Shown here: in pieces, positions 1 to 64,000 of the stretch
Position numbering within the stretch: the first letter of the stretch is position 1
Layout: every line of letters starts with the position of its first letter
Assembly: GCA_015065425.1 (NCBI GenBank)
Contig: SVQH01000010.1
Coordinates: 1 to 64,000 of the forward strand
Source of the DNA: Oscillospiraceae bacterium
Lineage (GTDB): Bacteria > Bacillota > Clostridia > Oscillospirales > Acutalibacteraceae
Direction of reading: 5' to 3'
DNA length: 64,000 bases
Position numbers and translations under genes: made by a program
The notes under the pieces: generated by a model
Told to the model about the DNA's origin: nothing
Database searches by the model: none
Seen by the model: the letters and a program-made list of their open reading frames with translations, nothing else

Positions 1-1079
1 GTAAACTTACCGTCAAATGTGTAGAGATAACAACTGTCAAGCAAATCGTTTCCGTAATGCTTTGCTTCAGGCATACGACGGATTCTGCCAATAGTCTGCA
101 CTTCAAATGTTTCATCCATATTATCACGGAGTTTTACAAGAATCTGTGCCCTCGGACAGTCCCAACCTGTTGCTACTGCCTGTTTAATAATTACAGCAAC
201 GGGTTTTGCATCATTGTTTTCAATTTTTTCAAGGTTTTCGTGTTTTTTATCAAGCCATACTGCAAGTTGACCGTTTTCGTATGTAATACCTTGTGTTTCA
301 AACCAACGCTCAATATTGTCGAGCAGTGCATCAGACTTGTTCGGAAGCTGAACAACAATCAAAGGGTTAATATTACAATTATTCTGTAAAAATGCAGAAC
401 GGAGATTTCTCTGTTTATTGTATGCTTGCTCAAGAAGATACTCAGTCTGATTCTCTGTTACAACTGTCTGCGGAAAATCCTCATTGATAATGAGCATTTT
501 CTTGATAAGACCTGCTGCTATAACATCTTCTTCGGGAATTTCAATAACCTCTGCATTCTTTATACCTTTGGGCGTAGCAGAACAACGAATAATTTTATCA
601 GTATGGAAATACTGAATAATCTCATCCGCTTTTATTGTATTGTTCTGATGGCTTTCATCAACAATAATCACAAAACGCAAACCGTTATTTAAAGCATTCT
701 GAATGTGCTCAAGGAAATTTGTACGCTCACTATCTTTAAGAGCATTATTGCCTTTCTTTGTGAGTTTTTCCCAGTTAATAAAACAACTGTCATTTTCTTC
801 AAAACCTGCAGTCATAACATCGGAAAGTAACTTTGTTTGCGAAGCGTGGATGTACTTATCCATTTTCGCTTTACTCTGTTCTTCAAGGTTACCTTTACCG
901 GGTGTAAGCCATACGAAAACAGTTTTTGAAAACGACTGAATATATTGATGCATAAAGTATGTAAGAATTATGGTTTTGCCGCTACCCGTAGGACTTTTGA
1001 GAATGATGTCACGGGCAGGCTTGTCCATAGCTTCAAATAACGATTTAACCGCTGTAAGCTGAAAATCTTTTAATGTCAT
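1..1079 (-). CDS. res: Type III restriction endonuclease Res subunit (partial, N-terminal part)
   Basis: An open frame runs from an ATG at 1079 to the window edge, so only about 359 N-terminal residues are visible. Seen: a Walker A motif SPTGSGKT near residue 31, a DESH box near residue 142, a SATP motif shortly after it, and a motif VI-like QTIGRIRR near the edge. This is the SF2 helicase half of a Res subunit, which translocates on DNA and cuts together with Mod. The ATG lies 2 bases after the mod stop codon, so the two genes are co-transcribed and probably translationally coupled. The C-terminal endonuclease domain would lie outside the window. The family call is strong; whether the gene is intact cannot be judged. 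Confidence 0.9.
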   Translation of the reverse strand, partial: MTLKDFQLTAVKSLFEAMDKPARDIILKSPTGSGKTIILTYFMHQYIQSFSKTVFVWLTPGKGNLEEQSKAKMDKYIHASQTKLLSDVMTAGFEENDSCFINWEKLTKKGNNALKDSERTNFLEHIQNALNNGLRFVIIVDESHQNNTIKADEIIQYFHTDKIIRCSATPKGIKNAEVIEIPEEDVIAAGLIKKMLIINEDFPQTVVTENQTEYLLEQAYNKQRNLRSAFLQNNCNINPLIVVQLPNKSDALLDNIERWFETQGITYENGQLAVWLDKKHENLEKIENNDAKPVAVIIKQAVATGWDCPRAQILVKLRDNMDETFEVQTIGRIRRMPEAKHYGNDLLDSCYLYTFDGKF

Positions 1080-1081
1080 AA

Positions 1082-2722
1082 TCAGCCCTCCTGTAAATCT
1101 TTGTAATAATAATCAGGAATTATATTGATCTCTATTTCGTGCGATGATATTGCCTGTTCCTGTTCTTCAGTAGGTAAGAGGTCATGTCCCATATAGAGCT
1201 TTTTGCACTTTGAGAAATCTTCAATATTTGAGATGAAATCTTCAAGTTCATCTTCGGTAAGAACAATGGCTATTTCCGCATTGTTAGTGAAATTAACACC
1301 ATTTTCGAGTTCTACAAGCTCTCTGATGTGTCGAAGAAGCTCGTCGGCATATTCATAATACATACGCTCACAAATGGGGATATAATCCACTTTGTAGTAT
1401 TTTAGACTTGCTTCATATCCTTCTTTGTCAATAACACGCTTTATGCGTTCATAAGTAACATCACGACAGATATTATTTTCATTGTTGGTGCAAAGGATAA
1501 AGCGGCGGTTACTGCCTGCATTATTGAAATTATATTTCAAAACAGCGTGACCTGATGTACCACTTCCCGCAAAGAAATCAAGAATTATACTATTATCTTT
1601 CGATGCTATGTCTAATACTCTTTCAATCAATCTTACAGGTTTTGGGTTTGTAAATGCACCTGCTTTGCCAAAAACGGTCTTTAAATCACGAGTGCCCTCT
1701 TGTGTATCACCAACTTCTGTTCTATACCATATGGTTTTACATACCGTACCTTGTTGCACTTCAGATAAAAATGTCTTTATTCTTGGTACATTACTTCCTT
1801 TTTCACCAAACCAAATACGATTATCTGCTTTTAGTGCTTTATAGTTTTCTTCAGAAGTAACCCAGCTTCTGCTTGCTGTCGGTGTCACCACTCTTCCTGA
1901 TGGAGTTTCTATGGGATACATATATGCCTCTGATGCAGTTTTTACAGTGAAATCACTAGAAGTCCACGGACCTCTTGGGTCGTTATCAGGATTAGAATAT
2001 CTACTATTCATTTCTTCCGTTCTACTCAGAAGATTAGGATGCCACTGTTCTTTGTTCTTTGCATAAAGAAGAATATGGTCATGACTATCAGAAAGCCATT
2101 TAGCATCGTTTTGAGGTGAAAACTTCTTTTCCCAAATTATATTCGCAACAAAATTTTGATATCCAAAAATTTCATCACACATAATCCTTAATGCGGATAT
2201 TTCATTATCGTCCAAAGAAATGAAGATAACGCCTTTAGTTGAAAGTAATTCTTTTGCGATTAAAAGACGTTGTTGCATAAATGACATCCATTTTGAATGT
2301 CTAAAAGTGTCGTTTTTGTCAACTAATGTATCCGAATATGTGAAACCTTCTTTCAAAGTATTATACGGCGGATCTATATAAATAAGGTCTATTTTTCCTT
2401 TGTGAGTTTTTTCAAGTAATTTTAATGAAGCGAGATTATCGCCCTCAATAAGAAAATTCATCTGTCCGCCATTATCGATGAAAAGGTCTTCGTCTTCTGT
2501 GAGAACAGGCGTATGAGTGTCAAGAACTTCATCAATTTCCTCACGGTGCTCTTCAAACACAAGACCATATTTCTTGCCGTTAACATCCTTTTCAAGTTCA
2601 GAAAGATATGACAAAAGATTACCTGTATTTTCATCCTGCGGTGCAGCAGAAATAAAGGTGCGTATCTCTTTTATTTTTGCGAGTAAATCTTCACGTTTTT
2701 GTTTTGATATATTTGTGCTCAT
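1082..2722 (-). CDS. mod: Type III restriction-modification DNA methyltransferase Mod
   Basis: Adenine-N6 DNA methyltransferase that confers sequence recognition and self-protection and is needed by Res for cleavage. Seen: catalytic DPPYN near residue 117-121 followed much later by the SAM-binding FAGSGT near 385-390. This order is typical of the beta class to which Mod proteins belong. The intervening 200 or so residues would hold the target recognition region. The length (546 residues) is a little short for the family but both motifs are intact. I chose ATG 2722 because GGAG sits 6 bases before it; an upstream in-frame ATG at 2734 lacks a site. No simple-sequence tract of the kind used for phase-variable mod genes is visible. 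The upstream XRE gene may be its controller. Confidence 0.92.
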   Translation of the reverse strand: MSTNISKQKREDLLAKIKEIRTFISAAPQDENTGNLLSYLSELEKDVNGKKYGLVFEEHREEIDEVLDTHTPVLTEDEDLFIDNGGQMNFLIEGDNLASLKLLEKTHKGKIDLIYIDPPYNTLKEGFTYSDTLVDKNDTFRHSKWMSFMQQRLLIAKELLSTKGVIFISLDDNEISALRIMCDEIFGYQNFVANIIWEKKFSPQNDAKWLSDSHDHILLYAKNKEQWHPNLLSRTEEMNSRYSNPDNDPRGPWTSSDFTVKTASEAYMYPIETPSGRVVTPTASRSWVTSEENYKALKADNRIWFGEKGSNVPRIKTFLSEVQQGTVCKTIWYRTEVGDTQEGTRDLKTVFGKAGAFTNPKPVRLIERVLDIASKDNSIILDFFAGSGTSGHAVLKYNFNNAGSNRRFILCTNNENNICRDVTYERIKRVIDKEGYEASLKYYKVDYIPICERMYYEYADELLRHIRELVELENGVNFTNNAEIAIVLTEDELEDFISNIEDFSKCKKLYMGHDLLPTEEQEQAISSHEIEINIIPDYYYKDLQEG

Positions 2723-2804
2723 ATCATTCTCCATAAATTGGTTTTATTTTTAATTGTATCATACCTGATTGTATTATACAAATTTCAGAGTCCCATAAAA
2801 CGGA

Positions 2805-3017
2805 CTATTCTTTATTTTCAGGCAAAACATCCATTATTTCATCAACGGTGCAATTAAGGCATCTGCAAATTTTTGCAAGTGTATCTGTCGTAATCGTTTC
2901 ATTTTTGCTCAATTTTCTCATTGTATGTTGAGTTAGACTCGCTTGTTCCTGCAAATCTTTTTTCTTCATATCACGGTCAATCAATAGCTTAAACAACTTT
3001 TTATATGATACTGCCAT
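2805..3017 (-). CDS. Small XRE-family HTH regulator
   Basis: A 70-residue Cro/CI-type helix-turn-helix protein that fills the whole chain (residues 5-65), with no extra domain. It starts at ATG 3017 after AAGGG. It lies upstream of and in the same direction as mod/res, and divergently from the 3203 gene. The 160-base intergenic region holds a dyad over the -10 box of the opposite gene. It closely resembles the 69-residue regulator at 8018-8227 (shared SYKKL start, same length, same ending pattern), so the two are paralogues. It likely represses its own divergent region and could act as a controller for the restriction system; the target is inferred. Confidence 0.8.
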   Translation of the reverse strand: MAVSYKKLFKLLIDRDMKKKDLQEQASLTQHTMRKLSKNETITTDTLAKICRCLNCTVDEIMDVLPENKE

Positions 3018-3136
3018 AATTCAATCCCTTTCTTTATTAAGACTATAAATTATAATATCATAAATGATTACGAAAAACAATAATATTTGTCTTTTTACAA
3101 TATTAAGTGCGAATTTTCAACATTTAATGTTGATGG

Positions 3137-3170
3137 TTGCATTTATTCTCATTTGTGATATAATATCACA
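3137..3170 (+). promoter_or_regulatory. Promoter with palindromic operator over the -10 box
   Basis: TTGCAT (3137-3142), a 16-base spacer and TATAAT (3159-3164) point to the gene at 3203. The -10 box lies inside a 17-base dyad, 3154-3170, TGTGATAT-A-ATATCACA, with perfect 8-base arms. A regulator bound there would block polymerase. The neighbouring divergent XRE gene is the obvious candidate. Confidence 0.6.
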
Positions 3171-3202
3171 ACAAAACCATTATGAAAGAAAAAGGCGATA
3201 AT

Positions 3203-3640
3203 ATGAGTGAAATTATATTTTCAAAAGATTTTGAAAAAGAAAGAGAAGCTGATGAACAAGAGTTTGAAAGACTTAGTAAACTTCCCCATGACTCATCAAA
3301 AGCAAAACAGTTCTTATACGATTTAGAACATAATATGCAGTATGTGGAGCACGAAAGAAGAATTGCTTGTAAAGATTATTTTATTAGTGTCGTAGAAAAA
3401 TTTATTAATTCGTGTGAATTTGATGTAGAAATTGAGCAACGACCTTTTGGAATTTGTGCTAACATAAAAGCTGCACCAATGTTCTCTTTATTTGGAGATT
3501 TTAAGTCTTGTTTTGGTGCACTTATTGATGAATGTGATGATGTAGATTTCGTTGTTAAGGACGACCACATTTTAATTTCAGTTACTTATTACACACACGA
3601 GCAATACTTTAATGGTAGAAAAATTAAAAGTCTTGAATAA
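3203..3640 (+). CDS. Hypothetical acidic protein, about 145 residues
   Basis: I do not recognise this protein. It is soluble, acidic, and has no signal peptide or membrane segment. The N-terminal third is Glu/Lys-rich and probably helical; the rest is mixed alpha/beta. An in-frame ATG at 3182 exists, but ATG 3203 has AAAGG 8 bases upstream and is preferred. The gene is a single transcription unit with its own promoter at 3137-3164 and a terminator at 3645. It lies in the cargo region between the restriction system and the zinc-ribbon cluster. Confidence 0.6.
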   Translation: MSEIIFSKDFEKEREADEQEFERLSKLPHDSSKAKQFLYDLEHNMQYVEHERRIACKDYFISVVEKFINSCEFDVEIEQRPFGICANIKAAPMFSLFGDFKSCFGALIDECDDVDFVVKDDHILISVTYYTHEQYFNGRKIKSLE

Positions 3641-3644
3641 AGCA

Positions 3645-3671
3645 ATCCTGCCACAACTCAAGTGGTAGGAT
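3645..3671 (+). terminator. Rho-independent terminator after the 3203 gene
   Basis: Arms 3645-3654 and 3662-3671 pair over ten positions with one mismatch around a 7-base loop. The sequence after it is TTTATT. Confidence 0.75.
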
Positions 3672-3722
3672 TTTATTATTACTACATTTTTGTAAAAAAA
3701 CAAAGCGTTTTTGCAAAAGGCA

Positions 3723-3752
3723 TTGACATTTTTAGTCTAAACGATGTAGGAT
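3723..3752 (+). promoter_or_regulatory. Promoter of the alpha-CTD-like gene
   Basis: TTGACA (3723-3728), an 18-base spacer and an extended -10, TG-TAGGAT (3747-3752), lie about 36 bases before the gene at 3789. Confidence 0.5.
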
Positions 3753-3788
3753 TACAAATTAATTCAGTATTCTAAAAGAGGGATTTAT

Positions 3789-4244
3789 ATGCTTAAATTT
3801 AATGTAATGTCTAATATTAACAATATCGAAATAGAGCTTGAATCAAGTGAGATTAAGGCATTGTTCGATTTAGTAGAAGCACAAAAGAAAAGTTGTTCCG
3901 TTGATAAAAAAGAACACTATGAAACAATTTACAATAAGGTTAAAGCACTCTATCTGTTTGATAAACAACCTGATGAAGCAAGTATATTACAAATTCAGCA
4001 CATTTTACTCCCGTCAAACGAAATAACTAAAAACAATGTAAATAATATAAAGATTAAAGATTTGCCATTTTCAAAAAGAACGTTTAACTGCTTAAATAGG
4101 GCCAACATAAAAATCCTCGGTGATTTACTATGTTATTCTAAAGATGATTTATTAAAAATTAGAAATCTTGGAATACAAAGCCTTGTTGAAATCGTTGATG
4201 TATTAAAAAGATTTGATTTAGAATTGTCCAAATTTAAAAACTAA
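3789..4244 (+). CDS. Free-standing RNA polymerase alpha-CTD-like protein
   Basis: A 151-residue protein. Residues about 88-150 match the C-terminal domain of the RNA polymerase alpha subunit: an IKDLPFSKRTFNCLNRA start, then a LGDLL segment, then the helix-hairpin-helix KIRNLGIQSLVEI, then a closing helix. In alpha subunits this domain binds UP elements and transcription factors. The N-terminal 85 residues are not the alpha assembly domain; they are charged and helical and unrecognised. GAGGG sits 7 bases before ATG 3789. The gene has its own promoter and ends at a bidirectional terminator. It could be a DNA-binding factor that mimics or competes with alpha-CTD. Fold confidence is high; function is inferred. 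Confidence 0.8.
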   Translation: MLKFNVMSNINNIEIELESSEIKALFDLVEAQKKSCSVDKKEHYETIYNKVKALYLFDKQPDEASILQIQHILLPSNEITKNNVNNIKIKDLPFSKRTFNCLNRANIKILGDLLCYSKDDLLKIRNLGIQSLVEIVDVLKRFDLELSKFKN

Positions 4245-4274
4245 TAAATTTTTATATGTTGTATTGCTGAAATA

Positions 4275-4312
4275 ATTATGGCTGTCTCTTAAATAAAAGA
4301 GACAGCCATAAT
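4275..4312. terminator. Bidirectional terminator between convergent genes
   Basis: A perfect 16-base stem (4275-4290 with 4297-4312) with a 6-base AT loop, GGCTGTCTCTT at its core and AT-rich flanks. It lies between the plus gene ending at 4244 and the minus gene ending at 4314. Confidence 0.75.
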
Positions 4313-4313
4313 A

Positions 4314-4505
4314 CTATCTAAATAAACTAAATGATGTTTTCTTATAAACTTTATTATATGCGGCTTTTTTAGGATTCTTAACCCAGCCAGCGCCTTTCTT
4401 TCCGTATCCAGGAACAATAGCTTTCTTGACGGCACGCTTCGCCTTTCCTGTAGTTCGTGCTTTTATAGAGCGTTTTATCGATGGTTTTCTAACTCCAAAT
4501 TTCAT
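4314..4505 (-). CDS. Small basic protein
   Basis: A 63-residue, very basic protein (Lys/Arg over one third) with Gly-Tyr-Gly-Lys and Gly-Trp motifs and no hydrophobic segment. Proteins of this pattern recur in Firmicutes mobile elements and phages without a known function. Nucleic acid binding is plausible from charge alone. GGTGATATA precedes the ATG. It is downstream of the zinc-ribbon gene at 4523 with an 18-base gap, so it is probably the last gene of that operon. Confidence 0.65.
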   Translation of the reverse strand: MKFGVRKPSIKRSIKARTTGKAKRAVKKAIVPGYGKKGAGWVKNPKKAAYNKVYKKTSFSLFR

Positions 4506-4522
4506 TATATCACCAATCTTAA

Positions 4523-5581
4523 TTATTTATAAAAAGTATCAATAGGAAATTCTATCAGAACCTCATAGTTATCTCCTACGCCATTATAACCTGCCCAATA
4601 TCTAATACTGTTTACATTGGTCCACTCTGTATATTGCTGATACTCGTCGGTAAAACATTCATTTAAATATTGTTTTGTTCTGTTTGTTTCTTCACCAGTT
4701 AAAGGTTTGTTGATAGCTTTAGAAACATTAGAAAGCAAATCAAAAACTTCATCAGGCGTATTTACATACATTTTAATTTGCATTTCATCTTTAATATCCC
4801 ATGAACCAAAATTCATTATAAGAATATAATCACCATCAACATCGCCTTGAATTGCATAAGCTTCATCATATTTCAGTATTCTGTCTTCTGTTATGAATTC
4901 CTCTGTGTTAATAATGTCAGGTTCTAACTTTTCGTTATATAGTTTTACAAATTCACGAACAACTTCATAGGTTCGTTCGCTCTGATCTGTGGTTTCGTCT
5001 GTATTATTACTTGATGCAGTTTCTTTTTCATTCTCATTTTTATTACTATCAGATTTTGAAGGGGCATTTAAATCGATTGATAACTCTTCATCGCTTTCAA
5101 AATAGTAAAGCATAAGTTTGTATCCGTCAGCATTTTTCGCATCAAAATATGTATCGTATTCGGAAACCTCAATGGTAAACCCTTTTTCTCGGCAACCGCT
5201 TACATATTCTTTATATTCTTCGGGTGATACATCAAGAATATCTACAGATAAATAATCCTCCGTATTAATGAGGTTTTTACCTAAATTTGATTCCGGTGTA
5301 GGTAACATAATGCCAAGAGTCATATCGCTCCAATTAAACTCTGATGCATCATTGTTTGAGGAATCTTCTCCGAAAGACCCTATAATACCAAAAATCAGTA
5401 ATACCGCTATAACCCAAAACCACCATTTTTTATAGATTGGCTTTTTGCTTTTTGATTTAGGTTGTATATCAATATTTTTTACGGGAACCTCGTTTTCTTT
5501 TGCATCATCTTTATCTTGCTTTTCACCACAATAGGGACAAAAATTACCGTCAAATTCAGCTCCGCAGCTTTTACACTTCAT
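4523..5581 (-). CDS. Zinc-ribbon membrane protein with extracellular domain
   Basis: Residues 1-20 form a zinc ribbon (two CxxC pairs, CKSCG and CPYCG). Residues about 50-70 form one membrane helix, and the rest is an outside or lumenal region. Residues about 90-175 form a compact domain starting GIMLPTPESNLG. The same domain, starting LAALLPVPKSNMG, occurs in the 8978 gene. A Ser/Asn/Glu-rich linker follows (175-205), then a second alpha/beta domain to residue 352. It lies in one operon with the SPFH gene (17-base gap) and the 6942 gene. The function is unknown. The cytosolic ribbon plus single helix suggests a membrane-anchored sensor or adaptor. Confidence 0.75.
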   Translation of the reverse strand: MKCKSCGAEFDGNFCPYCGEKQDKDDAKENEVPVKNIDIQPKSKSKKPIYKKWWFWVIAVLLIFGIIGSFGEDSSNNDASEFNWSDMTLGIMLPTPESNLGKNLINTEDYLSVDILDVSPEEYKEYVSGCREKGFTIEVSEYDTYFDAKNADGYKLMLYYFESDEELSIDLNAPSKSDSNKNENEKETASSNNTDETTDQSERTYEVVREFVKLYNEKLEPDIINTEEFITEDRILKYDEAYAIQGDVDGDYILIMNFGSWDIKDEMQIKMYVNTPDEVFDLLSNVSKAINKPLTGEETNRTKQYLNECFTDEYQQYTEWTNVNSIRYWAGYNGVGDNYEVLIEFPIDTFYK

Positions 5582-5597
5582 AAATTATCACCTGCTT

Positions 5598-6911
5598 TTA
5601 TAATGTTGGAGGAACGGGAGGAGGAGTTGTTCCTAAAAGAGCAGTAAACTCTGAAACATTGCCGGCAGGCTCCCAATTGGTCATTCCCGATTTCCATACA
5701 AGAGTATCTTTTGTAAGTGTACCGGCATTTATCATCTGTGTTAGTGTATTCATATCAAAGGGACCGGTTGCAGCACCATTGACAGCAACGTGGAATAAAA
5801 CTGTAGGAATCGGCGGAGGTGTTTGCTGATTAACACCACTCATCATTCCGTTCATTGTTCCTGCGATATTCTGACCTACAGCACCGCCAAGTGCTATACC
5901 TGCCATCATAGCTGCAGGATTAAAGCCTGTGCCATCTCCACCAAGATTTACACCGCCGGCACCATTAGCACCCATTTGACCAAGAGCGTCTGCACCTGCA
6001 ACACCAACTTCAGCCTGTTTTTCAACTTGGAAAGCACCGATATTTGCAGATTGTGTCTGCTTATGCTGAGCATACTGTCCTTCTTCTCGCTGAATGCGGA
6101 GTCTTTCAATATAATCCTCTGTCTGAGCCTGAACCTGAGCAGTTGTAACATCCTTAGTTACTGACATTAAATGTCTGTAACCATCGCTTGACTTGTCGAT
6201 TTCAATTGCAGAAATATCTACGCCCGAAACCAATACACCAAACTTTTCCTGAAGTCTTTCACCGATATCCATTTCAACAACATCGTTAATCTGACCTGTT
6301 TTAGTTTCAATCTGAACAACAGGAATATTGTTGGTAGCAGGAGCATTTGCAACAACATCTTTAACATAGCGTATTACAGCATCTCTGATTTGCAACTGAA
6401 AATCAGCAAGAGTAAAGGTGCTTAATCTATGTAATTTAATAAACTCTCTATAATCAGCAATTTTGAAGCTGATAGTGCCTCTTACTGCAACGGGAACGCC
6501 GAAATCCATAAAACGAGGGTCGTAAATATCAAAATAGGGTACACCAAACTTAACCTGAACAATCTGAGCAAGATTAATAAAATAAACTTCAGCCTGGAAA
6601 GGTGATTTATCGTCATAAACCAAGCCTATGATATCGGATAAAACAGGTAAGTTTTTAGTTTCAAGAATTGAATCAAACGGGCCGACAATGAAATCTTGTA
6701 TCGTTCCATTGTTCTGCTTATATACAAAAACTGCAACTTCTCCGTCTTTTACTCTCAAAGATGAACCCCAACGAATTTCATTTTCTCGGTTGCTACCGGG
6801 TTGAGCTCCTTCAGGCCTCCATTTCCAAATCAGATAGGATGGTTCATCACATCTGATAATATTCATGAATCCGCCATCATTGTTGTTGAAAATTTTATCA
6901 AGTAATCCCAT
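5598..6911 (-). CDS. SPFH/Band-7 domain protein with C-terminal GYF_2 domain
   Basis: A 437-residue protein. Residues about 25-290 fit the SPFH (stomatin/flotillin) fold as in YdjI-type proteins, including the early WRPEG segment and a repetitive coiled region with many Gln/Glu. A Gly/Ala/Met-rich stretch follows (about 300-365). Residues about 370-430 form a GYF_2 domain with GPFDMNTL and a VWKSGMTNWEPA motif. SPFH proteins oligomerise on membranes, and GYF domains bind proline-rich partners. GGAGG precedes the ATG. It sits between two zinc-ribbon membrane genes in one operon, a context known for YdjI-like systems. It may organise a membrane stress or defence complex; this is inference. Confidence 0.85.
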   Translation of the reverse strand: MGLLDKIFNNNDGGFMNIIRCDEPSYLIWKWRPEGAQPGSNRENEIRWGSSLRVKDGEVAVFVYKQNNGTIQDFIVGPFDSILETKNLPVLSDIIGLVYDDKSPFQAEVYFINLAQIVQVKFGVPYFDIYDPRFMDFGVPVAVRGTISFKIADYREFIKLHRLSTFTLADFQLQIRDAVIRYVKDVVANAPATNNIPVVQIETKTGQINDVVEMDIGERLQEKFGVLVSGVDISAIEIDKSSDGYRHLMSVTKDVTTAQVQAQTEDYIERLRIQREEGQYAQHKQTQSANIGAFQVEKQAEVGVAGADALGQMGANGAGGVNLGGDGTGFNPAAMMAGIALGGAVGQNIAGTMNGMMSGVNQQTPPPIPTVLFHVAVNGAATGPFDMNTLTQMINAGTLTKDTLVWKSGMTNWEPAGNVSEFTALLGTTPPPVPPTL

Positions 6912-6941
6912 AATTTAACCTCCGTTTATTATTTGTTTTTA

Positions 6942-8012
6942 TTACTCTTGATTCATTATGCTATTGAATTCTTCTATGCTTTTTTCGGCTTCATCTAATC
7001 CGGATTGTAAACCTTCAGCAAAACCTTCAAAAAAACCTCCTGAAACTGATTCAGTGGAAGTTTCGGGTTCTGATATTATACTATCTTGAGGTCGTTCAAG
7101 TTTTATCCCATTTTTAGAAGCTTCATCGAGAACTTTATCAATCCAATATTCACGCTTAACTACCCATTGCCTTTCTTGTTCATCGTTTGAAATACTACCA
7201 CTATATACTAAAGAATCGGCATTCATTAAGGCGTATTTATATTCACCTTTTTCGAGTTGTATTTCGATTTCAGTAACTATAGCTTCAAGCCTTTCAATTT
7301 CCTTTTTTTCTGAAATTGGAGAATAAATTCCAATTATAATAGAGATTAAAACAGAAACACCAATAAGAACACCCCATATAATGCCGACTGTCTTCCACCC
7401 TTGAAACTTTGCTTTTTTAATAGATTTTTTTGAAGAATCATAAAGTTGTTGGATTTCGCGAAGCTTGTCTGTGTCGTTAGCGAAAATAATTTTCGATTTT
7501 TGATATGCTTGTTCAAAAGAAGCTTTCCAAGCATCAGAAATAGCTCTTCTTGAAAAAAGCATTGCCTGATTACCGTCATCATACGAGTCAAAGTCGATAT
7601 TAGAATATGACAGAAAAAGAAACTCATACAAGTCCTCTTTAGTATTCGGAATAGTAAAACTTCGAATTAAAGAAATTTTTTGTTCGTCTATTTCATCTAT
7701 TTCAAATTTAAAACTATTCTTGAAACTAAAACGCTTTTTTTCTTTTCTGTTTTTTTCAATCTGTTCAAGTTTTATTGTTAGCTCCTTTACCGATGAGGAG
7801 CTTTTTATTCCGCGTAGTTCGTAACCACAAGAAGAGCAATTACCTTGAAAAGATTTAAGTATTTCACCACAATTTGGACACTTGTGAATCTCTCCATCAT
7901 AAACCATTTTTCTTTTTGTGTTTACTTCGATATTATTTGTCGCTATGCCACAGTTCGCACAAAATTTTGCCCCTTCTATAAGTTCATGGCCACAGTTAAT
8001 ACAAAAAGCCAT
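6942..8012 (-). CDS. Double zinc-ribbon membrane protein
   Basis: A 356-residue protein. The N-terminus carries two zinc ribbons: CINCG/CANCG at about residues 4-22 and CPNCG/CSSCG at about 45-62. A charged, largely helical region follows (to about 205). One strong membrane helix lies at about 210-232, then a coiled-coil-prone segment with EIERLEAIVTEIEIQLEK, then an acidic tail. It is transcribed from the 8018 regulator side and starts 6 bases after the regulator's stop codon, so the XRE gene and this gene are co-transcribed. It leads the operon of zinc-ribbon, SPFH, zinc-ribbon and basic protein genes. No enzymatic motif is visible. Confidence 0.7.
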   Translation of the reverse strand: MAFCINCGHELIEGAKFCANCGIATNNIEVNTKRKMVYDGEIHKCPNCGEILKSFQGNCSSCGYELRGIKSSSSVKELTIKLEQIEKNRKEKKRFSFKNSFKFEIDEIDEQKISLIRSFTIPNTKEDLYEFLFLSYSNIDFDSYDDGNQAMLFSRRAISDAWKASFEQAYQKSKIIFANDTDKLREIQQLYDSSKKSIKKAKFQGWKTVGIIWGVLIGVSVLISIIIGIYSPISEKKEIERLEAIVTEIEIQLEKGEYKYALMNADSLVYSGSISNDEQERQWVVKREYWIDKVLDEASKNGIKLERPQDSIISEPETSTESVSGGFFEGFAEGLQSGLDEAEKSIEEFNSIMNQE

Positions 8013-8017
8013 ATTTT

Positions 8018-8227
8018 TTACCTCTCTTCTTTAACCACATCGCATATATCACCGATATTGCAATCAAGATACTCGCAGATACGTATAAGAATTGAGAGTG
8101 CTACTTCTTCGTTTCTACGCATTTTTGTCATTGTGCCGGAAGCAATATTTAAATCTTTTCTTAAATCAGCTTGAGAGATTTCTTTCTCAACAAGCAAAAT
8201 CCACAGCTTTTTATAACTAATTTTCAT
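8018..8227 (-). CDS. Small XRE-family HTH regulator
   Basis: A 69-residue helix-turn-helix protein of the Cro/CI type, a paralogue of the one at 2805-3017. AAGGAGG precedes the ATG. It is the first gene of the minus-strand operon reaching 4314 and is divergent from the 8394 gene. The intergenic region carries TGTGATATA overlapping the -35 of the opposite promoter. This resembles the half-site of the dyad at 3154-3170, which suggests both regulators read similar operators. Confidence 0.78.
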   Translation of the reverse strand: MKISYKKLWILLVEKEISQADLRKDLNIASGTMTKMRRNEEVALSILIRICEYLDCNIGDICDVVKEER

Positions 8228-8340
8228 ACTGCGACCTCCTTAACTAAGATAATAGTACACCTCAAAGAACAAAAAGTCAACAATTACAACAATAAATTAT
8301 GAACAAATCGCAACTTCTTGATGTTTTTCTTTGTGATATA

Positions 8341-8369
8341 TTGAAAAAAATATAAAACAGGTATATAAT
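8341..8369 (+). promoter_or_regulatory. Promoter of the 8394 zinc-ribbon gene
   Basis: TTGAAA (8341-8346), a 17-base spacer and TATAAT (8364-8369). The sequence TGTGATATA just before and into the -35 resembles one half of the operator at 3154-3170. Confidence 0.65.
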
Positions 8370-8393
8370 GTAAAAAATAGGAAATGGATGTGA

Positions 8394-8954
8394 ATGAATA
8401 TGAAACTTGAAGTTTTAAAATGCCCTTCATGTGGTGCCAATATCGAATTTGAAGAGGGAACACCTTCTTGCGAATGCGAGTATTGTGGTGCGGTTGTTAC
8501 AATTGCTCCAACTAAAGATGCGACTCCTTTTAAAAATGTTGCTCAAAAAACAGCACAAACATTTAATATAAAACAGAAAAAAAGTAAAAACCCACAAGAA
8601 GAGGGTGTTGTTGGGAAAGCAATGAGAAAAGTATTTAATGCTTTGTTTATAGCCTGCCTTTTCTTGACGGGCTTTGCCATAATTATGTTGTTTGTAGATA
8701 TGGATGCAATGGGCTTTGGTATCGTATTATTCTTTGCTATTTATGCTGCAATGTTTAAAGTTCTTTCTCTTACACCTAAAAAAAGTAAACATATTTTGGG
8801 TAAATCAAAAGGGATGAAACCGGTTTATTTTGTTTTGTTATGTGTTTTACTTTCATTCGCTGTTATGATGACATTCGCAACTTCAAGTGAAGATCCAAAT
8901 ACAACCGGCAGTACAAGCGACACTTCTATAACTACAGATATATCTACAAATTAA
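8394..8954 (+). CDS. Zinc-ribbon membrane protein
   Basis: A 186-residue protein. The N-terminal ribbon has CPSCG and CEYCG pairs at about residues 11-35. A Lys-rich linker follows, then two adjacent membrane helices at about 83-105 and 108-128, and a third at about 143-162. The tail is Ser/Thr-rich. Two ATGs (8394 and 8400) are possible; GGATG spacing slightly favours the first. It is followed after 23 bases by another ribbon gene, so the two form an operon. The function is unknown. Confidence 0.7.
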   Translation: MNMKLEVLKCPSCGANIEFEEGTPSCECEYCGAVVTIAPTKDATPFKNVAQKTAQTFNIKQKKSKNPQEEGVVGKAMRKVFNALFIACLFLTGFAIIMLFVDMDAMGFGIVLFFAIYAAMFKVLSLTPKKSKHILGKSKGMKPVYFVLLCVLLSFAVMMTFATSSEDPNTTGSTSDTSITTDISTN

Positions 8955-8977
8955 GTGATTTATGGGAGAACTTTGAT

Positions 8978-9610
8978 ATGGACACAGTAATTTATAAATG
9001 CCCTTCATGTGGCGCAGATGTAGAAATAAAAAATATTGATAACTGTACTTGCGATTTTTGTGGAGCTAAAATAAACTTGTCTGATTCCGATAAGAAAAAG
9101 TTCAAAAAGAAGAAAAAATCACGAAAACCTGTTAATAAGAAAAAGGTATTTAAAGTAATTTTTCCGCTACTTATTTTATTGGTTTTTGGTATTCTCATTT
9201 TTACGCATACGATTTGCTTATTTCATTCATTTTCTGAAGCAACAGTACTTAAACCTCAAACTTGTCATTATTGTGATAAAACCAAAGGAGACCCCAAACC
9301 TTTATCAGAGATAAAGTTTCCCCAAAATGGATTAGCTGCTTTATTGCCCGTTCCAAAATCTAATATGGGTGAAATTGACAATGATAGTTCGACATATATC
9401 GAGATATATGTCGGTGAAATGTCATTAGACGATTTTAACAAATATGTTGACGGATGCTCTGACAAGGGATTTAATGTCGATTACACAAGATACAATAGTT
9501 CATCTTTTGGTTATGAGTATTATCATGCAAAAGATACTGATGGTAATTCACTCGAATTAAGATATTACGAGAATATTGGCATAATGGAAATTAGAGTGTA
9601 TGCTGCTTAA
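8978..9610 (+). CDS. Zinc-ribbon single-pass protein sharing a domain with the 4523 gene
   Basis: A 210-residue protein. CPSCG and CDFCG pairs lie at residues 8-29, followed by a Lys-rich stretch and one membrane helix at about 60-80. A second Cys pair, CHYC, lies near 95. The C-terminal domain starts LAALLPVPKSNMG and matches the domain at residues 90-175 of the protein encoded at 4523-5581: same start, a DCS/GCR-KGF motif, and an LxLxYYE strand near the end. GGGAG precedes ATG 8978. Co-transcribed with 8394. Two operons on opposite strands thus carry related membrane sensors. Confidence 0.7.
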   Translation: MDTVIYKCPSCGADVEIKNIDNCTCDFCGAKINLSDSDKKKFKKKKKSRKPVNKKKVFKVIFPLLILLVFGILIFTHTICLFHSFSEATVLKPQTCHYCDKTKGDPKPLSEIKFPQNGLAALLPVPKSNMGEIDNDSSTYIEIYVGEMSLDDFNKYVDGCSDKGFNVDYTRYNSSSFGYEYYHAKDTDGNSLELRYYENIGIMEIRVYAA

Positions 9611-9642
9611 ACTTCACAATACTATATAACATAAAAAAAATT

Positions 9643-9671
9643 AAGCGAACCCTCAAAATGAGGGTTCGCTT
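9643..9671. terminator. Bidirectional terminator
   Basis: A perfect 13-base stem (9643-9655 with 9659-9671) and 3-base loop, with an A-run upstream and a T-rich run downstream, between convergent genes. It also separates the cargo region from the conjugation operon. Confidence 0.85.
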
Positions 9672-9673
9672 GT

Positions 9674-11728
9674 TTATTTTGATTGATAAAACATCAATGC
9701 ATCAACTCTAACACCATTTTGAATAACCTCAAAATGACAATGAGGTCCCGTTGAATATCCTGTAGAACCACAATCTGCGATTACCTGTCCTTGCTTTACT
9801 GTCTGTCCAGCTGACACATGAAGAGCTGAACAATGAGCGTAAAGAGTTGAGTAGGTGTCATCGTGTTTAATCTTGACATAATACCCGTAAGAATTATGCC
9901 ACGTTGCAGTTACCACAACACCATCTGCTGCAGCAAGAATAGGAGTTCCAAGTGGAGCTGCAATATCTGTTCCGCCGTGAGTTTTTATTTCACCTGAAAT
10001 CGGGTCAACACGAGTACCGAACCGAGAAGAAATATATTGGTCGTTTTCAAACGGCCAAGCAAACATACCTGTGCCGACAAAAGAACTATTACCCTGAATT
10101 ATCTGTCCGCTTGCCCCTAAAAGTTCTGCCCACAAATCGTTGTATTCTTCACTCATCAATTCTTCCAATAATGCTTTTTGTTCATCATTAAAATTGTAAA
10201 GAGCAGAAATTTCATCTACACTTAACTGAATAATTGATACTGTCAGAACCTTCTTTGTTACATAAGTTGTTGTTTTAATAGAATTTCCGTTTTCATCTGT
10301 TGTAACGACAGTTTCAGCAACAACTTTAGGTGTAACAACACCTGTCATTGTGTTCATATCTTTCATAATGTCACGAAGCAAATCAATTTTAGTATCATCA
10401 AGAGTTACAACCTCAAGCGGATTATCGCCTGAGGTTGTTTTTACTGCATATACTGCGAGAACATCTTTCCAATTTATAGAAGTGTTACCCTTAACTTCAA
10501 GTAAATCATAAGTGTAGGATGCCTTCATAGCAGTAAGATTTGCATAATGCTCAGATGTGAGTTCAGATATAGCCTGTGACATTGTTTTATTCGTACCTGT
10601 TGTTTCATCGTTCGCAAGGAAGATACCAAAACAAGTACCGCCAATAGCACCGATTAAACAAATAATGATTATTACAACAACAGCAGGCACACCACCTCCG
10701 GCAATAATAGCACCTATACTTTTTACACCTGCAACAACAGCCTTTCCCGCTTCAACAACAACCTTTGCTGCAACCTTAACTGTTTTTATAGTTACTCTTG
10801 CAGTTGCCTGTGCCGTTTGCTTTGTTCTCTTTGCAACTTCGGCAGTTTTCTTAGTTGTTGATGCAGTTGTTTTCACAGTTTTCTTTGCTGCCTTTGCCGT
10901 TTTATCAGCCTTCTTGATTGTTTTTGCATTGTTATCAAGACTTCGCTTTGATTGCTTTATTTTATGAGCATCTTTATTAACAGTTTTTACAGTTTGCTTT
11001 TCAGCACCAAACTTTTTTATATCGGCTTTACCCTTTGTTTTGGGTGATGATTGCCTCCTTTGGCGAGGTTTCTTAATCTCGTCAACATTTGTTTCTGTCG
11101 GTTCTTTAACTTTAGGCGGTGCCTGAGTTTTTTCTTTAACAGCTTTAGCATCGCCTTTGTCAGTTCTCGTCTGAGTATTCTTTTTACTGTTCTGCGTTTT
11201 TACAGGCTCAGATGTTTTTTCAGTATTATCCGAAGATTTGTTTTTTGCAGATTTATCCTTTGATGAAGCTGAATTACCTGAATTATCAGAACCGCCTTCA
11301 TCAGCTTTAGATTCTGTTGACTTTTCTTTAGGAGCAGAGGAGTTGCTGTCATCCCTTGGCGTTTCGTTGTTCTCTTTTTCTTCAGTTGATGTCTCCTCTC
11401 CCGAAGTATCTTCAGACTGCTTTTCCGCTTCTTCTTGTGCTTTTTTCTCAGCTTTCTTTTCTTGGATTTTTTCTTTTGCTTTGCTTACACCTTTACGAAC
11501 TGCTTTTTCTGTGCCGACAGCAACAGTTTCACTACCTGTTCGCATAGATTCTGATACCTTGTCACTTGCATACTGTTCAGGTGATACATTATCCGACTGA
11601 TTTATATTCTCATTAACGGTGTCTTTGGTTTTTACACCAATATTTTTCATTCTGTCACCAACATTAACAGCAGTATCGTGAACCTTAATTTCTTTAACTA
11701 CTTCACGAGTCTTAATACCTTTACCCAT
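9674..11728 (-). CDS. Conjugation-associated membrane protein with M23 peptidoglycan hydrolase domain
   Basis: A 684-residue protein. Residues about 60-330 are a long Lys/Glu/Thr-rich low-complexity cytosolic region. A membrane helix lies at about 340-370, followed by an extracellular region. The C-terminal M23 (LytM-type) domain (about 560-680) has its zinc ligands visible: HxxxD in HGGTD near residue 585, and HCHFE near 664. Such hydrolases open the cell wall for the mating channel of Gram-positive conjugation systems. I chose ATG 11728 because AGGAGG lies 5 bases before it; an in-frame GTG at 11734 is part of that site. It is the last gene of the mating operon. Confidence 0.88.
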   Translation of the reverse strand: MGKGIKTREVVKEIKVHDTAVNVGDRMKNIGVKTKDTVNENINQSDNVSPEQYASDKVSESMRTGSETVAVGTEKAVRKGVSKAKEKIQEKKAEKKAQEEAEKQSEDTSGEETSTEEKENNETPRDDSNSSAPKEKSTESKADEGGSDNSGNSASSKDKSAKNKSSDNTEKTSEPVKTQNSKKNTQTRTDKGDAKAVKEKTQAPPKVKEPTETNVDEIKKPRQRRQSSPKTKGKADIKKFGAEKQTVKTVNKDAHKIKQSKRSLDNNAKTIKKADKTAKAAKKTVKTTASTTKKTAEVAKRTKQTAQATARVTIKTVKVAAKVVVEAGKAVVAGVKSIGAIIAGGGVPAVVVIIIICLIGAIGGTCFGIFLANDETTGTNKTMSQAISELTSEHYANLTAMKASYTYDLLEVKGNTSINWKDVLAVYAVKTTSGDNPLEVVTLDDTKIDLLRDIMKDMNTMTGVVTPKVVAETVVTTDENGNSIKTTTYVTKKVLTVSIIQLSVDEISALYNFNDEQKALLEELMSEEYNDLWAELLGASGQIIQGNSSFVGTGMFAWPFENDQYISSRFGTRVDPISGEIKTHGGTDIAAPLGTPILAAADGVVVTATWHNSYGYYVKIKHDDTYSTLYAHCSALHVSAGQTVKQGQVIADCGSTGYSTGPHCHFEVIQNGVRVDALMFYQSK

Positions 11729-11760
11729 TTGCACCTCCTATATTATTTTTTGTTTTTAGA

Positions 11761-12546
11761 TTAGTTAATTGTGTTGAAAGGCATAGCCTTGTCAACAGGA
11801 GCAAGAAGAACTCTGCCCGTTCCTCTGTAAACATTTACAAGACCTTCACCGGATGCAGCAGAACCTACAAGGGTTTTGCCTGAACGCTCAACCGTGAATT
11901 CAAGTGATTTACTCCAAGCAATTGCAAGATTGCCGTCAACTTTGAGAACATCATTGTCGAGCTCAATTTCAATAAGTTCTTCTTTAGGACATCTTGATTC
12001 AATGGCAAAGATACCGTTACCTGTAAGACCGAGATTGAAAAGTCCCTCACCGCCGAGAGCTGCAGAAGAAATATTTGTACGCATTACTGCTTTCTGTTCA
12101 AGTGCAGAATCACAAGCAAGGAAAAGACCGTCATCAAGAACGACAGCGCCGTTCCAATCGGCTGTGTTCATAAGAATAATATGCTTGTAAGTGGGCTCAA
12201 GAACAAGTGTACCGTTACCTGTGTATTCAGGCTTGATTGCACTTTCTCCCGTAACCTTTCCACGGAGTGCTTTTCCGAAAAGATCTCCGACACCCTTAAT
12301 GCCTGTGGTTGCGTTTACATTACCTACAGACCACTGCATAGCTCCTGACTGAAGAGTAATATCTGCATTTTTAAGGTCGCAGATAAGCTGTCTCTTTTTC
12401 ACATTCATCTCGTTACAATAAAAAGAGAGCATTGCCGTTGAAGGTGTAACACTCAAATCTTTCTTGTATTCAATAATTGTAAAGGGTCCTTTTTCATCAA
12501 GAACCCTTACATCGTCATTATTCTGAAAATTATTTATTTCGTACAT
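11761..12546 (-). CDS. AIM24 family protein
   Basis: A 261-residue, beta-rich protein of the AIM24/TIGR00266 type: repeated short beta-turn units, a Gly-rich GLFNLGLTGNGIF segment and GRVLLAP near the end. There is no signal peptide. It lies between the VirB4 and M23 genes with 20-30-base gaps, so it is part of the mating operon. Its role there is not established; AIM24 proteins of bacteria are uncharacterised. Confidence 0.75.
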   Translation of the reverse strand: MYEINNFQNNDDVRVLDEKGPFTIIEYKKDLSVTPSTAMLSFYCNEMNVKKRQLICDLKNADITLQSGAMQWSVGNVNATTGIKGVGDLFGKALRGKVTGESAIKPEYTGNGTLVLEPTYKHIILMNTADWNGAVVLDDGLFLACDSALEQKAVMRTNISSAALGGEGLFNLGLTGNGIFAIESRCPKEELIEIELDNDVLKVDGNLAIAWSKSLEFTVERSGKTLVGSAASGEGLVNVYRGTGRVLLAPVDKAMPFNTIN

Positions 12547-12566
12547 AAGTTAATACCTCTTTCTTT

Positions 12567-14912
12567 TTATTCGCCCATCTTTGTGGACATAAGTTTATAC
12601 AGTTCCGTATTCTTCGGGAACTTTCTTTCAAAGGGTACAAAGGATGAACCGACCTTAACAAGACCGTGACCGACTTCAACATTGGTAATGTGTGTCATCT
12701 GTGTTTCACTAATCTGTAAAAGATTTGCAAGTTCTTCTCTGTCCGTTGAACCCTGATTGAGCATTATTATGAACTCTGAGTTAGCAAGCATTGTTCGTGC
12801 TGTGTGGCTCTGTAAAAGGTCATCAACATTCTGTGTGATACCCGTACAATATGCACCGTACTTACGAACTCGTTTCCAAAGAGTGAAAAGGAAGTTCGCA
12901 GAGTATTCGTGTTGGAAAAGAAGATATATCTCGTCAATGAAGATATATGTTTCTCTGCCCTCAGCTCTGTTCTTTGTGATTCGGTTAAGAATACTGTCAA
13001 GAACTACAAGCATACCGATAGGCATAAGCTGACTACCAAGTTCAAGAATGTCATAACAGATAAGTCTGTTTTCAATATTTACATTGGTTTTCTGTGCAAA
13101 TGTGCTTTGTGAACCTGATGCAAAAAGTTCCATCGCTGTTGCAAGTTCCGTAGCTTCGGGTTCAGGCTGCTTTCTTAAATCGTTACAAAGGTCAACAAGA
13201 GTAGGAACCTTGCCTGTATAACCTCGTTTGATATAGTTCTTGTAAACATTAGTAAGGCAACGGTCAACAATAGACTTCTGAATAGCATCAATACCGTCTT
13301 TGCCCATAACCTGTTCAAAGAGTGAAAGAACAAATTCAGCCTTAAATGCAATAGGACTTGCACCATCTGCATACTCCTTGTTTATATCAAGACAGTTGAT
13401 ATGATTTTTACTCTTCGCAGAAAGTTCGATAACCTGACCGCCCATTGCTTCAACAAGAGCTGAGTATTCTCGTTCAGGGTCAATAATCATAATATCTGCA
13501 TTAGTTGAAAGTAACAACTGTACTAATTCTTCTTTCGCAGTAAAGGACTTACCGGAACCTGAAACACCAAGAATGAAGCAGTTACCGTTGAGCAGGAACT
13601 TTCTGTTGACGATAATCATATTCTTTGAGATAACATTTACACCTTGGAATACACCGCCATCGTGCTGAATTTCCTGAACCTTAAAGGGCATAAAAACAGC
13701 AAGGCTCTCCGTTGTTAAGGTGCGCCTTGCTTCAATCTTATTTATACCGATAGGAAGTGTGGCATTAAAGCCATCCAACTGCTGATATTTAAGAACACCG
13801 AGCTGACACATGTGCTTTCTGCCTGTTGCTTGAATTGCTTCTGTATCGCTGTTAAGCTCTTCAAGAGTATCTGCTGTGTGCATAACAGTAATTACAACCT
13901 TAAACATCTTTTGGTCACGGGTTGTAAGGTCATCAAGGAATTCTCTGATTTCCTTTCTCTGCTGCTCCATATCATAAGGAATAACAGAAGTGTAGTTGTT
14001 GTTTGCGTTCTGCTTTCTCTGATAATTTGCAATATTTGTTTCAATACCGAGTGCCTGCTTTTCACCAAACTTCTGTGCTTCTTCTGTTGATACCGGGATA
14101 ATATCAAAGTTAAATACCATATTTCTGTTTGTATCTGTGAGTTCCCACACAACACTATCTTTGATATATGAAGGATAATCACGAATGAACAGAACTCTAC
14201 CAAATCTATCACCGATTTTGAAGTAATCTGACTTAAACTCAAAACCGTCAGGTGTGATATAGTCTTTGAAACTCTGTCCCTTCTGCATTGTATCTCTCAA
14301 ATCGAAGTGATAGTCTGCTGATTCTTTAGGTCTGCAGAAATCGTGAATAATGCGAAGTCTTTCAGTTAAATCAAGTTCGGAGCATTTTGAACCGAGCCTT
14401 GCAAAGTGAGCAATCAAATCTGCACCCACACGATTAAAATGACTTCGTGCTTCTTGGGCAGTCTTTTTCTGAATTGTGAGCGTTACATATTTATCCTGAA
14501 CAATAGCATTTGCTCCGTTTGCTATCATTGTGAGCATATCATTGATTTCTTTACGGTATTTATCCTTATCATCATTTGCCTTTTCAAGAAGTGCGATTTC
14601 TTTAAGCTCGCTGTTCTTGAGTTTTCTGTTTATGATTGTAATCTGACTTGAAATACCGTTTTCAAGTGAGTTCAAAATTTCACTGTAACGAAGGAAGTTT
14701 GCTTCTTTATCTTCCTTACTTGATACCGCATAATTTATATCGGTAAACTTGAATGTTTTTGAATATCTGTCTTTACCTGTTAAAAAGATACCGTCTGAAT
14801 AGACGGCATCGATTTTTATAACATCCTGAACAGACTTTGGGACAGACATTCCATCCCCAAATAAGTCATCGAGTCCTGTTTTCTTTTTTATTGTTCCTAT
14901 GAGGTCGAACAT
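12567..14912 (-). CDS. virB4: VirB4-like conjugation ATPase
   Basis: A 781-residue motor ATPase that energises the type IV secretion channel at the membrane. Seen: Walker A GVSGSGKS near residue 450, Walker B IFIDEIYLLF near 659, and the Arg/Gln-rich GITQNVDDLL motif after it, all in the usual VirB4 order. The N-terminal half is the usual non-catalytic VirB4 region. The open frame extends to 14939, but ATG 14912 has AAAGGA 9 bases upstream and is the likely start. It overlaps the PrgI gene by 47 bases. The family call is secure (CD1110-type of Tn1549-like elements). Confidence 0.93.
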   Translation of the reverse strand: MFDLIGTIKKKTGLDDLFGDGMSVPKSVQDVIKIDAVYSDGIFLTGKDRYSKTFKFTDINYAVSSKEDKEANFLRYSEILNSLENGISSQITIINRKLKNSELKEIALLEKANDDKDKYRKEINDMLTMIANGANAIVQDKYVTLTIQKKTAQEARSHFNRVGADLIAHFARLGSKCSELDLTERLRIIHDFCRPKESADYHFDLRDTMQKGQSFKDYITPDGFEFKSDYFKIGDRFGRVLFIRDYPSYIKDSVVWELTDTNRNMVFNFDIIPVSTEEAQKFGEKQALGIETNIANYQRKQNANNNYTSVIPYDMEQQRKEIREFLDDLTTRDQKMFKVVITVMHTADTLEELNSDTEAIQATGRKHMCQLGVLKYQQLDGFNATLPIGINKIEARRTLTTESLAVFMPFKVQEIQHDGGVFQGVNVISKNMIIVNRKFLLNGNCFILGVSGSGKSFTAKEELVQLLLSTNADIMIIDPEREYSALVEAMGGQVIELSAKSKNHINCLDINKEYADGASPIAFKAEFVLSLFEQVMGKDGIDAIQKSIVDRCLTNVYKNYIKRGYTGKVPTLVDLCNDLRKQPEPEATELATAMELFASGSQSTFAQKTNVNIENRLICYDILELGSQLMPIGMLVVLDSILNRITKNRAEGRETYIFIDEIYLLFQHEYSANFLFTLWKRVRKYGAYCTGITQNVDDLLQSHTARTMLANSEFIIMLNQGSTDREELANLLQISETQMTHITNVEVGHGLVKVGSSFVPFERKFPKNTELYKLMSTKMGE

Positions 14913-15240
14913 CGTCACCATTCCTTTCAATTTCGTCATAATAGTTTTTTGAAATAAATTTCAATTCCTTTGGCATAAGGATTTCACTCTTAAGATAAGT
15001 GATTAAAACCTTTTCCGCCGTCATTCCGTGATATTTAAAAAAGCCGAGGGTTGCAAAAGGAGCTGCACCTACAATACACACCCAACTGAGTGTTTCAATA
15101 CCGAAGAACGGTTTAAGAAGAAAGTACAATCCTACTGCAATACCGCAGGCTAAAACCGAAAATACGAACTGACGGAGATTAAGACCGAAATATACCGCTT
15201 CACTGTAATCTCGTATTTCACGGTTAATCTTTACTTCCAT
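14866..15240 (-). CDS. prgI: PrgI family conjugation membrane protein
   Basis: A 124-residue protein. The cytosolic N-terminus ends in two close membrane helices (about 27-47 and 53-70), followed by a basic tail. This layout and the start EVKINREIRDYSE are typical of PrgI/TcpE-like proteins, placed directly before virB4 as in other Gram-positive systems. AAGGAG precedes ATG 15240. It probably anchors VirB4 to the channel; this is known from gene order rather than shown here. Confidence 0.85.
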   Translation of the reverse strand: MEVKINREIRDYSEAVYFGLNLRQFVFSVLACGIAVGLYFLLKPFFGIETLSWVCIVGAAPFATLGFFKYHGMTAEKVLITYLKSEILMPKELKFISKNYYDEIERNGDDVRPHRNNKKENRTR

Positions 15241-15257
15241 TTATATAATCAACTCCT

Positions 15258-16100
15258 TTATAATCCCATCATTTCTTTAACTACTCTGTCACTCATTTTT
15301 ACTGTTCCGACAAGTACAATCATATTGAATATAAGCTCACCAACATAAGTCCATACCTGATTTACTGCTGCAGCCGTTTCATCAACAACAGGTGGTGATG
15401 AAGCAAACAACGAGAAGATAATGCAACCGAGTACAATGATTGCACCCTCTAAACATACTGCCGCATAAGATTTAATAAAGCTCTTACCGACAGAAGATGA
15501 AGTTTCACCCGCAAAAGCAGATAAAGGAACGGGAGCAATAGCTGTATATAGGTAAATCTTAAAGAATCGTCCGTAAACTGTCATAATCATAATGAACGAA
15601 AGAACAGTTATAAACAAACTGCCTATAAGAGTTACTGCCCATAGTGGCACGCTCTCCCAAAATCCGCTATCTTCTATTGCCGTTACTATTGACTCCGGTA
15701 GCACCATTTCATCAATTCTTGCAAGTCCTGATGTTGCCATAATCTTTGCAACAATGCCCTGGACTATATCAAATAATGCCATCATTAATTCAAGACCATA
15801 ATCAATAGCCGCTTTTGAAAGTATAAAACGGATAAACATTTTTAGAGCTATTTCCGGTCTTTTCATTTCTGCAAAGTTTCCGCAGGTTTTCATAACACCT
15901 ACAACGAAAAAGAGTACTAAAAGCGAATATCCTATCGCCTGTAGTGCTCCGTGAATGTTAGTGATTACATTCCATATTGTACCGTCTTTAAATTCTTCGG
16001 GGGATTGAGTGATGAGAAGCCATATTTCACTTAACTTGTCGTTCCAAGTTGCGAGTGCATTTTGTAGGTTTTGCACTACCCAATTACTTGAATCTTCCAT
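15258..16100 (-). CDS. VirB6/TrbL-like channel protein
   Basis: A 280-residue polytopic protein with about six membrane helices, central GRFFKIYLYTAIAPVPLSAF and a final cluster near VGTVKMSDRVVKEMMGL. This matches the CD1112-type VirB6/TrbL proteins of Tn1549-like elements. It forms the inner part of the DNA transfer channel. ATG 16100 has GGGAGG 6 bases upstream. Its promoter region is preceded by the terminator of the SLOG gene, so it may need its own promoter or read-through. Confidence 0.88.
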   Translation of the reverse strand: MEDSSNWVVQNLQNALATWNDKLSEIWLLITQSPEEFKDGTIWNVITNIHGALQAIGYSLLVLFFVVGVMKTCGNFAEMKRPEIALKMFIRFILSKAAIDYGLELMMALFDIVQGIVAKIMATSGLARIDEMVLPESIVTAIEDSGFWESVPLWAVTLIGSLFITVLSFIMIMTVYGRFFKIYLYTAIAPVPLSAFAGETSSSVGKSFIKSYAAVCLEGAIIVLGCIIFSLFASSPPVVDETAAAVNQVWTYVGELIFNMIVLVGTVKMSDRVVKEMMGL

Positions 16101-16123
16101 CAAAGACCTCCCTTAATAATAAA

Positions 16124-16152
16124 AGAGTGTACGATTTTAATTCGTACACTCT
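16124..16152 (-). terminator. Terminator after the SLOG gene
   Basis: An 11-base stem (16124-16134 with 16142-16152). On the minus strand it is followed by TTTTATTATT. It stands between the SLOG gene and virB6. Confidence 0.75.
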
Positions 16153-16158
16153 CATTAC

Positions 16159-16662
16159 TTATGGTTTTATTTGTATAATTTCTTTGTTATTTTCTTTTGC
16201 ATAAAGAACAGTTTTTCCTGTTCCTGACGGAGAACCGTTCCATACCGCTATTACATAATCAGATTTATCAACCATATATCGGTTTCTTTTATGCATACAA
16301 TCAGCAGTATAATGTGTTTGCAAAAGGGTTTCTTTGTCTGACATTTCGATTATTGAGAAATATCTATCTCTATATTTTTCTGTCCACTTGTTTGCCTGTG
16401 TTTCACAAGGAATTGCACATTCAAGGGTAATATCTTGATATTTCTTTTTGAGTTCAAGAACAATCTCAGCCGCAATCATATCCACACCAAGAGCCATACC
16501 TGAAATAAAATGAGTAACACCCTTGTCCTCAATAAGGTAAAGAATGCTTTTCTTCAACTCATCTTTTAGTTTTAGACTTTGTGAAGAAGATTCATCCCAA
16601 AGATACGGGATTGATTGTGGTCTGTGTCCTGTAAAACACGCTGTACTTTTTTCATTAATCAT
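16159..16662 (-). CDS. SLOG (DUF1273/YpsA-like) family protein
   Basis: A 167-residue protein with a Rossmann-like SLOG fold: an FTGHRPQ start, a GMALGVDMIAAE loop, a CETQANKW segment and a WNGSPSGTGKT Gly-rich end. SLOG proteins bind nucleotide-derived ligands and occur in defence and signalling contexts. The open frame begins at a GTG (16674), but ATG 16662 has AGAGGTGG 8 bases upstream. Its promoter has a TATAAT at 16718-16723 directly abutting a pair of 15-base dyads. The same dyads flank the XRE gene upstream, so the two genes form a regulated cassette inside the mating operon. Confidence 0.83.
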   Translation of the reverse strand: MINEKSTACFTGHRPQSIPYLWDESSSQSLKLKDELKKSILYLIEDKGVTHFISGMALGVDMIAAEIVLELKKKYQDITLECAIPCETQANKWTEKYRDRYFSIIEMSDKETLLQTHYTADCMHKRNRYMVDKSDYVIAVWNGSPSGTGKTVLYAKENNKEIIQIKP

Positions 16663-16682
16663 TTTGTTTTCCACCTCTTTTT

Positions 16683-16723
16683 AATCGTCTAACGATTATT
16701 GTAATCGTTATGCGATTATTATA
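16683..16723 (-). promoter_or_regulatory. SLOG promoter with paired dyad operators
   Basis: Two dyads of form AATCG-N5-CGATT lie at 16683-16697 and 16703-16717, 20 bases apart centre to centre. The minus-strand -10 TATAAT occupies 16718-16723, immediately next to them, so the start of transcription falls inside the dyads. A -35 box is poor. Confidence 0.75.
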
Positions 16724-16769
16724 CAAGATAAAATACAAATAATTTGTCGAAATATGATACATAAATTAA

Positions 16770-16805
16770 AATAAACTGCAACCGATTTGTTAGTTGCAGT
16801 TTATT
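16770..16805 (-). terminator. Terminator of the XRE gene
   Basis: A 13-base perfect stem (16770-16782 with 16793-16805) that overlaps the stop codon of the XRE gene, followed on the minus strand by TTTAATTT. Confidence 0.78.
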
Positions 16806-17133
16806 ATTTTTTCTTTGCACTTACCACTAAAGCATCAATTATATCAAGTATTCTTTCTTGTTCCTCTACAGGAAGTTCTGAAATTCTTTCAGAAAGAATA
16901 GAAGCTTTTGTAATTACCCCTTTATCAATAACATCTACAAATATTTCATCTGCTGAACATCCAAGATAATTAATAATATCTACCAACTTGTCAACAGGTA
17001 ATCCGTAAACACCTCTTTCTACACAAGACAAAAAATTCCTTGATAAATTTAATTCTTCAGCAAGTTGTTCCTGTGTTAATCCTTTAGCTAATCGATATTG
17101 CTGTATTCTTTTACCAACTAACTTTCTTACCAC
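16804..17133 (-). CDS. XRE-family regulator of the cassette
   Basis: A roughly 109-residue protein with a clear Cro/CI helix-turn-helix at about residues 6-60 (LTQEQLAEELNLSRNFLS) and a C-terminal helical extension of about 45 residues that may dimerise. The frame is open from a GTG at 17142, but the GTG at 17133 has GAGG 8 bases upstream and fits better. Paired dyads lie upstream (17151-17185 and 17215-17249) and also in front of the next gene (16683-16717). This makes it the likely autoregulator of both. Confidence 0.82.
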   Translation of the reverse strand: MVRKLVGKRIQQYRLAKGLTQEQLAEELNLSRNFLSCVERGVYGLPVDKLVDIINYLGCSADEIFVDVIDKGVITKASILSERISELPVEEQERILDIIDALVVSAKKK

Positions 17134-17150
17134 ATTATACACCTCTAACT

Positions 17151-17191
17151 AATAGTATTGCGAATAGACTAATCGCTATGCTAATAGTATA
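17151..17191 (-). promoter_or_regulatory. XRE promoter with paired dyad operators (pair A)
   Basis: Two degenerate 15-base sites, 17151-17165 and 17171-17185, are again separated by 5 bases. The second is AATCG-CTATG-CTAAT. The minus-strand -10 TATACT (17186-17191) abuts them exactly as in the SLOG promoter. Confidence 0.65.
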
Positions 17192-17214
17192 TAGGGTGCA
17201 AGGTCGCAATTACA

Positions 17215-17249
17215 GACCGCTATACGATTGATATAATCGTTATACGATT
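17215..17249 (-). promoter_or_regulatory. Upstream paired dyad operators (pair B)
   Basis: Two 15-base sites, 17215-17229 (GACCG-CTATA-CGATT) and 17235-17249 (AATCG-TTATA-CGATT), separated by 5 bases. They lie right after the Maff2 stop codon and upstream of the XRE promoter, with the same 20-base period as the other two pairs. Confidence 0.7.
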
Positions 17250-17251
17250 AT

Positions 17252-17599
17252 TTAGCCAACAATAAGGTTAAGAATTTCTTTTGCAAATGTGATAATTATA
17301 CCGCCGGCTACAGTAAGGAAGCCGTTTGCTCTCTGTGAGGGGTCGTGTGATTTAAGGGAAAGACCGACCTGCACAATGCCAAAGCCAAGAAGGATAAGAC
17401 CAACGGCTCTGATAAGACCGAAGATGAAAGTTGAAAGATTGTTTACTACCGCAACGGGGTCATCTGCAGCAAAAGCAGTTACACCGCATACAAAAAGCAT
17501 TGTAAGGCAAAGGATAATACCCACGTAAGCCTTAAAGCCTTTTCTTACTTTACCCTCCATAGGAGCCTTATTTGTTTTTGTGATTACATTTTTACTCAT
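17252..17599 (-). CDS. Maff2 family membrane protein
   Basis: A 115-residue protein. Basic N-terminus, a hydrophobic segment ending AFA (signal-like, about 27-45), then two membrane helices (about 55-78 and 93-113) joined by a short basic loop. This matches the Maff2 family found directly after VirD4 in Tn1549-like elements, thought to be a VirB2-like pilin or channel subunit. GGAGG precedes ATG 17599, and the gap to virD4 is 3 bases. Confidence 0.85.
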   Translation of the reverse strand: MSKNVITKTNKAPMEGKVRKGFKAYVGIILCLTMLFVCGVTAFAADDPVAVVNNLSTFIFGLIRAVGLILLGFGIVQVGLSLKSHDPSQRANGFLTVAGGIIITFAKEILNLIVG

Positions 17600-17602
17600 T
17601 TT

Positions 17603-19414
17603 TTATTCCTCCAAATTTAATAAATATTCTTCAATTTCTTCACTTGAATAGATAACAACATCTGATTTTGATAAATCATCAATGACTATATCTTCAAGGT
17701 TATCAAAAGTCATTTCATAGCTTGAATAGTCTTCAACGCCATGAATATAGTTTTCACCCTTACCGTCAGCAGTATCTTTCACATTAGGGTGTTTTAAAAT
17801 GTCATACTTTAAATCCTGTATAGGTCTTTCACCACGAATGAAAAGAAGTGCGTACTTGTTATCAAGCAAACGCACTTCATCGGGTGTTAATAGTTCTCTA
17901 CCGGAGACCTGATAATTTGTTGAATAGCTTCCGTTTCTTCCTCGTGACTGCCCATAACTGTTTGTATCAATAGTTTCTTTTCCGAGAAGTTTGGAAACAT
18001 ATTCGTGTGTACTTTGCTCATTACCGCCGAGATACAAAAACTCATCACAGTTACCAACAATTGATTCCCATTCTTTTTCAAACAGAGCTTTAAGCTGTGC
18101 CATATTCTGAATAATAATTGATACTGAAATTTCTCGTGAACGCATAGTTGCTAATAACTTAGAGAACTCATCCGGTAAACTGACATTGGCAAATTCATCC
18201 ATCACAAAATGCACATGAACAGGAAGCCTGCCCGTATGAACAAAATCAGCTTGATAATATAACCGTTGAAAAAGTTGTGTGTAGAGCATACCTACAATAA
18301 AATTAAAGCTTGTATCGTTTTCAGGGATAAGTGCAAACAAAGCTGTTTTCTTTTCTCCGATTTGGTCAAGCTCAAGGTCGTCAAAGTAGGTTATACTTGC
18401 AAGAGAGTCAAGATTAAACTTTTCAAGTCTTGCAAGAAGTGTAATCTGAATAGATTTCAAAGTTTTTGTTGAACCACTGTGATAAGAACGGTAATATTTA
18501 AGGGCAATATGGTCGGGACAACGTTTTTCAAGGTCCTCAAATATTTCATCAAGAGGACTAATAGTTACCATATCTTGACTTCCACCTTCATCGTCAGGAA
18601 GTTCACCTGCTCTAATCATTTCAAGAACAGTCGAGAAATTTTGTTCCTCCGGTGGTGCTTCGTAATGAAGATAGGATACAAGTGCTTTTAAAAGCATACT
18701 TGCAGCTTGGTCCCAAAAAGGGTCATTACTTTGACTACCTTTTGGGGTTGTGTTTTTGAACAAGTTAGTAACGAGCCTCTGTATATCATTGTCATTATGA
18801 ATATAGACAAATGGGTTATAGCTATCGCTCTTTTCCATATTGATAAGGTCAAGAACTTTAATTTCATAGCCTTGTTTTTCTAACAAACCGCCTGTGTCAC
18901 GAAGCAACTCACCTTTGGGGTCAAGAACTATATAAGATGTGTTTGCCTGCATAATGTTTGGTTTTGCATAGAATCTTGTTTTACCCGCACCCGAACCACC
19001 GCATACCAAAACATTAAGGTTTCTTCTGTGTTTTCTGCCGTCAAGTCCTATTGCTGTATTTTGAGTGAGCACCTTATTTTTTGTTGCATCAGCATCCATA
19101 TATTTTTTCTTTATGGTTGCAGGCTTTCCCCATTTAGCCGAACCGTGTTCTTCTCGTCTTCTGTAATTCTTATCATTTGAAAGGTAAATACCAATACCGA
19201 GAGCATAGGCTAAAATACAAATGAGGACAGTTTTTAAGCTGTCCTCACAAATAGAAATATTAAATGGATTACCGAAAGCAACAGAAAGATTTTTAATTAT
19301 TTCAACCAAGCCACCGTTAAGATATGGTGCAATAAGCAACGCACACCAAATCACCGGGATTAACCCACAGACATAAAGTATGAGATTAGTTTTTGAGAAT
19401 TTATCTTGCTTCAC
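17603..19414 (-). CDS. virD4: VirD4-like type IV coupling protein
   Basis: A roughly 604-residue coupling ATPase that hands the relaxase-DNA complex to the channel. Two membrane helices lie in the first 85 residues. Walker A GGSGAGKT is near residue 141 and Walker B FVMDEFANV near 404; the QNMAQL motif follows. This is the VirD4/TraG family, CD1115 type. The open frame reaches ATG 19450, but the GTG at 19414 has AGGAGG 7 bases upstream, so translation likely starts there and overlaps the small upstream gene by 14 bases. Confidence 0.93.
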   Translation of the reverse strand: MKQDKFSKTNLILYVCGLIPVIWCALLIAPYLNGGLVEIIKNLSVAFGNPFNISICEDSLKTVLICILAYALGIGIYLSNDKNYRRREEHGSAKWGKPATIKKKYMDADATKNKVLTQNTAIGLDGRKHRRNLNVLVCGGSGAGKTRFYAKPNIMQANTSYIVLDPKGELLRDTGGLLEKQGYEIKVLDLINMEKSDSYNPFVYIHNDNDIQRLVTNLFKNTTPKGSQSNDPFWDQAASMLLKALVSYLHYEAPPEEQNFSTVLEMIRAGELPDDEGGSQDMVTISPLDEIFEDLEKRCPDHIALKYYRSYHSGSTKTLKSIQITLLARLEKFNLDSLASITYFDDLELDQIGEKKTALFALIPENDTSFNFIVGMLYTQLFQRLYYQADFVHTGRLPVHVHFVMDEFANVSLPDEFSKLLATMRSREISVSIIIQNMAQLKALFEKEWESIVGNCDEFLYLGGNEQSTHEYVSKLLGKETIDTNSYGQSRGRNGSYSTNYQVSGRELLTPDEVRLLDNKYALLFIRGERPIQDLKYDILKHPNVKDTADGKGENYIHGVEDYSSYEMTFDNLEDIVIDDLSKSDVVIYSSEEIEEYLLNLEE

Positions 19415-19589
19415 GGTCAAACCTCCTCTTTCGTTGAGGTGGTGCATCAATGACTTTCATCAGAAGTTTATCAACATCTTCCGTTGGCATACCTTGTTCA
19501 AGTAACATATTGCGGAATTCATTTATTCCGTTAATCATAAGGTTTTGTTCAAAATCATCAACCGTTATAACTCTTTTTTCTTCTCTCAT
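19401..19589 (-). CDS. Small conjugation-operon protein
   Basis: A 62-residue, charged, helical protein with no membrane segment; its C-terminus is rich in Arg/Lys. It overlaps the virD4 start by 14 bases, and its end contains the virD4 ribosome site, so it is translationally coupled. Small proteins like this precede VirD4 in related elements, but no function is known to me. Confidence 0.65.
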   Translation of the reverse strand: MREEKRVITVDDFEQNLMINGINEFRNMLLEQGMPTEDVDKLLMKVIDAPPQRKRRFDREAR

Positions 19590-19603
19590 ACAAGAACACC
19601 GCC

Positions 19604-20467
19604 TTATCTGTCGCTATGTTCCTTGTTTTTAGGTTCAAGTGCTTTTCTTACGGTATTGGCAATCGTATTTGCATGGTCACGAGCCTGTGAAAGTTCTGCT
19701 CTTTTTTCTTTAGCATCAAGATTAGAGAACTTATCACTTAATATTGTGATGGGCTCAGGTTCAAAGCCTGCTCTTGAAGTTGCAATATATGAAATTGCCT
19801 GTGCTTTAAATTCAAGATTTTCTCTGTTGAAATCACCGTTATCAAGTCTTGCAAAAGCAATTTCTTTAGAAAGAGCACGGACAATATCATCACCTTCTAA
19901 ACCCTGACGAATAAAAATCATTTTAGCTTCAGGCTGATATTTAGCATTCACACTTTCGGGAAGTTCATTACTGATTTTTACGGGAACGGGGGACGTAGTA
20001 ATCATTGCTTTAACAACCACACGGGCATCGGGAGTTTTCGCTCTGTTCTGTCTTGGTCTTGCATTAGTCTGTGAAATATCAAAGACTTTTTTAGCATTGT
20101 ATGGAGTAACTGTCTTGCCGTCTTCTCTTGTATATGCCTTACCGGGCTCAAGAATAATAATACCTGTTTCTCCCTTGTTGATAAAAACGTGATTTTTCTG
20201 CCAAGTTTTTGAATCGCAAAGTCTTGTTGCTTCAGGATTCTGATATGCTACTAAAAGAGCATTGCTTACTGAATATCTGTCAAACTTACTCTGAATATCA
20301 AGATATGCCATAACAGTATCCGGATTATTAAGTTCCTCTGTTGCTGTTTCAAGCATTTCATAAGCTAATGCTCTGTTTTCATTTTTCTGCTTTATCCAAT
20401 CATCTTTTGAATAAGGCTCAATTGTTGTCTGCTTTTCATTACCGAAAAGTTCATCGAGTTCTGCCAT
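19604..20467 (-). CDS. ArdC-like N-terminal domain protein
   Basis: A 287-residue protein. Residues about 45-140 carry the ArdC/LtrC N-terminal pattern: YSVSNALLVAYQNPEAT, then W, then INKGETGIIILEP, then VFDISQT. ArdC-type domains bind single-stranded DNA and are associated with anti-restriction during conjugative entry. The C-terminal part (about 190-270) resembles the metallopeptidase-like half, but no HExxH is seen. The frame is open to 20833; ATG 20467 has AAAGGAG 9 bases upstream and begins AELDELFG, so it is the real start. It overlaps the pcfB end by 17 bases. The same domain begins the giant protein at 26534. Confidence 0.75.
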   Translation of the reverse strand: MAELDELFGNEKQTTIEPYSKDDWIKQKNENRALAYEMLETATEELNNPDTVMAYLDIQSKFDRYSVSNALLVAYQNPEATRLCDSKTWQKNHVFINKGETGIIILEPGKAYTREDGKTVTPYNAKKVFDISQTNARPRQNRAKTPDARVVVKAMITTSPVPVKISNELPESVNAKYQPEAKMIFIRQGLEGDDIVRALSKEIAFARLDNGDFNRENLEFKAQAISYIATSRAGFEPEPITILSDKFSNLDAKEKRAELSQARDHANTIANTVRKALEPKNKEHSDR

Positions 20468-21197
20468 TTGTTTTGGCTCCTTTCGTTTTTGATTTTGATT
20501 TCTGCGGAGTTGTTTTTTTATTCGCAGTCTTTTTTCTTTCTTCCTTAATTCGGTTAAGCTCTGCTCTGACCGATGGTCGTGAAGATTTTTCATCCCGTGT
20601 ATGGCGTTGGAGCTCTGACACTCCTGAGGAAGGCTCGGACGCTCGGGATTTTTCCGTCCTCGCCATAGAGGGGTTTTCAATATAACTCTTTTCTGTCTGT
20701 TGAGGTTTTGCAAAGAGTTCATCAATGAATTTGTCCTCGGCACTTTTTTCGGGTTTCTGTTTTTCTTGCGGCTTTTTAAGTTCTTCTTTCGCTCTATCAA
20801 GACTTGCACGAACCGTAGCTTTATTATTTGCACCGAGATTAAATCTTTGAAAGATACGATTTACTTTTGCTGAATCTTCAGCACGAACCATAATGTCACA
20901 CTTACCGTCATTCTTATTTCTGTCTTTAAGTACATGATACATTACACCGTATTTTTTTGCTTCCTGACAGAATTTTTTAAGGTCTTTATCTTTAATCTCA
21001 AAGACTTTAACCGGTTTATTTGATTTCAGCATTGTATTCAGTGAAGCTCTGCCTTTTGTTCTTTTTGTGTCTTTAAGAGCTGCAAAGATTTGTTTTAAAA
21101 GCATCTCTGCTCCGTCTTTTGTTAGTTTACCTGCAACTTCAACGCCCTGTAATGTTATTCTCACGATTTGTTCCGCTGCATCGCCTGAAGCGTTCAT
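20451..21197 (-). CDS. PcfB family protein (DUF3801)
   Basis: A 248-residue protein. Residues about 5-130 match the PcfB/DUF3801 domain (KDGAEMLLKQIFAALK, then FEIKDKDLKKFCQEAKKYGV). The rest is a basic, disordered tail ending in Lys/Thr-rich repeats. PcfB-type proteins are accessory relaxosome or coupling factors. GAAAGGAG lies before ATG 21197, inside the relaxase gene; the 59-base overlap is in a different frame, so the pair is coupled. Confidence 0.85.
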   Translation of the reverse strand: MNASGDAAEQIVRITLQGVEVAGKLTKDGAEMLLKQIFAALKDTKRTKGRASLNTMLKSNKPVKVFEIKDKDLKKFCQEAKKYGVMYHVLKDRNKNDGKCDIMVRAEDSAKVNRIFQRFNLGANNKATVRASLDRAKEELKKPQEKQKPEKSAEDKFIDELFAKPQQTEKSYIENPSMARTEKSRASEPSSGVSELQRHTRDEKSSRPSVRAELNRIKEERKKTANKKTTPQKSKSKTKGAKTNGRTR

Positions 21198-22524
21198 CTG
21201 TACTCATCTCCTTTCGTTCTTCATCATTCATAATTTCATTAATTTTATTCTCAATTTTTGGTTCTTGTTCTTGTATTCTGCCACAGATACGAATTTCCTT
21301 TCTTAATATTTTCATTCTTTCTGTGGCATCAGAAACTGCATTTCTTGCAATACGAATATTATGTTCGTCACCATTGCGAATTGCTACTTTCAACTCATTC
21401 CGAAACTTGTTTCGTTCAACCGTCAATTCAGAAAGCTCTTGTTCACAAGACTTTTTATACTCGTCAACTTGTTCTGATGTTTCCAAATCTTTATCGAGCA
21501 TTAAATTCTGTTGTTCAATAAGTTTGTCAAGTTTACGCATTTCGTCAATAAGATATTTATCAACTTGTCGATTTGCATCGTGATTTTTCTTTACATAAGT
21601 TACAAAATCAATAAAGGTCACATATACTTGACGGCAACTTGGTTCGACAAGTGGCGCAAAAAATTCCTGCACAAGATTTTCTTGTTCAGGAATTTCAACA
21701 CTATATCTTATCCACTTTGACTCTAATTTTCTTTCAATATCTTCAACCCCGTAACCTTCTCCGAGAGTTTTAAATCTTCTCGGTCTTTCAAATTTAGGAT
21801 GAGATATTGTCGGATATTTTCGTTCAAAGTTAAAAGAATATCCAAGTTTTCTCATTTCATTATAAAACGCTCGTAAACTTGTAGTTTTTAAAATGCACTC
21901 ATCAATGTCTCTCTTAATGATTGCATCCTTTGTCCATTCACCGTTTTTCTCTGCTATATATAAATCGTAAGGTTTGCGACTTCGCTTTTTGGGATTTTCG
22001 ATAATAGACAATCCGTATTCTCTGCAAAGTTCATCAGAAATTTGTCGTAATCGTGCATAACTCTCATTATTATCATAATATTTTTTACCGTCCATAAATG
22101 AAACAGAATTTAAAACATAATGGTTATGAAGACAACCTGTGTTAAGATGAGTTGCAACTACAACTTCAAATCTGTCACCAAATGCACGGCGAGCAAATTC
22201 TTTTCCAAGTGCGTGTATTGTTTCAGGTGTTCCTTCTCCCGGAGCAAAGGATTGAATAATATGATAACCAAGAATTTTATCTGTCTTATGAAATTCCTTT
22301 TTTGTTTCTGTCATTTTCTTTAGTGCATTTTCATATCTGCAATTTATTCCATCAACAAAAAATTTCTGTTCCGTTTTCAAATCATCGGCTGTATAATTGA
22401 GGGCATTATGCAAATCTAAAAAAATCTCTTCGTAGTTTTCATTAAGAGTTTTCTTTTTATTGCCGATATATGAAATGGTTTTGTCAAGTCGAGAATGAAT
22501 ATCTTTTATAAAAATTATTCCCAT
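21139..22524 (-). CDS. MobA/VirD2-type relaxase
   Basis: A 461-residue relaxase that nicks oriT and stays attached to the transferred strand. Seen: the histidine metal-binding cluster HLNTGCLHNHYVLNS near residue 125-140, and a candidate catalytic Tyr early on (SYIGNKKKT region, near residue 19). A long coiled, Glu/Lys-rich tail (about 330-460) follows. ATG 22524 overlaps the mobC stop by 10 bases. The order mobC, relaxase, pcfB is standard for MOBP-type elements. Confidence 0.9.
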   Translation of the reverse strand: MGIIFIKDIHSRLDKTISYIGNKKKTLNENYEEIFLDLHNALNYTADDLKTEQKFFVDGINCRYENALKKMTETKKEFHKTDKILGYHIIQSFAPGEGTPETIHALGKEFARRAFGDRFEVVVATHLNTGCLHNHYVLNSVSFMDGKKYYDNNESYARLRQISDELCREYGLSIIENPKKRSRKPYDLYIAEKNGEWTKDAIIKRDIDECILKTTSLRAFYNEMRKLGYSFNFERKYPTISHPKFERPRRFKTLGEGYGVEDIERKLESKWIRYSVEIPEQENLVQEFFAPLVEPSCRQVYVTFIDFVTYVKKNHDANRQVDKYLIDEMRKLDKLIEQQNLMLDKDLETSEQVDEYKKSCEQELSELTVERNKFRNELKVAIRNGDEHNIRIARNAVSDATERMKILRKEIRICGRIQEQEPKIENKINEIMNDEERKEMSTDERFRRCSGTNRENNITGR

Positions 22525-22856
22525 CGTCTTCTGTTTTTCCTTAGATAATTGATTTCCTCTTTCATACCATCTTCAATTAAATCAAGTTCGCAAAGATGCT
22601 TTTGAAGTTCCAATGAATTGAACACACCATTCGATTTTGCAATAACTAATACCTGATTGATATTATTGCCAATCATTCGTAACTCTCTTATCCATTTTCG
22701 GTAATCAATTGCGGGAGCTTCGACAAGGATTGCTGTATTTAACAAGAATCTTAAAACCTCAGATTTAGACTTTTTTGTTTTAATTGAGAATTCATTTAGT
22801 AAAGATACTTCATCATCACTTAGAAATAAATGAATGTCATTTTTTCTTTTTCTCAT
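22515..22856 (-). CDS. mobC: MobC-like relaxosome protein
   Basis: A 113-residue protein. A ribbon-helix-helix-like N-terminus (LFLSDDEVSLLNEFSIKTKKS) and a middle MIGNNINQVLVIAKS motif are diagnostic for MobC, which binds oriT and assists the relaxase. GGATT precedes ATG 22856. The candidate oriT lies just upstream (22970-23060). Confidence 0.88.
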   Translation of the reverse strand: MRKRKNDIHLFLSDDEVSLLNEFSIKTKKSKSEVLRFLLNTAILVEAPAIDYRKWIRELRMIGNNINQVLVIAKSNGVFNSLELQKHLCELDLIEDGMKEEINYLRKNRRRWE

Positions 22857-22974
22857 TCAATCAATCCTTTATTTCTCATCTTAATTGTTATAACACCTTT
22901 TGCAATTTCAGAAGTTATACATAAAGTAACTGCTGAAATTATAAGTAAACAGTCCATTGGTATCATCTCCTTCC

Positions 22975-23060
22975 ACGGGGTATTAGGGGAGAGCCCCCTA
23001 ACAAGCGAATTTATGTGGATATAAATTCAGTGCTTGTTAAGACTAATGCCACGGGCATTT
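22975..23060. other. Candidate origin of transfer (oriT)
   Basis: This non-coding stretch sits directly before mobC and the relaxase and is unusually structured. A GC hairpin TTAGGGG (22983-22989) pairs with CCCCTAA (22995-23001). A long dyad follows: 22999-23014 pairs with 23021-23039 with a 3-base bulge, arms TAACAAGC-GAATTTAT and ATAAATTC-AGT-GCTTGTTA. A third hairpin, AATGCC-ACG-GGCATT, lies at 23045-23059. CCACGGG occurs on both sides as a direct repeat. Position and structure fit oriT; the nic site is not assigned. Confidence 0.55.
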
Positions 23061-23065
23061 ATGAT

Positions 23066-23335
23066 TTAATAGAGTTCATCATATAAGCACTCTTCCTCGT
23101 CATCCTCATCTTCATCATAGTTATTGCTATCATATAAACAATCAGCTGCAACAAAACGACCCTCTTCATTTTGAAGGTCAATATAACAACCATCAAGTTC
23201 TTCCGGTCCGAAATAAATAAGGTCTGTTTTTCTTACAATATCATTCATAAGTTTAAGTGCTTCTTTTTGGTTATTTGCCTCAATGACTATGTCCTTTTTA
23301 AAAACCATATTCAAAGTTGCTGTGTATTTTTTCAT
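23066..23335 (-). CDS. Small acidic protein, DpnD/PcfM-like start
   Basis: An 89-residue protein. The beginning (KKYTATLNMVFKKDIVIEANNQKEALKLMNDIV) resembles the start of its upstream neighbour at 23349, a DpnD/PcfM-like beta-alpha unit. The C-terminus is extremely acidic (Asp/Glu run). GGAGG precedes the ATG. It lies in the processing-gene operon, between that neighbour and the candidate oriT. The function is unknown. Confidence 0.65.
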   Translation of the reverse strand: MKKYTATLNMVFKKDIVIEANNQKEALKLMNDIVRKTDLIYFGPEELDGCYIDLQNEEGRFVAADCLYDSNNYDEDEDDEEECLYDELY

Positions 23336-23348
23336 ATTAATTCCTCCG

Positions 23349-23918
23349 TTATCTTTCGTAATCTTTATTTTTATTTGGGTTATATGCTATACCTCTGATT
23401 TGGTCATTGATTTTGAAAAACCTTTCAGGATATTTAAATTGTTTAGAATATTTTTTTATTTGTTCTTCAGTTAGACTTCCAAAGTTCTCTCCTGAACAAT
23501 CGCAGATAAAAGCTGTACCGGCAATAATGTCAATAAGCTGTTTGTTATCGTCATATACACCTCGGTTTAAATCCAAACCCATCATTTTTCCTTCTTCATT
23601 GACAACACAACAAACAGGCTCTTCAAAATAATATCCGGGTTGAATTAACCCGCCGACAACCGATTGCATACCTTCGAGTGTTGCATCTATTTCTGCTGCT
23701 CTTGCAACCTTACCAGGTTCAAGTAAAACAACTTTTATTTTTTCAGGTTCATATTCTTTGGCATCAAAAACAACTTCCGAAAAATTATCAGCATCAAGAA
23801 TGTGTTCACCTTTGTACCAATCATCGGTTACAATCTGTTCTGCTTCTTCCTGAGTTTCTGCTTCAACTTCAACTTTCTTTTTTAAAGTTTCAGTTATTGT
23901 TACTTCAAATTTTTTCAT
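23349..23918 (-). CDS. DpnD/PcfM-like and DUF3846 domain protein
   Basis: A 189-residue protein. Residues 1-45 form a DpnD/PcfM-like unit; residues about 60-150 match DUF3846 (IKVVLLEPGKVARAAEI, then LDLNRGVYDD, then IIAGTAFICD). DUF3846 proteins are common in ICEs and plasmids of Firmicutes, without known activity. AAGGAGG precedes the ATG, which touches the stop codon of the Toprim gene. Confidence 0.8.
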   Translation of the reverse strand: MKKFEVTITETLKKKVEVEAETQEEAEQIVTDDWYKGEHILDADNFSEVVFDAKEYEPEKIKVVLLEPGKVARAAEIDATLEGMQSVVGGLIQPGYYFEEPVCCVVNEEGKMMGLDLNRGVYDDNKQLIDIIAGTAFICDCSGENFGSLTEEQIKKYSKQFKYPERFFKINDQIRGIAYNPNKNKDYER

Positions 23919-24877
23919 TATCTACAAGCGACCTCCTTTTCAAAAGTTCTGTATGGTAGATTTTTTGAATAGCATAAATAATCATTAACATCTTTACCTA
24001 CGGGTACAAAATGTTTTTTTACTGTGTATTTATCTTTCAATAGATTGCTTATTACCTCTGCAGCTTTACGGCCTGCAGAGTCATTATCCAAGTGAAGATA
24101 AACTGTTTTCAGTTGAGGATTATCTTTGAGTACAGTTCGCAATGAGAGTGGTATCTGTGCATTAGTCATATTTTTTGTTGGCTTATATACTCCGGATAAA
24201 GAAACAAGGTTCTGACTTTTGAAATCAGAACCCTGCTCGTATAGAAGTGTTGCATAAGATAATAAATCTATTGCACCTTCAAAAATATGAATATTTGTAT
24301 TTTCTTTATTTACCAACCGAAAAGGAAAAGTTTTATCACTTCCGTAAGCATCACCGATATATCTGTACTTTTCCGTACCTCGCATACCTGCATATTTAGG
24401 AATATTGTTTTCATCATAGCCGACAAAAACAATATTGTTCATCGGCACACTTTGATAGAGCATACCGTGTTCAATGAAGTAAGAAATAACCTCTTCGTTA
24501 ATTCCTCTTTGCTTCAAATACTCGATTGCAATATCGTTGTTTTCTGCTTTGGTTGGAAGTATAAGATTTTTTTCTGTTCTCGGTTTTGGTTTTTCATATT
24601 GTTTTCTTAAAGCACTTTCATCGTTTGCAATTTGTGAAACGGCTTCTATGAAAGTCATATCACGCACTCTCATAAGATAATCAACAGCACTTCTTCCGCC
24701 GATACCTCTTGACCACCACATCCACATTCCATTTGATATTTTCAAACTGTCGTGAGTTTTTGTAGTGTAAGTGTTGCCTGAAATTCTCACAAGCTCGTCA
24801 GGTTCATAAGTCTGCAGATATGTGAGAAGATCCATTTCTCTTGCTCTGCTGATAGCACTTTGAGAATAATATGCCAT
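23918..24877 (-). CDS. DUF3991 and Toprim domain protein (primase-like)
   Basis: A 319-residue protein. The N-terminal part (about 1-170) fits DUF3991 with a primase-like zinc-finger substitute region (WWSRGIGGRSAVDYLM). The Toprim fold follows: EGAIDLLSYA near 200 gives the catalytic Glu, and LHLDNDSAGRKAA near 263 gives the DxD-type motif. It likely makes primers or processes the transferred strand after entry. The start site is weak (GGGAC). Confidence 0.85.
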   Translation of the reverse strand: MAYYSQSAISRAREMDLLTYLQTYEPDELVRISGNTYTTKTHDSLKISNGMWMWWSRGIGGRSAVDYLMRVRDMTFIEAVSQIANDESALRKQYEKPKPRTEKNLILPTKAENNDIAIEYLKQRGINEEVISYFIEHGMLYQSVPMNNIVFVGYDENNIPKYAGMRGTEKYRYIGDAYGSDKTFPFRLVNKENTNIHIFEGAIDLLSYATLLYEQGSDFKSQNLVSLSGVYKPTKNMTNAQIPLSLRTVLKDNPQLKTVYLHLDNDSAGRKAAEVISNLLKDKYTVKKHFVPVGKDVNDYLCYSKNLPYRTFEKEVACR

Positions 24878-24878
24878 T

Positions 24879-25217
24879 CTATCTGCTGTCCCTATCTGCT
24901 TTTACTCTTGCAAGTTTAATAAGCTCATTCGCCTTATTCTCAATACAATCACGAATTTCATTCATATGGTCACCCTCGTGTTTCTCCCAAGCAAGGAATA
25001 ATTTATCAAGAGGTTTCTTTTCTCTCAAAAGAGCTTTACACTGTTTTTCATCAAGGTCATTTTCTTCAAGGGACAATAAAATATCTTCTCGGATAACAAG
25101 TTCATAAGCAAACTGAATAATTTTTTCAGGAGTCATAGTTTTTAATGAACTTGTGAACTCCTGTTGCTCTGCATAAAGCTTTTCGTATAATGCAGTATTT
25201 AACTGTTCAAGTGTCAT
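24879..25217 (-). CDS. DUF3848 family protein
   Basis: A 112-residue, helical, acidic protein of the DUF3848 family typical of Tn1549-like ICEs (LYEKLYAEQQEF, then YELVIREDILLSLEE). GGAGG precedes the ATG. The 53-residue Cys-rich gene upstream overlaps its start. No function is known. Confidence 0.75.
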   Translation of the reverse strand: MTLEQLNTALYEKLYAEQQEFTSSLKTMTPEKIIQFAYELVIREDILLSLEENDLDEKQCKALLREKKPLDKLFLAWEKHEGDHMNEIRDCIENKANELIKLARVKADRDSR

Positions 25218-25368
25218 TTCCTTTTACCTCCTCCCTGAGCTTTGAGCAAGTAAGAAGTTCTGCCCGGAAGCTCTGTTTACATTCTTTAGGGCAATTTTTG
25301 CACTTTTCATTGTGTTCAATTTTTCCGCTTTGATTTTTATAAAATGACATATTATCATTTACTTTCAC
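25207..25368 (-). CDS. Cys-rich microprotein (53 residues)
   Basis: A GTG start at 25368 has AAGGAGG 10 bases upstream and overlaps the previous stop codon in a GTGA. The frame ends at 25207, overlapping the start of the DUF3848 gene by 11 bases. This chain of overlaps strongly supports translation. The protein contains CKNCPKEC near residues 22-29 and a further Cys near 41, suggesting a small metal-binding domain. No family is recognised. Confidence 0.7.
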   Translation of the reverse strand: MKVNDNMSFYKNQSGKIEHNEKCKNCPKECKQSFRAELLTCSKLREEVKGNDT

Positions 25369-25661
25369 ATAGAATCGCCCTCCTTGTTATTTATAGAATT
25401 GATAATGTTACGATACATTTCTTTTTTCTCTTCGGAGCAAGGTGAAATAAACCTTATTGACATTCTACTTTTTTCAACTTTATATTTAACTCCGCCGTCA
25501 GTATATTCTTCTTTTAATTCGCAACATTCAGGATGTTCTTGTGCGAACTTATGAAGTTTCTTTTTGAGTTTGTAGTTATATGTGAAGATGGTTGCAGTAG
25601 GAGAATAGTCATCAAAGTAAATGTCTGTTGTTTGCCATCGTTTTTTGGGTATTCGTGCCAT
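25365..25661 (-). CDS. Hypothetical ICE protein, 98 residues
   Basis: Small, charged, no membrane segment; starts ARIPKKRW and holds a central Cys pair (CCEL). ATG 25661 has GAGAG 8 bases upstream and is chosen over a GTG at 25670. It is the first clear gene of the processing operon that runs to mobC and beyond. The function is not recognised. Confidence 0.6.
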   Translation of the reverse strand: MARIPKKRWQTTDIYFDDYSPTATIFTYNYKLKKKLHKFAQEHPECCELKEEYTDGGVKYKVEKSRMSIRFISPCSEEKKEMYRNIINSINNKEGDSM

Positions 25662-26024
25662 ATAAATCACTCTCTTTTCATAAAGTTTTCAAAGCAGGGC
25701 AATTTTAAAGAAAAAAGCTCCCTTGTACTACGGATAAACTTGCACCAACTTTGCCAAAAATCGAATAGATTTTCTTTAAACGATACTTTGGTCATTTGAA
25801 AATTTTCTATTTGATGATTGGTGCATCATGCTCGTAGTAGTATGACAAATAAGAATTATTCATCATAAATTGTAAACAAATTGTAAATTGACGATTTTTT
25901 TGTGTGACTTTTTCGTATTTTTGACATATATAAATAGAAATCAAAAAAATTTCAAAAAAAAGTGTTACTTTTTTGCAGTTTCGACACTTTATATATGAAG
26001 AGAAAAAATAAAGGAGTGTTTTAT
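25662..26024. other. Intergenic region between divergent genes
   Basis: AT-rich divergent spacer of about 360 bases. It probably holds promoters for both sides, but no convincing -35/-10 pair with good spacing was found (a TTGACA at 25921 lacks a -10 partner). A 42-codon minus-strand frame (25667-25795) has no ribosome site and is not called. Confidence 0.4.
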
Positions 26025-26531
26025 TTGAAAAAAGAAAAAGAAATCACAGACGAAATTGCCATTTCAATACGAAGCCTTTGGCATATTGAATCAATGGATG
26101 AAAAGAAAAAGATAATAAGAAAGTATGATAACTTATTCCGATTGTTTTTACTTGTTAAAAATCGTCCTGATTTGTTTGAGCCTGATGATTTAGAAAAGTT
26201 AAAGCAACAAAGGGAATCACTTACTGAGGCGGAAGAAGATTTAATCAGTGAAATCTTTGTTGCATTACATATGGGGTTTGTTTGCGAACCTCTTGAATAT
26301 ACTGTTGAAGAAGTTAAAGATTATTATAATAAAGGTTTGTATTTTGCTAAAGATGAGATTGAAGATATGATTAGTTGGCAACTATATGGTGCCGAAAATC
26401 ATAATCCCGAACTTGTAATATTGCTCGGTGAATATTTAGAAAAACATCTATACTTTGATACAGTTGAAGAGGCAGAAAAAGTTTGGGACGAATACTTTGC
26501 TTCTCACCTAAATGAAAATGATAAGAATTAG
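26025..26531 (+). CDS. Hypothetical acidic protein on the opposite strand
   Basis: A 168-residue, soluble, acidic, helical protein. The frame is open from 25962, but a TTG at 26025 has AAAGGAG 8 bases upstream and is the best start. It is the only plus-strand gene in the ICE backbone between 9.6 kb and the right end. It converges with the giant gene, whose stop lies 2 bases away, so there is no room for a separate terminator. I do not recognise the family. Confidence 0.6.
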   Translation: MKKEKEITDEIAISIRSLWHIESMDEKKKIIRKYDNLFRLFLLVKNRPDLFEPDDLEKLKQQRESLTEAEEDLISEIFVALHMGFVCEPLEYTVEEVKDYYNKGLYFAKDEIEDMISWQLYGAENHNPELVILLGEYLEKHLYFDTVEEAEKVWDEYFASHLNENDKN

Positions 26532-26533
26532 AG

Positions 26534-29500
26534 TTATCTTTCAAAAGATTTAACCCTATCTGCTTTATCTCTTTCCTCTTGTTCAACCTCACCATCAACA
26601 ATTTCATTGTCGTGGTGGTCCATATCAAGAAGTGCGTTAAGTTCTGCCAACCTTTCCATTTTCTGTGAGAGTTCTTCTTCCTGCGGGAACGGTCTTTCAA
26701 CCTCTGCTTTTGCATTTTCAAGCTGCACCTTTGTATCAGCAAGTCTTTCTTCACAAGCCTTTAATTTATCAGGCATTGAAGATATAAGGTTATCAAGACG
26801 GGTAATATTACCGTAAATATCAGCACCGAGAGATACGGAATGTCTGAGAGAACCGACAAGAGTTAATACATATTCCTTTTCAAAAGAATTGAATGACAGC
26901 TCCATATTAAAGCCACGATATGAACCGATTGTTTTCGGTTCGGGCGATGTCATCGCCTTACAAGCCACCAATATCGCTGAACCTGCACCTTTCTTTTCGG
27001 TATAGGTAACATCTTCAACTGTCATAGGTGAGAAGTTATCTTCGTTAAGATAGGTGTTTTCTTTTGCTCTTTCAATATCAGCATTGTATCCGGCAATTCG
27101 TTCTTCACCCTGTTTTATCTGCTGAGGATAGAACTTAATAATTCTGTCCTCAAGACTGTATCTCTGACTTAAATGGTTTTGTTTCAAAAGTTTGAGTTTT
27201 GATACTGCAACATCCAAATCCATCTTTTCTTTTATATACGGATTACCCGTTGCAAGAGCCTTAATCTCGGCATAAGATAACGCCTGCTCGTCAACATCTT
27301 CTGCTGAACGCACAGGCGATTTTGAAGTCATAATCTGACCTATAAACTTTTGCTTGTTCTCAACGAGCTGATAAAGATAGGCATCAAAGGTCTGCTCCGT
27401 AACATAACTATAAATCTCAACTTCGGGGTTCTCATTACCTTGTCGAACAATTCTTCCTTCACGCTGCTGAAGGTCAGCGGGCCTCCACGGACAGTCGGTG
27501 TGATGAATTGCAATGAGCTTCTGCTGAACATTAGTACCTGCACCCATTTTAGCGGTTGAACCTATAAGAACACGAACCTGACCTGAACGGACTTTTCCGA
27601 AAAGGTCTTTTTTCTTTGCCTCACTGTCTGCGTTATGAATAAAGGCAATTTCACTTTCCGGGACACCTTTTGCAATAAGTTTCTTCTTAATGTCATCATA
27701 AACATTAAACTTACCGTCATTATGCGGAGTGGATAAGTCACAGAAAATAAGCTGTGTTGATTTCTGCGGAGTTGTTCGCTCCCAAATACCATAAACATTA
27801 TCAACACAAGCTGCAACCTTGCTGTCAGGGTCATCAGGTAACATTTCATTAAAGAGTCTTTGGTCAAGTGCTAACTTTCTGCCGTCATTGGTAATGAGAA
27901 GCATATTATCAACACTTGAATCAACCATTTTGTTTCTTACCTTCTCGGCTCGTTCCGAAAGAGATTCAACAATCTGCTTCTGATGTTCTGTCGGTTTAAC
28001 TGCGATATTATGAAAGTTTGCTTTAGGAACGGGAAGATTAAGCATATCTGCCGTCTGTATATCTGCAACCTGCCTGAACATCATCATAAGTTCGGGGAGG
28101 TTATAGAACTTGGCAAATCGTGTTTTTGCTCTGTATCCCGTACCTTCGGGAGCAAGTTCAATAGCAGTAACAGTTTCACCAAAGGTTGATGCCCACGAGT
28201 CGAAATGCTGTAAGTGCTTATCTTCAAGTGCATCATACTGAAGGTATCTCTGCATTGTGTAAAGCTCTACCATTGAGTTTGAAACGGGAGTACCCGTTGC
28301 AAAGATAACACCTTTATTTCCGGTCACTTCATCAAGGTATCTGCACTTCATATAAAGGTCAGATGACTTCTGTGCCTCGGTTTGAGCTATACCGCCGACA
28401 TTCCTCATTTTTGTATATAAGAAAAGGTTCTTAAAATTATGAGCTTCGTCAACAAAGAGCCTGTCAACACCGAGTTCCTCAAAGGTAACAACATCGTCTT
28501 TTCGGCTTTGGTCATTTAGCTTATCAAGTTTTGTCTGCAAAGATTTCTTTGTTTTTTCAAGCTGTTTAACGGTGATTTTCTCACCTCTGTCATACTTAAT
28601 CTGTGCAACACCGAGAGTGATTTCATCAATCTGTCGCTGAAGCATTTCTCTTTGTCTTTCAATACTGATAGGGATTTTCTCAAACTGCGAATGACCTATG
28701 ATAATCGCATCATAATCACCTGTAGCAATACGAGCACAGAACTTTTTACGGTTCTTTGTTTCAAAGTCCTTTTTAGTAGCAACAAGAATGTTTGCTGACG
28801 GATAAAGCTGAAGATATTCAGATGCCCACTGTTCTGTAAGGTGATTAGGAACTACAATGAGGGATTTATTGCAGAGTCCGAGCCTTTTGCTTTCCTGTGC
28901 TGCAGCAACAATTTCAAATGTTTTGCCTGCACCAACAACATGAGCAAGTAAGGAATTACCACCGTACATAATACGGGCAACAGCATTTATCTGATGTGGT
29001 CGCAAGGATATTTCAGGGTTCATTCCCGAAAATGTGATATGACTGCCGTCATATTCACGAGCTCGCATAGAATTGAATAAATCGTTATATCTTCTTACAA
29101 GTCTTTCTCTTCGTTCCGGGTCTTTCCAAATCCAATCCTGAAAGGCTTGTTTTATCATTTCTTGCTTACCTTGAGCGATAGCAGTTTCTTTTTTGTTGAG
29201 GACAGGCTTTTTATTTCCGTGTTCATCTTCCACATAGTCAAAGATACGCACATCTTTAAGATTGAGAGTATCTTCAATAATCTTGTAACCGTTTATTCGG
29301 CTTGTACCGTAAGTGTTGTTAGCAACAACATTAGTACGGTCATAAGATTTGTTGGCGATAGTCCATTCGCCCGTAAGCTCGGTATATTTTACTTTAATAT
29401 TCCATTGAGCATAACGAGGCGTCTGTAATATCTCATATACGAATCTTTCAACATCTTCAGGCGGGAGCCAAGTTGCACCCAAACGAACAGAGATTTCACT

Positions 29501-32500
29501 TGCTGTCAAATCTTTAGGCTGAACCTTTTCAAGCATTTCCACATTGATATTATAATCATCAGGATAAAGCTCTGCTGTTCTTCTTGCAAGTTCAAGTTTC
29601 TTTCTAACATTTCCTGAAAGATATTCATCCGCAGGCAGATACCTTGCATCATTACTGTGTTCAGATGTGTATTCCGGGTTTAAGAAGATAACACCTTTGA
29701 GTTCTTCAAAGAGTTCCTGTTCTGTCTTTCCCGTAAGCTCACACATAAATTCCATATCAACCTTTGCTTTTTCACCGATTGATACAGCGAGTGCCTCACT
29801 TGCAGTTGAAACAGATGTTACCTTAATATGAGGTTTGATTGTTCTCTTTGTAAACATATCCGCTTTGCGTTTAAGTTCGCCATTTTCACCGATAATTTCA
29901 AGTGAACAAAGCAAACAATATGAACTGTCATCGGCAAAGGCTAATCTGTTAGCTCTTGCATTGAGAAGTCCGTATTTCTTTGTAAAATCGTCATACAGGG
30001 TGTTTAATCTTTCCTGTGCAGACTTGATTGAACTGTCAGGGTAATCATCTGTCTGTAATCGTATAAGCTCTCTTACACAATCACGGATTTTAATCATACC
30101 CTTAATTCTGTTTTCGGCTGTTGCAGAAACATCAACAGGGTTCATTCTGCTGTTTTGACGATAATATATCTTATCTTCAACAACAGTAAAACTGAAGTTT
30201 TTTACATTCGGGTCTGCGGGAACTGAATTATCTTCAACCTCACCGATTTCCGAAATATCAAACTCCGTAATTTCTGCGTGAATATTCTGTACGGCTTCAC
30301 TTAAAAGGTCGGAAAGGTTTCTGTCCTCATACGCCTTACAAGTCAAGGAATGACCGAACTGTGAGGACTCCATAACCATTTCACCAAGAACCATTTCCGG
30401 ATGGTCTATGAAATATTTGTTGTATTCATTTCCGTTCTCATCACGGTCAAGGTGTACCCAATCGGGTTCATCATTTACAAGAGTATCCCTTTTTTGCAAG
30501 AAGAGAATATCAGAAGTAACCTCTGTACCTGCATTTGCCTTAAATGTGTTATTCGGCAAACGAATGGCGCCGAGAAGCTCGGCTCTCTGTGCAATATACT
30601 TTCTTACATTTGAGTTTCTCTTGTCCATAGTACCTGATGAAGTTATAAATGCAATTACACCACCGGGGCGAACCTTATCAAGTGTCTTTCCGAAAAAGTA
30701 ATCGTGTATGAGCCAATTATTCTTGTCGTACTTTTTATCAATTACTTTAAACTGACCGAAAGGTACGTTACCTATCGCAACATCAAAGAAACTGTCGGGG
30801 AGTGATGCGTTTTCATAACCTTGCACTGTGATACCTGATTTCTGATACAACTGCTGTGCAATTCGACCTGTTAAGCTGTCAAGCTCAACACCGAAAAATT
30901 TACTCTTCTGCATACTATCCGGAAGCATACCGATAAAGTTACCCGTACCGCAAGACGGTTCAAGAATATTACCTTCGCTGAATCCCATATTACCGAGTGC
31001 TTCATACATAGCACGAATAACTACGGGAGGTGTATAGAAAGCAGTAAGTGTACTTTCTCGTGCTGCAGCATATTCTTCAGGTGAAAGTGTAACGATAAGT
31101 TCCTTGTATTCATCTGACCAATTTGCTTTGTTTTCATCAAAAGCATCAGCAAGACCTCCGAAGCCGACATACTTTGAAAGTATTTCCTGTTCTTCGGGAG
31201 TTGCAAGACGGTTTTCAAATTCAAGCTCGTGCAAGAGATTGATAGCCGCCATATTATTACGGAATTTCTCTTTCGGTCCGCCAACACCTAAATTATCATC
31301 CGTTATTCTGAAATTGTGTTTTTCACTATCGGGAATAGTAGGATGAAGTGTTGTTACTTTCTCTTTCTTTTCTTCCCAAACAGGAGGAGTAAGAGCAGGT
31401 TCTTCCGTCTTAATTGTTTCCACAACAATATCATAAGGAAGACCGTTTTCTAATGCGGGGTATTCAGCAACCTTTTCAGTTGTATATTCCTGCTTTTCAG
31501 GTGCCAAATGCTCACGAACAAAACCGATTTTTTCAACTCTGTTTATAGGATAAATTGATGTTGTGTCCCTCATTGACACATCACCGAATACGGGGTCTAT
31601 CTTTTCAATGATATATTTATCACCATCAATTATGACCTCTTTGCCGATAAGCTCTATATCAGGTACATATGATATTTTTTCTCGTTCTTTTTTCAGCTCA
31701 TCTATCAACTGAAGAGCTGTTTCTTTATCGTTGGGTTCTGTTTCTTTGGCTGATGCAATGCTTTCCAATTCTGCAATAGCTGAATCTAACGATTGAGGGT
31801 TTTGCAAATCAAAAGCAAGTTTGTCAGCAGCATCATCTTTCGTTTCCCCAATCTCAAGTGTATCTCTGAAGCCATAGAAATCATAGTTTTCAAAAAAGTC
31901 AACAAGTCTGTCTGAAAGTGTTTTATCGATATAAGGACTTGGAGCAATATCAAAGCTTTGTGGCGGTGGGTCAAGTTCCGTTGCAAAATCAATAGGAATT
32001 GTATTGCCATATTTATCGGCATAAACAATTATTGACATCGGAGTTCCGTAGTAGTTTTCCTCCTTAATATCCTTTACAAACTGATATTCGCTCGTATATT
32101 CAATACTTTCACGAACTTTACCGTCTGTATGAAGATAATCAATTCTGCCTACAGGTTTACTCTCTACGGGGTCTTCCTTGTTTTGAGAAACAATCGTATA
32201 GGTTTTTCTCTCACCGTTTTCAAGGGAGCAGACTGCAACATCAAATCCTCTGTCTGTAAGCATATTAAGATAAGTTTCAAGGCGGTGCTTTGGAACGCCA
32301 CACATATCAACAGTAACATTATCACCGATTGTTCTGTGAGTGAGCTGTAAATCAAGTGCTTCTGCCATATCCTTTGCATCTTCACCAAGAGCTTCAAAGA
32401 AATCTCCAACCTGATACAAAAACAGCTTGTCAGCATTTTCAGCCTTAAGCTCGTTATACTGTTGCCAATACGGGTTTAATATGCTGTCCTTAACAGGTAC

Positions 32501-35500
32501 ACCGTAGCTTTCTGACAATTCTTTAAACTCTTTGAGCAGTTCATCACGAATACCAAGAACAGAACCGTCTTTTTCAAAAACAAAAGCTTCTTTTACAAGG
32601 AATTCATAAAACTCTTTTCCACTCCAGAGATTATCATTATCTCTTGCTACAAGAATACCACCCTCATAAGTCAGATCAATATCGTCAATCTTTAATGCAG
32701 AAAGAACCTTGTATAATACTTCTGTTTCTTTCGTTTCCGGTTGAACAAAACTCAATATAGGCTTTTCTATGCTCTTTGCTTCTTCAATAAGAGCCTGCAT
32801 AGTTTCCTTTGTGCAATCGGTCAAATCAACGGCAGAATGGAAATACTCATAATCTTCCTTATATTCTTTTGTGCCGTAATCCGAAAGTGTCTGATGAGCA
32901 ACAGTACCGAGATAATCAAAGAACTCTTTTTCATCCGTATAAAGCTCTGCTGCTTTTAGAATATCCTCATAAGAGATAAGGTTATTAACATACTGTCCTT
33001 TACCGTCATTTCCGTCAGGATTGTAATATACCCATTCAACATTGTTACTTCCGTCATTAACGAAGAAAGCATCTGTATAATTAGCATCAAAGGTTTCAGT
33101 TATTTCAACTGAAGGAGTCGGGAATCTGTCAACAACACCTTTGTCAACCTCCATAATAACAATGTTAATGTTATTATTTGCGTAAAGTTCTTTCTGACAA
33201 TAGCTGAGATTGAAGTCGAGAACCTCACAACAAGGAGTTAAGACATTTCCGAAAAAATTTTTTCTCGGTGCTAAATAATGCGTATGCTTTGAAACAATTT
33301 CTGCATCCTTACCGAAGGCAATATAGAAACCACCTGTGTGCATAAGAAGAACACCATCGGGATTTTCTTTTTTAACCTGTTCATACTGAACCAAGAAATC
33401 AGGCTTATTGCTTTCATCAATCTCTGTTTCAGGTTCGTTATTCTCAATAGGTCTTTCAACCTCTACTTCAATTCTCAAATGATTGTTTGCAGGGTTTTCT
33501 TTTACCTTTTTCTCAAAGTCAGCCTTTGAGAATTCCTTGTTGAATAACGGATATTGACTGTCATTAAGGATTACAGGGTCTTCAAGTGAAAGAATAGTGT
33601 ATTCATCTGCACCGATATATACAGTATCTCCGAGGTTATATTCGTATCTGTATTCTTTTGGTGCCTGTTCTTCTTCGGGAGCCTCACGGATAAATTGTCG
33701 AATTTCATTCGTCTTTTTCCAAGCTGCTTCTTTTGCCATTTGTTCGTCAAGCCATTGCGGATACATTTCCTTTTCTTTCGGACTTAAATATCTGTCAAGT
33801 TTTACAAGTTCGGAAATACGCTTTTCAACATAGTTCCATTTAAGGAGAGTTCTTCTTTCAGGCACACTGTAATGGTCGGATATTTCAATACCTTTAGCAT
33901 CGTGATTATGCCAATACCCTGTACCGGGGATAGCATCAGTTCCGCCACCTATACCATATTCATTCTTTAAGAATTTGATATTATCTTCCTTTGAAAGACT
34001 CTCGGTAAACTGTCGGTACACTCGCATTTTGCCTTCACTAAAGCCACTACCCGCACCGAGAACATAGTCAATAGCACCTTGCGGTAAAGGAAGAACGGCA
34101 TCCTTCACTTTTGTACCTATAAACTCAAGTTGCATATCCTCACTCGGAAGCAAAAGTGCTTGCGGCTCTGTCCATTCCTCAATCAGTATCATACCGAAAA
34201 CGGAACGCTCAATCTGAAACCATTTTTCCCAAGCTTCACGAAGTTCCGTTCCGTCATCACGCCACAATCTTATAGCATCAGAATAGGCTTCAAAGCCTGC
34301 TTTAACACCGTTTGAAAGTGTCATTTCGTAAGGTGTTGAATTAAAGAAAGATTTAATAAAATCGCTACGTTCTTTTTTGTCTTGGTGACTTTCATAGAAC
34401 ATAGCGATTTCTTCTCTGTATGGAGTTAAAAAAGATTTAATTAACTCGTTTTTCTGTTTGTCTTGATGGAAATATTCAATGCCGTTCCAACGGGCATCAA
34501 AGTCGTGTCCGCTTAACTGTAAATCAATTCCTTCAGAACTGTTTCCTCGGCTGTCATCCTGATGTTGTTCATCATACGAACCCACTGCATCTGATTCTGC
34601 TCCTTCAGTTCTTCCGTCACTCCCTGTGACTTCTGCAACTGTTCCGTGAGCTGAGTCATCATCTGTTCCGCTTCGGTTTCCGTCTGTTTGATTGTTCTCA
34701 TCAGTTCGCCCTTCGCTATCAGTTGTGCGAAATAGACTTTCCTGTGTTCCTGTAGGAATTTCTTCCTCAGCATACCGTACTTCCCAAGAGTAACGTTCTC
34801 CTCTTGCGGTAAGGTCAGGTTCGGGATTTGATAATCTCCCACTTGTCTGTAAGTCATCTGTGACATTTTCATTACTCCTTTCGGTTTCGTTTTTTGTTTT
34901 TGCACTTTCATCATACTCTAACGAGAAATTATTATCAAATGTGCGATTTCTTTTTTTCTCATTTTTTTCGATATTTTTTACGGTGCTTTCGATTTCACGA
35001 AGTCCCATTTCCGCAATATCACTTACTGCCATACCCATTGCAATAACACTTGAAGGGGTATTGAAATTGAAAATATCTTCAAAATCTTCTCTGTCGTAAT
35101 ACTCGTCAGCATTGATACCGCACCTTGTCATCATCATATATCCGATTGAAGCAGAAAGTGCATTCTTTAAGATAACCGAAATATTGTCATCATCAAGCTC
35201 TTCAAGGAAACTGCCATATTTACTGTCATTAACGGTTGAAAGATAATCAAGAATATTATCTTCAACCATATTTCTTGCAGTATCGTCAATCACGCTTTCA
35301 AGTCCGCCCTCGGCTGTATCACCGAATGCATTTGTAAGAGCTTCTGCTACTTCATCGTGATAACGGTCTTTGACTTCCCATCGGGGAACCTCATAACCGT
35401 AAAACGAATTTGTATCTGAAACATCAAAAACATATCGTAATTTCTGATAACTGCCCGAATAGTCAAACAAAGCAATACCTGTTGCTCCTCGATTAACCCA

Positions 35501-35707
35501 ACGGTGCATTTTGTCGTTCCAAAAACCTATTTCTGCACAAGCAGTAGCATCAGGTCTTTGGGAATAAATCAAAATTTGTTCGTGGAAGTCATATTTAAAG
35601 TTATTTGATGCCGTTCTTAAAAAAGAAGTCCAATTATCAAGATTGTTTGTAACTTTACCTACTTCATCCTTGAACATTGCTGTGATTATTTGCAGCTTAC
35701 TCGCCAT
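26534..35707 (-). CDS. Giant polyvalent protein: ArdC-like, MutS-I-like, N6-methyltransferase and SNF2-type helicase
   Basis: A 3057-residue protein, very large even for ICE polyvalent proteins. Order seen: an ArdC-like N-terminus (about 15-110: HEQILIYSQRPDATA, WVNRGATGIALFD); an acidic, low-complexity linker (about 250-395); two MutS domain-I-like units (about 765-860 and 1078-1170, each with YxQVKxEN or YNELKAEN and a GxFYxAFG/GDFFEALG core). Then an N6-adenine methyltransferase with EPSCGTGNF near 1580 and GNVPFGQF near 1646, and an SF2/SNF2 helicase with VVGAGKT near 2258, VDEAHNFKN near 2423 and QQREGRIVRQGN near 2750. Such proteins ride into the recipient and probably modify and protect the entering DNA. 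GAGGTGA precedes the ATG; it overlaps the 35697 gene by 11 bases. Confidence 0.88.
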   Translation of the reverse strand: MASKLQIITAMFKDEVGKVTNNLDNWTSFLRTASNNFKYDFHEQILIYSQRPDATACAEIGFWNDKMHRWVNRGATGIALFDYSGSYQKLRYVFDVSDTNSFYGYEVPRWEVKDRYHDEVAEALTNAFGDTAEGGLESVIDDTARNMVEDNILDYLSTVNDSKYGSFLEELDDDNISVILKNALSASIGYMMMTRCGINADEYYDREDFEDIFNFNTPSSVIAMGMAVSDIAEMGLREIESTVKNIEKNEKKRNRTFDNNFSLEYDESAKTKNETERSNENVTDDLQTSGRLSNPEPDLTARGERYSWEVRYAEEEIPTGTQESLFRTTDSEGRTDENNQTDGNRSGTDDDSAHGTVAEVTGSDGRTEGAESDAVGSYDEQHQDDSRGNSSEGIDLQLSGHDFDARWNGIEYFHQDKQKNELIKSFLTPYREEIAMFYESHQDKKERSDFIKSFFNSTPYEMTLSNGVKAGFEAYSDAIRLWRDDGTELREAWEKWFQIERSVFGMILIEEWTEPQALLLPSEDMQLEFIGTKVKDAVLPLPQGAIDYVLGAGSGFSEGKMRVYRQFTESLSKEDNIKFLKNEYGIGGGTDAIPGTGYWHNHDAKGIEISDHYSVPERRTLLKWNYVEKRISELVKLDRYLSPKEKEMYPQWLDEQMAKEAAWKKTNEIRQFIREAPEEEQAPKEYRYEYNLGDTVYIGADEYTILSLEDPVILNDSQYPLFNKEFSKADFEKKVKENPANNHLRIEVEVERPIENNEPETEIDESNKPDFLVQYEQVKKENPDGVLLMHTGGFYIAFGKDAEIVSKHTHYLAPRKNFFGNVLTPCCEVLDFNLSYCQKELYANNNINIVIMEVDKGVVDRFPTPSVEITETFDANYTDAFFVNDGSNNVEWVYYNPDGNDGKGQYVNNLISYEDILKAAELYTDEKEFFDYLGTVAHQTLSDYGTKEYKEDYEYFHSAVDLTDCTKETMQALIEEAKSIEKPILSFVQPETKETEVLYKVLSALKIDDIDLTYEGGILVARDNDNLWSGKEFYEFLVKEAFVFEKDGSVLGIRDELLKEFKELSESYGVPVKDSILNPYWQQYNELKAENADKLFLYQVGDFFEALGEDAKDMAEALDLQLTHRTIGDNVTVDMCGVPKHRLETYLNMLTDRGFDVAVCSLENGERKTYTIVSQNKEDPVESKPVGRIDYLHTDGKVRESIEYTSEYQFVKDIKEENYYGTPMSIIVYADKYGNTIPIDFATELDPPPQSFDIAPSPYIDKTLSDRLVDFFENYDFYGFRDTLEIGETKDDAADKLAFDLQNPQSLDSAIAELESIASAKETEPNDKETALQLIDELKKEREKISYVPDIELIGKEVIIDGDKYIIEKIDPVFGDVSMRDTTSIYPINRVEKIGFVREHLAPEKQEYTTEKVAEYPALENGLPYDIVVETIKTEEPALTPPVWEEKKEKVTTLHPTIPDSEKHNFRITDDNLGVGGPKEKFRNNMAAINLLHELEFENRLATPEEQEILSKYVGFGGLADAFDENKANWSDEYKELIVTLSPEEYAAARESTLTAFYTPPVVIRAMYEALGNMGFSEGNILEPSCGTGNFIGMLPDSMQKSKFFGVELDSLTGRIAQQLYQKSGITVQGYENASLPDSFFDVAIGNVPFGQFKVIDKKYDKNNWLIHDYFFGKTLDKVRPGGVIAFITSSGTMDKRNSNVRKYIAQRAELLGAIRLPNNTFKANAGTEVTSDILFLQKRDTLVNDEPDWVHLDRDENGNEYNKYFIDHPEMVLGEMVMESSQFGHSLTCKAYEDRNLSDLLSEAVQNIHAEITEFDISEIGEVEDNSVPADPNVKNFSFTVVEDKIYYRQNSRMNPVDVSATAENRIKGMIKIRDCVRELIRLQTDDYPDSSIKSAQERLNTLYDDFTKKYGLLNARANRLAFADDSSYCLLCSLEIIGENGELKRKADMFTKRTIKPHIKVTSVSTASEALAVSIGEKAKVDMEFMCELTGKTEQELFEELKGVIFLNPEYTSEHSNDARYLPADEYLSGNVRKKLELARRTAELYPDDYNINVEMLEKVQPKDLTASEISVRLGATWLPPEDVERFVYEILQTPRYAQWNIKVKYTELTGEWTIANKSYDRTNVVANNTYGTSRINGYKIIEDTLNLKDVRIFDYVEDEHGNKKPVLNKKETAIAQGKQEMIKQAFQDWIWKDPERRERLVRRYNDLFNSMRAREYDGSHITFSGMNPEISLRPHQINAVARIMYGGNSLLAHVVGAGKTFEIVAAAQESKRLGLCNKSLIVVPNHLTEQWASEYLQLYPSANILVATKKDFETKNRKKFCARIATGDYDAIIIGHSQFEKIPISIERQREMLQRQIDEITLGVAQIKYDRGEKITVKQLEKTKKSLQTKLDKLNDQSRKDDVVTFEELGVDRLFVDEAHNFKNLFLYTKMRNVGGIAQTEAQKSSDLYMKCRYLDEVTGNKGVIFATGTPVSNSMVELYTMQRYLQYDALEDKHLQHFDSWASTFGETVTAIELAPEGTGYRAKTRFAKFYNLPELMMMFRQVADIQTADMLNLPVPKANFHNIAVKPTEHQKQIVESLSERAEKVRNKMVDSSVDNMLLITNDGRKLALDQRLFNEMLPDDPDSKVAACVDNVYGIWERTTPQKSTQLIFCDLSTPHNDGKFNVYDDIKKKLIAKGVPESEIAFIHNADSEAKKKDLFGKVRSGQVRVLIGSTAKMGAGTNVQQKLIAIHHTDCPWRPADLQQREGRIVRQGNENPEVEIYSYVTEQTFDAYLYQLVENKQKFIGQIMTSKSPVRSAEDVDEQALSYAEIKALATGNPYIKEKMDLDVAVSKLKLLKQNHLSQRYSLEDRIIKFYPQQIKQGEERIAGYNADIERAKENTYLNEDNFSPMTVEDVTYTEKKGAGSAILVACKAMTSPEPKTIGSYRGFNMELSFNSFEKEYVLTLVGSLRHSVSLGADIYGNITRLDNLISSMPDKLKACEERLADTKVQLENAKAEVERPFPQEEELSQKMERLAELNALLDMDHHDNEIVDGEVEQEERDKADRVKSFER

Positions 35708-35999
35708 CAGTAATCACCTCACTGTCAGCCTTTTTCTTTTTTGTTGGTTTTTCAGGCTTTGATTCTTCTGTAGTGACGGTCATATCTGCGGTAAGAAAGG
35801 AAAACAACAAGTTTTCGTTTACACATTCCTGAAGTTGTCCGATAAGTTCAACTTCTTTGAAAGAAAGGCTTTCATTAGCCAACACTTCCTTTGGTGTCAG
35901 AGCTTTAAGCTGTTCTTCTGTGGTAATGCCAAGTGAAACAAGTTTTTCAATTGCTTCAAATTTCATCTGAGTTATATTTGTCTTTGCTTTCTTTGCCAT
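35697..35999 (-). CDS. Small ICE protein before the giant gene
   Basis: A 100-residue protein. A helical core (AIEKLVSLGITTEEQLKAL) and a Lys-rich tail. ATG 35999 with AAAGGAG 7 bases upstream is preferred over an upstream frame reaching 36062. Its end overlaps the giant gene, so the two are coupled. The function is unknown. Confidence 0.65.
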   Translation of the reverse strand: MAKKAKTNITQMKFEAIEKLVSLGITTEEQLKALTPKEVLANESLSFKEVELIGQLQECVNENLLFSFLTADMTVTTEESKPEKPTKKKKADSEVITDGE

Positions 36000-36117
36000 T
36001 TTTCTTCTCCTTTCCATCGTAGAATTCTTCATATACTTTTTTCCAACAGATATTACACACATATCCGTTTCGGTATCTGCAATTTTTACAACCTAATTTC
36101 TTTTCATCAACTTTCAT
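35956..36117 (-). CDS. Cys-rich microprotein (53 residues)
   Basis: A frame from ATG 36117 to 35956 with a four-Cys zinc-finger layout: CKNC near residue 10-13 and CNIC near 21-24. It starts 15 bases after the stop codon of the 36133 gene and overlaps the next gene's start. No good ribosome site is seen before the ATG, and it may depend on re-initiation. Its size and Cys pairs recall the microprotein at 25207. Confidence 0.5.
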   Translation of the reverse strand: MKVDEKKLGCKNCRYRNGYVCNICWKKVYEEFYDGKEKKNGKESKDKYNSDEI

Positions 36118-36132
36118 TTCTGACGATGAAGC

Positions 36133-37086
36133 TCATCGTGCTTCACCTCGCTCGTGCTGTTTAGAATGAATAAACTTGCCTTGTTCGTTATAATTCTGCG
36201 GATTAGCAGAAGGTGTCTGCCAACCGTTAGTTATACCTCCGAGCATAGCTCCTTTCTGAGCTTTTGTAACACCCATTTCAGAATTATGTCCATCAGCAAG
36301 TTTTCTGTTTTGTTCCGGTGTATTTCGCTCATCATTAACATCAGTAAAGTCTTTTTCACCCTTAACGATGATTACGAGCTTCTCGTTTTCAGGGTTAATT
36401 GCATAACATAAATTCGGAAGAGATGAACGAAGTGGTATAACCTTATTTCCGTTTCTCTCCATAAGCTCTGCAAACTCACAGATATGATAGAGTCTGTCAC
36501 CAACTTCTGTGTGGTAATCATCTATATATCTGCAGGTCTTATCATATCTTTCACCGTCTGAATGGATAATTCTTATTTTGTCACCATCGGGAATTGTGAA
36601 TACAGGGCGATATGAGGGAGTTATAAATCTGATACCCTTACTTGCCTGAACAAGATGTGTTTCAAGATATTTCTTTACGAAGCAATAACAGTAAAGGTTG
36701 TATTCACCTCTGTTGGGATTGAGCCTTAAAAGATAAGTGTGATTATCTGTGTCAACTCTTACACCGAAATACTGTTTATCATCTCCGCTATACTGCTTTG
36801 CATTATCGTAACAATACTTTGAAAGACTTGTTCTGTCACCGAGCATTTTGCCGTACTTATCATCAAGTCGAAGTGCATTGATAACATCATCAAATTCCTT
36901 TTTGAACTCGTCTGTTTTAAAGAATGAACAAGTATCGTTCCAAGTGGAATGAAATTCCGTACCGCTTGAACCGAGGTCAGCACGAAGATAACCTATACAG
37001 CCTGTCTGTTGATATAACTGATTGCTTTGCCTGAAGGTGTATTTTTCAAGATTTGTTGTAATCGGAGTTATATATAAATCATTCAT
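36133..37086 (-). CDS. Hypothetical ICE accessory protein, 317 residues
   Basis: Soluble protein. The N-terminal 80 residues hold a GYLRADLGSSGTEFHSTW motif that I know as recurrent in Tn1549-like elements. A central beta-rich part includes FITPSYRPVFTIPDGDKIRI. The C-terminus is basic and disordered. AAAGGA precedes ATG 37086; it overlaps the 37083 gene by 4 bases. No catalytic motif is recognised. Confidence 0.6.
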   Translation of the reverse strand: MNDLYITPITTNLEKYTFRQSNQLYQQTGCIGYLRADLGSSGTEFHSTWNDTCSFFKTDEFKKEFDDVINALRLDDKYGKMLGDRTSLSKYCYDNAKQYSGDDKQYFGVRVDTDNHTYLLRLNPNRGEYNLYCYCFVKKYLETHLVQASKGIRFITPSYRPVFTIPDGDKIRIIHSDGERYDKTCRYIDDYHTEVGDRLYHICEFAELMERNGNKVIPLRSSLPNLCYAINPENEKLVIIVKGEKDFTDVNDERNTPEQNRKLADGHNSEMGVTKAQKGAMLGGITNGWQTPSANPQNYNEQGKFIHSKQHERGEAR

Positions 37087-37682
37087 CGTGCATCCCTTTC
37101 CTTTCTTTTTTCGGCTCGTTCTTTCTGTACTTCATCTAATCTCTGCTTTGCCCATTCGGGGAGTTTGTCTTTTTCAATGATACCGAGAATATCTCTGCGT
37201 TCATATCTTGACTCTTTTCCGCTATACAGATTAGTACAGAAGCAGGCTGAACCTCTTGAATTAGGCTCACAACCGAAACCACCCGTACAAAGCTGCAACT
37301 GCATTGTTGCAATCTGATATTCCGGCTTAAACACATCGGCTCTTATAACTACAACCTTATTCTTGATGGAGTCATCAGCCTTAATAACTGTGCAACCATC
37401 AGCATAAATTGGGGCAGTATCAACTTTGATTTTTGAGATTTCTTCAATAACAAGCTCAGCTTCGTTCTTAATTCGTTCAGCAAAAATCTTTGAAATTTCA
37501 GCATAATCGTTGCCGACAAGTGCATCAACATATCTTTCAAATATGCCGTTGTTTTCATAGTTGGCAACAACAAATCTTTCATCGGGTGAAGCGTTACGAT
37601 CTTCACCGATTATGATTTCTTTTTTACCAATTTCAAAGGCGTGAATTACCTCATAAGTTCCCGCCATTCTTTTTTCGGTCAT
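37083..37682 (-). CDS. Hypothetical ICE accessory protein, 199 residues
   Basis: Mixed alpha/beta protein with a Cys-rich central part (CTGGFGCEPNSRGSACFC near residues 145-165) and a highly charged C-terminal helix. ATG 37682 has GAGGAG upstream and is preferred to the ATG at 37691, which overlaps that site. It overlaps the winged-helix gene end by 32 bases. No function is recognised. Confidence 0.6.
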   Translation of the reverse strand: MTEKRMAGTYEVIHAFEIGKKEIIIGEDRNASPDERFVVANYENNGIFERYVDALVGNDYAEISKIFAERIKNEAELVIEEISKIKVDTAPIYADGCTVIKADDSIKNKVVVIRADVFKPEYQIATMQLQLCTGGFGCEPNSRGSACFCTNLYSGKESRYERRDILGIIEKDKLPEWAKQRLDEVQKERAEKRKERDAR

Positions 37683-37995
37683 TTTTTTCATCTCCTCTCA
37701 TTACTGCATAACCGTGAGCAGTAATGCTGTAATAGTTGGCGTGGTCAAAATGTTCCTTGCCATACTGTTTAGAAATGAGGATGTTTCCTTTTTTGAGTCT
37801 TTTAATTGCATTTCGCACGGCTTTTTCACCCAAGAAAGGAAAAGTACCTGTTAATTTTTTAATGGTTATTCGTTCCCAAGGAACATCACCACTATAAAAA
37901 TCTGTTTTTTCGAGTTTTTCTCGAATATATCCTGCAATAAGGGCAGCGTTAATGCCGTATTTTATTGCAATTGTATTACTGTAATTACATACCAT
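37651..37995 (-). CDS. Winged-helix DNA-binding protein
   Basis: A 114-residue protein. A winged helix-turn-helix at about 10-90 (AALIAGYIREKLE, then ITIKKLTGTFPFLGEKAVRNAIKRLKK, then the wing region to YYSIT), resembling the DNA-binding half of replication initiator or DnaD-like proteins. AGGAGG precedes the ATG. It starts the operon that leads to the giant gene and may regulate it; this is an inference from position. Confidence 0.65.
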   Translation of the reverse strand: MVCNYSNTIAIKYGINAALIAGYIREKLEKTDFYSGDVPWERITIKKLTGTFPFLGEKAVRNAIKRLKKGNILISKQYGKEHFDHANYYSITAHGYAVMRGDEKNDRKKNGGNL

Positions 37996-38017
37996 TTTGT
38001 CGTCCTCCTAAAAAGTG

Positions 38018-38041
38018 AGGGCGACTTTTTTGAGCCGCCCT
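38018..38041 (-). terminator. Terminator after the InlB-repeat gene
   Basis: Stem AGGGCG (38018-38023) with CGCCCT (38036-38041). Followed on the minus strand by CACTTTTT. Confidence 0.65.
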
Positions 38042-38051
38042 TAAAGTGAAT

Positions 38052-41000
38052 TTATCTGCCTACATACCAATCATCGTATGCAGAATCTTTGATTTTAATT
38101 GTGTTTGATTTATACTCTTTCTTCATCATACCTGAAGGTGTCCACATATCGCTGAGTTCAGCTCTTACAATATAGTTTCCGTCAGGATACCAAAGAGGTG
38201 TAAAATGAACATTACCATAAGAACCTGTGGCAGAGAAAATCCATTTACCACCCGAAAGAACAAGAGTTGTAATCTTACCGCTATCCTTTGAATAACTGTA
38301 TTCAGGGAATATTGCTACACCATACTGAGGAAGAGTATATGAGTCAGCAGGGGCAGTTGAAAAACCACTTTTTGAAGCTGTCGTTCCGTTATTGAGGGAC
38401 ATTGTTATTGCGTAACCTGAGTTCATATACCATGTGCTACCACTCTTGGTTGCAGTTTGAGTATTTTTCGGTTCAATCTTTATTGAGTAACTTGTAAGCC
38501 CCGTGTAATACTGTTTCTGAACGAATTTTCCATTTTCATATACATATTCCCACCATTCACAAGCTGTACCTCTTGTCGATGTGTCAGCAGGTATAGAAAA
38601 TCCTGAAGGACCTTTTTTCTCAAACTGTGTGTCCGGTGTCTGAACAATCTTATATGGTATTGTTGAGTAATACTTTGTTACCTTGTTGTATGAAGCACCG
38701 TCATCAATAATTTCAGCCGTTATCTTAACATCTGCATTATTGAAACCGATAGGAACCTTCCATTTGAAATAAATGTGGTTTATGTCATTACCGGGAACTA
38801 TTGCTTTTGTTTTAGTATAGCTGTAAATAAGATTTGAACCCTTATACACACAGAATTTTATTGATACATCTTCAGCAGGGGTATAATCATCTGAATATGA
38901 GTTTTTGAGCCAATAGCTTGTGATTACTTCTGTGTTTTCTCTATAATCAGCATTAGGAGTAATCGGTTCAAGTGTTAACGGATGTTTAACCTTACAAGCA
39001 AGTGTTAAGGCGTTATTACTTCCATTTGACTCATAATCAGTGTTGTAAATACCCATTCCTTCAAGATAAACACCACCCCAAATATTGATATTTCTCTTGT
39101 TAGGTACAATAAAGGAGTATCCGTCAACAGTAATTGAGGAATTTGCAGGAATAGCATACACTCCGCTTATCTGTGTCTTATCATTCTTGAAGCCTTCGAC
39201 ATATACCTTAACATCAGTATTGTTCTTATAAGTGTACCTCACGAGAACACTCTGACCTGCTTTAAGATTATTTGAATCAAGAGTTGCCTTTGTTGATGAA
39301 TCAACAAGAGTAATCTTTGTCAAAGCAACATCAGATTTCACTACGGGTAAATCGTACCAAGTTTCTTCAAAGGTGTGAGTTTTATCACTTGACCACCAAG
39401 TTTCAAGGTTAAACCTTAACTTGTTCTGACTTGTTACGGGAACCGTATAAGTGCCGATTGAACTGTTGAGAGTAACAGGTAATGATTTTGAAATACCTAC
39501 TTTATTCTTTGCAGCATCATAACCGTCATTAGAGGTGTAAACAGTTGCCCATTTAGAGCCGTTATAATGATACATTGAACCTCTCAAATACTCGATAGCA
39601 GACCAAGTATTATCAGCCGTATATTTATAGGCAATCTTGATATGCTGACCGGAATAGAGCTTACCGCTTGAACCTGCTGAACCATTGTAAGCAACTGTTG
39701 TTCCTTCATATCCCGTTGCAGTTACCTGTGTTCTGTAAACTACGGGTTTAATCGGGATATAGAAGGTCTTAACAGTACCACTCTTTTTGACATTACCTGA
39801 AGCATCAATCCAATCAGTTTTGGCTTCAATTTCAAAATACTGCTGACCTGCAGTTATTGTCTTGTAGTTGCCCGTAAACTGTACCGGGAACCACTGTGAA
39901 GATGAGCTTGAACTGCTGAGTGTAACATCTCGTGTTGTCCAAGAACCTCCCTTGTATCTTACATACTGTCTTGCTTTGAAGCTTTCCTTTTCGGCAGGGA
40001 AATAAATGTTATACCATACTGTATCACCGATTGTCGGGTAATCTGTTTTGTAAACATAATCGTCAAAGACATTGCCCGTTGTGATACCAAAGAGAGTTGT
40101 TTTATTACTCTTTGCTCCGCTGTAAATATCACATTCATTTACTGCAAGTACCGGGTCATACTCCCACTTTGCATAAAGGGTAATTGTTGCTCCGTTGGTT
40201 GTGGTAAGGTTCTTTACACTCTGCTTATTTGTGTAATTAGTGCCTGTTCCGTCTGCCTTTGTGTTCCAACCTATGAACTTATATGAGGTTCTTGTAAAGC
40301 CGTTTGCAGTAAGGTTCTTTGCCACATCGTAGGTCATTGACATTGATGCGGTTGAACCGCCCGTTGCTCCGTTACCGTCAAACTTAATTGTGTAGGTTAT
40401 AGGCTTCCACTTTGCATACAGAGTAACAGTACCACCATTTGTTGATGTGAGGTTCTTTACACTTTGCTTATCGGTGTAGTTCGTTCCCGTGCCGCTTGAA
40501 TTTGAATTCCAACCGTCAAAGATATATCCTGTTTTCTTAAAGCCGTTGGCTGTCAAATTCTTTGCAACATCGTATGTCATTGACATAGAAGCAGTTGAAC
40601 CACTTGTCGCTCCGTTACCGTTGAACTTGATAGTATAGGTGTTCGGAGTCCACTGTGCATACAGATAGAAAGTACCACCGTTTACTGTAGTAAGGTTCTT
40701 AACAGACTGCTGATTTGTATAGTTAGTGCCGCTACCGTTGGCTTTTGTGTTCCACTTGGAGAAAGTGTAACCCGTTCTTGTATAACCGTTTTTATTGAGG
40801 TTCTTTGCAACATCAAATTTCATAGTCATACTTGAAGTTGTACCGCCTGTGTTTCCGTTACCATCAAAAGCAATAGTGTATGAGTTGGTATCCCACTGAG
40901 CGTAAAGTGTTATTGTCGCTCCGTGAGTTGCTGTCAAATTCTTAACCGACTGCTTATTGTAATAACTTGTACCGCTACCATCAGCTTTTGTATTCCAACC

Positions 41001-42527
41001 TGAGAAATGATAACCCGACTTTGTAAATCCGTTGGCTGTCAAATTCTTCGCAACATCGTAGGTCATTGACATAGAAGCTGTTGAACCGCTTGTGCTACCG
41101 TTTCCGTCAAACTTAATAGTGTAAGTGTTTGGAGTCCACTGTGCATAGAGAGTTCTCGTACAATCTCCGGTCTTGATACTTGAATTCAAGTCTGTTGGCT
41201 TAACTGTTGCATCATTTTGGTCAAACAATGTTCCGCCTGTTGTACTTGTTCCCCATTTCGTAAATCTGTAACCTGTTTTATACAGTCCAAAGGTTGAAGC
41301 ATTAACAAGGCCGTCAGCCTTTGTGGAGTTATAAGTCCAAGCCTGATAATACCTTGTACTGTCAGATTCCTTATACACATTCTTTGAAGAAAGGTAATAC
41401 TTTGTGGAATCAATAGAACCACCGTTAGCATTGTAATAAACCTTTAAGTCATAAGGGTCCCACTGTGCATAGAGATTAACCGTTGCACCCTGAGTTGAAG
41501 TAAGGTTTTTAACCGACTGCTTATTAGTGTAGCTTGTACCCGAACCGTTGGCTTTTGTGTTCCACTTAACAAATGAATTACCTGTCTTTGTAAAGCCGTT
41601 TGCAGTAAGGTTTTTAGCAACGCCGTAGGTCATTGTCATAGATGCAGTTGAACCGCCCGTATTCCCGTTACCATTAAACTTAATGGTGTAGGTCTTATTT
41701 GTGGTTTCGTTATATGCAATACCCGCACCGTAACCCTTTGAAATAATGTTATCAAAGGATGCCTTTGATGAACTGCCGATTGCACTTGCTGCAGTCCATA
41801 GACCCTGACCGTCGGGTGTATAAAGTTTATTGGGCCAAATGCGGTTTGTGTAGTTAGAAATAAATCCCCAAGTTTTGGAAGTACCGTTACTTGTACCGCC
41901 TGTACTTGAACCGCCCAATACACTTCGTCCGCAATAAGCTATTTCTGATACTGTCAATGCCTGATATTCACCTGCAAGACAAACATCAAACAGAGGTTCA
42001 ATAATAACCTTGTCTCCGTAGTTCATATTGTTTACACTACCGACACCGAGTTTTGAAAGCACTTTGTTGATATTAGCTTCATAGCTCTGCCAAGTTTCTA
42101 CGCCACTTGGATTAGGAAGTGTAGTTGTAAAACCCATATCCTTTTCCTTATAACAATTTGTTTGGTTATAAGTTGTAGTTAATTTTGCATTTTTGTTTGC
42201 TATAACCTGTTTCTTGTTGTACTTTGTAGAAAATTTTGCGGAAGTAGAATAGGCATTATCACCGTTTGATGTGTTTCTGTAAACATCAATAACTTTAGTG
42301 ACTTTCATACCGCCCGATGAATTAACCGCAGAGAAACGATAACCGACAACACAAGCCGAATCACTTGTGGAACGAATAACATAACCCGTTGAGCTGCCGT
42401 TTACCGCATTTGTACTACCGCCTGCAGAGTCACCGTCCCAAGAGAGGGCAAATGCAGAATACGGTATTGCCGACAGTAAAGTACAAAGAACAAGAAGAAT
42501 TGAAATTATCTTTTTAATAACAATCAT
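38052..42527 (-). CDS. Large secreted protein with InlB/Listeria-Bacteroides repeats
   Basis: A 1491-residue protein. Signal peptide at residues 1-28 (hydrophobic, ending AFALS). An N-terminal region to about 275 follows, then six repeats of about 80-110 residues (about 279-790), each with YTIKFxGNG, a GWNTKADGSG-like core and LYAxW at the end. These are the Flg_new/InlB B-repeat type found in adhesins. The second unit is divergent. The rest consists of several beta-sandwich-like domains to the C-terminus. No LPxTG or membrane anchor is visible, so it is secreted or held non-covalently. It lies next to the pilus module and may aid cell contact. Confidence 0.85.
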   Translation of the reverse strand: MIVIKKIISILLVLCTLLSAIPYSAFALSWDGDSAGGSTNAVNGSSTGYVIRSTSDSACVVGYRFSAVNSSGGMKVTKVIDVYRNTSNGDNAYSTSAKFSTKYNKKQVIANKNAKLTTTYNQTNCYKEKDMGFTTTLPNPSGVETWQSYEANINKVLSKLGVGSVNNMNYGDKVIIEPLFDVCLAGEYQALTVSEIAYCGRSVLGGSSTGGTSNGTSKTWGFISNYTNRIWPNKLYTPDGQGLWTAASAIGSSSKASFDNIISKGYGAGIAYNETTNKTYTIKFNGNGNTGGSTASMTMTYGVAKNLTANGFTKTGNSFVKWNTKANGSGTSYTNKQSVKNLTSTQGATVNLYAQWDPYDLKVYYNANGGSIDSTKYYLSSKNVYKESDSTRYYQAWTYNSTKADGLVNASTFGLYKTGYRFTKWGTSTTGGTLFDQNDATVKPTDLNSSIKTGDCTRTLYAQWTPNTYTIKFDGNGSTSGSTASMSMTYDVAKNLTANGFTKSGYHFSGWNTKADGSGTSYYNKQSVKNLTATHGATITLYAQWDTNSYTIAFDGNGNTGGTTSSMTMKFDVAKNLNKNGYTRTGYTFSKWNTKANGSGTNYTNQQSVKNLTTVNGGTFYLYAQWTPNTYTIKFNGNGATSGSTASMSMTYDVAKNLTANGFKKTGYIFDGWNSNSSGTGTNYTDKQSVKNLTSTNGGTVTLYAKWKPITYTIKFDGNGATGGSTASMSMTYDVAKNLTANGFTRTSYKFIGWNTKADGTGTNYTNKQSVKNLTTTNGATITLYAKWEYDPVLAVNECDIYSGAKSNKTTLFGITTGNVFDDYVYKTDYPTIGDTVWYNIYFPAEKESFKARQYVRYKGGSWTTRDVTLSSSSSSSQWFPVQFTGNYKTITAGQQYFEIEAKTDWIDASGNVKKSGTVKTFYIPIKPVVYRTQVTATGYEGTTVAYNGSAGSSGKLYSGQHIKIAYKYTADNTWSAIEYLRGSMYHYNGSKWATVYTSNDGYDAAKNKVGISKSLPVTLNSSIGTYTVPVTSQNKLRFNLETWWSSDKTHTFEETWYDLPVVKSDVALTKITLVDSSTKATLDSNNLKAGQSVLVRYTYKNNTDVKVYVEGFKNDKTQISGVYAIPANSSITVDGYSFIVPNKRNINIWGGVYLEGMGIYNTDYESNGSNNALTLACKVKHPLTLEPITPNADYRENTEVITSYWLKNSYSDDYTPAEDVSIKFCVYKGSNLIYSYTKTKAIVPGNDINHIYFKWKVPIGFNNADVKITAEIIDDGASYNKVTKYYSTIPYKIVQTPDTQFEKKGPSGFSIPADTSTRGTACEWWEYVYENGKFVQKQYYTGLTSYSIKIEPKNTQTATKSGSTWYMNSGYAITMSLNNGTTASKSGFSTAPADSYTLPQYGVAIFPEYSYSKDSGKITTLVLSGGKWIFSATGSYGNVHFTPLWYPDGNYIVRAELSDMWTPSGMMKKEYKSNTIKIKDSAYDDWYVGR
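40150..41695 (-). repeat. Direct repeats encoding InlB-type units
   Basis: Six tandem coding repeats of about 240-320 bases, four of them very similar at DNA level (units near 40150-40390, 40390-40630, 40630-40870 and 40870-41110). They could recombine and change repeat number. Confidence 0.7.
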
Positions 42528-42547
42528 CTTCCTTTCGTAAAAAATAA

Positions 42548-42571
42548 AAGCTCGACTTTTACGCCGAGCTT
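42548..42571 (-). terminator. Terminator after the 42587 gene
   Basis: Stem AAGCTCG (42548-42554) with CGAGCTT (42565-42571), followed on the minus strand by TTTATTTT. It separates the pilus operon from the InlB-repeat gene. Confidence 0.7.
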
Positions 42572-42586
42572 AGTCCGATTTATATT

Positions 42587-43333
42587 TTAATGTGAGTGGC
42601 AGGTCTTACCTTTAACTGATTTACCGCATTCAGGACACTTTGTATCAACTGTAAATCTTACACAAGTATCGCCGGAGCCTGTACCGACTTTCTTGCCACA
42701 TTCCTGACAGTATTCACAAGGGTCACTCTTTGCATTGTAGCTTTCACACTTTGTAGGGTCATAACAAGCATTTCCCCATTCGTCATAAGTGTAGAAACTC
42801 TTACAAGAGTGTGAACCGCAGTGGGGACAGCCTTTGTTTTCAAGACTTACAATAAAGTCATGTGTTTCTTTACTGTCACAATGATGTCCCTTTTTACCGC
42901 AACTGTACTCATTTACACTATCGTTACCGTTATCAATTACCTCATATCTGTTGCCCTGTGATACTCCTGCAGGATTACCCTCAGTTACAGGTTCAGCAGG
43001 TTTAACAGTAGAGGTCTGCTGTGTAGGCTTCTGAGTAGTGGTTACTTTTTCAACTGTTGGTTCTTCAAGTTTAATAACTGTCTCGTTTTTTTCGGTAGTG
43101 CTCTCTGCATTGTCATTTTCTTCTGTGATGTCATCATCAATGACAATATCGCCAACCGTTTCTGCCTGTTCGGTTGTAATATCGGTTGTAGGTTCTTCTG
43201 TGTCCTTGCCGACAAAGTTACCAATCATTACTGCAATAAAGATTGATACTGCAATAATGCCGACTATGAGAGCAGCGATTATTTTGTTGTTTTTGTTTCC
43301 CTTTTTGTTTGGGTTACTTGTAAGAATCATCAT
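42587..43333 (-). CDS. Membrane-anchored protein with C-terminal Cys-rich domain
   Basis: A 248-residue protein. One N-terminal membrane helix (about 20-42), a Thr/Glu-rich stalk (45-125), and a C-terminal region (about 145-248) with five to six Cys pairs (CPHCG, CEYCQECG, CPECG). It is the last gene of the pilus operon. The Cys-rich part would face the outside and could bind metal or form disulfides. AGGAGG precedes the ATG. No family is recognised. Confidence 0.65.
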   Translation of the reverse strand: MMILTSNPNKKGNKNNKIIAALIVGIIAVSIFIAVMIGNFVGKDTEEPTTDITTEQAETVGDIVIDDDITEENDNAESTTEKNETVIKLEEPTVEKVTTTQKPTQQTSTVKPAEPVTEGNPAGVSQGNRYEVIDNGNDSVNEYSCGKKGHHCDSKETHDFIVSLENKGCPHCGSHSCKSFYTYDEWGNACYDPTKCESYNAKSDPCEYCQECGKKVGTGSGDTCVRFTVDTKCPECGKSVKGKTCHSH

Positions 43334-43351
43334 TTTTGTTTCCTCCTGTGA

Positions 43352-43831
43352 TTAAAATTTTTCGGTTAATATTGATGTTACCTCTATGGGTATATTCGCA
43401 GATGGGAACCGATGACCTGCAAACCATAACGGAATTGAAATCGTATAATTTACTACAAGTTCAAGTTCGTTTGCTTCTCGGAAGCTGAGTACGGGTTCTG
43501 TTATGTGATACAGTTCTTTTCCGTCTGCATCATAACTATATAACATTCCGTCCTCTATTTCCAATGTGCAAAATGATATGAGAGATGTGCGAAATTCTTC
43601 AGTATCAATCGCTTCAGTATAGTCATTACCTTGCTTGATACTGTTATATATTTCGGTTGAGTTTTGAGTAAGAAAACTGTCAAGCACAACCTTCGTGTTT
43701 TCTCTCATAAGGTTTACCTTTGATATGGATGCAGAGTAAGTGAATATCATTGCGAATATCATCGCAAATATAAGAATAAAGACACAAGGGACAATATATC
43801 CCTCTGCTTTATTTGATTTTAACAGCTTCAT
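43352..43831 (-). CDS. TadE/TadG-like minor pilin
   Basis: A 159-residue protein. A short basic start then a hydrophobic helix (about 12-32: KAEGYIVPCVFILIFAM), followed by an extracellular domain. The KxEGYI segment before the helix is shared with the next gene and resembles a class III signal of a pseudopilin. It lies directly after the DUF4320 gene in the Tad-like operon. Confidence 0.7.
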   Translation of the reverse strand: MKLLKSNKAEGYIVPCVFILIFAMIFAMIFTYSASISKVNLMRENTKVVLDSFLTQNSTEIYNSIKQGNDYTEAIDTEEFRTSLISFCTLEIEDGMLYSYDADGKELYHITEPVLSFREANELELVVNYTISIPLWFAGHRFPSANIPIEVTSILTEKF

Positions 43832-43840
43832 TTGTTACAC

Positions 43841-44251
43841 CTACTTCCAATACTTTTCCGATATACCTGACCTGTGGCTTGTAACTGTTACGGGTATTCT
43901 GAACATACCAAGACCTTGCACATAGGTCTGCACCGAAACAAAAACATCCATTTGGTCTCCGAGCTGAACACGCTCATAGGTTGCATTGAAATAGCTTTCT
44001 GCATCAGTATCAACCTCAAATTCAAAGAACTGATTTTGAAGGTTCTCAACTCTTTCATCAAACTCGCTGTCAAAACAGCCGTTAAATGTTGCAGTTTCAA
44101 TAAGCTGACCGCTTATCTCATCAAGATCCTGTTTCAGAGTCATAAACTGAAAGATGTTAAGAACAACAACGAGAACCATCATCATAGCAAATATACCGAT
44201 TACAACATCAATATATCCTTCGCCCTTTTTAGATTTAATAAATTTCTTCAT
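43841..44251 (-). CDS. DUF4320 family pilin-like protein
   Basis: A 136-residue protein with the start KKGEGYIDVVIGIFAMMMVLVVVLN, the DUF4320 signature, and an extracellular domain after one helix. ATG 44251 has GGAGG 7 bases upstream and replaces the longer frame to 44296. It probably serves as a minor pilin of the adjacent Tad-like system. Confidence 0.78.
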   Translation of the reverse strand: MKKFIKSKKGEGYIDVVIGIFAMMMVLVVVLNIFQFMTLKQDLDEISGQLIETATFNGCFDSEFDERVENLQNQFFEFEVDTDAESYFNATYERVQLGDQMDVFVSVQTYVQGLGMFRIPVTVTSHRSGISEKYWK

Positions 44252-44264
44252 ATATACACCTCCG

Positions 44265-45137
44265 TTAACCGAACAGAACGCCCATAGAAGAAACAATCTG
44301 AGCGAGAATAACTACGATATATATGAGCATAAAGCAGAAAAGCAGACACATTGAAAGTTTCTTTACCTTTCTCGGTATCTTTTCAGCTTCAAGCCTTAAC
44401 TGCTGTCTTTGAATATCAGCAAACTTCATAGAGAGGGATTTCCAATACACCGTATTGACATCACCTCGGTCAACAGATATAAGTCCTCGGCAAACGTCAC
44501 TCATAAGAGGTGAACCTACTCGTGCTTCAAGTCTTGTGATAGCAACTTCCGTATTACCGGAATGAATATCTGCAGCAGTAATGTCAAGTTCGTGCTTTAT
44601 TTCAGGTCCCGCATTTTTCGCAAAGGACTCAATCATTTCAAGTACGTCCTTACTGTGCATCAAGGACTTTTCAATCTTGAAAACAAATCTCGGAAGTTCA
44701 TATTCAATCTTTGCTCTTTTTGCCCTTATTCGGTTTGAGATGCCCTTCATATTCATTCGGTAAAGAATGAAAGCAAGGAATATGATTATCGGACAAAGTA
44801 TGGGGAAGATAAAGAGAACGGGAATAGCAAATACACCGACAATGAGAGATTTAACAATGGCATTTGCCATAAACATTTCGGGAGTAATATCCATTTGAGC
44901 CGTTCTTAAATCTGATTCCAACTGAGCCTTCTTAAACTCATTCAAACGAATTTTACGGGCAATAAAAGAAGCAACAGATGAAAGCCAAACATCAATACTG
45001 CTTGTTTTCTCTTTCTGTTGCTTTGCAAGGTTATTAACCGCCTTTGATGTTCTCATATACGGAATACGGAAGTGGTCTGCAAGTATCATAAATAAGCCGA
45101 TTCCGCAAAGAACACCGATACAAATTTTTATTATCAT
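44265..45137 (-). CDS. tadC: TadC-like type II secretion F-domain protein
   Basis: A 290-residue polytopic protein. Four membrane helices (near 4-20, 97-115, 118-135 and 262-285) with a cytosolic T2SSF-type helical domain between. It pairs with the TadB protein to form the inner-membrane platform of a Tad pilus. GGAGG precedes ATG 45137. Confidence 0.82.
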   Translation of the reverse strand: MIIKICIGVLCGIGLFMILADHFRIPYMRTSKAVNNLAKQQKEKTSSIDVWLSSVASFIARKIRLNEFKKAQLESDLRTAQMDITPEMFMANAIVKSLIVGVFAIPVLFIFPILCPIIIFLAFILYRMNMKGISNRIRAKRAKIEYELPRFVFKIEKSLMHSKDVLEMIESFAKNAGPEIKHELDITAADIHSGNTEVAITRLEARVGSPLMSDVCRGLISVDRGDVNTVYWKSLSMKFADIQRQQLRLEAEKIPRKVKKLSMCLLFCFMLIYIVVILAQIVSSMGVLFG

Positions 45138-45149
45138 CAGACCGCCTCC

Positions 45150-46073
45150 TTATCTTTTGTATTCTACAGGTTTTGTGAACTTTATCATAAAGAAGTATGT
45201 TACTACTATCACAATACCGCATACACCGAGCACGATTTTACCCGGTGTTTCAAATATGAGTGTATGAAACCAATCTTTATTGAGAACATAAAGCAAAGGT
45301 ATATTACCAACTACAAGACCGACCATTGTGTAGTATTCCGTTCTTACGGCTGACATCATAGTGTTAAGCTCACTGTTTACGATACGAACATCAGTAAGCT
45401 TTGAAACAATAGGCTGTAAGGTATCTTTCATTTCCTGATTGTCCTGGCACTGTATAAGGGTATCAACCCATTCACGGAAGATTTCATCATCAACCTTCTT
45501 TTTAAGGTTATATAGTGCCTGTTTAACACTTGAAGATACCGCCATAGCATCACCAATAAAAGCCGTAAAACATTCTTTAAGTGGTGGCTTGATATGAGGT
45601 AAGTTTTCCTGTACTGCCATAATGATATTACCATCTCTTGAATATGAGGTAGTAATGATAGAGAGTGCAGTTTCAAGTTCTTCCTTTGTCTGCTTTTCAT
45701 AGATGTTTATGATGTTACGAACATAAATAAAGGGTATCATTGCAAATGCTACCGATAAAGCAGGGATAAGGAATACATTATTAATTAAAACAGCAACAAC
45801 AGCACCTACGGCAAACAAGACTAATGCTGCTGAACAAACAAAAGCAAACATTCCTTCTTTGCCACAAGCCTTTAATGCCGATTGCAGATATTCAAGTTTT
45901 GCACCCAAGCCTTTTTTCTTTTTTCCTGCTCTGAGTGCTCTCGCTCTGTCACGAATATTAGGTTTCTTTGATACAACAGAACTTAAATCCTGTGTTATCT
46001 GTTGCGGGGTTAAATTAAGAAAACATACGATTGCTATAATAAGAAATATAGACGCAATCATTGGGAGTATCAT
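45150..46073 (-). CDS. tadB: TadB-like type II secretion F-domain protein
   Basis: A 307-residue protein with helices near 1-20, 75-115 (two) and 245-300 (two), and a cytosolic GSPII_F-like helical bundle. The ATG overlaps the tadA stop by 4 bases. It lies in the standard tadA-tadB-tadC order. Confidence 0.83.
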   Translation of the reverse strand: MILPMIASIFLIIAIVCFLNLTPQQITQDLSSVVSKKPNIRDRARALRAGKKKKGLGAKLEYLQSALKACGKEGMFAFVCSAALVLFAVGAVVAVLINNVFLIPALSVAFAMIPFIYVRNIINIYEKQTKEELETALSIITTSYSRDGNIIMAVQENLPHIKPPLKECFTAFIGDAMAVSSSVKQALYNLKKKVDDEIFREWVDTLIQCQDNQEMKDTLQPIVSKLTDVRIVNSELNTMMSAVRTEYYTMVGLVVGNIPLLYVLNKDWFHTLIFETPGKIVLGVCGIVIVVTYFFMIKFTKPVEYKR

Positions 46074-47383
46074 TCGTAATCAGCTCCCTTCTTTAAGAAT
46101 TTGTTTAATTCCTCCTGTGGTACACCGAACTGCAGGAGTTTTCTTTTGAGATTGTCTGACATAATTTCAGGCTGTTCAAAATAGCCTTCGGTAACATATT
46201 TACCGTTTACGATTTCGTTTTTAGTGATATTGAATCTGAAAAGTGTGTGATAAACTCTATCACCGTTGGGAAGTATCTCACACTCGGAAATATCCATAAT
46301 CTTTCTTTCGTTGTTCTCTAACTTATGAGAGTAAACAACAATAGGGAAAGCCTGACCTGCCTGCATAAGAGAAGTTTTGAAGTCGATGGGGAAACGCTTC
46401 TGACAAAGAAGAGCAATTCGCATATGTGCTGAATCAGCAGCAAATGCGTGAACTGTTGATACAACGGTATGACCTGTAAGACTTGCTTCAACTGCTGAAT
46501 AACATTCAACATCTCGCATCTCACCGACACATACAATATCGGGATTGAAACGAAGTGAAGCTACAACAAGGTCTTCCTGAGTTATATCAAATGCAGGGTT
46601 ATCGGAAGGACGGGAAAGAGTATGGACTACATTGTTTACTACCTTGCCTTTCTTTTTTCGGACAAGTGAAAGTTCTCTTGAACCTGTTTCAATGGTGAAC
46701 ACTCGCTTACCATCGGGAATTGTAGTGAGTAGTGCATTAAGAAGTGTTGTTTTACCTGAACTTGTTGCACCCGCAACAACCATAGAAACACCGTATCGCA
46801 TACACATACAAAGGAAATCAATCATCTTTTCAGTTGCATTACCGGAAGAAATAATCTGCTTTCTGTTAATTCTTGACGGATGCAAAAGACGGATAGAAAC
46901 ACTGACACCCACTTCATCGTCAACAAGAGGTTCTTTGAGTGCCGTAATACGGGTATTATTAGGCAAATGACCTTGCGACATGGGAGTGGAGTTATCAATA
47001 ATCATACCTGAATGATGAAGCAAACGCTTAACAATATCGACAGCGTGTGAAGGAGAATAAAAATGCTCCTTTGCTTTTATTGTTCTACCCGAAGTATAGG
47101 TAATAGCAATATCATTCCAAGCATTGATGTTGATTTCTTCAATGTTATCTCTGCCGAGATATTTGGTAAGAATGGAGTATTCAGCCATTTCAGAATAAAG
47201 TTTATTGCTCAGTTCGGTTTGTGTAAGTCCTTCAACTACATAACCGGTGTCAAGAAGATATTTGTCTATATATGACCTGAGCTGTGGCAATTTACTTGAA
47301 TCAGAAAGTGCCGCCGCATAACGAGAGGAGATATGCTCCTGAATCATCGATAACAGCGGCACAAAATCAATGATTTTCTGCAT
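46070..47383 (-). CDS. tadA: TadA/CpaF-like pilus ATPase
   Basis: A 437-residue hexameric secretion ATPase of the CpaF type. Seen: Walker A GATSSGKTT near residue 205, the Asp box (TIETGSRELSL) and a Walker B-like VCVGEMRDVECYSAVEASLTGH with the trailing HTV-S-TVHA motif. The N-terminal regions N0/N1 are also present. It powers pilin assembly. ACGGAG precedes the ATG. The gene name is the pilus tadA, distinct from the tRNA deaminase tadA at 58372. Confidence 0.9.
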   Translation of the reverse strand: MQKIIDFVPLLSMIQEHISSRYAAALSDSSKLPQLRSYIDKYLLDTGYVVEGLTQTELSNKLYSEMAEYSILTKYLGRDNIEEININAWNDIAITYTSGRTIKAKEHFYSPSHAVDIVKRLLHHSGMIIDNSTPMSQGHLPNNTRITALKEPLVDDEVGVSVSIRLLHPSRINRKQIISSGNATEKMIDFLCMCMRYGVSMVVAGATSSGKTTLLNALLTTIPDGKRVFTIETGSRELSLVRKKKGKVVNNVVHTLSRPSDNPAFDITQEDLVVASLRFNPDIVCVGEMRDVECYSAVEASLTGHTVVSTVHAFAADSAHMRIALLCQKRFPIDFKTSLMQAGQAFPIVVYSHKLENNERKIMDISECEILPNGDRVYHTLFRFNITKNEIVNGKYVTEGYFEQPEIMSDNLKRKLLQFGVPQEELNKFLKKGADYE

Positions 47384-47397
47384 TACTTAATCTCCGT

Positions 47398-47892
47398 TCA
47401 CTTTGATTTTGTTTTCTTAATCTTTTTACCCTTTACAACGCAATATGCAAGAGCAATAGCGGACACGATGAAAGTAGCAACAGCAGGGAAAATCTTTCTT
47501 TTTTCTCCTGTCTGCGGAATTTCAGGGACTTCATCATTTACCGCTTCACTATCATCTTCCACGGTTTCGCCGTCCTCAAGAACTTCAAAAGTAGCACTTT
47601 CAACTTCCTCATTGCTTTCGCTATCTGTATTGTCGGAACCTTCAGCTCCTTCGGAAGATTCAGGCATTGTTGTTTCATCTGCTTCGGTAGATGTTTCCAC
47701 ATCAGTAGTTGCAGTATCGGCATTATTACTCACTTCCTCGGCTGTTGTTTCTTCGGGGATTGTTGTATCTTTTTCGGTTGTTCCTGTTTCGGGAATATTG
47801 GGAGTTTCTTCGTTATTTGCAGCAGAAGCTACAACAGAAGATGCAGTTGCAATAACTGCCATAGCAATAAGGACACCTATAATCTTTTTCAT
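47398..47892 (-). CDS. Sortase-type surface protein
   Basis: A 164-residue protein. Signal peptide (1-24, ending ASA), a Thr/Glu/Ser-rich acidic stalk (about 25-120), then an IPQTG sorting motif (an LPxTG variant), a hydrophobic helix and a basic tail KGKKIKKTKSK. Cell-wall anchoring by a host sortase is expected. It sits inside the Tad-like operon between tadZ and tadA, so it may be a surface spacer or pilus-associated protein. Confidence 0.78.
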   Translation of the reverse strand: MKKIIGVLIAMAVIATASSVVASAANNEETPNIPETGTTEKDTTIPEETTAEEVSNNADTATTDVETSTEADETTMPESSEGAEGSDNTDSESNEEVESATFEVLEDGETVEDDSEAVNDEVPEIPQTGEKRKIFPAVATFIVSAIALAYCVVKGKKIKKTKSK

Positions 47893-47911
47893 TCTGAATT
47901 CTTCCTTTCTC

Positions 47912-48634
47912 TTACATAATCTTGTTTATAATCTTTGAAAGCTCTGTTCGGTACTTTTTATCCTTTGCTCTTTCGTAAAGCAGACCGTCAAGGTGCTGAC
48001 CTCTTATCTGTTTACTGTAAGGCAAAATATATGAAATGTTCTTCACATTGGTTCTTACATCATCAACAGGTGAATAAAGCTCATTTTCGTTCACATTGAG
48101 AATTCTCATTGCTCTTTCAGCATTGTTTCCGAAAAGCTCCTCGTTTGATGCAAGATATACCATACTTTTAAGGTCAGGTGAAAGCACCATAATTACCTCG
48201 TGTGCATTTCTCAATGCTATCTGTGAGATAAGATCATTTTCCTCGTCTGTGCAATCGACAAAGACATATCCTGCCATTTTGTGAAGCACCTCAAAAAGTG
48301 CATTTACCTTATCTTCCGTAAGCGTTGCAAAATCGTATTTGTTTTCTCCCGCCTTGTAACCAAGACAACCGAAGTTGTTCATAGCCTTAACAGTAACAAG
48401 GTGGTTCAGAATATCCTCCTCATAAATATCTGTCTTATCGAACATCGTACCGAGAGAGAAGATACTGTCAGGCGTGTAATTCGGGAATAAAACACCTAAT
48501 GCAGGGACTTTCAAAGAAGGTGAAAGATAAATTACTGCTCCGCTTGTAGTGGCGCAGTAAAGCTCCTGTGCCAATTTCAGAGTAACGGTTGTTTTACCGC
48601 TACCGGGTGAACCGATTACAGCAATAATCTTAGC
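47912..48634 (-). CDS. TadZ/CpaE-like ParA-type ATPase
   Basis: A 240-residue ATPase with a P-loop GSPGSGKTT near residue 7-15, of the MinD/ParA superfamily. Its place after cpaB and before the ATPase gene fits TadZ/CpaE, which positions the pilus machine at the membrane. ATG 48634 has GAGG 9 bases upstream; the longer frame starts with GTG at 48652. The start overlaps the cpaB stop. Confidence 0.78.
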   Translation of the reverse strand, partial: AKIIAVIGSPGSGKTTVTLKLAQELYCATTSGAVIYLSPSLKVPALGVLFPNYTPDSIFSLGTMFDKTDIYEEDILNHLVTVKAMNNFGCLGYKAGENKYDFATLTEDKVNALFEVLHKMAGYVFVDCTDEENDLISQIALRNAHEVIMVLSPDLKSMVYLASNEELFGNNAERAMRILNVNENELYSPVDDVRTNVKNISYILPYSKQIRGQHLDGLLYERAKDKKYRTELSKIINKIM

Positions 48635-49364
48635 CATTCTTATCAGCCTCACTTACATTCTTTTTTGTGAAATAATCGTCCTGTGCTTTAAGAAACTTAT
48701 CTGCAGTAGCATCGTCACCTCGGTAAACGAGAGCAACGTGCATTACTGCACTTTCCTCGTAGTTTGCAAGGATTTTTGCCTGTTCAACAGACACAAGAAC
48801 CGTAATTGTTGTAGGAAGCTCAAAGCTGCCGTCCTCATTTTCAACAACATCGTTTTCATCAATACCGCCTGATGTGGTTGTTGTGATTACTTTGACATAT
48901 TTAAGAGATGCCGGGACTTCTGTGTGGTTATCTTTATCGGTAACATAAATGCTTACAATATCACCGTTTTCGAGCTTACCTGAAAGACCACCCGCAAATG
49001 AGTTTATTGTGATACTCATTGCAACCTTATCACCTTTTAGTGAAGCCATAACATCATTAGCTGTGTTTGCATTATCAGTTACCTTACTTTCGGTTGCAAA
49101 GTCGCCTTTGAATATATCTGCTGTTGCAAATTTACCGACAACTGATTTCTTGTCCTTAATTACCTTTTCGGGGAGTGCAGAATTTGAGATTTTCACAATC
49201 TCAACATCTGTGTCTTTAATCTCTGTTCCGTGAGATACATCAGCAACAAAGCGGACTACCTCCGTTTTCTTATCAGAGATGTTGTTTACAAGGGGTGACA
49301 CAACAAAGGTTACTGCCACCGCAAGAATAATACAGACGATACCTATCGCTGTTCTGTTTTTCAT
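48630..49364 (-). CDS. cpaB: CpaB/RcpC-like pilus protein with SAF domain
   Basis: A 244-residue protein. One N-terminal membrane helix (7-27), then a SAF domain (about 36-110: VRFVADVSHGTEIKD, then VVGKFATADIFKGD) and a RcpC-type region after it. CpaB works in Tad pilus assembly on the outer face. AAAGGAG precedes ATG 49364. Confidence 0.82.
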   Translation of the reverse strand: MKNRTAIGIVCIILAVAVTFVVSPLVNNISDKKTEVVRFVADVSHGTEIKDTDVEIVKISNSALPEKVIKDKKSVVGKFATADIFKGDFATESKVTDNANTANDVMASLKGDKVAMSITINSFAGGLSGKLENGDIVSIYVTDKDNHTEVPASLKYVKVITTTTSGGIDENDVVENEDGSFELPTTITVLVSVEQAKILANYEESAVMHVALVYRGDDATADKFLKAQDDYFTKKNVSEADKNG

Positions 49365-49552
49365 TTCTGTTCAACTCCTTTATTACAAAAATCTCGTTCT
49401 ATTACTTCGGGAGGTGAAGTAACAAAAGTTATAAATGTTCTGTCAAAATCTTTCTTTGACACCGTAAGTTCTTTACCGTTTGAGTAAATGAGCCTTACTT
49501 TGTTTTCATCGATTATTTTCCAATCGGTGAGAAAATCAGGTTCCTTCTTCAT
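49361..49552 (-). CDS. Small hypothetical protein of the pilus operon
   Basis: 63 residues, soluble, no recognised family. AAGGAGG precedes the ATG; it overlaps cpaB by 4 bases and is clearly co-translated with it. Confidence 0.6.
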   Translation of the reverse strand: MKKEPDFLTDWKIIDENKVRLIYSNGKELTVSKKDFDRTFITFVTSPPEVIERDFCNKGVEQK

Positions 49553-49565
49553 TGCTATACCTCCT

Positions 49566-50237
49566 TTAGCAGAAATACATCAGCATAAAGCCAATGCTTA
49601 AATACGGAACGAGTGGAAAAGGTTGGTTTTTCAATTTTTTCTGTTTCTGAATGATTAGATTTACTATCACCGAAACAAACAGACCGATAACAAGACCTGC
49701 TATGCTCTTTGATAAACCAAGCAAGAAAGCACAGGCAGCAGAGAGTTTTACATCTGCTCCGCCAAGTCTGTTTCCGCTTACCATAGCACAGATTAACAAC
49801 ACTCCGCCGATAGCCAAGCCACTGAAAAGCATCATCGGAATATCGGAAAGTGTTACACCTATGAAGCCTGTAATGAATATCAAAACTGAAACGAAATCTT
49901 TAACCTCGTGTGTCTGAATATCTGATACCGAAGCATAGAGTAATATTTGCAAAAGAATAATGCCTTTGAGTAGTTCTATTGACCAACCGAAGGCAATTAG
50001 CAGACTTGACACAAGAATAATACTGATGCAATGATATATTGGGATTTTTTTGCTTTCTTTGTTGTAACCGGGTGTTTTACTGATTACAACTTTTGAAATC
50101 TTGTGAACTGCCAAGTAGAAAAGAAAAATACAAGCGAGCTTCACAATGGTGGTTATAACTTCTTCGGGATTTAGTTCCATTAACCTTTCAGGTGAAATCG
50201 GTCTTATCGGTCCTATTGGTTGTATAAATTTAGTCAT
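49566..50237 (-). CDS. A24-type prepilin peptidase (CpaA/TadV-like)
   Basis: A 223-residue protein with six to seven membrane helices. The two catalytic Asp of type IV prepilin peptidases are visible: VSDIQTHEV near residue 105 and GGADVKL near 157 (GGAD in place of the more common GxGD). It would cleave the leaders of the three pilins just upstream and of the pseudopilins at 43-44 kb. TGAGGA precedes the ATG. Confidence 0.85.
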   Translation of the reverse strand: MTKFIQPIGPIRPISPERLMELNPEEVITTIVKLACIFLFYLAVHKISKVVISKTPGYNKESKKIPIYHCISIILVSSLLIAFGWSIELLKGIILLQILLYASVSDIQTHEVKDFVSVLIFITGFIGVTLSDIPMMLFSGLAIGGVLLICAMVSGNRLGGADVKLSAACAFLLGLSKSIAGLVIGLFVSVIVNLIIQKQKKLKNQPFPLVPYLSIGFMLMYFC

Positions 50238-50259
50238 AGTTATCAGTCCTCACAAATAT

Positions 50260-50286
50260 GGGCGAAGCAGTTTTTCTGCTCCGCCC
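50260..50286 (-). terminator. Hairpin after the last pilin gene
   Basis: Stem GGGCG-AAGCAG with CTGCT-CCGCCC around a T-run loop. It is not followed by a strong T-run, so it may be an mRNA-stabilising or partial terminator. Located between the pilin genes and the prepilin peptidase gene. Confidence 0.6.
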
Positions 50287-50297
50287 GTTTGAATTAT

Positions 50298-50564
50298 TTA
50301 GCCTGCGTAGTTAAAAAGACCTTCGACCTTTTCGGTTACGGTAGGCATAATTGTGTCGTTGAAGAGTGCATAGAGAAGTGTGAGAAGAAGAGCACCGATT
50401 ACAACGGCGATGAGAATCTTGACGCCTGTGTCAACATAGGCTTCAGCAACAGTACCGTCAAGAACTGCGTGAGCCTTTGCTGCCATTGCTGTTTCCTTTG
50501 CTGAAACAAAACCCTTTACCTTGTTTGCTACACCTGTAGCCATTGACTTGATTTTCTTAAACAT
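50298..50564 (-). CDS. DUF6133-type pilin 1
   Basis: An 88-residue protein. A 37-residue Lys-rich leader ends in Gly; then TVAEAYVDTG, then a hydrophobic helix ILIAVVIGALL, then a short tail NYAG. The arrangement Gly, then Glu at +4 before a helix, resembles the Flp/type IV prepilin cleavage site. Nearly identical to the next gene. Probable major pilin of the ICE-encoded Tad-like pilus. Confidence 0.82.
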   Translation of the reverse strand: MFKKIKSMATGVANKVKGFVSAKETAMAAKAHAVLDGTVAEAYVDTGVKILIAVVIGALLLTLLYALFNDTIMPTVTEKVEGLFNYAG

Positions 50565-50602
50565 AATTTTTTACCTCGTTCTTTCTTAATTTTTGTTTTC
50601 GC

Positions 50603-50869
50603 TTAACCTGCGTAGTTGAAAAGTCCCTGAATCTTGCTTGTGACTGTGGGCATAATAGTTGTGTTGAAGAGAGCGTAAAGACCGCCGAGAAGAAGAGCAC
50701 CGATTACAACGGCGATGAGAATCTTAACGCCTGTGTCAACATAGGCTTCAGCAACTGTACCGTCAAGAACTGCATGAGCCTTTGCTGCCATTTCTGTTTC
50801 CTTTGCTGAAACGAAACCCTTTACCTTGTTTGCAACACCTGTTGCGATTGACTTAATCTTGTTAAACAT
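50603..50869 (-). CDS. DUF6133-type pilin 2
   Basis: 88 residues, differing from pilin 1 mainly at scattered positions in the leader and tail; the core VLDGTVAEAYVDTGVKILIA is unchanged. Same leader length, helix and NYAG end. Clearly a recent duplication. A strong ribosome site is not obvious but TTTTTT-free spacing and the shared start region support expression. Confidence 0.82.
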   Translation of the reverse strand: MFNKIKSIATGVANKVKGFVSAKETEMAAKAHAVLDGTVAEAYVDTGVKILIAVVIGALLLGGLYALFNTTIMPTVTSKIQGLFNYAG

Positions 50870-50897
50870 AATTTTTTACCTCTTTCTTAAAAATTTA

Positions 50898-50923
50898 GAG
50901 CACCCGTTTTGTTACGGATGCTC
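50898..50923 (-). terminator. Hairpin between pilin 3 and pilin 2
   Basis: Stem GAGCA (50898-50902) with TGCTC (50919-50923), plus a second short CCGT/ACGG stem inside. Followed on the minus strand by TAAATTTTTA. It may act as a partial terminator between the first pilin gene and the other two. Confidence 0.55.
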
Positions 50924-50954
50924 TTTTGTGATAGATTGTTTGATTTGTTGAGCT

Positions 50955-51212
50955 TTAACCTGCGTAGTTGAAAAGCTCTGTGATTTTCTGTGTGACAGTG
51001 GGCATAATGGTTGAATTGAAGAGAGCGTAAAGACCGCCGAGAAGAAGAGCACCGATAACTACGGCGATGAGAATCTTAACACCGGTATCTACATACGCTT
51101 CTGCGATTGTTCCATTGAGGACTTCGTGTGCCTTCTGAGAAACCTTTTCTGCACAGAAGTCCTTTACTGCCTGAACCTTTGTCTGAATGAATGACTTTGC
51201 TTTGTTAAACAT
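50955..51212 (-). CDS. DUF6133-type pilin 3
   Basis: An 85-residue protein. Its leader differs from the other two (SFIQTKVQAVKDFCAEKVS) but the core VLNGTIAEAYVDTGVKILIA, the helix and the end NYAG are the same. A free Cys in the leader is unique to this copy. It is the first pilin gene of the operon. Confidence 0.82.
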   Translation of the reverse strand: MFNKAKSFIQTKVQAVKDFCAEKVSQKAHEVLNGTIAEAYVDTGVKILIAVVIGALLLGGLYALFNSTIMPTVTQKITELFNYAG

Positions 51213-51239
51213 AATTTTTACCTCGTTCTTTCTTAAAAT

Positions 51240-51518
51240 TTAGTTGTTTTTGTTGATTTCCTGCTCATAAGCAGCGAAAAGTGCTTCTTCAAGTTCTTTA
51301 CGAGCCGAAGAAGAAATTGGATGGCATACGGGTCTTGTAACTTCTTCACCCTTTGCTGTCTTCCAACTTGTCATAGGCATAGACATATATCTGCCTTTTT
51401 CGTTTTCGACAACTCCAACGCCGTGAATTACGACTGCATCATCGATAACAATGTTTGCATAAGCTTTTGTAGGCTTATCACCTTTGAGGATTTTCTTGAT
51501 TTCTACTTTGATATTCAT
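51240..51518 (-). CDS. spoVG: SpoVG family DNA-binding protein
   Basis: A 92-residue protein that covers the whole SpoVG family: VEIKKILKGDKPTKAYANIV, then RYMSMPMTSWK, then HPISSSARKELEEAL. SpoVG-like proteins bind DNA and affect transcription; copies near parAB are frequent in ICEs. It likely acts as a regulator of the pilus operon that starts after it; inferred from position only. Confidence 0.9.
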   Translation of the reverse strand: MNIKVEIKKILKGDKPTKAYANIVIDDAVVIHGVGVVENEKGRYMSMPMTSWKTAKGEEVTRPVCHPISSSARKELEEALFAAYEQEINKNN

Positions 51519-51623
51519 TTTGCATTTTCCTTTCTTGTTCTTACTAACAGAGTTAATATTTCTTATTCTCGGTTAGTACAGTTAGTATTTAATAAAGGGG
51601 AGAGTGTGAGAGGGGAAAAAGAA

Positions 51624-51689
51624 AAAAGCTATCGAGCTTCTCTTTCCCTGCGTCTCTGTTGGACACGGTTATAGTAGTCGATAGCTTTT
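51624..51689 (-). terminator. Terminator of the parB gene
   Basis: A 12-base perfect stem, AAAAGCTATCGA (51624-51635) with TCGATAGCTTTT (51678-51689), with a 42-base loop that contains the parB stop codon. Followed on the minus strand by TTCTTTTTCCCC. Confidence 0.6.
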
Positions 51690-52582
51690 AATACATATTC
51701 GCACTGTTTTTCTTTTGGAACAGATGCAGGAATTGCTTTTGATATGCGATTATCTCTGAACGGAGATTTTTCCTTTTGATTTGGTTTCTCCTCATCCATA
51801 ATCGTATCAATAACATCCTTTGACAATCTGCCTTGTTCTGCGAATTTTCTCATTCGCAAAGTCTGTGCATGTGAAGGGGTTGCATCTGCAAATTCAATAG
51901 CTTCAAAAAGCCACATTTGTGCTTCAGGAGTGAAATATGAGATTTCAACTGCAGGTCGCATTGCGATTTGCTTTTCATCCACAAGGTCAAGAAGTTCGGG
52001 AATAAGGTTAGTAAGACGAATATATCTGCGGATTTGCTCACGGCTTTCACCGACTTCTTCTGCCAAAATCTCATTTGTCCTGAGTTTTGAAGAATTTGAC
52101 TCCACCGGTGTCAGATTTTCTTTTTTCGGTCTGCCTGCTTGTCTGTTCATTGCTTCCAGACGCATTTTGAAAGCAAACGCCTTCTCTGAGGGTAGAATTT
52201 CATCTCGTTGCAGATTACTGTCCACCATTGAAAGTATAGCTTCATCCATTGTAAGTTCCTGAACTCTTGCAGGTATCTTTTCAATATTTGCAAGTTCAAA
52301 TGCTCTTTTCCTTCGGTGTCCGGACACCATTTCGTATGTCCCGTCATCAAGTGGTCTTACAAGTACGGGTTGAATTAGTCCTCTTGTTTTTATACTTTCA
52401 ACAAGTTCAAACATATTTTCATCGTCTTTAACCTTGTACGGATGGTCAGGGAAATCGTGAATTAAAGAAATGGGGATTTCCATAAGCCTTTCTCTCTTTA
52501 AGTCTTCACGACTTTCGTCCGTTTCAAATAAATCATCGAACGAGTTCAGATGAACTTTTGACACGCTGTCTTGTTTTGCCAT
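51629..52582 (-). CDS. parB: ParB/Spo0J-like partition protein
   Basis: A 317-residue protein. ParB N-domain (about 25-120) with PYKVKDDENMFELVESI, LVRP and the GHRRKRAFELA motif. A helix-turn-helix region (about 170-220, SREQIRRYIRLTNLIPELLDLV). A charged C-terminus. Working with ParA, it would stabilise the excised element. It overlaps parA by 50 bases, and GGAGG lies before ATG 52582. Confidence 0.9.
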   Translation of the reverse strand: MAKQDSVSKVHLNSFDDLFETDESREDLKRERLMEIPISLIHDFPDHPYKVKDDENMFELVESIKTRGLIQPVLVRPLDDGTYEMVSGHRRKRAFELANIEKIPARVQELTMDEAILSMVDSNLQRDEILPSEKAFAFKMRLEAMNRQAGRPKKENLTPVESNSSKLRTNEILAEEVGESREQIRRYIRLTNLIPELLDLVDEKQIAMRPAVEISYFTPEAQMWLFEAIEFADATPSHAQTLRMRKFAEQGRLSKDVIDTIMDEEKPNQKEKSPFRDNRISKAIPASVPKEKQCEYVLKAIDYYNRVQQRRREREAR

Positions 52583-53363
52583 CTCCCATTACCTCCTTCG
52601 TAAAATTCGCATAGGCTTCAGCCACCTTACCGTTTTTATCGTGAAGATAAATGCTTTTGCCTTCTGCCGTTGTTTCAACTGCTCTTATTGAACGGGGAAT
52701 AACAGTGTTAAAAACAGTCGGATATTTACCATACTGTTGTCTTATAAGGCTTTCTAAACCTCTGCCAAACCTTGTGCGATAATCGACCATTGTTATAAGG
52801 ATGCCGTCGATTTTAAGGTCAGGGTTTATTCTCCTTTTTACTCTGTTAATTGTTCCGAGAAGCTGTTCAAGTCCTTTTGCTGATAAAAACTCCGGCGTTG
52901 TAGGTATAATTACACTGTCTGCCGAACATAGAGCATTGAATGTCATCATACCAAGTGAGGGCATACAATCTATAAGGATATAGTCGTATTTGTCCCTTAC
53001 TGTATCAACATAAGTTTTTAACACTCTTTCTCGGCTCATTTCATTTACTAATCGAACTTCAATTCCTGAAAGTTCAATGTTTGAAGGCATAAGGTCAATG
53101 CCTTCGTCTGTTCTTAAAACAGCAAACCCCGATTCAAACTCTTTATCCTCAACAATTCTTTCCATAACATTTGCGAGTGTTGAGTCGAGTTCATCGGGAT
53201 TTTTAACACCTAATGAGAGCGTAAGACTTCCTTGCGGGTCTGCATCAATTATCATTACTTTTTTACCCTGTCGGACAAGTCCTGCTCCCAAATTTGCTGC
53301 TGTTGTAGTTTTTCCTACACCGCCTTTTTGATTTGCGATTGCAATTACTTTGCAATTATTCAA
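52533..53363 (-). CDS. parA: ParA-type partition ATPase
   Basis: A 276-residue ATPase with deviant Walker A KGGVGKTT near residue 13-20 and the IDADPQGS motif after it, typical of ParA. The longer frame starts at ATG 53369, but AGGAGG sits only 1 base before that; the TTG at 53363 has the site 7 bases upstream and is the better start. An 18-base dyad lies 29 bases upstream. It forms the partition operon with parB. Confidence 0.9.
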   Translation of the reverse strand: MNNCKVIAIANQKGGVGKTTTAANLGAGLVRQGKKVMIIDADPQGSLTLSLGVKNPDELDSTLANVMERIVEDKEFESGFAVLRTDEGIDLMPSNIELSGIEVRLVNEMSRERVLKTYVDTVRDKYDYILIDCMPSLGMMTFNALCSADSVIIPTTPEFLSAKGLEQLLGTINRVKRRINPDLKIDGILITMVDYRTRFGRGLESLIRQQYGKYPTVFNTVIPRSIRAVETTAEGKSIYLHDKNGKVAEAYANFTKEVMGDGKTRQRVKSSSELVR

Positions 53364-53391
53364 GTGCATTCCTCCTAATAGTTAATTGCTA

Positions 53392-53409
53392 ATATTCGTG
53401 TGCGAATAT
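53392..53409. promoter_or_regulatory. Palindrome upstream of parA
   Basis: ATATTCG-TGTG-CGAATAT, a perfect 7-base dyad. It is a candidate operator for ParA/ParB autoregulation or a parS-like site. It differs from the Bacillus parS. It falls inside a 9-codon frame (53389-53418) with its own AGGAGG. Confidence 0.5.
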
Positions 53410-53459
53410 ATACGACATTACATTCCTCCTCTACAAAGAAATGTTTTTTCTCAATCAAA

Positions 53460-53558
53460 CTAAATGCCGATAATCTGATTGAACACATACCAAAGCGGAA
53501 GCACAACATTAAACGCTAAGCCTCTGCCGATGTTGTAAATGATTGCAGTAGTAATCAT
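53460..53558 (-). CDS. Small hydrophobic peptide (32 residues)
   Basis: A 32-codon frame from ATG 53558 with a very strong site (AAAGGAGGAG 4 bases upstream). The peptide is hydrophobic through most of its length, with aromatic residues (LPLWYVF) and one Arg near the middle, and could be a single membrane-spanning segment. It precedes parA and follows the 53608 gene in the same direction. Whether it is a membrane peptide, a leader or a toxin-like peptide cannot be said. Confidence 0.6.
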   Translation of the reverse strand: MITTAIIYNIGRGLAFNVVLPLWYVFNQIIGI

Positions 53559-53607
53559 AAAACTCCTCCTTTACTATAAAAATGTGGTTGAAGAAACCTT
53601 AATCGTG

Positions 53608-53847
53608 TTAAGTACACCACGCATAAAACAACTCATCAAGGTCATCAATAATAAATAAATCGCTTCGCCACTGACCGGGCCAAACAGCAACAATTTTACT
53701 TTTACCTGACTTTGCATTCGATAAAGCATCTCGACGGCTGTTACGGTCAGTTGGTATTTGAGTTATTGTTCCATCAGGAAAAACTTCCATAAAACATACA
53801 AGCTTACTCTTGTATGGAAAACATCCTGATTCTCTTGCACTTCTCAT
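53608..53847 (-). CDS. Hypothetical first gene of the ICE right end
   Basis: A 79-residue soluble protein with no known family; it contains MEVFPDGTITQIPTDR, and Trp/Asp-rich end. ATG 53847 has AAAGGAG 7 bases upstream, so the longer frame to 53946 is not used. A small hairpin TGCCGA-TTTT-TCGGCA (53875-53890) lies in its 5-prime leader. Confidence 0.55.
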   Translation of the reverse strand: MRSARESGCFPYKSKLVCFMEVFPDGTITQIPTDRNSRRDALSNAKSGKSKIVAVWPGQWRSDLFIIDDLDELFYAWCT

Positions 53848-53929
53848 AAAGTAACTCCTTTCCACAAATATTAGTGCCGATTTTTCGGCATGTAAAATTT
53901 TGATAAGTACATATAATAAGGTTTTATGA

Positions 53930-54186
53930 GTTAAGAATCTTTGCAAGAGATTAAGAGTAAACAGAAGCGTGCTTATCCGTGCTTTAATTCTCGGTAAAAG
54001 GTTGGTTGAGGCTCCGCCTGTTGATTACAAACAGTTTATTATTGAGCTTCGCAGAGTCGGTACTAACCTTAATCAGCTTACTGCTAAAGCAAATGCAATC
54101 GGTTTCATTGACCGTTCCGAATGATGTCAGAACTCTTGAAGCAAACATCTCGAAATATTTCAAACCGGGCAAAGTAGGACTTGAAT
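53930..54186 (+). pseudogene. Remnant of a MobC-like gene
   Basis: In frame from about 53930 the translation reads a MobC core (KQFIIELRRVGTNLNQLTAKANAIG) and meets a stop at 54122. A shift of frame at about 54120 continues with NDVRTLEANISKYFKPG to a stop at 54184. The N-terminus is missing. It is on the plus strand, opposite to the intact ICE, so it belongs to another element. Confidence 0.75.
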
Positions 54187-54187
54187 A

Positions 54188-54307
54188 ATGGCAACAACAA
54201 GTCTTTGGAAGGTGTCGGGCTCTTTGAAAAAGGTCTTGGACTATGCATCCGATAAAGAAAAAACAAATCTCGAAAATGAACAGAAACTGATTATTGAGAT
54301 AGTCTAA
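54188..54307 (+). pseudogene. Remnant of a relaxase gene (39 codons)
   Basis: Starts MATTSLWKVSGSLKKVLDYA, the typical start of MOBP-type relaxases of CTn-like elements, and stops after 39 codons. The start codon follows the mobC remnant directly, the normal gene order. The rest of the gene is absent. Confidence 0.78.
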
Positions 54308-54310
54308 TAT

Positions 54311-54780
54311 GACTCCGAGATAGAAATCTTTAATATAAATATCTCAACATCATAAAACCTTATGTATAAGCAGTATTTGTTCTCAACGCCCCCTGCTTCA
54401 CCGGGAAGAAACTGAACGGTAGATTGGTTTTTCTACACCACGGGAATCTCACCCCTCTGTTGTTAACTCAGAGCTACTTTCATCGGTTGCGACGGTTTTA
54501 TCACGCTCGACCTGTGACTAAGCAGGAGTACCATTATAAATTCTAATAGTCATCGCCTTATTGAGAACCACTCAATATTTATAGTTCAGTTTTCTCGCTC
54601 ACTCTTATGAGTTCATGGCGTACTAACTACTTGGCTCGTATTAAAACTGATGTATTCAGTTCCCTGATATTCAATTTTCAAGGTTCTTGAAAGTGTTTTG
54701 TTTAACCCCTTCACTAGTTGGGACAGAGAATGGCACTTTCTTACCCCTAAAATTGAAAAAAGTTTCAAAAATCCGAAAAT
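54311..54780 (-). other. Structured non-coding stretch without genes
   Basis: No credible gene. On the minus strand there are several short hairpins: GGTAGA/TCTACC near 54417, CTCTG/CAGAG near 54455, TTGAG/CTCAA near 54562. The GTGAAGCAGGGGGC near 54392 resembles the right ends of IS200/IS605 elements next to tnpB. It could be a degenerate IS end or an unnamed RNA. A 65-codon frame in it (54613-54810) has no support. Confidence 0.35.
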
Positions 54781-54803
54781 TTGTGTATTTTGACGAAAAA
54801 AAA

Positions 54804-54833
54804 GAACCATAATCGCTGAAGCAATTATGGTTC
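54804..54833 (-). terminator. Rho-independent terminator, minus strand
   Basis: Stem GAACCATAAT (54804-54813) with ATTATGGTTC (54824-54833), followed on the minus strand by a run of eight T. It ends some transcript coming from the right side. Confidence 0.78.
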
Positions 54834-54984
54834 CGTATTAGGTATTTTAATTATTGTATTTATACTATCTTATAACATAAAAGGTTTGTAGTAATTTATT
54901 GTTAGAAAACGACTTTAAGAGTGTGTTTTAATGATAAATATGAGCAAAAAGGAATAGCTTAACAATGTGTCAATCGCCTTTTTA

Positions 54985-55143
54985 ATTAGCAAGTTTTTTT
55001 TAATTTTTTTGAAAAAATTAGCAAACATCTTCATTTCATTAGCAAAAAGCCTATTTTCGTGCTAATTTTCATTAGCAAACCGTTCACCTTGAAGGCGGTT
55101 GTCATTTTCACAAAATCTCATTAGCAAAACTGTTCTTGCTAAT
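54985..55143. repeat. Cluster of ATTAGCAA repeats
   Basis: Five direct copies at 54985, 55017, 55038, 55071 and 55120, one exact inverted copy at 55136-55143 and one near copy at 55059. They could be arm-type binding sites of an integrase or replication-type iterons. The last two copies form part of the hairpin at 55112-55151. The rest of 54841-55110 has no gene. Confidence 0.5.
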
Positions 55144-55151
55144 GAGATTTT
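55112..55151. terminator. 16-base perfect hairpin
   Basis: Arms 55112-55127 and 55136-55151 pair perfectly around an 8-base loop; T-runs on the plus side. It may be a terminator or a structure of the integration region. Confidence 0.65.
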
Positions 55152-55180
55152 TACTACTTTTTAAAATATATCAAAAAACA

Positions 55181-55226
55181 AAAGAGCCCGAAACCCTTGT
55201 AAAATAAAGGTTTTCAGGCTCTTTTT
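55181..55226 (-). terminator. Terminator of tRNA-Arg
   Basis: Stem AAAGAGCC and AAACCTT-like arms pair over about 16 positions; on the minus strand a run TTTTGTTTTTTG follows. It lies directly after the tRNA gene. Confidence 0.8.
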
Positions 55227-55301
55227 TGGCACCCCCTGCGAGAATCGAACTCACATCTAATCCTTAGGAGGGATTTATTCTATCCATTGAACTAAGGAGG
55301 C
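55227..55301 (-). tRNA. tRNA-Arg (anticodon CCU)
   Basis: A complete cloverleaf on the minus strand. Acceptor GCCTCCT pairs with AGGGGGT (two G-U pairs), D-arm GTTC-GAAT, anticodon stem AATCC/GGATT with loop CTCCTAA (anticodon CCT), T-arm GTGAG/CTCGC with TTCGATT, encoded CCA. Its terminator follows at 55181. Confidence 0.92.
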
Positions 55302-55385
55302 TTTTATAGAAAATTTAGTATTTATTAGTACGAGAATAACAGACTATCATTTGCATTTAGCCAAAAGGCGGATGCTCTGACGAAT

Positions 55386-55425
55386 TCTTAGGAGGACCTT
55401 ATTCTATCCGTTGAACTAAGAGGGC
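55386..55425 (-). pseudogene. Truncated tRNA-Arg (5-prime half)
   Basis: A second tRNA-Arg(CCU)-like sequence that matches through the acceptor 5-prime strand, D-arm and anticodon loop (TCCTAAG), then diverges completely. There is no 3-prime half. It shares a 22-base stretch with the intact copy. It is probably the remains of a target tRNA disrupted by an integration event. Confidence 0.65.
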
Positions 55426-55505
55426 ACTGTTTTTTTGCACTGCTCATTTTAGCAAATTATGTGCTTGTTGTCAATCTTTTATGATTCTTTTTTATTTTAA
55501 TGTCC

Positions 55506-55534
55506 TTGATTACTTTATATATATATGCTAAAAT
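55506..55534 (+). promoter_or_regulatory. Promoter of the 55591 operon
   Basis: TTGATT (55506-55511), a 17-base spacer and an extended -10 TGC-TAAAAT (55529-55534). Confidence 0.7.
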
Positions 55535-55590
55535 GATTGTGAGAACATGGGAGAGTTTTCTTTCGTGTTATTTTGCAAGGGGAAATTTCA

Positions 55591-57525
55591 ATGAAAAAAA
55601 TCAAAGGGCTTATATGTTTATATCTTACGGTGGCAGTGCTTCTCGGTGTCGCTGTGGTGCCCTATGCTTCTACAGCTTTAAGTGACAGTAAAAATGCCGT
55701 GGTTGAAAAAGCTTCAGGATATTCAGAAGATGCTGAAAACAGCGGAGAAACGGAAAGTGTTACGGCAGATGATAAGTCAAAAGATACTTTTTGTGAAACT
55801 GAAACTGTTTATCCGGAAGAAATGACGACGGATGCTGATATATATAATGTAAATAAGGAAGATACGGCACATAAAAACGGCACTTCCGATGAAATTTTTG
55901 ATAAAGAGGAGGTTTCTTCTGAAAATTCCTCTGATGAGTTTTTTACCGTTAATCTTTCTCAGGATAATTCATATTATCCCGGAAGCGGCAAGGAAACGGT
56001 TACGGGACTTAATATTTTTACGGATACTTACGGAATGCTGAGTTCTCCAGACAGCATTAATGTGTATACATTCACACTTGATACGAGGGCTGTTTTCAGA
56101 TATTCGGTTTCCCATGATAAATATAGTTCGTTGGCGGGCTGGAACATTGCACTTTATCAGGAATATTTTATCAACGGTGACGGGGGAGAAAAGGGTTACA
56201 GACTTATAAATACCATTACAACTGACCCTTCGGTGACTTTCGATTCCTCGTCTGAATTGGGGCTTCTTAAGGGTGAATACCGTCTTGTGGTGACACAGGG
56301 TACAGGTTATTCCCCTGATGTGTACAGAATAAGTGTCACCATTGTTGAAGGGTCAAAGTATGAGACGGAATGCAATGACAATGTATACAGATATAATGAT
56401 ATATACAGTGACATCCCCGTAAAAGGTACTGCTTCAAGGCTTCCCGACAGACAGGATGAGGACTGGTATATGTTCAGGATGAATACTGACGGGATTATTG
56501 AACTGTCCTTCACTCACGCTGAAATTGCGGATAAACTCAGTGTTTGCTGGCAGGTAATTTTTTATTCCGAGGATATGACGCAGCTGTTTTCTGTCAATTC
56601 CGAATTCAATACGCCGACTTTTGAAAGCGGTGAAGTCGGACTTACGGCAGGTAATTATTATGTTGCCGTTATCAATCGTGTGTATACCGATATAATTTAT
56701 ACTCTTAAGATTGAAAGAAGTGCTGTTAATGATGCAGAAAACGAACGTAACGATTCAAAAGAGACTGCGAATGAAATAGCTGTCAATGCCACTGTGACGG
56801 GAAGCATTTCCGCACAGATAAACGGGATAGACAGGGATTATTTCAGATTTAATCTTCCTGAAGCAGGTGCCGTTGTGCTTGAATTTGCACACGAAGCCAT
56901 AGGCGAAGAGGAAGAAAGAGAGGGCTGGAATTACAGACTTCTCAACTCAGACGGAAGTGTTGTTTTTGCAGGTGTATCACAGTGGGCGGATGACGTCAGT
57001 GCTTCTTCTCTTATAGGACTTCCGAGGGGAACTTACTATGTTCTGATTGACAGCGAAGGGCTTTATCACAACACTGAAAGATATTACCTGACAATTTCTT
57101 TCATTGAGGGTGACGAGTGGGAGAGTGAAATCAATGATTCCTTTTCCTCTGCAGATGAGCTTCAATACGGGGTGCCCGTAAATGCTGTACTTTCCGACAG
57201 AAGAAACGATTATGATTTTGACTTTTTTACCTTCACTCTTACAGATGAAGAGTATATTACCGTTGATTTCTCTCACGAAGTGCTCGGCTATTCAAGAAAT
57301 ATTTTCTCATTTACTCTTTATAATGAAAACGGGCAGCCTGTTGCTTCTACAGCTGACAGCGGCTCGGTATATAACATAAGTGTAATGTCAGATACGGAAA
57401 AAACAAGTGCAGAGTACGCACTTTTGCCCGGGAAATATTATATACGGATTTCTGCGGGAATTTTCTTTGACCACATAGGATATACGCTTTCATATCATGA
57501 GAGCATAACGGAGGATAAAATATGA
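55591..57525 (+). CDS. Secreted protein with tandem pre-peptidase-like domains
   Basis: A 644-residue protein. Signal peptide (1-25), a Glu/Asp/Ser/Thr-rich acidic linker (about 30-120), then four beta-sandwich domains of about 120 residues with the ENERND/EINDS plus Asp-Trp/Asp-Tyr-Phe pattern of bacterial pre-peptidase C-terminal (PPC) domains. There is no catalytic domain and no anchor. ATG 55591 has AAGGGG 8 bases upstream; the TTG at 55573 is rejected. It leads an operon with the next two genes. Confidence 0.72.
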   Translation: MKKIKGLICLYLTVAVLLGVAVVPYASTALSDSKNAVVEKASGYSEDAENSGETESVTADDKSKDTFCETETVYPEEMTTDADIYNVNKEDTAHKNGTSDEIFDKEEVSSENSSDEFFTVNLSQDNSYYPGSGKETVTGLNIFTDTYGMLSSPDSINVYTFTLDTRAVFRYSVSHDKYSSLAGWNIALYQEYFINGDGGEKGYRLINTITTDPSVTFDSSSELGLLKGEYRLVVTQGTGYSPDVYRISVTIVEGSKYETECNDNVYRYNDIYSDIPVKGTASRLPDRQDEDWYMFRMNTDGIIELSFTHAEIADKLSVCWQVIFYSEDMTQLFSVNSEFNTPTFESGEVGLTAGNYYVAVINRVYTDIIYTLKIERSAVNDAENERNDSKETANEIAVNATVTGSISAQINGIDRDYFRFNLPEAGAVVLEFAHEAIGEEEEREGWNYRLLNSDGSVVFAGVSQWADDVSASSLIGLPRGTYYVLIDSEGLYHNTERYYLTISFIEGDEWESEINDSFSSADELQYGVPVNAVLSDRRNDYDFDFFTFTLTDEEYITVDFSHEVLGYSRNIFSFTLYNENGQPVASTADSGSVYNISVMSDTEKTSAEYALLPGKYYIRISAGIFFDHIGYTLSYHESITEDKI

Positions 57526-58385
57526 AATATTCAGTAAGTTCTTACAGCTATTCTTCTCTTGTTTCAGCAGGAGAGTATACCGAAAAACAGCTTATTGCCC
57601 TTGCAAAGGAAATGGGCTTTGACGGCATAGAATTCGCAGAGATACATGCCCCTGAGGGAACGGATAAGCTTACTTATGCAAAAGAGCTGAAAGCAGAGGC
57701 AGAGAAGCACGAAATTGATATCGTTGCCTATTGTATCGGTTCAGATCTTCTTTATGACAGAGAAAATCAGATAAACAAACTGAAAAATGAAGTAGATGTT
57801 GCTGAGGCTCTCGGATGTAAAGTGATGCGTCACGATGCATCGGGAGGATATAAGGAAAATGAGAAAAAGCAGGGTATGGGATTTAATAATGCTCTGCCTG
57901 TAATAGTTGAAGGCTATAAAGCGGTTACGGAATATGCAAAGACAAAAGGTATTCGCACCTGCATTGAAAATCACGGCTTTTTTGCACAGGATTCCGAACG
58001 TGTTGCAGCAATAATAAACGGAGTCAATGATGAAAATTTCGGTGCTCTTGTCGATATCGGAAATTTCATGTGTGCAGATGAAGATCCTGCTGTTGCAGTG
58101 GGTAATGTTGCCCCTTATGCTTTTCATGTTCATGCAAAGGATTTCCATTTCAAAAAAGGAACAGAGTTTATACCTTCCGACGGCTTCTTTATGACAAGGG
58201 GCGGAAACTTCCTCAGAGGGGCAATTATCGGTCACGGTGCAGTTCCCGTAATGCAGTGTCTGAGAATTCTTAAAAACGCAGGCTATAACGGTTATGTAAC
58301 TGTTGAATTTGAAGGTATGGAATATGCCAAAAAAGGTGTAAAATACGGTCTTGATACATTAAAGAAGATAGATGAACTCATATAA
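57522..58385 (+). CDS. Sugar phosphate isomerase/epimerase family TIM barrel
   Basis: A 287-residue protein of the xylose-isomerase-like TIM barrel family (AP endonuclease 2 superfamily). Seen: a GFDGIEFAE strand, RHDASGG, a CIENHGF motif, VDIGNFM and VHAKDFHF, which supply metal-binding residues. The substrate is not predictable. Its ATG overlaps the previous stop codon (ATGA). Confidence 0.82.
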   Translation: MKYSVSSYSYSSLVSAGEYTEKQLIALAKEMGFDGIEFAEIHAPEGTDKLTYAKELKAEAEKHEIDIVAYCIGSDLLYDRENQINKLKNEVDVAEALGCKVMRHDASGGYKENEKKQGMGFNNALPVIVEGYKAVTEYAKTKGIRTCIENHGFFAQDSERVAAIINGVNDENFGALVDIGNFMCADEDPAVAVGNVAPYAFHVHAKDFHFKKGTEFIPSDGFFMTRGGNFLRGAIIGHGAVPVMQCLRILKNAGYNGYVTVEFEGMEYAKKGVKYGLDTLKKIDELI

Positions 58386-58830
58386 TATGTTTATGGAAAA
58401 AGCCCTCTTATTGGCACAGGAAGCGGCAGCGGAAGGGGAAGTCCCCGTTGGTGCCGTAATTGTCAGAGACGGCAAAATAATAGCTACGGGCAGAAACCGC
58501 AGGGAAATAGGCAAAAACGCACTTTATCATGCTGAAATAGAAGCCATTGACAATGCATGTAAAAAGCTTGGAGGCTGGCGGCTTCCCCGATGTGAGTTGT
58601 ATGTCACCCTTGAACCCTGCCCGATGTGTGCAGGTGCAATTATCAATTCGAGAATTGAAAAAGTATATTTCGGTGCTTATGACAAAAAAGCAGGCAGTGT
58701 AAGAAGTATTGTAAGACTTTTTGATTTGCCCTATAATCATAAAAGCCTTGTTGAAGGCGGTGTAATGGAAGAAGAATGTGCAGCGGTGTTGTCAGAGTTT
58801 TTCAGAAAACTGAGGGAAACTAAATCATAA
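58372..58830 (+). CDS. tadA: tRNA adenosine(34) deaminase
   Basis: A 152-residue deaminase that makes inosine at the wobble base of tRNA-Arg(ACG). Zinc and proton-relay motifs are seen: HAEIEAI near residue 53 and PCPMCAGAI near 83. It overlaps the isomerase gene by 14 bases. The length and motifs are normal. Confidence 0.93.
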   Translation: MNSYNMFMEKALLLAQEAAAEGEVPVGAVIVRDGKIIATGRNRREIGKNALYHAEIEAIDNACKKLGGWRLPRCELYVTLEPCPMCAGAIINSRIEKVYFGAYDKKAGSVRSIVRLFDLPYNHKSLVEGGVMEEECAAVLSEFFRKLRETKS

Positions 58831-58837
58831 TTTATAT

Positions 58838-58922
58838 GCGAATTTGCCTTGAGTTCCTGTCTGGGATGATGCCCTGTCAAGGGGACGTAATATACCTCGG
58901 CGAATCGCTCCGCCAAATTAAG
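58838..58922 (+). ncRNA. Candidate structured RNA after tadA
   Basis: Outer pairing AATTT (58841-58845) with AAATT (58915-58919), a hairpin CCTTGA (58847-58852) with TCAAGG (58877-58882), and a hairpin GGCG/CGCC (58899-58902 with 58911-58914). The three stems form a junction. In Bacillus the SRP RNA follows tadA, but the SRP GGAAGGAAGC signature is absent here. Unknown class, low confidence. Confidence 0.35.
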
Positions 58923-58938
58923 CTTTATGTGTTTTGAA

Positions 58939-58983
58939 AATAAATAAAGGAGACTCCTTTCAGCGGGAGCCTCCTTTATTTAT
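58939..58983. terminator. Bidirectional terminator
   Basis: A long stem AAATAAAGGAG-A-CTCC with GGAG-C-CTCCTTTATTT between the convergent tadA and dockerin genes. Confidence 0.85.
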
Positions 58984-59003
58984 GTATTCATCAGATGATT
59001 TTA

Positions 59004-61160
59004 TCAATAACCGAAAATTCTTATTGTTATTACATCTGTATCTGCGATATTTTCAGGTACGGTGAAGGTGTATACTCCGTCAACAAGTTCGATATCAGTT
59101 TCAATTACCTCTCCGTTTGCTGCTGTGTAAGCGAATCTTACGAACATATTCTGAGCAGGTTCTTTTACTGTGAATGAAACCTTGCCGCCTGCGGAAACAT
59201 CGCAATCATCAGCGAACTCAATTTCATAAGTACCTTCAACAAATATTCTTGTAAAAGGTTTTGTTTCAATGAGTTTGTCGCAGATTTCACAGAAAATGCT
59301 GCAGGTGCCTTCTTCTGATTCTGTTGCAGGCTTATCAATTCTTATCTCACCGGGTTTGTGTGCTGCCATTGCGATATCTTCGCTTTCGAGGACCGTTTCA
59401 CAAACTGTACATGAAAGTGTCTTAAGACCTGTTTCGGTACATGTGGCTTCCTTTGTTGTTACCCACTTGCCGAGAGTATGTGCAAGTGCAGGAGAATAGT
59501 AGGAACGTACTTCTTCACATCTTGTGCACTGCTGTTGTCTTTCGCCGCGTTCGGAGCAGGTTGCTTGTTTTATCTCAGTCCATGTACCCCATTCGTGACC
59601 GAGCTTTGTGTTATAGTCTGTTCTGATGCTGCCTGCGATTTCTTCATTGCAGTATCTGCAGATTTCAACTGTCTGTGCGTCCTGTGTACATGTGGCTTCT
59701 GAGTAAACCTTCTTTTCACCCATTACACACTTGCCGAGGCAAGTAATTTTTCCGTATTTCTTTTCACCGCATACGGTACATTTTATATAGCCTTCGCCAT
59801 CTTCTTTACAGAGAACACCTGAAACATGATAAATTATCAGGCTTCCGTTTTCGTCTTTTTCGTTGAAGCTGTGAGCCTTCTTCTCAATGACCTTTTCTGC
59901 TGCATCATTACCGCAAACTGAACAGTAGCCTATCATAAGTCCTTCTTCTGTGCAGGTAGCAGGTCTGACATTTGTCCACTGAGCAACAGTATGACCGTTT
60001 GCAGATACTGCCTTTGTAACGGGACCGCAATAACGGCAAACACCTTCAAGAAGTCCTTCTTCCGTACAATCGGGAGCTTTAGTCTGTTCCCACTTGTCAA
60101 TGAGGTCGTGCTCTGTTACGGGGAGAGAAATTTCTCTTGCATCACCGCAGAGGGTACAGATAACATCAGCAGTTCCTTCTTCACTGCAGGAGGGCTCTTT
60201 TGTTACCTTGTAGTGGCTGTTGTCATAGTCATGACCGAGGGCAGGGAGAGTTTTTGTGTTTGTGATATCTTCGCAGAATACGCACTTATCGCCCTGTAAG
60301 CCTGTTTCCGTGCAGGTAGGCTCGGTGATTATCACAGTTTTTTCATAAAGATGACCGTGAGCTTTCGTTACTATGGATTTACTGCCTTCGCCGCAGTATT
60401 TGCATTTGTAAACATCAAGTCCGTCTTCCGTGCAGGTATTGGGAACCTCTGTAGCCCACCAGAAGCTGTGAGCACCGCGGGGATTTTCAACTGTTTCTTC
60501 GTAATTTCCGCATACTGTACAGGTTCTGTGTTTCGGAACTGCATCAAGGCAGTTTACACCATCGGGATATGTCCATTCGCCGCTGTGACCTGTCTTTGCA
60601 ATGGTTGTTTCTTTTATCACCGTGTTGCAGAAAAGACATTTCATCTGAGCTATGCCTTCCTGAAGACAGTTTGCTTCCTGAGTTGTTTCCCATACTCCGG
60701 GAACATGATTGTCAGCAGGTGTGGTAATTTTTGCATAAAGCTTTACACATGTAGTGCAGACCTTTACCTTAAGACCTTCCGTTGTGCAGGTTGAGGGAAC
60801 AATGATAATTTCAATGGTGTTGTGTCCGGGAATGTTTTCAAGACCTACTGCAAGACGCAGTGCAAGTCGTGCATCCTGAGCGGTTATTTCACCGTCTTCA
60901 TCGATATCAGCCTTCATGAAAGCGGAAGCGTCGATGTTTTCAAGATTTACGGCAACTCTCAAAATTGTACGGGCATCGTCGGATGATACCGTACCGTCGC
61001 CGTTTGCGTCACCGCTGCTGTAACAGTTGTCAAGGCTGTTTACAGAATCCAGCTCGAGTATTTCGTCGTTTTCCATGTCAAAGCCTGCAGCTGCTGAAAA
61101 TGACAGACAGCATATAAGAGCTGTGACAGCGAAAAACACATAAAGTAATTTGTTTTTCAT
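59004..61160 (-). CDS. Secreted dockerin protein with Cys-pair repeats
   Basis: A 718-residue protein. Signal peptide (1-25); a type I dockerin at about 46-112 with two Ca-binding loops (DANGDGTVSSDD and DIDEDGEITAQD); then about eleven repeats of roughly 45-50 residues with pattern C(T/S)E-G, CxxC, and AxGH (about 120-650); a beta-rich end. Dockerins dock to cohesins, but this chain has no enzyme domain. The repeats occur in gut Firmicutes secreted proteins; their role is unknown. Confidence 0.82.
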   Translation of the reverse strand: MKNKLLYVFFAVTALICCLSFSAAAGFDMENDEILELDSVNSLDNCYSSGDANGDGTVSSDDARTILRVAVNLENIDASAFMKADIDEDGEITAQDARLALRLAVGLENIPGHNTIEIIIVPSTCTTEGLKVKVCTTCVKLYAKITTPADNHVPGVWETTQEANCLQEGIAQMKCLFCNTVIKETTIAKTGHSGEWTYPDGVNCLDAVPKHRTCTVCGNYEETVENPRGAHSFWWATEVPNTCTEDGLDVYKCKYCGEGSKSIVTKAHGHLYEKTVIITEPTCTETGLQGDKCVFCEDITNTKTLPALGHDYDNSHYKVTKEPSCSEEGTADVICTLCGDAREISLPVTEHDLIDKWEQTKAPDCTEEGLLEGVCRYCGPVTKAVSANGHTVAQWTNVRPATCTEEGLMIGYCSVCGNDAAEKVIEKKAHSFNEKDENGSLIIYHVSGVLCKEDGEGYIKCTVCGEKKYGKITCLGKCVMGEKKVYSEATCTQDAQTVEICRYCNEEIAGSIRTDYNTKLGHEWGTWTEIKQATCSERGERQQQCTRCEEVRSYYSPALAHTLGKWVTTKEATCTETGLKTLSCTVCETVLESEDIAMAAHKPGEIRIDKPATESEEGTCSIFCEICDKLIETKPFTRIFVEGTYEIEFADDCDVSAGGKVSFTVKEPAQNMFVRFAYTAANGEVIETDIELVDGVYTFTVPENIADTDVITIRIFGY

Positions 61161-61246
61161 TTTTGTACCTCCAGAGAAGCATATATATACAGAGTTATTG
61201 TAACATAATGTTTTGTCAATTGCAAGGAAAGTAATAAATAATTACA

Positions 61247-62566
61247 TTATAACTCTGAATATTTTTCTATCCAGTTCTGTATTTTTTTATCATCCCACTT
61301 GTCGGGCATCATTTTGTAGATAGACGGCAGCATGGGCATTCCGGAAATAGTTTTCAGAAGGGAAGGCAACAGCTTGATTTTAGGTGCAGCGGCTGACAGC
61401 TTGTTTATAATATAAGCTGCATTGACTTCGGAAAAATTACCTCCCGCCATTCCTATTTCTTTTTCCGTAAGAATGTTTTTCTCAAGGAAGAAATCTATGT
61501 CCTCTGCGGTAATTGCACCGAAAAAACGACGCATAATGCTGATGGGGACAAGGTTGTTCCCGAAAAGAGTGAAATATCTGTACTGGTATTGCCAAAGGTC
61601 TTCTTTTTTATACCCTCTCTTTTCTGCAGCCATAACTGCGGCTGCAAGAAGCTTTCCTGCCTGAAGGGAAAGATTTATTCCCGAGCCGTTGAGGGGGACC
61701 GTCATTCCCGCACTGTCGCCGACAAGTGCGTATGAATCTGCAATTATCATGGGAAGTGTTTTTGAAAGAGGTATTTTTGCAGTATGACCTCCTCTGATGG
61801 GCGTGGTGCCCATTCCGGGATAAAGCTTTCTCAGATCTTCGAGCGAAGTGTCAATTTCTTCTTCGGTGAGACTTCCGAATTTTCCTATGAGCACATCAAT
61901 ATATTCTTCTTCGGTAATTACCCAGTCAAGGCCCGGTTTTCCGCAGTTGTAGAAAAACACAGAATAATTGGGATCGGTGATATATTTATCCGGGTTTTCG
62001 TAATATGCTCTGTATATCTCAATGATGTCATCTTCAGCAAAGTCCCTCTGAATACCGAATTGTTCGGGAAGGCTTTTTCTTACGGGAGAAAACATTCCTG
62101 CCGCATCAACGGTCATATCTGCGGTAAATTCTTTTTCTTTTCCGTCAATAACCGCTTTTATGCCGAGCACCTTTGTGTTTTCGGTCAGTGCCTCTTTTAT
62201 ATCTGCACCGAAAATGAATTTTACTCCGCATTTTTCGCAGTGTTCAATGAGATATTGAATGAGAAACTTTCTGTCAATGGTGATGCCGTTTGAGGAAGCA
62301 GCACCGGGACCTTCATCCGTGTTAAGCTTTACGGTCTTTTTAGGATTGTAATAGCACATGTGAAGACCTCGTTTGAAACAGTCTTCGGGAGGGACGGGGA
62401 TATCTGCAAAATGAAATGCAGGTATATCCATGGCATCATGCCAGTCGTGTCCTATTGTTTCTTTTGTCTGTTTTTCGACAACAGTTACGTCATAGCCGTT
62501 TTTGGAGAGTATGGCTGCTGCGGAAAGGCCTCCGTGCCCTGCCCCTGCAACAAGAATTTTTTTCAT
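61247..62566 (-). CDS. FAD-dependent oxidoreductase, geranylgeranyl reductase-like
   Basis: A 439-residue protein. N-terminal GAGHGGLSAA dinucleotide-binding motif (residues 7-16), a DAAGMFSPVRKSL motif and a VGDSAGMTVPLNGSGI motif of the GR2-type FAD fold. Such enzymes reduce polyprenyl or other substrates; a partner radical SAM gene is 14 bases away. AAAGGAG precedes the ATG. Confidence 0.83.
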   Translation of the reverse strand: MKKILVAGAGHGGLSAAAILSKNGYDVTVVEKQTKETIGHDWHDAMDIPAFHFADIPVPPEDCFKRGLHMCYYNPKKTVKLNTDEGPGAASSNGITIDRKFLIQYLIEHCEKCGVKFIFGADIKEALTENTKVLGIKAVIDGKEKEFTADMTVDAAGMFSPVRKSLPEQFGIQRDFAEDDIIEIYRAYYENPDKYITDPNYSVFFYNCGKPGLDWVITEEEYIDVLIGKFGSLTEEEIDTSLEDLRKLYPGMGTTPIRGGHTAKIPLSKTLPMIIADSYALVGDSAGMTVPLNGSGINLSLQAGKLLAAAVMAAEKRGYKKEDLWQYQYRYFTLFGNNLVPISIMRRFFGAITAEDIDFFLEKNILTEKEIGMAGGNFSEVNAAYIINKLSAAAPKIKLLPSLLKTISGMPMLPSIYKMMPDKWDDKKIQNWIEKYSEL

Positions 62567-62581
62567 GTTCTGTCAACTCCT

Positions 62582-64000
62582 TTATCGGATTACAACCGCC
62601 TTCATGTGCATTCCTTCATTTCTTCTGCCGTACCATACGCATTCCTTTGCATACTGCTGCCAGGATAAGGTAAACGTAGGAGAAGAAAAACGGATGAGTG
62701 TAGGATTTTTGCTTAGCGGTTGCTTTTCTCCATTAAGAACCGAAGCAAAGAAAGAGGGGAGAGCCCATGGGAAAACTGCTTCGGATTCACTTTTGCGTGG
62801 AAGATTTAATATCGCCTTCTGATATGCTGTAAGGGTTTTTGCTGTTTCTTCGCTGTCTGTAAGTGTATAGAGAAAGTTTTCGATTTCTTTATAAAGAGTT
62901 TTGCTGTCGTAAATACAGCTTAAAAACAGGTGCTCGTCAGGTTCATAAGAGATTGAGCCGAAACGGTCATCATATATTGCAATACTGTCTTTTGCATGTG
63001 CAACTGCAGAGAAACGGGCAAGTGCATCTGAAAATATTTTACTGAGATACGGTGCCTTTACGGTGTCCTTTGCAAAATCGCGTAGCTTACCGTAAAACTC
63101 TTTGTATGAAATATTCTCTGTTTCTCTGAAAAATATTGCAGTTTCTCTTGTGATGTCGAGACAGTGAAAGCTTTGTATGAGAGTGGAGAAGAAATATGAT
63201 TCTGCCCACTGCTTTTTAGTCATGGTCGATGTGGATGTAATAAGATTTGAGTACTCTGTAATACCCGAGGCTTCTTTTTCACAGTGGAACTGTAAAAACG
63301 GAAGACGTGTGGTTTTTATATCATATTTTTCTGCATATTCCTTTGATCCCAGACGGGAATTCGGCAAAAGCTCACAGGGATATACGTTTATGGACTTGTG
63401 CTGTCCGTTTTCTATAAGTGTACATATTCCGTCGGTAAAGCTTTCGTAGGTTTCCATGGGAAGCCCGAGAATAAGCTCGGAATAAGTGGGGATGCCTGCT
63501 TTTTCGTACATGGAAAGAAGTGTTCTGAAATGTCCGAGGTCTATATTTTTTCTTCCGATTGCCGTCAGAACATCCCCGTCCACACTCTGAAATGAAAGTG
63601 TCTGAGATTTTCCCATATCACTGTCGCTGAGCTTACGGCTTATATCACCTACAAATTCGCATCTGTTTTTGGTGAAATTGACCTTGAGCTTTTTCGGATA
63701 TCCCGTTTCTTTTTTGAGTTTTATGAACTTGTCCGTGATATCCATGTCACGGTCGAAAAGTCCGAAATTTGCATCTGCACAGTAAACATATTCGATTTTA
63801 TGTTCGGATAACCATTCAAGCTCTTTATATACCTTTTCAAGGTCAAACTGTCTTACTTTTGACCTTAAAATTCCCCAGTCGCAGAAGGCACACTGATTGG
63901 GACAGCCTCTGTTTGTTTCGATTATTGCAGAAAACTCAATTCCGTCGGAAAGTATGGAGTCGAAAATCCCCGTAAGATAAGGAGAGGGATAATCGGGAGT
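62582..64000 (-). CDS. Radical SAM protein (partial, continues past the window)
   Basis: The frame is open to the window edge (about 472 residues visible); an internal ATG at 63745 is not the true start. The iron-sulfur motif CPNQCAFC is visible about 40 residues into the visible part, and a B12-radical SAM-like pattern follows (CADANFGLFDRD, LKVNFTKNR, LILGLPMET). The 3-prime end is complete and 14 bases from the FAD gene, so both are one operon. The N-terminus, possibly a cobalamin-binding domain, lies outside. Confidence 0.85.
   Translation of the reverse strand, partial: TPDYPSPYLTGIFDSILSDGIEFSAIIETNRGCPNQCAFCDWGILRSKVRQFDLEKVYKELEWLSEHKIEYVYCADANFGLFDRDMDITDKFIKLKKETGYPKKLKVNFTKNRCEFVGDISRKLSDSDMGKSQTLSFQSVDGDVLTAIGRKNIDLGHFRTLLSMYEKAGIPTYSELILGLPMETYESFTDGICTLIENGQHKSINVYPCELLPNSRLGSKEYAEKYDIKTTRLPFLQFHCEKEASGITEYSNLITSTSTMTKKQWAESYFFSTLIQSFHCLDITRETAIFFRETENISYKEFYGKLRDFAKDTVKAPYLSKIFSDALARFSAVAHAKDSIAIYDDRFGSISYEPDEHLFLSCIYDSKTLYKEIENFLYTLTDSEETAKTLTAYQKAILNLPRKSESEAVFPWALPSFFASVLNGEKQPLSKNPTLIRFSSPTFTLSWQQYAKECVWYGRRNEGMHMKAVVIR

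Follow-up and report, generated by a model that had tools for sequence, protein, structure and literature searches.

To what end would a conjugative element of a clostridium encode a pilus of the Tad type? The question is raised by a 64,000-nucleotide stretch of an Oscillospiraceae genome (contig SVQH01000010.1, positions 1 to 64,000; hereafter the window), in which a sequence-only reading had described a complete Tad-like module at 43352-51212 and proposed that it may help mating. The Tad-type module was confirmed: the genes named correspond to open frames there, all on the minus strand, and three pilins, TadA, CpaB, the A24 peptidase and the adjacent parAB were borne out by family matches (DUF6133, T2SSE, RcpC, Peptidase_A24, AAA_31, and ParB_N). 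The bounds held for 43352-51212, but the block should be extended downward to 38052 to take in a secreted protein and, in window-like elements, upward to 53369 (SpoVG, ParB, and ParA). The extended block comprises the following features.

52533..53369, minus strand, ParA partition ATPase at the upstream end of the block, within the syntenic block of window-like elements (AAA_31, 2.4e-60)
51629..52582, minus strand, ParB (ParB_N, 1.9e-20; HTH_ParB, 1.1e-6)
51240..51518, minus strand, SpoVG-like protein, possible regulator (SpoVG, 5.6e-20)
50955..51212, minus strand, DUF6133 pilin 1 (2.3e-27), with a conserved processing-type motif, [A/G]↓E-x-x-x-D
50603..50869, minus strand, DUF6133 pilin 2 (2.9e-26), same motif analysis
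50298..50564, minus strand, DUF6133 pilin 3 (9e-25), same motif analysis
49566..50237, minus strand, A24 prepilin peptidase, TadV-like (Peptidase_A24, 5e-10, above cut-off)
49361..49552, minus strand, 63-aa frame, no relative among 28 other regions
48630..49364, minus strand, CpaB/RcpC (RcpC, 1.3e-10, above cut-off; SAF, 7.7e-5; TIGR03177, 2.3e-19, slightly below cut-off)
47912..48652, minus strand, TadZ-like P-loop ATPase between CpaB and TadA (weak MinD/BcsQ-type matches)
47398..47892, minus strand, sortase-substrate-like small protein, private to the window's element
46070..47383, minus strand, TadA/CpaF motor ATPase (T2SSE, 1e-30)
45150..46073, minus strand, TadB-like membrane protein, by position, size, and hydrophobic segments
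44265..45137, minus strand, TadC-like membrane protein (T2SSF matched by 9 of the 23 relatives, lowest E value 8.5e-5)
43841..44251, minus strand, DUF4320 protein, TadE-like minor pilin candidate (8.4e-26), with a KKG↓EGYIDV start before a hydrophobic segment
43352..43831, minus strand, TadF-like minor pilin candidate, by a lone N-terminal hydrophobic segment after NKAEGYI and its place in the recurring gene order
42587..43333, minus strand, 248-aa membrane-anchored Cys-rich protein, with a relative in 3 of 29 regions including the window
38052..42527, minus strand, secreted 1491-aa protein, tip candidate, with conserved ends and List_Bact repeats mid-protein

The module's gene order was found again in 28 other regions and in most of 81 loci and is thus not due to chance. 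The par-SpoVG-pilin order is present in window-like elements; among all loci with enough sequence upstream, a ParB gene was located in 17 of 48 (at least 6.5 kb), and SpoVG-type and A24-type genes were located in 43 and 54 of 57, respectively (at least 4 kb). The description of the module as complete is apt only for cells that lack an outer membrane; no outer membrane secretin was detected among the scanned window proteins, which does not count against a monoderm Tad form because none is expected there. The label of a sortase-type protein, on the other hand, was mistaken: the product of 47398-47892 is not a sortase but resembles the substrate of one, having a hydrophobic segment at its N terminus, the motif IPQTG, a membrane segment at its C terminus, and a tail of basic residues, and it had no relative in the 28 other regions.

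The individual proteins were then compared with known families. T2SSE was matched by all 16 aligned TadA relatives, and with the profile built from them the best solved relative was CpaF (4.4e-37), with a VirB11-like protein at 9e-22. Assignment of TadA as a VirB11 ATPase of the type IV secretion system (T4SS) was rejected, as it scored 125 bits against the VirB11 equivalog cut-off of 249.95 and matched solved CpaF far better. The window's TadB-like and TadC-like proteins matched no Pfam family above cut-off; at an E value of 0.01, the T2SSF matches of the TadC relatives included none beyond doubt, 22 TadB relatives had no T2SSF or other Pfam match, and the similarity between the TadB and TadC profiles was weak (probability of 18%). 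The TadZ-like protein is a P-loop ATPase with weak P-loop/MinD-type matches only. The pilins matched DUF6133 and not the Flp pilin family; they number one to four per element and combine a long leader with a mature part of about 48 residues. E at +1 and D at +5 were invariant in 39 rows. Of 137 distinct short pilins, 114 conform to [GA][ED]xxxD[ST], and 17 depart from even a loose form.

The secreted protein has an ordinary signal-like hydrophobic segment at its start and matches Flg_new/List_Bact (9e-38) over five stretches, with 243-nt repeats in its gene. Relatives of its C-terminal part follow TadA in 41 of 47 loci with at least 6.5 kb of room, with lengths of the tip candidate varying from 459 to 1537 aa. 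No pair of shufflon-like inverted repeats was found in 36000-43400 with the settings used. The module is under purifying selection: compared with two related loci, L195 and L196, the window gave dN/dS values of 0.04 and 0.08 for TadA, 0.04 and 0.06 for CpaB, and 0.05-0.06 for TadB and TadC. The pilins, at 0.27-0.34 between L196 and the window, count against the reading that we favor below.

The same element encodes conjugation genes, listed here with a tRNA gene beyond the par end.

55227..55301, minus strand, tRNA-Arg(CCT), possible insertion site; its 3' part is single-copy in the assembly
21139..22524, minus strand, relaxase of the element that carries the module (Relaxase, 4.5e-40)
17603..19450, minus strand, VirD4-like coupling protein, CD1115 family (T4SS-DNA_transf, 1.4e-63; NF045973, 7.2e-158, above curated cut-off)
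17252..17599, minus strand, VirB2-like protein (T4SS_pilin, 2.8e-4; TrbC, 8.3e-4; both below cut-offs)
15258..16103, minus strand, VirB6-like protein (TrbL_2, 2.2e-4, below cut-off)
14866..15240, minus strand, PrgI, VirB3-like (2.2e-29)
12567..14939, minus strand, VirB4-like ATPase, CD1110 family (NF045971, 7.5e-297, above curated cut-off)
9674..11734, minus strand, M23 peptidase, T4SS wall hydrolase (Peptidase_M23, 1.7e-34)

The relaxase gene lies about 24 kb from the Tad module. ICE status is assigned because conjugation genes are present and chromosome-type genes and tRNA-Arg lie at the right; the left end of the element is off the contig. No integrase was detected among the 39 window proteins scanned (small frames covered in part), and no second copy of the tRNA-Arg 3' part was found in the assembly.

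We examined linkage by counting TadA places at an E value of ≤1e-15 and scoring VirD4 within 50 kb on the same contig. The refuting condition set by the sequence-only reading, that such modules be as common in chromosomes without conjugation genes, was not borne out: VirD4 was linked to 34 of 52 places of the window's TadA lineage, whereas among 32 places with more distant TadA it was linked to none, about 1.5 being expected by chance. The window's lineage forms one clade (100/99; 56 versus 18 rows) and is present in 24 of the 245 genomes sampled from the window's order; VirD4 was present in 20 of these 24 compared to 73 of the 221 others, with none found in the remaining 4 (G076, G081, G100, and G235). 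TadA distances correlated with those of VirD4 (r of 0.82 for 26 elements in six VirD4 groups) and VirB4 (r of 0.84 for 23 elements), each with 0/5000 permutations and with host descent uncorrected. Six of 72,556 plasmids matched the window's TadC, all six also with VirB4 and four with VirD4 in the fetched stretch; in pTPHSE1, a VirD4 gene directly follows the pilus genes. Most contigs of the 18 unlinked places end nearby. When eight of these contigs were re-read, G329:C4 contained VirB4 and an M23 gene, G100 carried another copy of the G092 element, in which VirD4 is present, and G085:C4 (55.5 kb, TadA mid-contig) had no T4SS gene detectable by profiles, which counts against a mating role; the others end near the module. 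Because several places are near-copies (G313, G332, and G419; G092, G100, and G608:C20; G085, G125, and G194), places and p-values are not independent. The VirD4 count in the 29 regions likewise carries no independent weight, as these were chosen for TadA and mostly for a known nearby VirD4.

An intact Tad-bearing element has moved recently. Copies of an element that includes the entire module, in G092 and G608, share 99.988% identity across 33,559 bp; these genomes belong to different families, and the copies abut different tRNA genes, tRNA-Ser(CGA) and tRNA-Asp(GTC), respectively. The G100 copy abuts tRNA-Ser(GCT). In addition, another Tad module, strongly divergent from the first (23-25% identity in TadA), comes after a T4SS related to that of the window, with identities of 67% for VirD4, 62-64% for VirB4, and 71-73% for VirB6 (62-73% overall). 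None of eight related T4SS loci available with 20 kb of flanking sequence on each side carried Tad genes, including loci whose VirD4s are 69-70% identical to the window's; thus, the pilus is accessory, and such transfer works, or persists, without it.

The gene content, conservation, purifying selection, T4SS linkage, and recent movement established above are best explained, with a probability of about 0.6, by an accessory pilus with which the conjugative element makes mating contact. The proposal of a role in mating stands in part: co-inheritance with the T4SS, recent movement, and the second Tad module fit a transfer-related role, but this type of T4SS generally does not need a pilus (8/8). 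The pilus would be a monoderm (single-membrane) Tad-type structure belonging to the element and not to the host, and the encoded surface thread would be thin and probably extendable. The A24 peptidase would cut the DUF6133 prepilins and the DUF4320/TadF-like minor pilins behind G/A, the CpaF-type ATPase with the TadB/TadC-like proteins would assemble the thin pilus and, by analogy with CpaF, may also retract it, and the TadZ-like ATPase would set its position. With the secreted repeat protein putatively at its tip or at the cell surface, the pilus could reach a recipient and draw it near, upon which the separate VirD4/VirB4 T4SS would move DNA. A precedent is provided by R64, TP114, and PAPI-1, whose type IV pili function in transfer (PMC9045228 and PMC12857230).

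It is possible, although we consider it unlikely, that the pilus is instead host-benefit cargo, i.e., a colonization adhesin for the gut wall, feed particles, or biofilm without a part in DNA transfer. Judging by record titles, close relatives often come from gut bacteria; related T4SSs without Tad exist, the module is remote from the relaxase gene, and adhesion is the function for which Tad pili are best known (PMC5696575; PMC12857230 makes no mention of Tad). Nevertheless, relatives are also found, again by record title, in soil and sediment clostridia (Desulfosporosinus and Clostridium manihotivorum), linkage of the block extends over six VirD4 groups, the TadA lineage is set apart from other Tad systems, and the pilus genes of pTPHSE1 lead straight into VirD4. 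Moreover, cargo genes are usually exchanged freely, whereas TadA distances follow those of VirD4 and VirB4. Conservation would likewise be expected of a gut adhesin carried as cargo, a point against the mating-contact reading.

Very improbable is a Tad machine that itself forms part of the route of the DNA across the thick wall, with VirD4 and VirB4 at the membrane. Such a role was proposed for the PAPI-1 pilus, which is essential for transfer and accompanied by VirB4 and VirD4 as the only clear T4SS parts, as described in PMC12857230; several Tad-bearing elements lack VirB6 or PrgI matches with window-based profiles. These missing matches may only reflect divergence, however, the element in the window itself encodes a VirB6-like protein, PrgI, VirB4, and an M23 peptidase, and relatives of its T4SS manage without Tad. 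Least probable is a short pseudopilus that exports the repeat protein or imports DNA, as might be suggested by the tad locus of Micrococcus luteus, needed for transformation (PMC5696575): the repeat protein, given its signal-like segment, need not leave via a pilus, and the presence of one to four DUF6133 pilins in each element points to a true filament.

A recent review describes the mating systems of such bacteria as having no pili of their own. The element-tied pilus lineage offers a direct, testable candidate for recipient finding by clostridial ICEs, and the conserved secreted partner protein could be a target to limit transfer. A broader scenario, which we regard as improbable, is that Tad pili were taken up by clostridial elements on two or more occasions to serve as true mating pili, able to retract and bearing exchangeable tips that set the recipient range, with the Tad machine of some T4SS types also lying in the DNA path of the wall; in that case, the pilus-free view of Gram-positive conjugation would not hold for a large set of elements.

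Among the closest known systems is Tad/Flp (type IVb or IVc), which shares with the window module the CpaF-type ATPase, CpaB, A24 peptidase, small pilins in which a long leader precedes a mature part of about 48 residues, and, on weaker matches, a TadZ-like ATPase and TadB/TadC-like proteins. The window block differs in its DUF6133 pilins with G/A↓E-x-x-x-D instead of the classical G↓xxxxEY, lack of a secretin, a TadA in its own clade, and carriage by conjugative elements. The CD1115/CD1110-type clostridial ICEs, which we take to be Tn1549-like, have VirD4 and VirB4 of these families, PrgI, VirB6-like, relaxase, and M23 genes in common with the window, yet 8/8 sampled related loci have no Tad module within 20 kb. 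The linear plasmids of Cutibacterium acnes similarly place a Gram-positive tad locus beside VirB4-, TcpC-, and FtsK-like genes; they differ in belonging to Actinobacteria and in their TadE-type pilin candidates. In the Gram-negative R64, TP114, and PAPI-1, type IV pilus genes are also carried with a T4SS on a mobile element, and an adhesive tip of the R64/TP114 thin pili and of PAPI-1 is proposed to select recipients; the window, unlike these, has a Tad-type machine, monoderm hosts, and no shufflon-like inverted repeats at the tip candidate. A T4SS pilus in a monoderm is likewise proposed for Patescibacteria (PMC12857230), although its pilins are VirB2-type and not Tad, and it is essential for epibiotic growth. 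Finally, the Kil (Tad) pilus of Myxococcus xanthus, as presented in PMC12075869, serves predation in a diderm host and bears minor-pilin tips, unlike the window module, but it offers an example of a Tad pilus with exchangeable tips that contacts another bacterium.

The sequence-only reading had described a complete Tad-like pilus module on a conjugative element in the window, and gene content and family matches bear out such a module, its 'sortase-type' gene encoding a sortase-substrate-like protein: the genes were read in the stretch below.

Pilus module and element genes in the window
43352-51212, minus strand: pilus module, in the order three DUF6133 pilins, A24 peptidase, 63-aa frame, CpaB, TadZ-like ATPase, small sortase-substrate-like protein, TadA, TadB-like, TadC-like, DUF4320 and TadF-like proteins
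Upstream of the module: ParA, ParB and SpoVG
Downstream of the module: Cys-rich membrane-anchored protein
38052-42527, minus strand, downstream of the module: secreted protein of 1491 aa, whose five List_Bact stretches consist of 243-nt repeats
21139-22524, about 24 kb further on: relaxase
After the relaxase: T4SS genes for VirD4 (CD1115 family), VirB2-like, VirB6-like, PrgI, VirB4 (CD1110 family) and M23 peptidase

The left end of this element lies beyond the contig (81,919 bp), a second copy of the tRNA end that would mark an att site was searched for and not found, and the window's genome held no further TadA at E 1e-15. Beside the intact tRNA-Arg, a degenerate second copy of its middle part (~55382-55425) is perhaps the scar of an earlier insertion, and leftovers of another mobilisation module (NikA/MobC-like plus a relaxase start) lie on the opposite strand at 53969-54300 (plus), between the par end and the tRNA. 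The element also encodes a 3057-aa protein (26534-35707) that matches MutS_I, SNF2 helicase and, weakly, Eco57I methylase. The small VirB2-like membrane protein after VirD4 (17252-17599), likewise present after VirD4 in related loci, matched T4SS_pilin (2.8e-4), TrbC (8.3e-4) and NCBIfam VirB2 (1.9e-4), all under cut-off; passages of a 2025 T4SS review (PMC12857230) describe VirB2 as absent from Gram-positive T4SSs, Patescibacteria excepted.

When a profile of 16 TadA relatives was compared with solved structures, CpaF (8rkd) matched at 4.4e-37 and VirB11-like proteins at only 9e-22. With this better match to CpaF, and with TadB/TadC-like proteins, CpaB, A24 and pilins alongside, a VirB11-like T4SS ATPase in place of a pilus motor was ruled out. 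An alignment of 39 pilins shows an invariant E and D around G or A, and a variable leader; the pattern [GA][ED]xxxD[ST] was fitted by 114 of 137 distinct short pilins (median leader 28 and median mature part 48 residues in these 114), with 17 of the 137 outside even a looser form. The pilin profile found chance matches only among solved structures (E 0.2 or worse). T2SSF matched 9 of 23 TadC relatives and none of 22 TadB relatives, while in L312, a locus with a second, related module, the protein in the TadB position did match it (2.1e-7).

Conservation of the block was assessed in 29 regions (the window, 25 genome regions and 3 plasmids), all picked for TadA. A24, CpaB, TadZ/ParA-type, TadA and TadB profiles matched in 29/29, TadC in 28, VirD4 in 27, VirB4 and the short DUF6133-type pilin in 25 each, and the secreted protein in 22; the iterated profiles do not separate TadZ from ParA or the DUF6133 pilins from DUF4320, so that labels in these regions and in the 81 loci below need position and length. 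A further 81 loci comprised the best 80 of 492 relatives in named genomes plus one viral-collection contig, and those with enough room carried the pilin (56/57), A24 (54/57), SpoVG (43/57), the secreted protein (41/47) and ParB (17/48). Compared with two relatives, L195 and L196, dN/dS was 0.04-0.09 for CpaB, TadZ, TadA, TadB and TadC, 0.09-0.10 for the secreted protein, and for the pilins 0.06-0.11 against L195 and 0.27-0.34 against L196, with dS often above 1 and, for ParB, infinite. TadA is broken by split frames or an internal stop in L240, L241 and G217:C96, so the modules are not all intact.

The length of the secreted protein varies between 459 and 1537 aa, and the C-terminal part was recognised in 44 members, the N-terminal part in 15; the List_Bact-type repeats are absent in genomes G019 and G076. 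No Pfam family was found at the C-terminal end, with one stray match among 39 members. We propose it as a candidate tip or surface partner of the pilus. A shufflon at this gene was ruled out, as inverted repeats were looked for in 36000-43400 and none was found with the settings applied.

The sequence-only reading had also called for a survey of co-occurrence with T4SS genes. In the order sample of 245 genomes, DUF6133 was found in 21 (20 over cut-off), VirD4 in 93 and TadA relatives at E 1e-15 in 37, giving 46 rows, of which 28 share 32-100% identity and 17 share 26-30%, the last being a fragment; in the phylum sample DUF6133 was found in 16 of 398 genomes, the window's counted, and the DUF6133-positive genomes added 24 closer and 15 distant TadA rows. 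Dropped before counting were a G007 DUF6133 match (E 9.9e-4, under cut-off, inside a 2632-aa frame and without TadA), a G214 TadA fragment, two pieces in G599:C54 and TadA-type rows weaker than E 1e-15. Of the 52 closer rows, 34 lay within 50 kb of VirD4, versus 0 of the 32 distant rows (about 1.5 expected by chance); this zero applies solely to rows of E 1e-15 or better, because three of the weaker rows dropped (two in G449, one in G498) are no more than 12 kb from VirD4 and represent a second Tad lineage. By sample, linked closer rows numbered 14/28 (order) and 20/24 (phylum, drawn solely from genomes chosen for DUF6133), and linked distant rows 0/17 and 0/15. The nominal Fisher p values, 1.9e-10 for both samples and 2.5e-4 for the order alone, are too small because of near-copies among the rows. 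At two linked places the counted VirD4 is probably part of a neighbouring module (G449:1328644) or is a fragment (G194). Eight contigs of the 18 unlinked rows were read again: VirB4 and M23 are present on one, another carries a copy of an element that is linked elsewhere, and G085:C4 gave no match to T4SS profiles in 55.5 kb; in the remainder, the stretch examined or the contig stops near the module.

A tree of 74 TadA rows has one branch parting 56 element-type from 18 distant rows (support 100/99). Distances among TadA proteins track those of VirD4 (r 0.82 across 26 elements) and of VirB4 (r 0.84 across 23 elements), with 0/5000 permutations in each case and host descent still contained in the distances, and the correlations span six VirD4 groups.

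The module also occurs on plasmids, the window's TadC being matched by 6 of 72,556 plasmid records (NZ_CP154620, NZ_CP037841, CP141730, OY725878, NZ_CP067354 and NZ_CP067350), and the same six head the TadA matches listed. The stretches examined hold VirB4 in 6/6 and VirD4 in 4/6; in Terrisporobacter pTPHSE1, VirD4 follows within ~1 kb of the pilus genes, then a pLS20_p028-type protein and, further on, a MobP2 relaxase. PLSDB types all six as non-mobilizable, despite VirB4 in all, VirD4 in most and an annotated MobP2 relaxase in one.

As to movement, G092 and G608:C20 have 33,559 bp in common at 99.988%, including the pilus module, VirB4, M23 and VirD4, and in one genome this stretch starts directly behind tRNA-Ser(CGA), in the second behind tRNA-Asp(GTC). 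In G100 the same element end follows tRNA-Ser(GCT), with 99.98% identity over 12,249 bp and 99.94% over 1,753 bp. G092 belongs to the window's family, G100 lies elsewhere in the order and G608 shares the phylum only, placements open to contig misbinning in draft genomes; since the flanks differ among copies, the insertions differ even if a contig was misbinned. The element at L230 is closely related to that of the window, with main blocks 92-97% identical in DNA; it has a tRNA Val-Asp-Gly-Cys cluster nearby, and the likeness stops at window position 53,582, the window's tRNA-Arg being at 55,227.

A phage or satellite origin was rejected: the single protein had 0 matches in the viral contig collection, and the alignment found one contig, L273 (IMG/VR), which holds VirB4 and M23 and hence resembles a piece of an ICE catalogued as viral. 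Among 15 matching 'phage' records, 12 are unannotated 'Bacteriophage sp.' contigs, and ten records were read as match rows only. Five phage-labelled records (MT838484, MT835617, MT836463, MT837158 and MT837304) carry TadA of the window's lineage at 38-47% identity; these and L273 come mostly from human faeces.

In G449 (two copies) and G498, of the same genus, a distinct module of CpaB, TadZ, TadA, TadB, TadC, DUF4320-like, TadF and A24 genes (L312 11590-18523; also L310/L311 and L313) comes directly behind the M23 gene in a T4SS that is a close relative of the window's (VirD4 67%, VirB4 62-64%, VirB6 71-73% and PrgI 54-58% identical). The TadA of this module shares 23-25% identity with that of the window, and a 47-row tree, in which long branches were flagged, places it apart from the window's lineage (26 rows, 100/100). 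In L312 an EAL-domain protein (4.3e-37) adjoins the module, which hints at c-di-GMP control. Ten high-scoring VirD4 loci of the order sample were also selected for lying on long contigs without a known Tad module; in the eight with 20 kb on both sides, TadA, TadB, TadC, CpaB and A24 were found in 0/8 at E 1e-5, and in two Tad-less loci VirD4 is 69-70% identical to the window's.

One T4SS type thus occurs with the window's Tad lineage, with the second or with none. This pattern fits an accessory contact module and speaks against an obligate channel in this type; the Tad-less relatives rule out the pilus as an obligate part of this T4SS type. Taken alone, the pattern is also compatible with the main rival, that the pilus is cargo serving host adhesion, which we consider rather unlikely. 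The likeliest role is mating contact, with a probability of roughly 0.6.

In the literature searched, no paper was found on Tad pili in clostridial ICEs, and DUF6133 and DUF4320 as whole words appear in 0 papers. Several reports, cited here from excerpts, touch on the subject. In a C. difficile genome paper, a contig that may be a new plasmid is listed with CpaB, CpaE, CpaF and par genes (PMC5337907), and the authors of a C. acnes plasmid study posed the same question of tad pilus and transfer and left it unanswered. Tad is the system most often plasmid-borne among those compared in an evolutionary study of type IV filaments (PMC6668835), and its motor is described as bifunctional (PMC12019362, PMC11300603). 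The excerpted 2025 review presents Gram-positive systems as lacking conjugative pili, Patescibacteria aside (PMC12857230), and type IV pili are reported to serve transfer in R64, TP114 and PAPI-1 (PMC9045228, PMC12857230). The window's module is a variation on this already described pairing of type IV pili with conjugative T4SSs.
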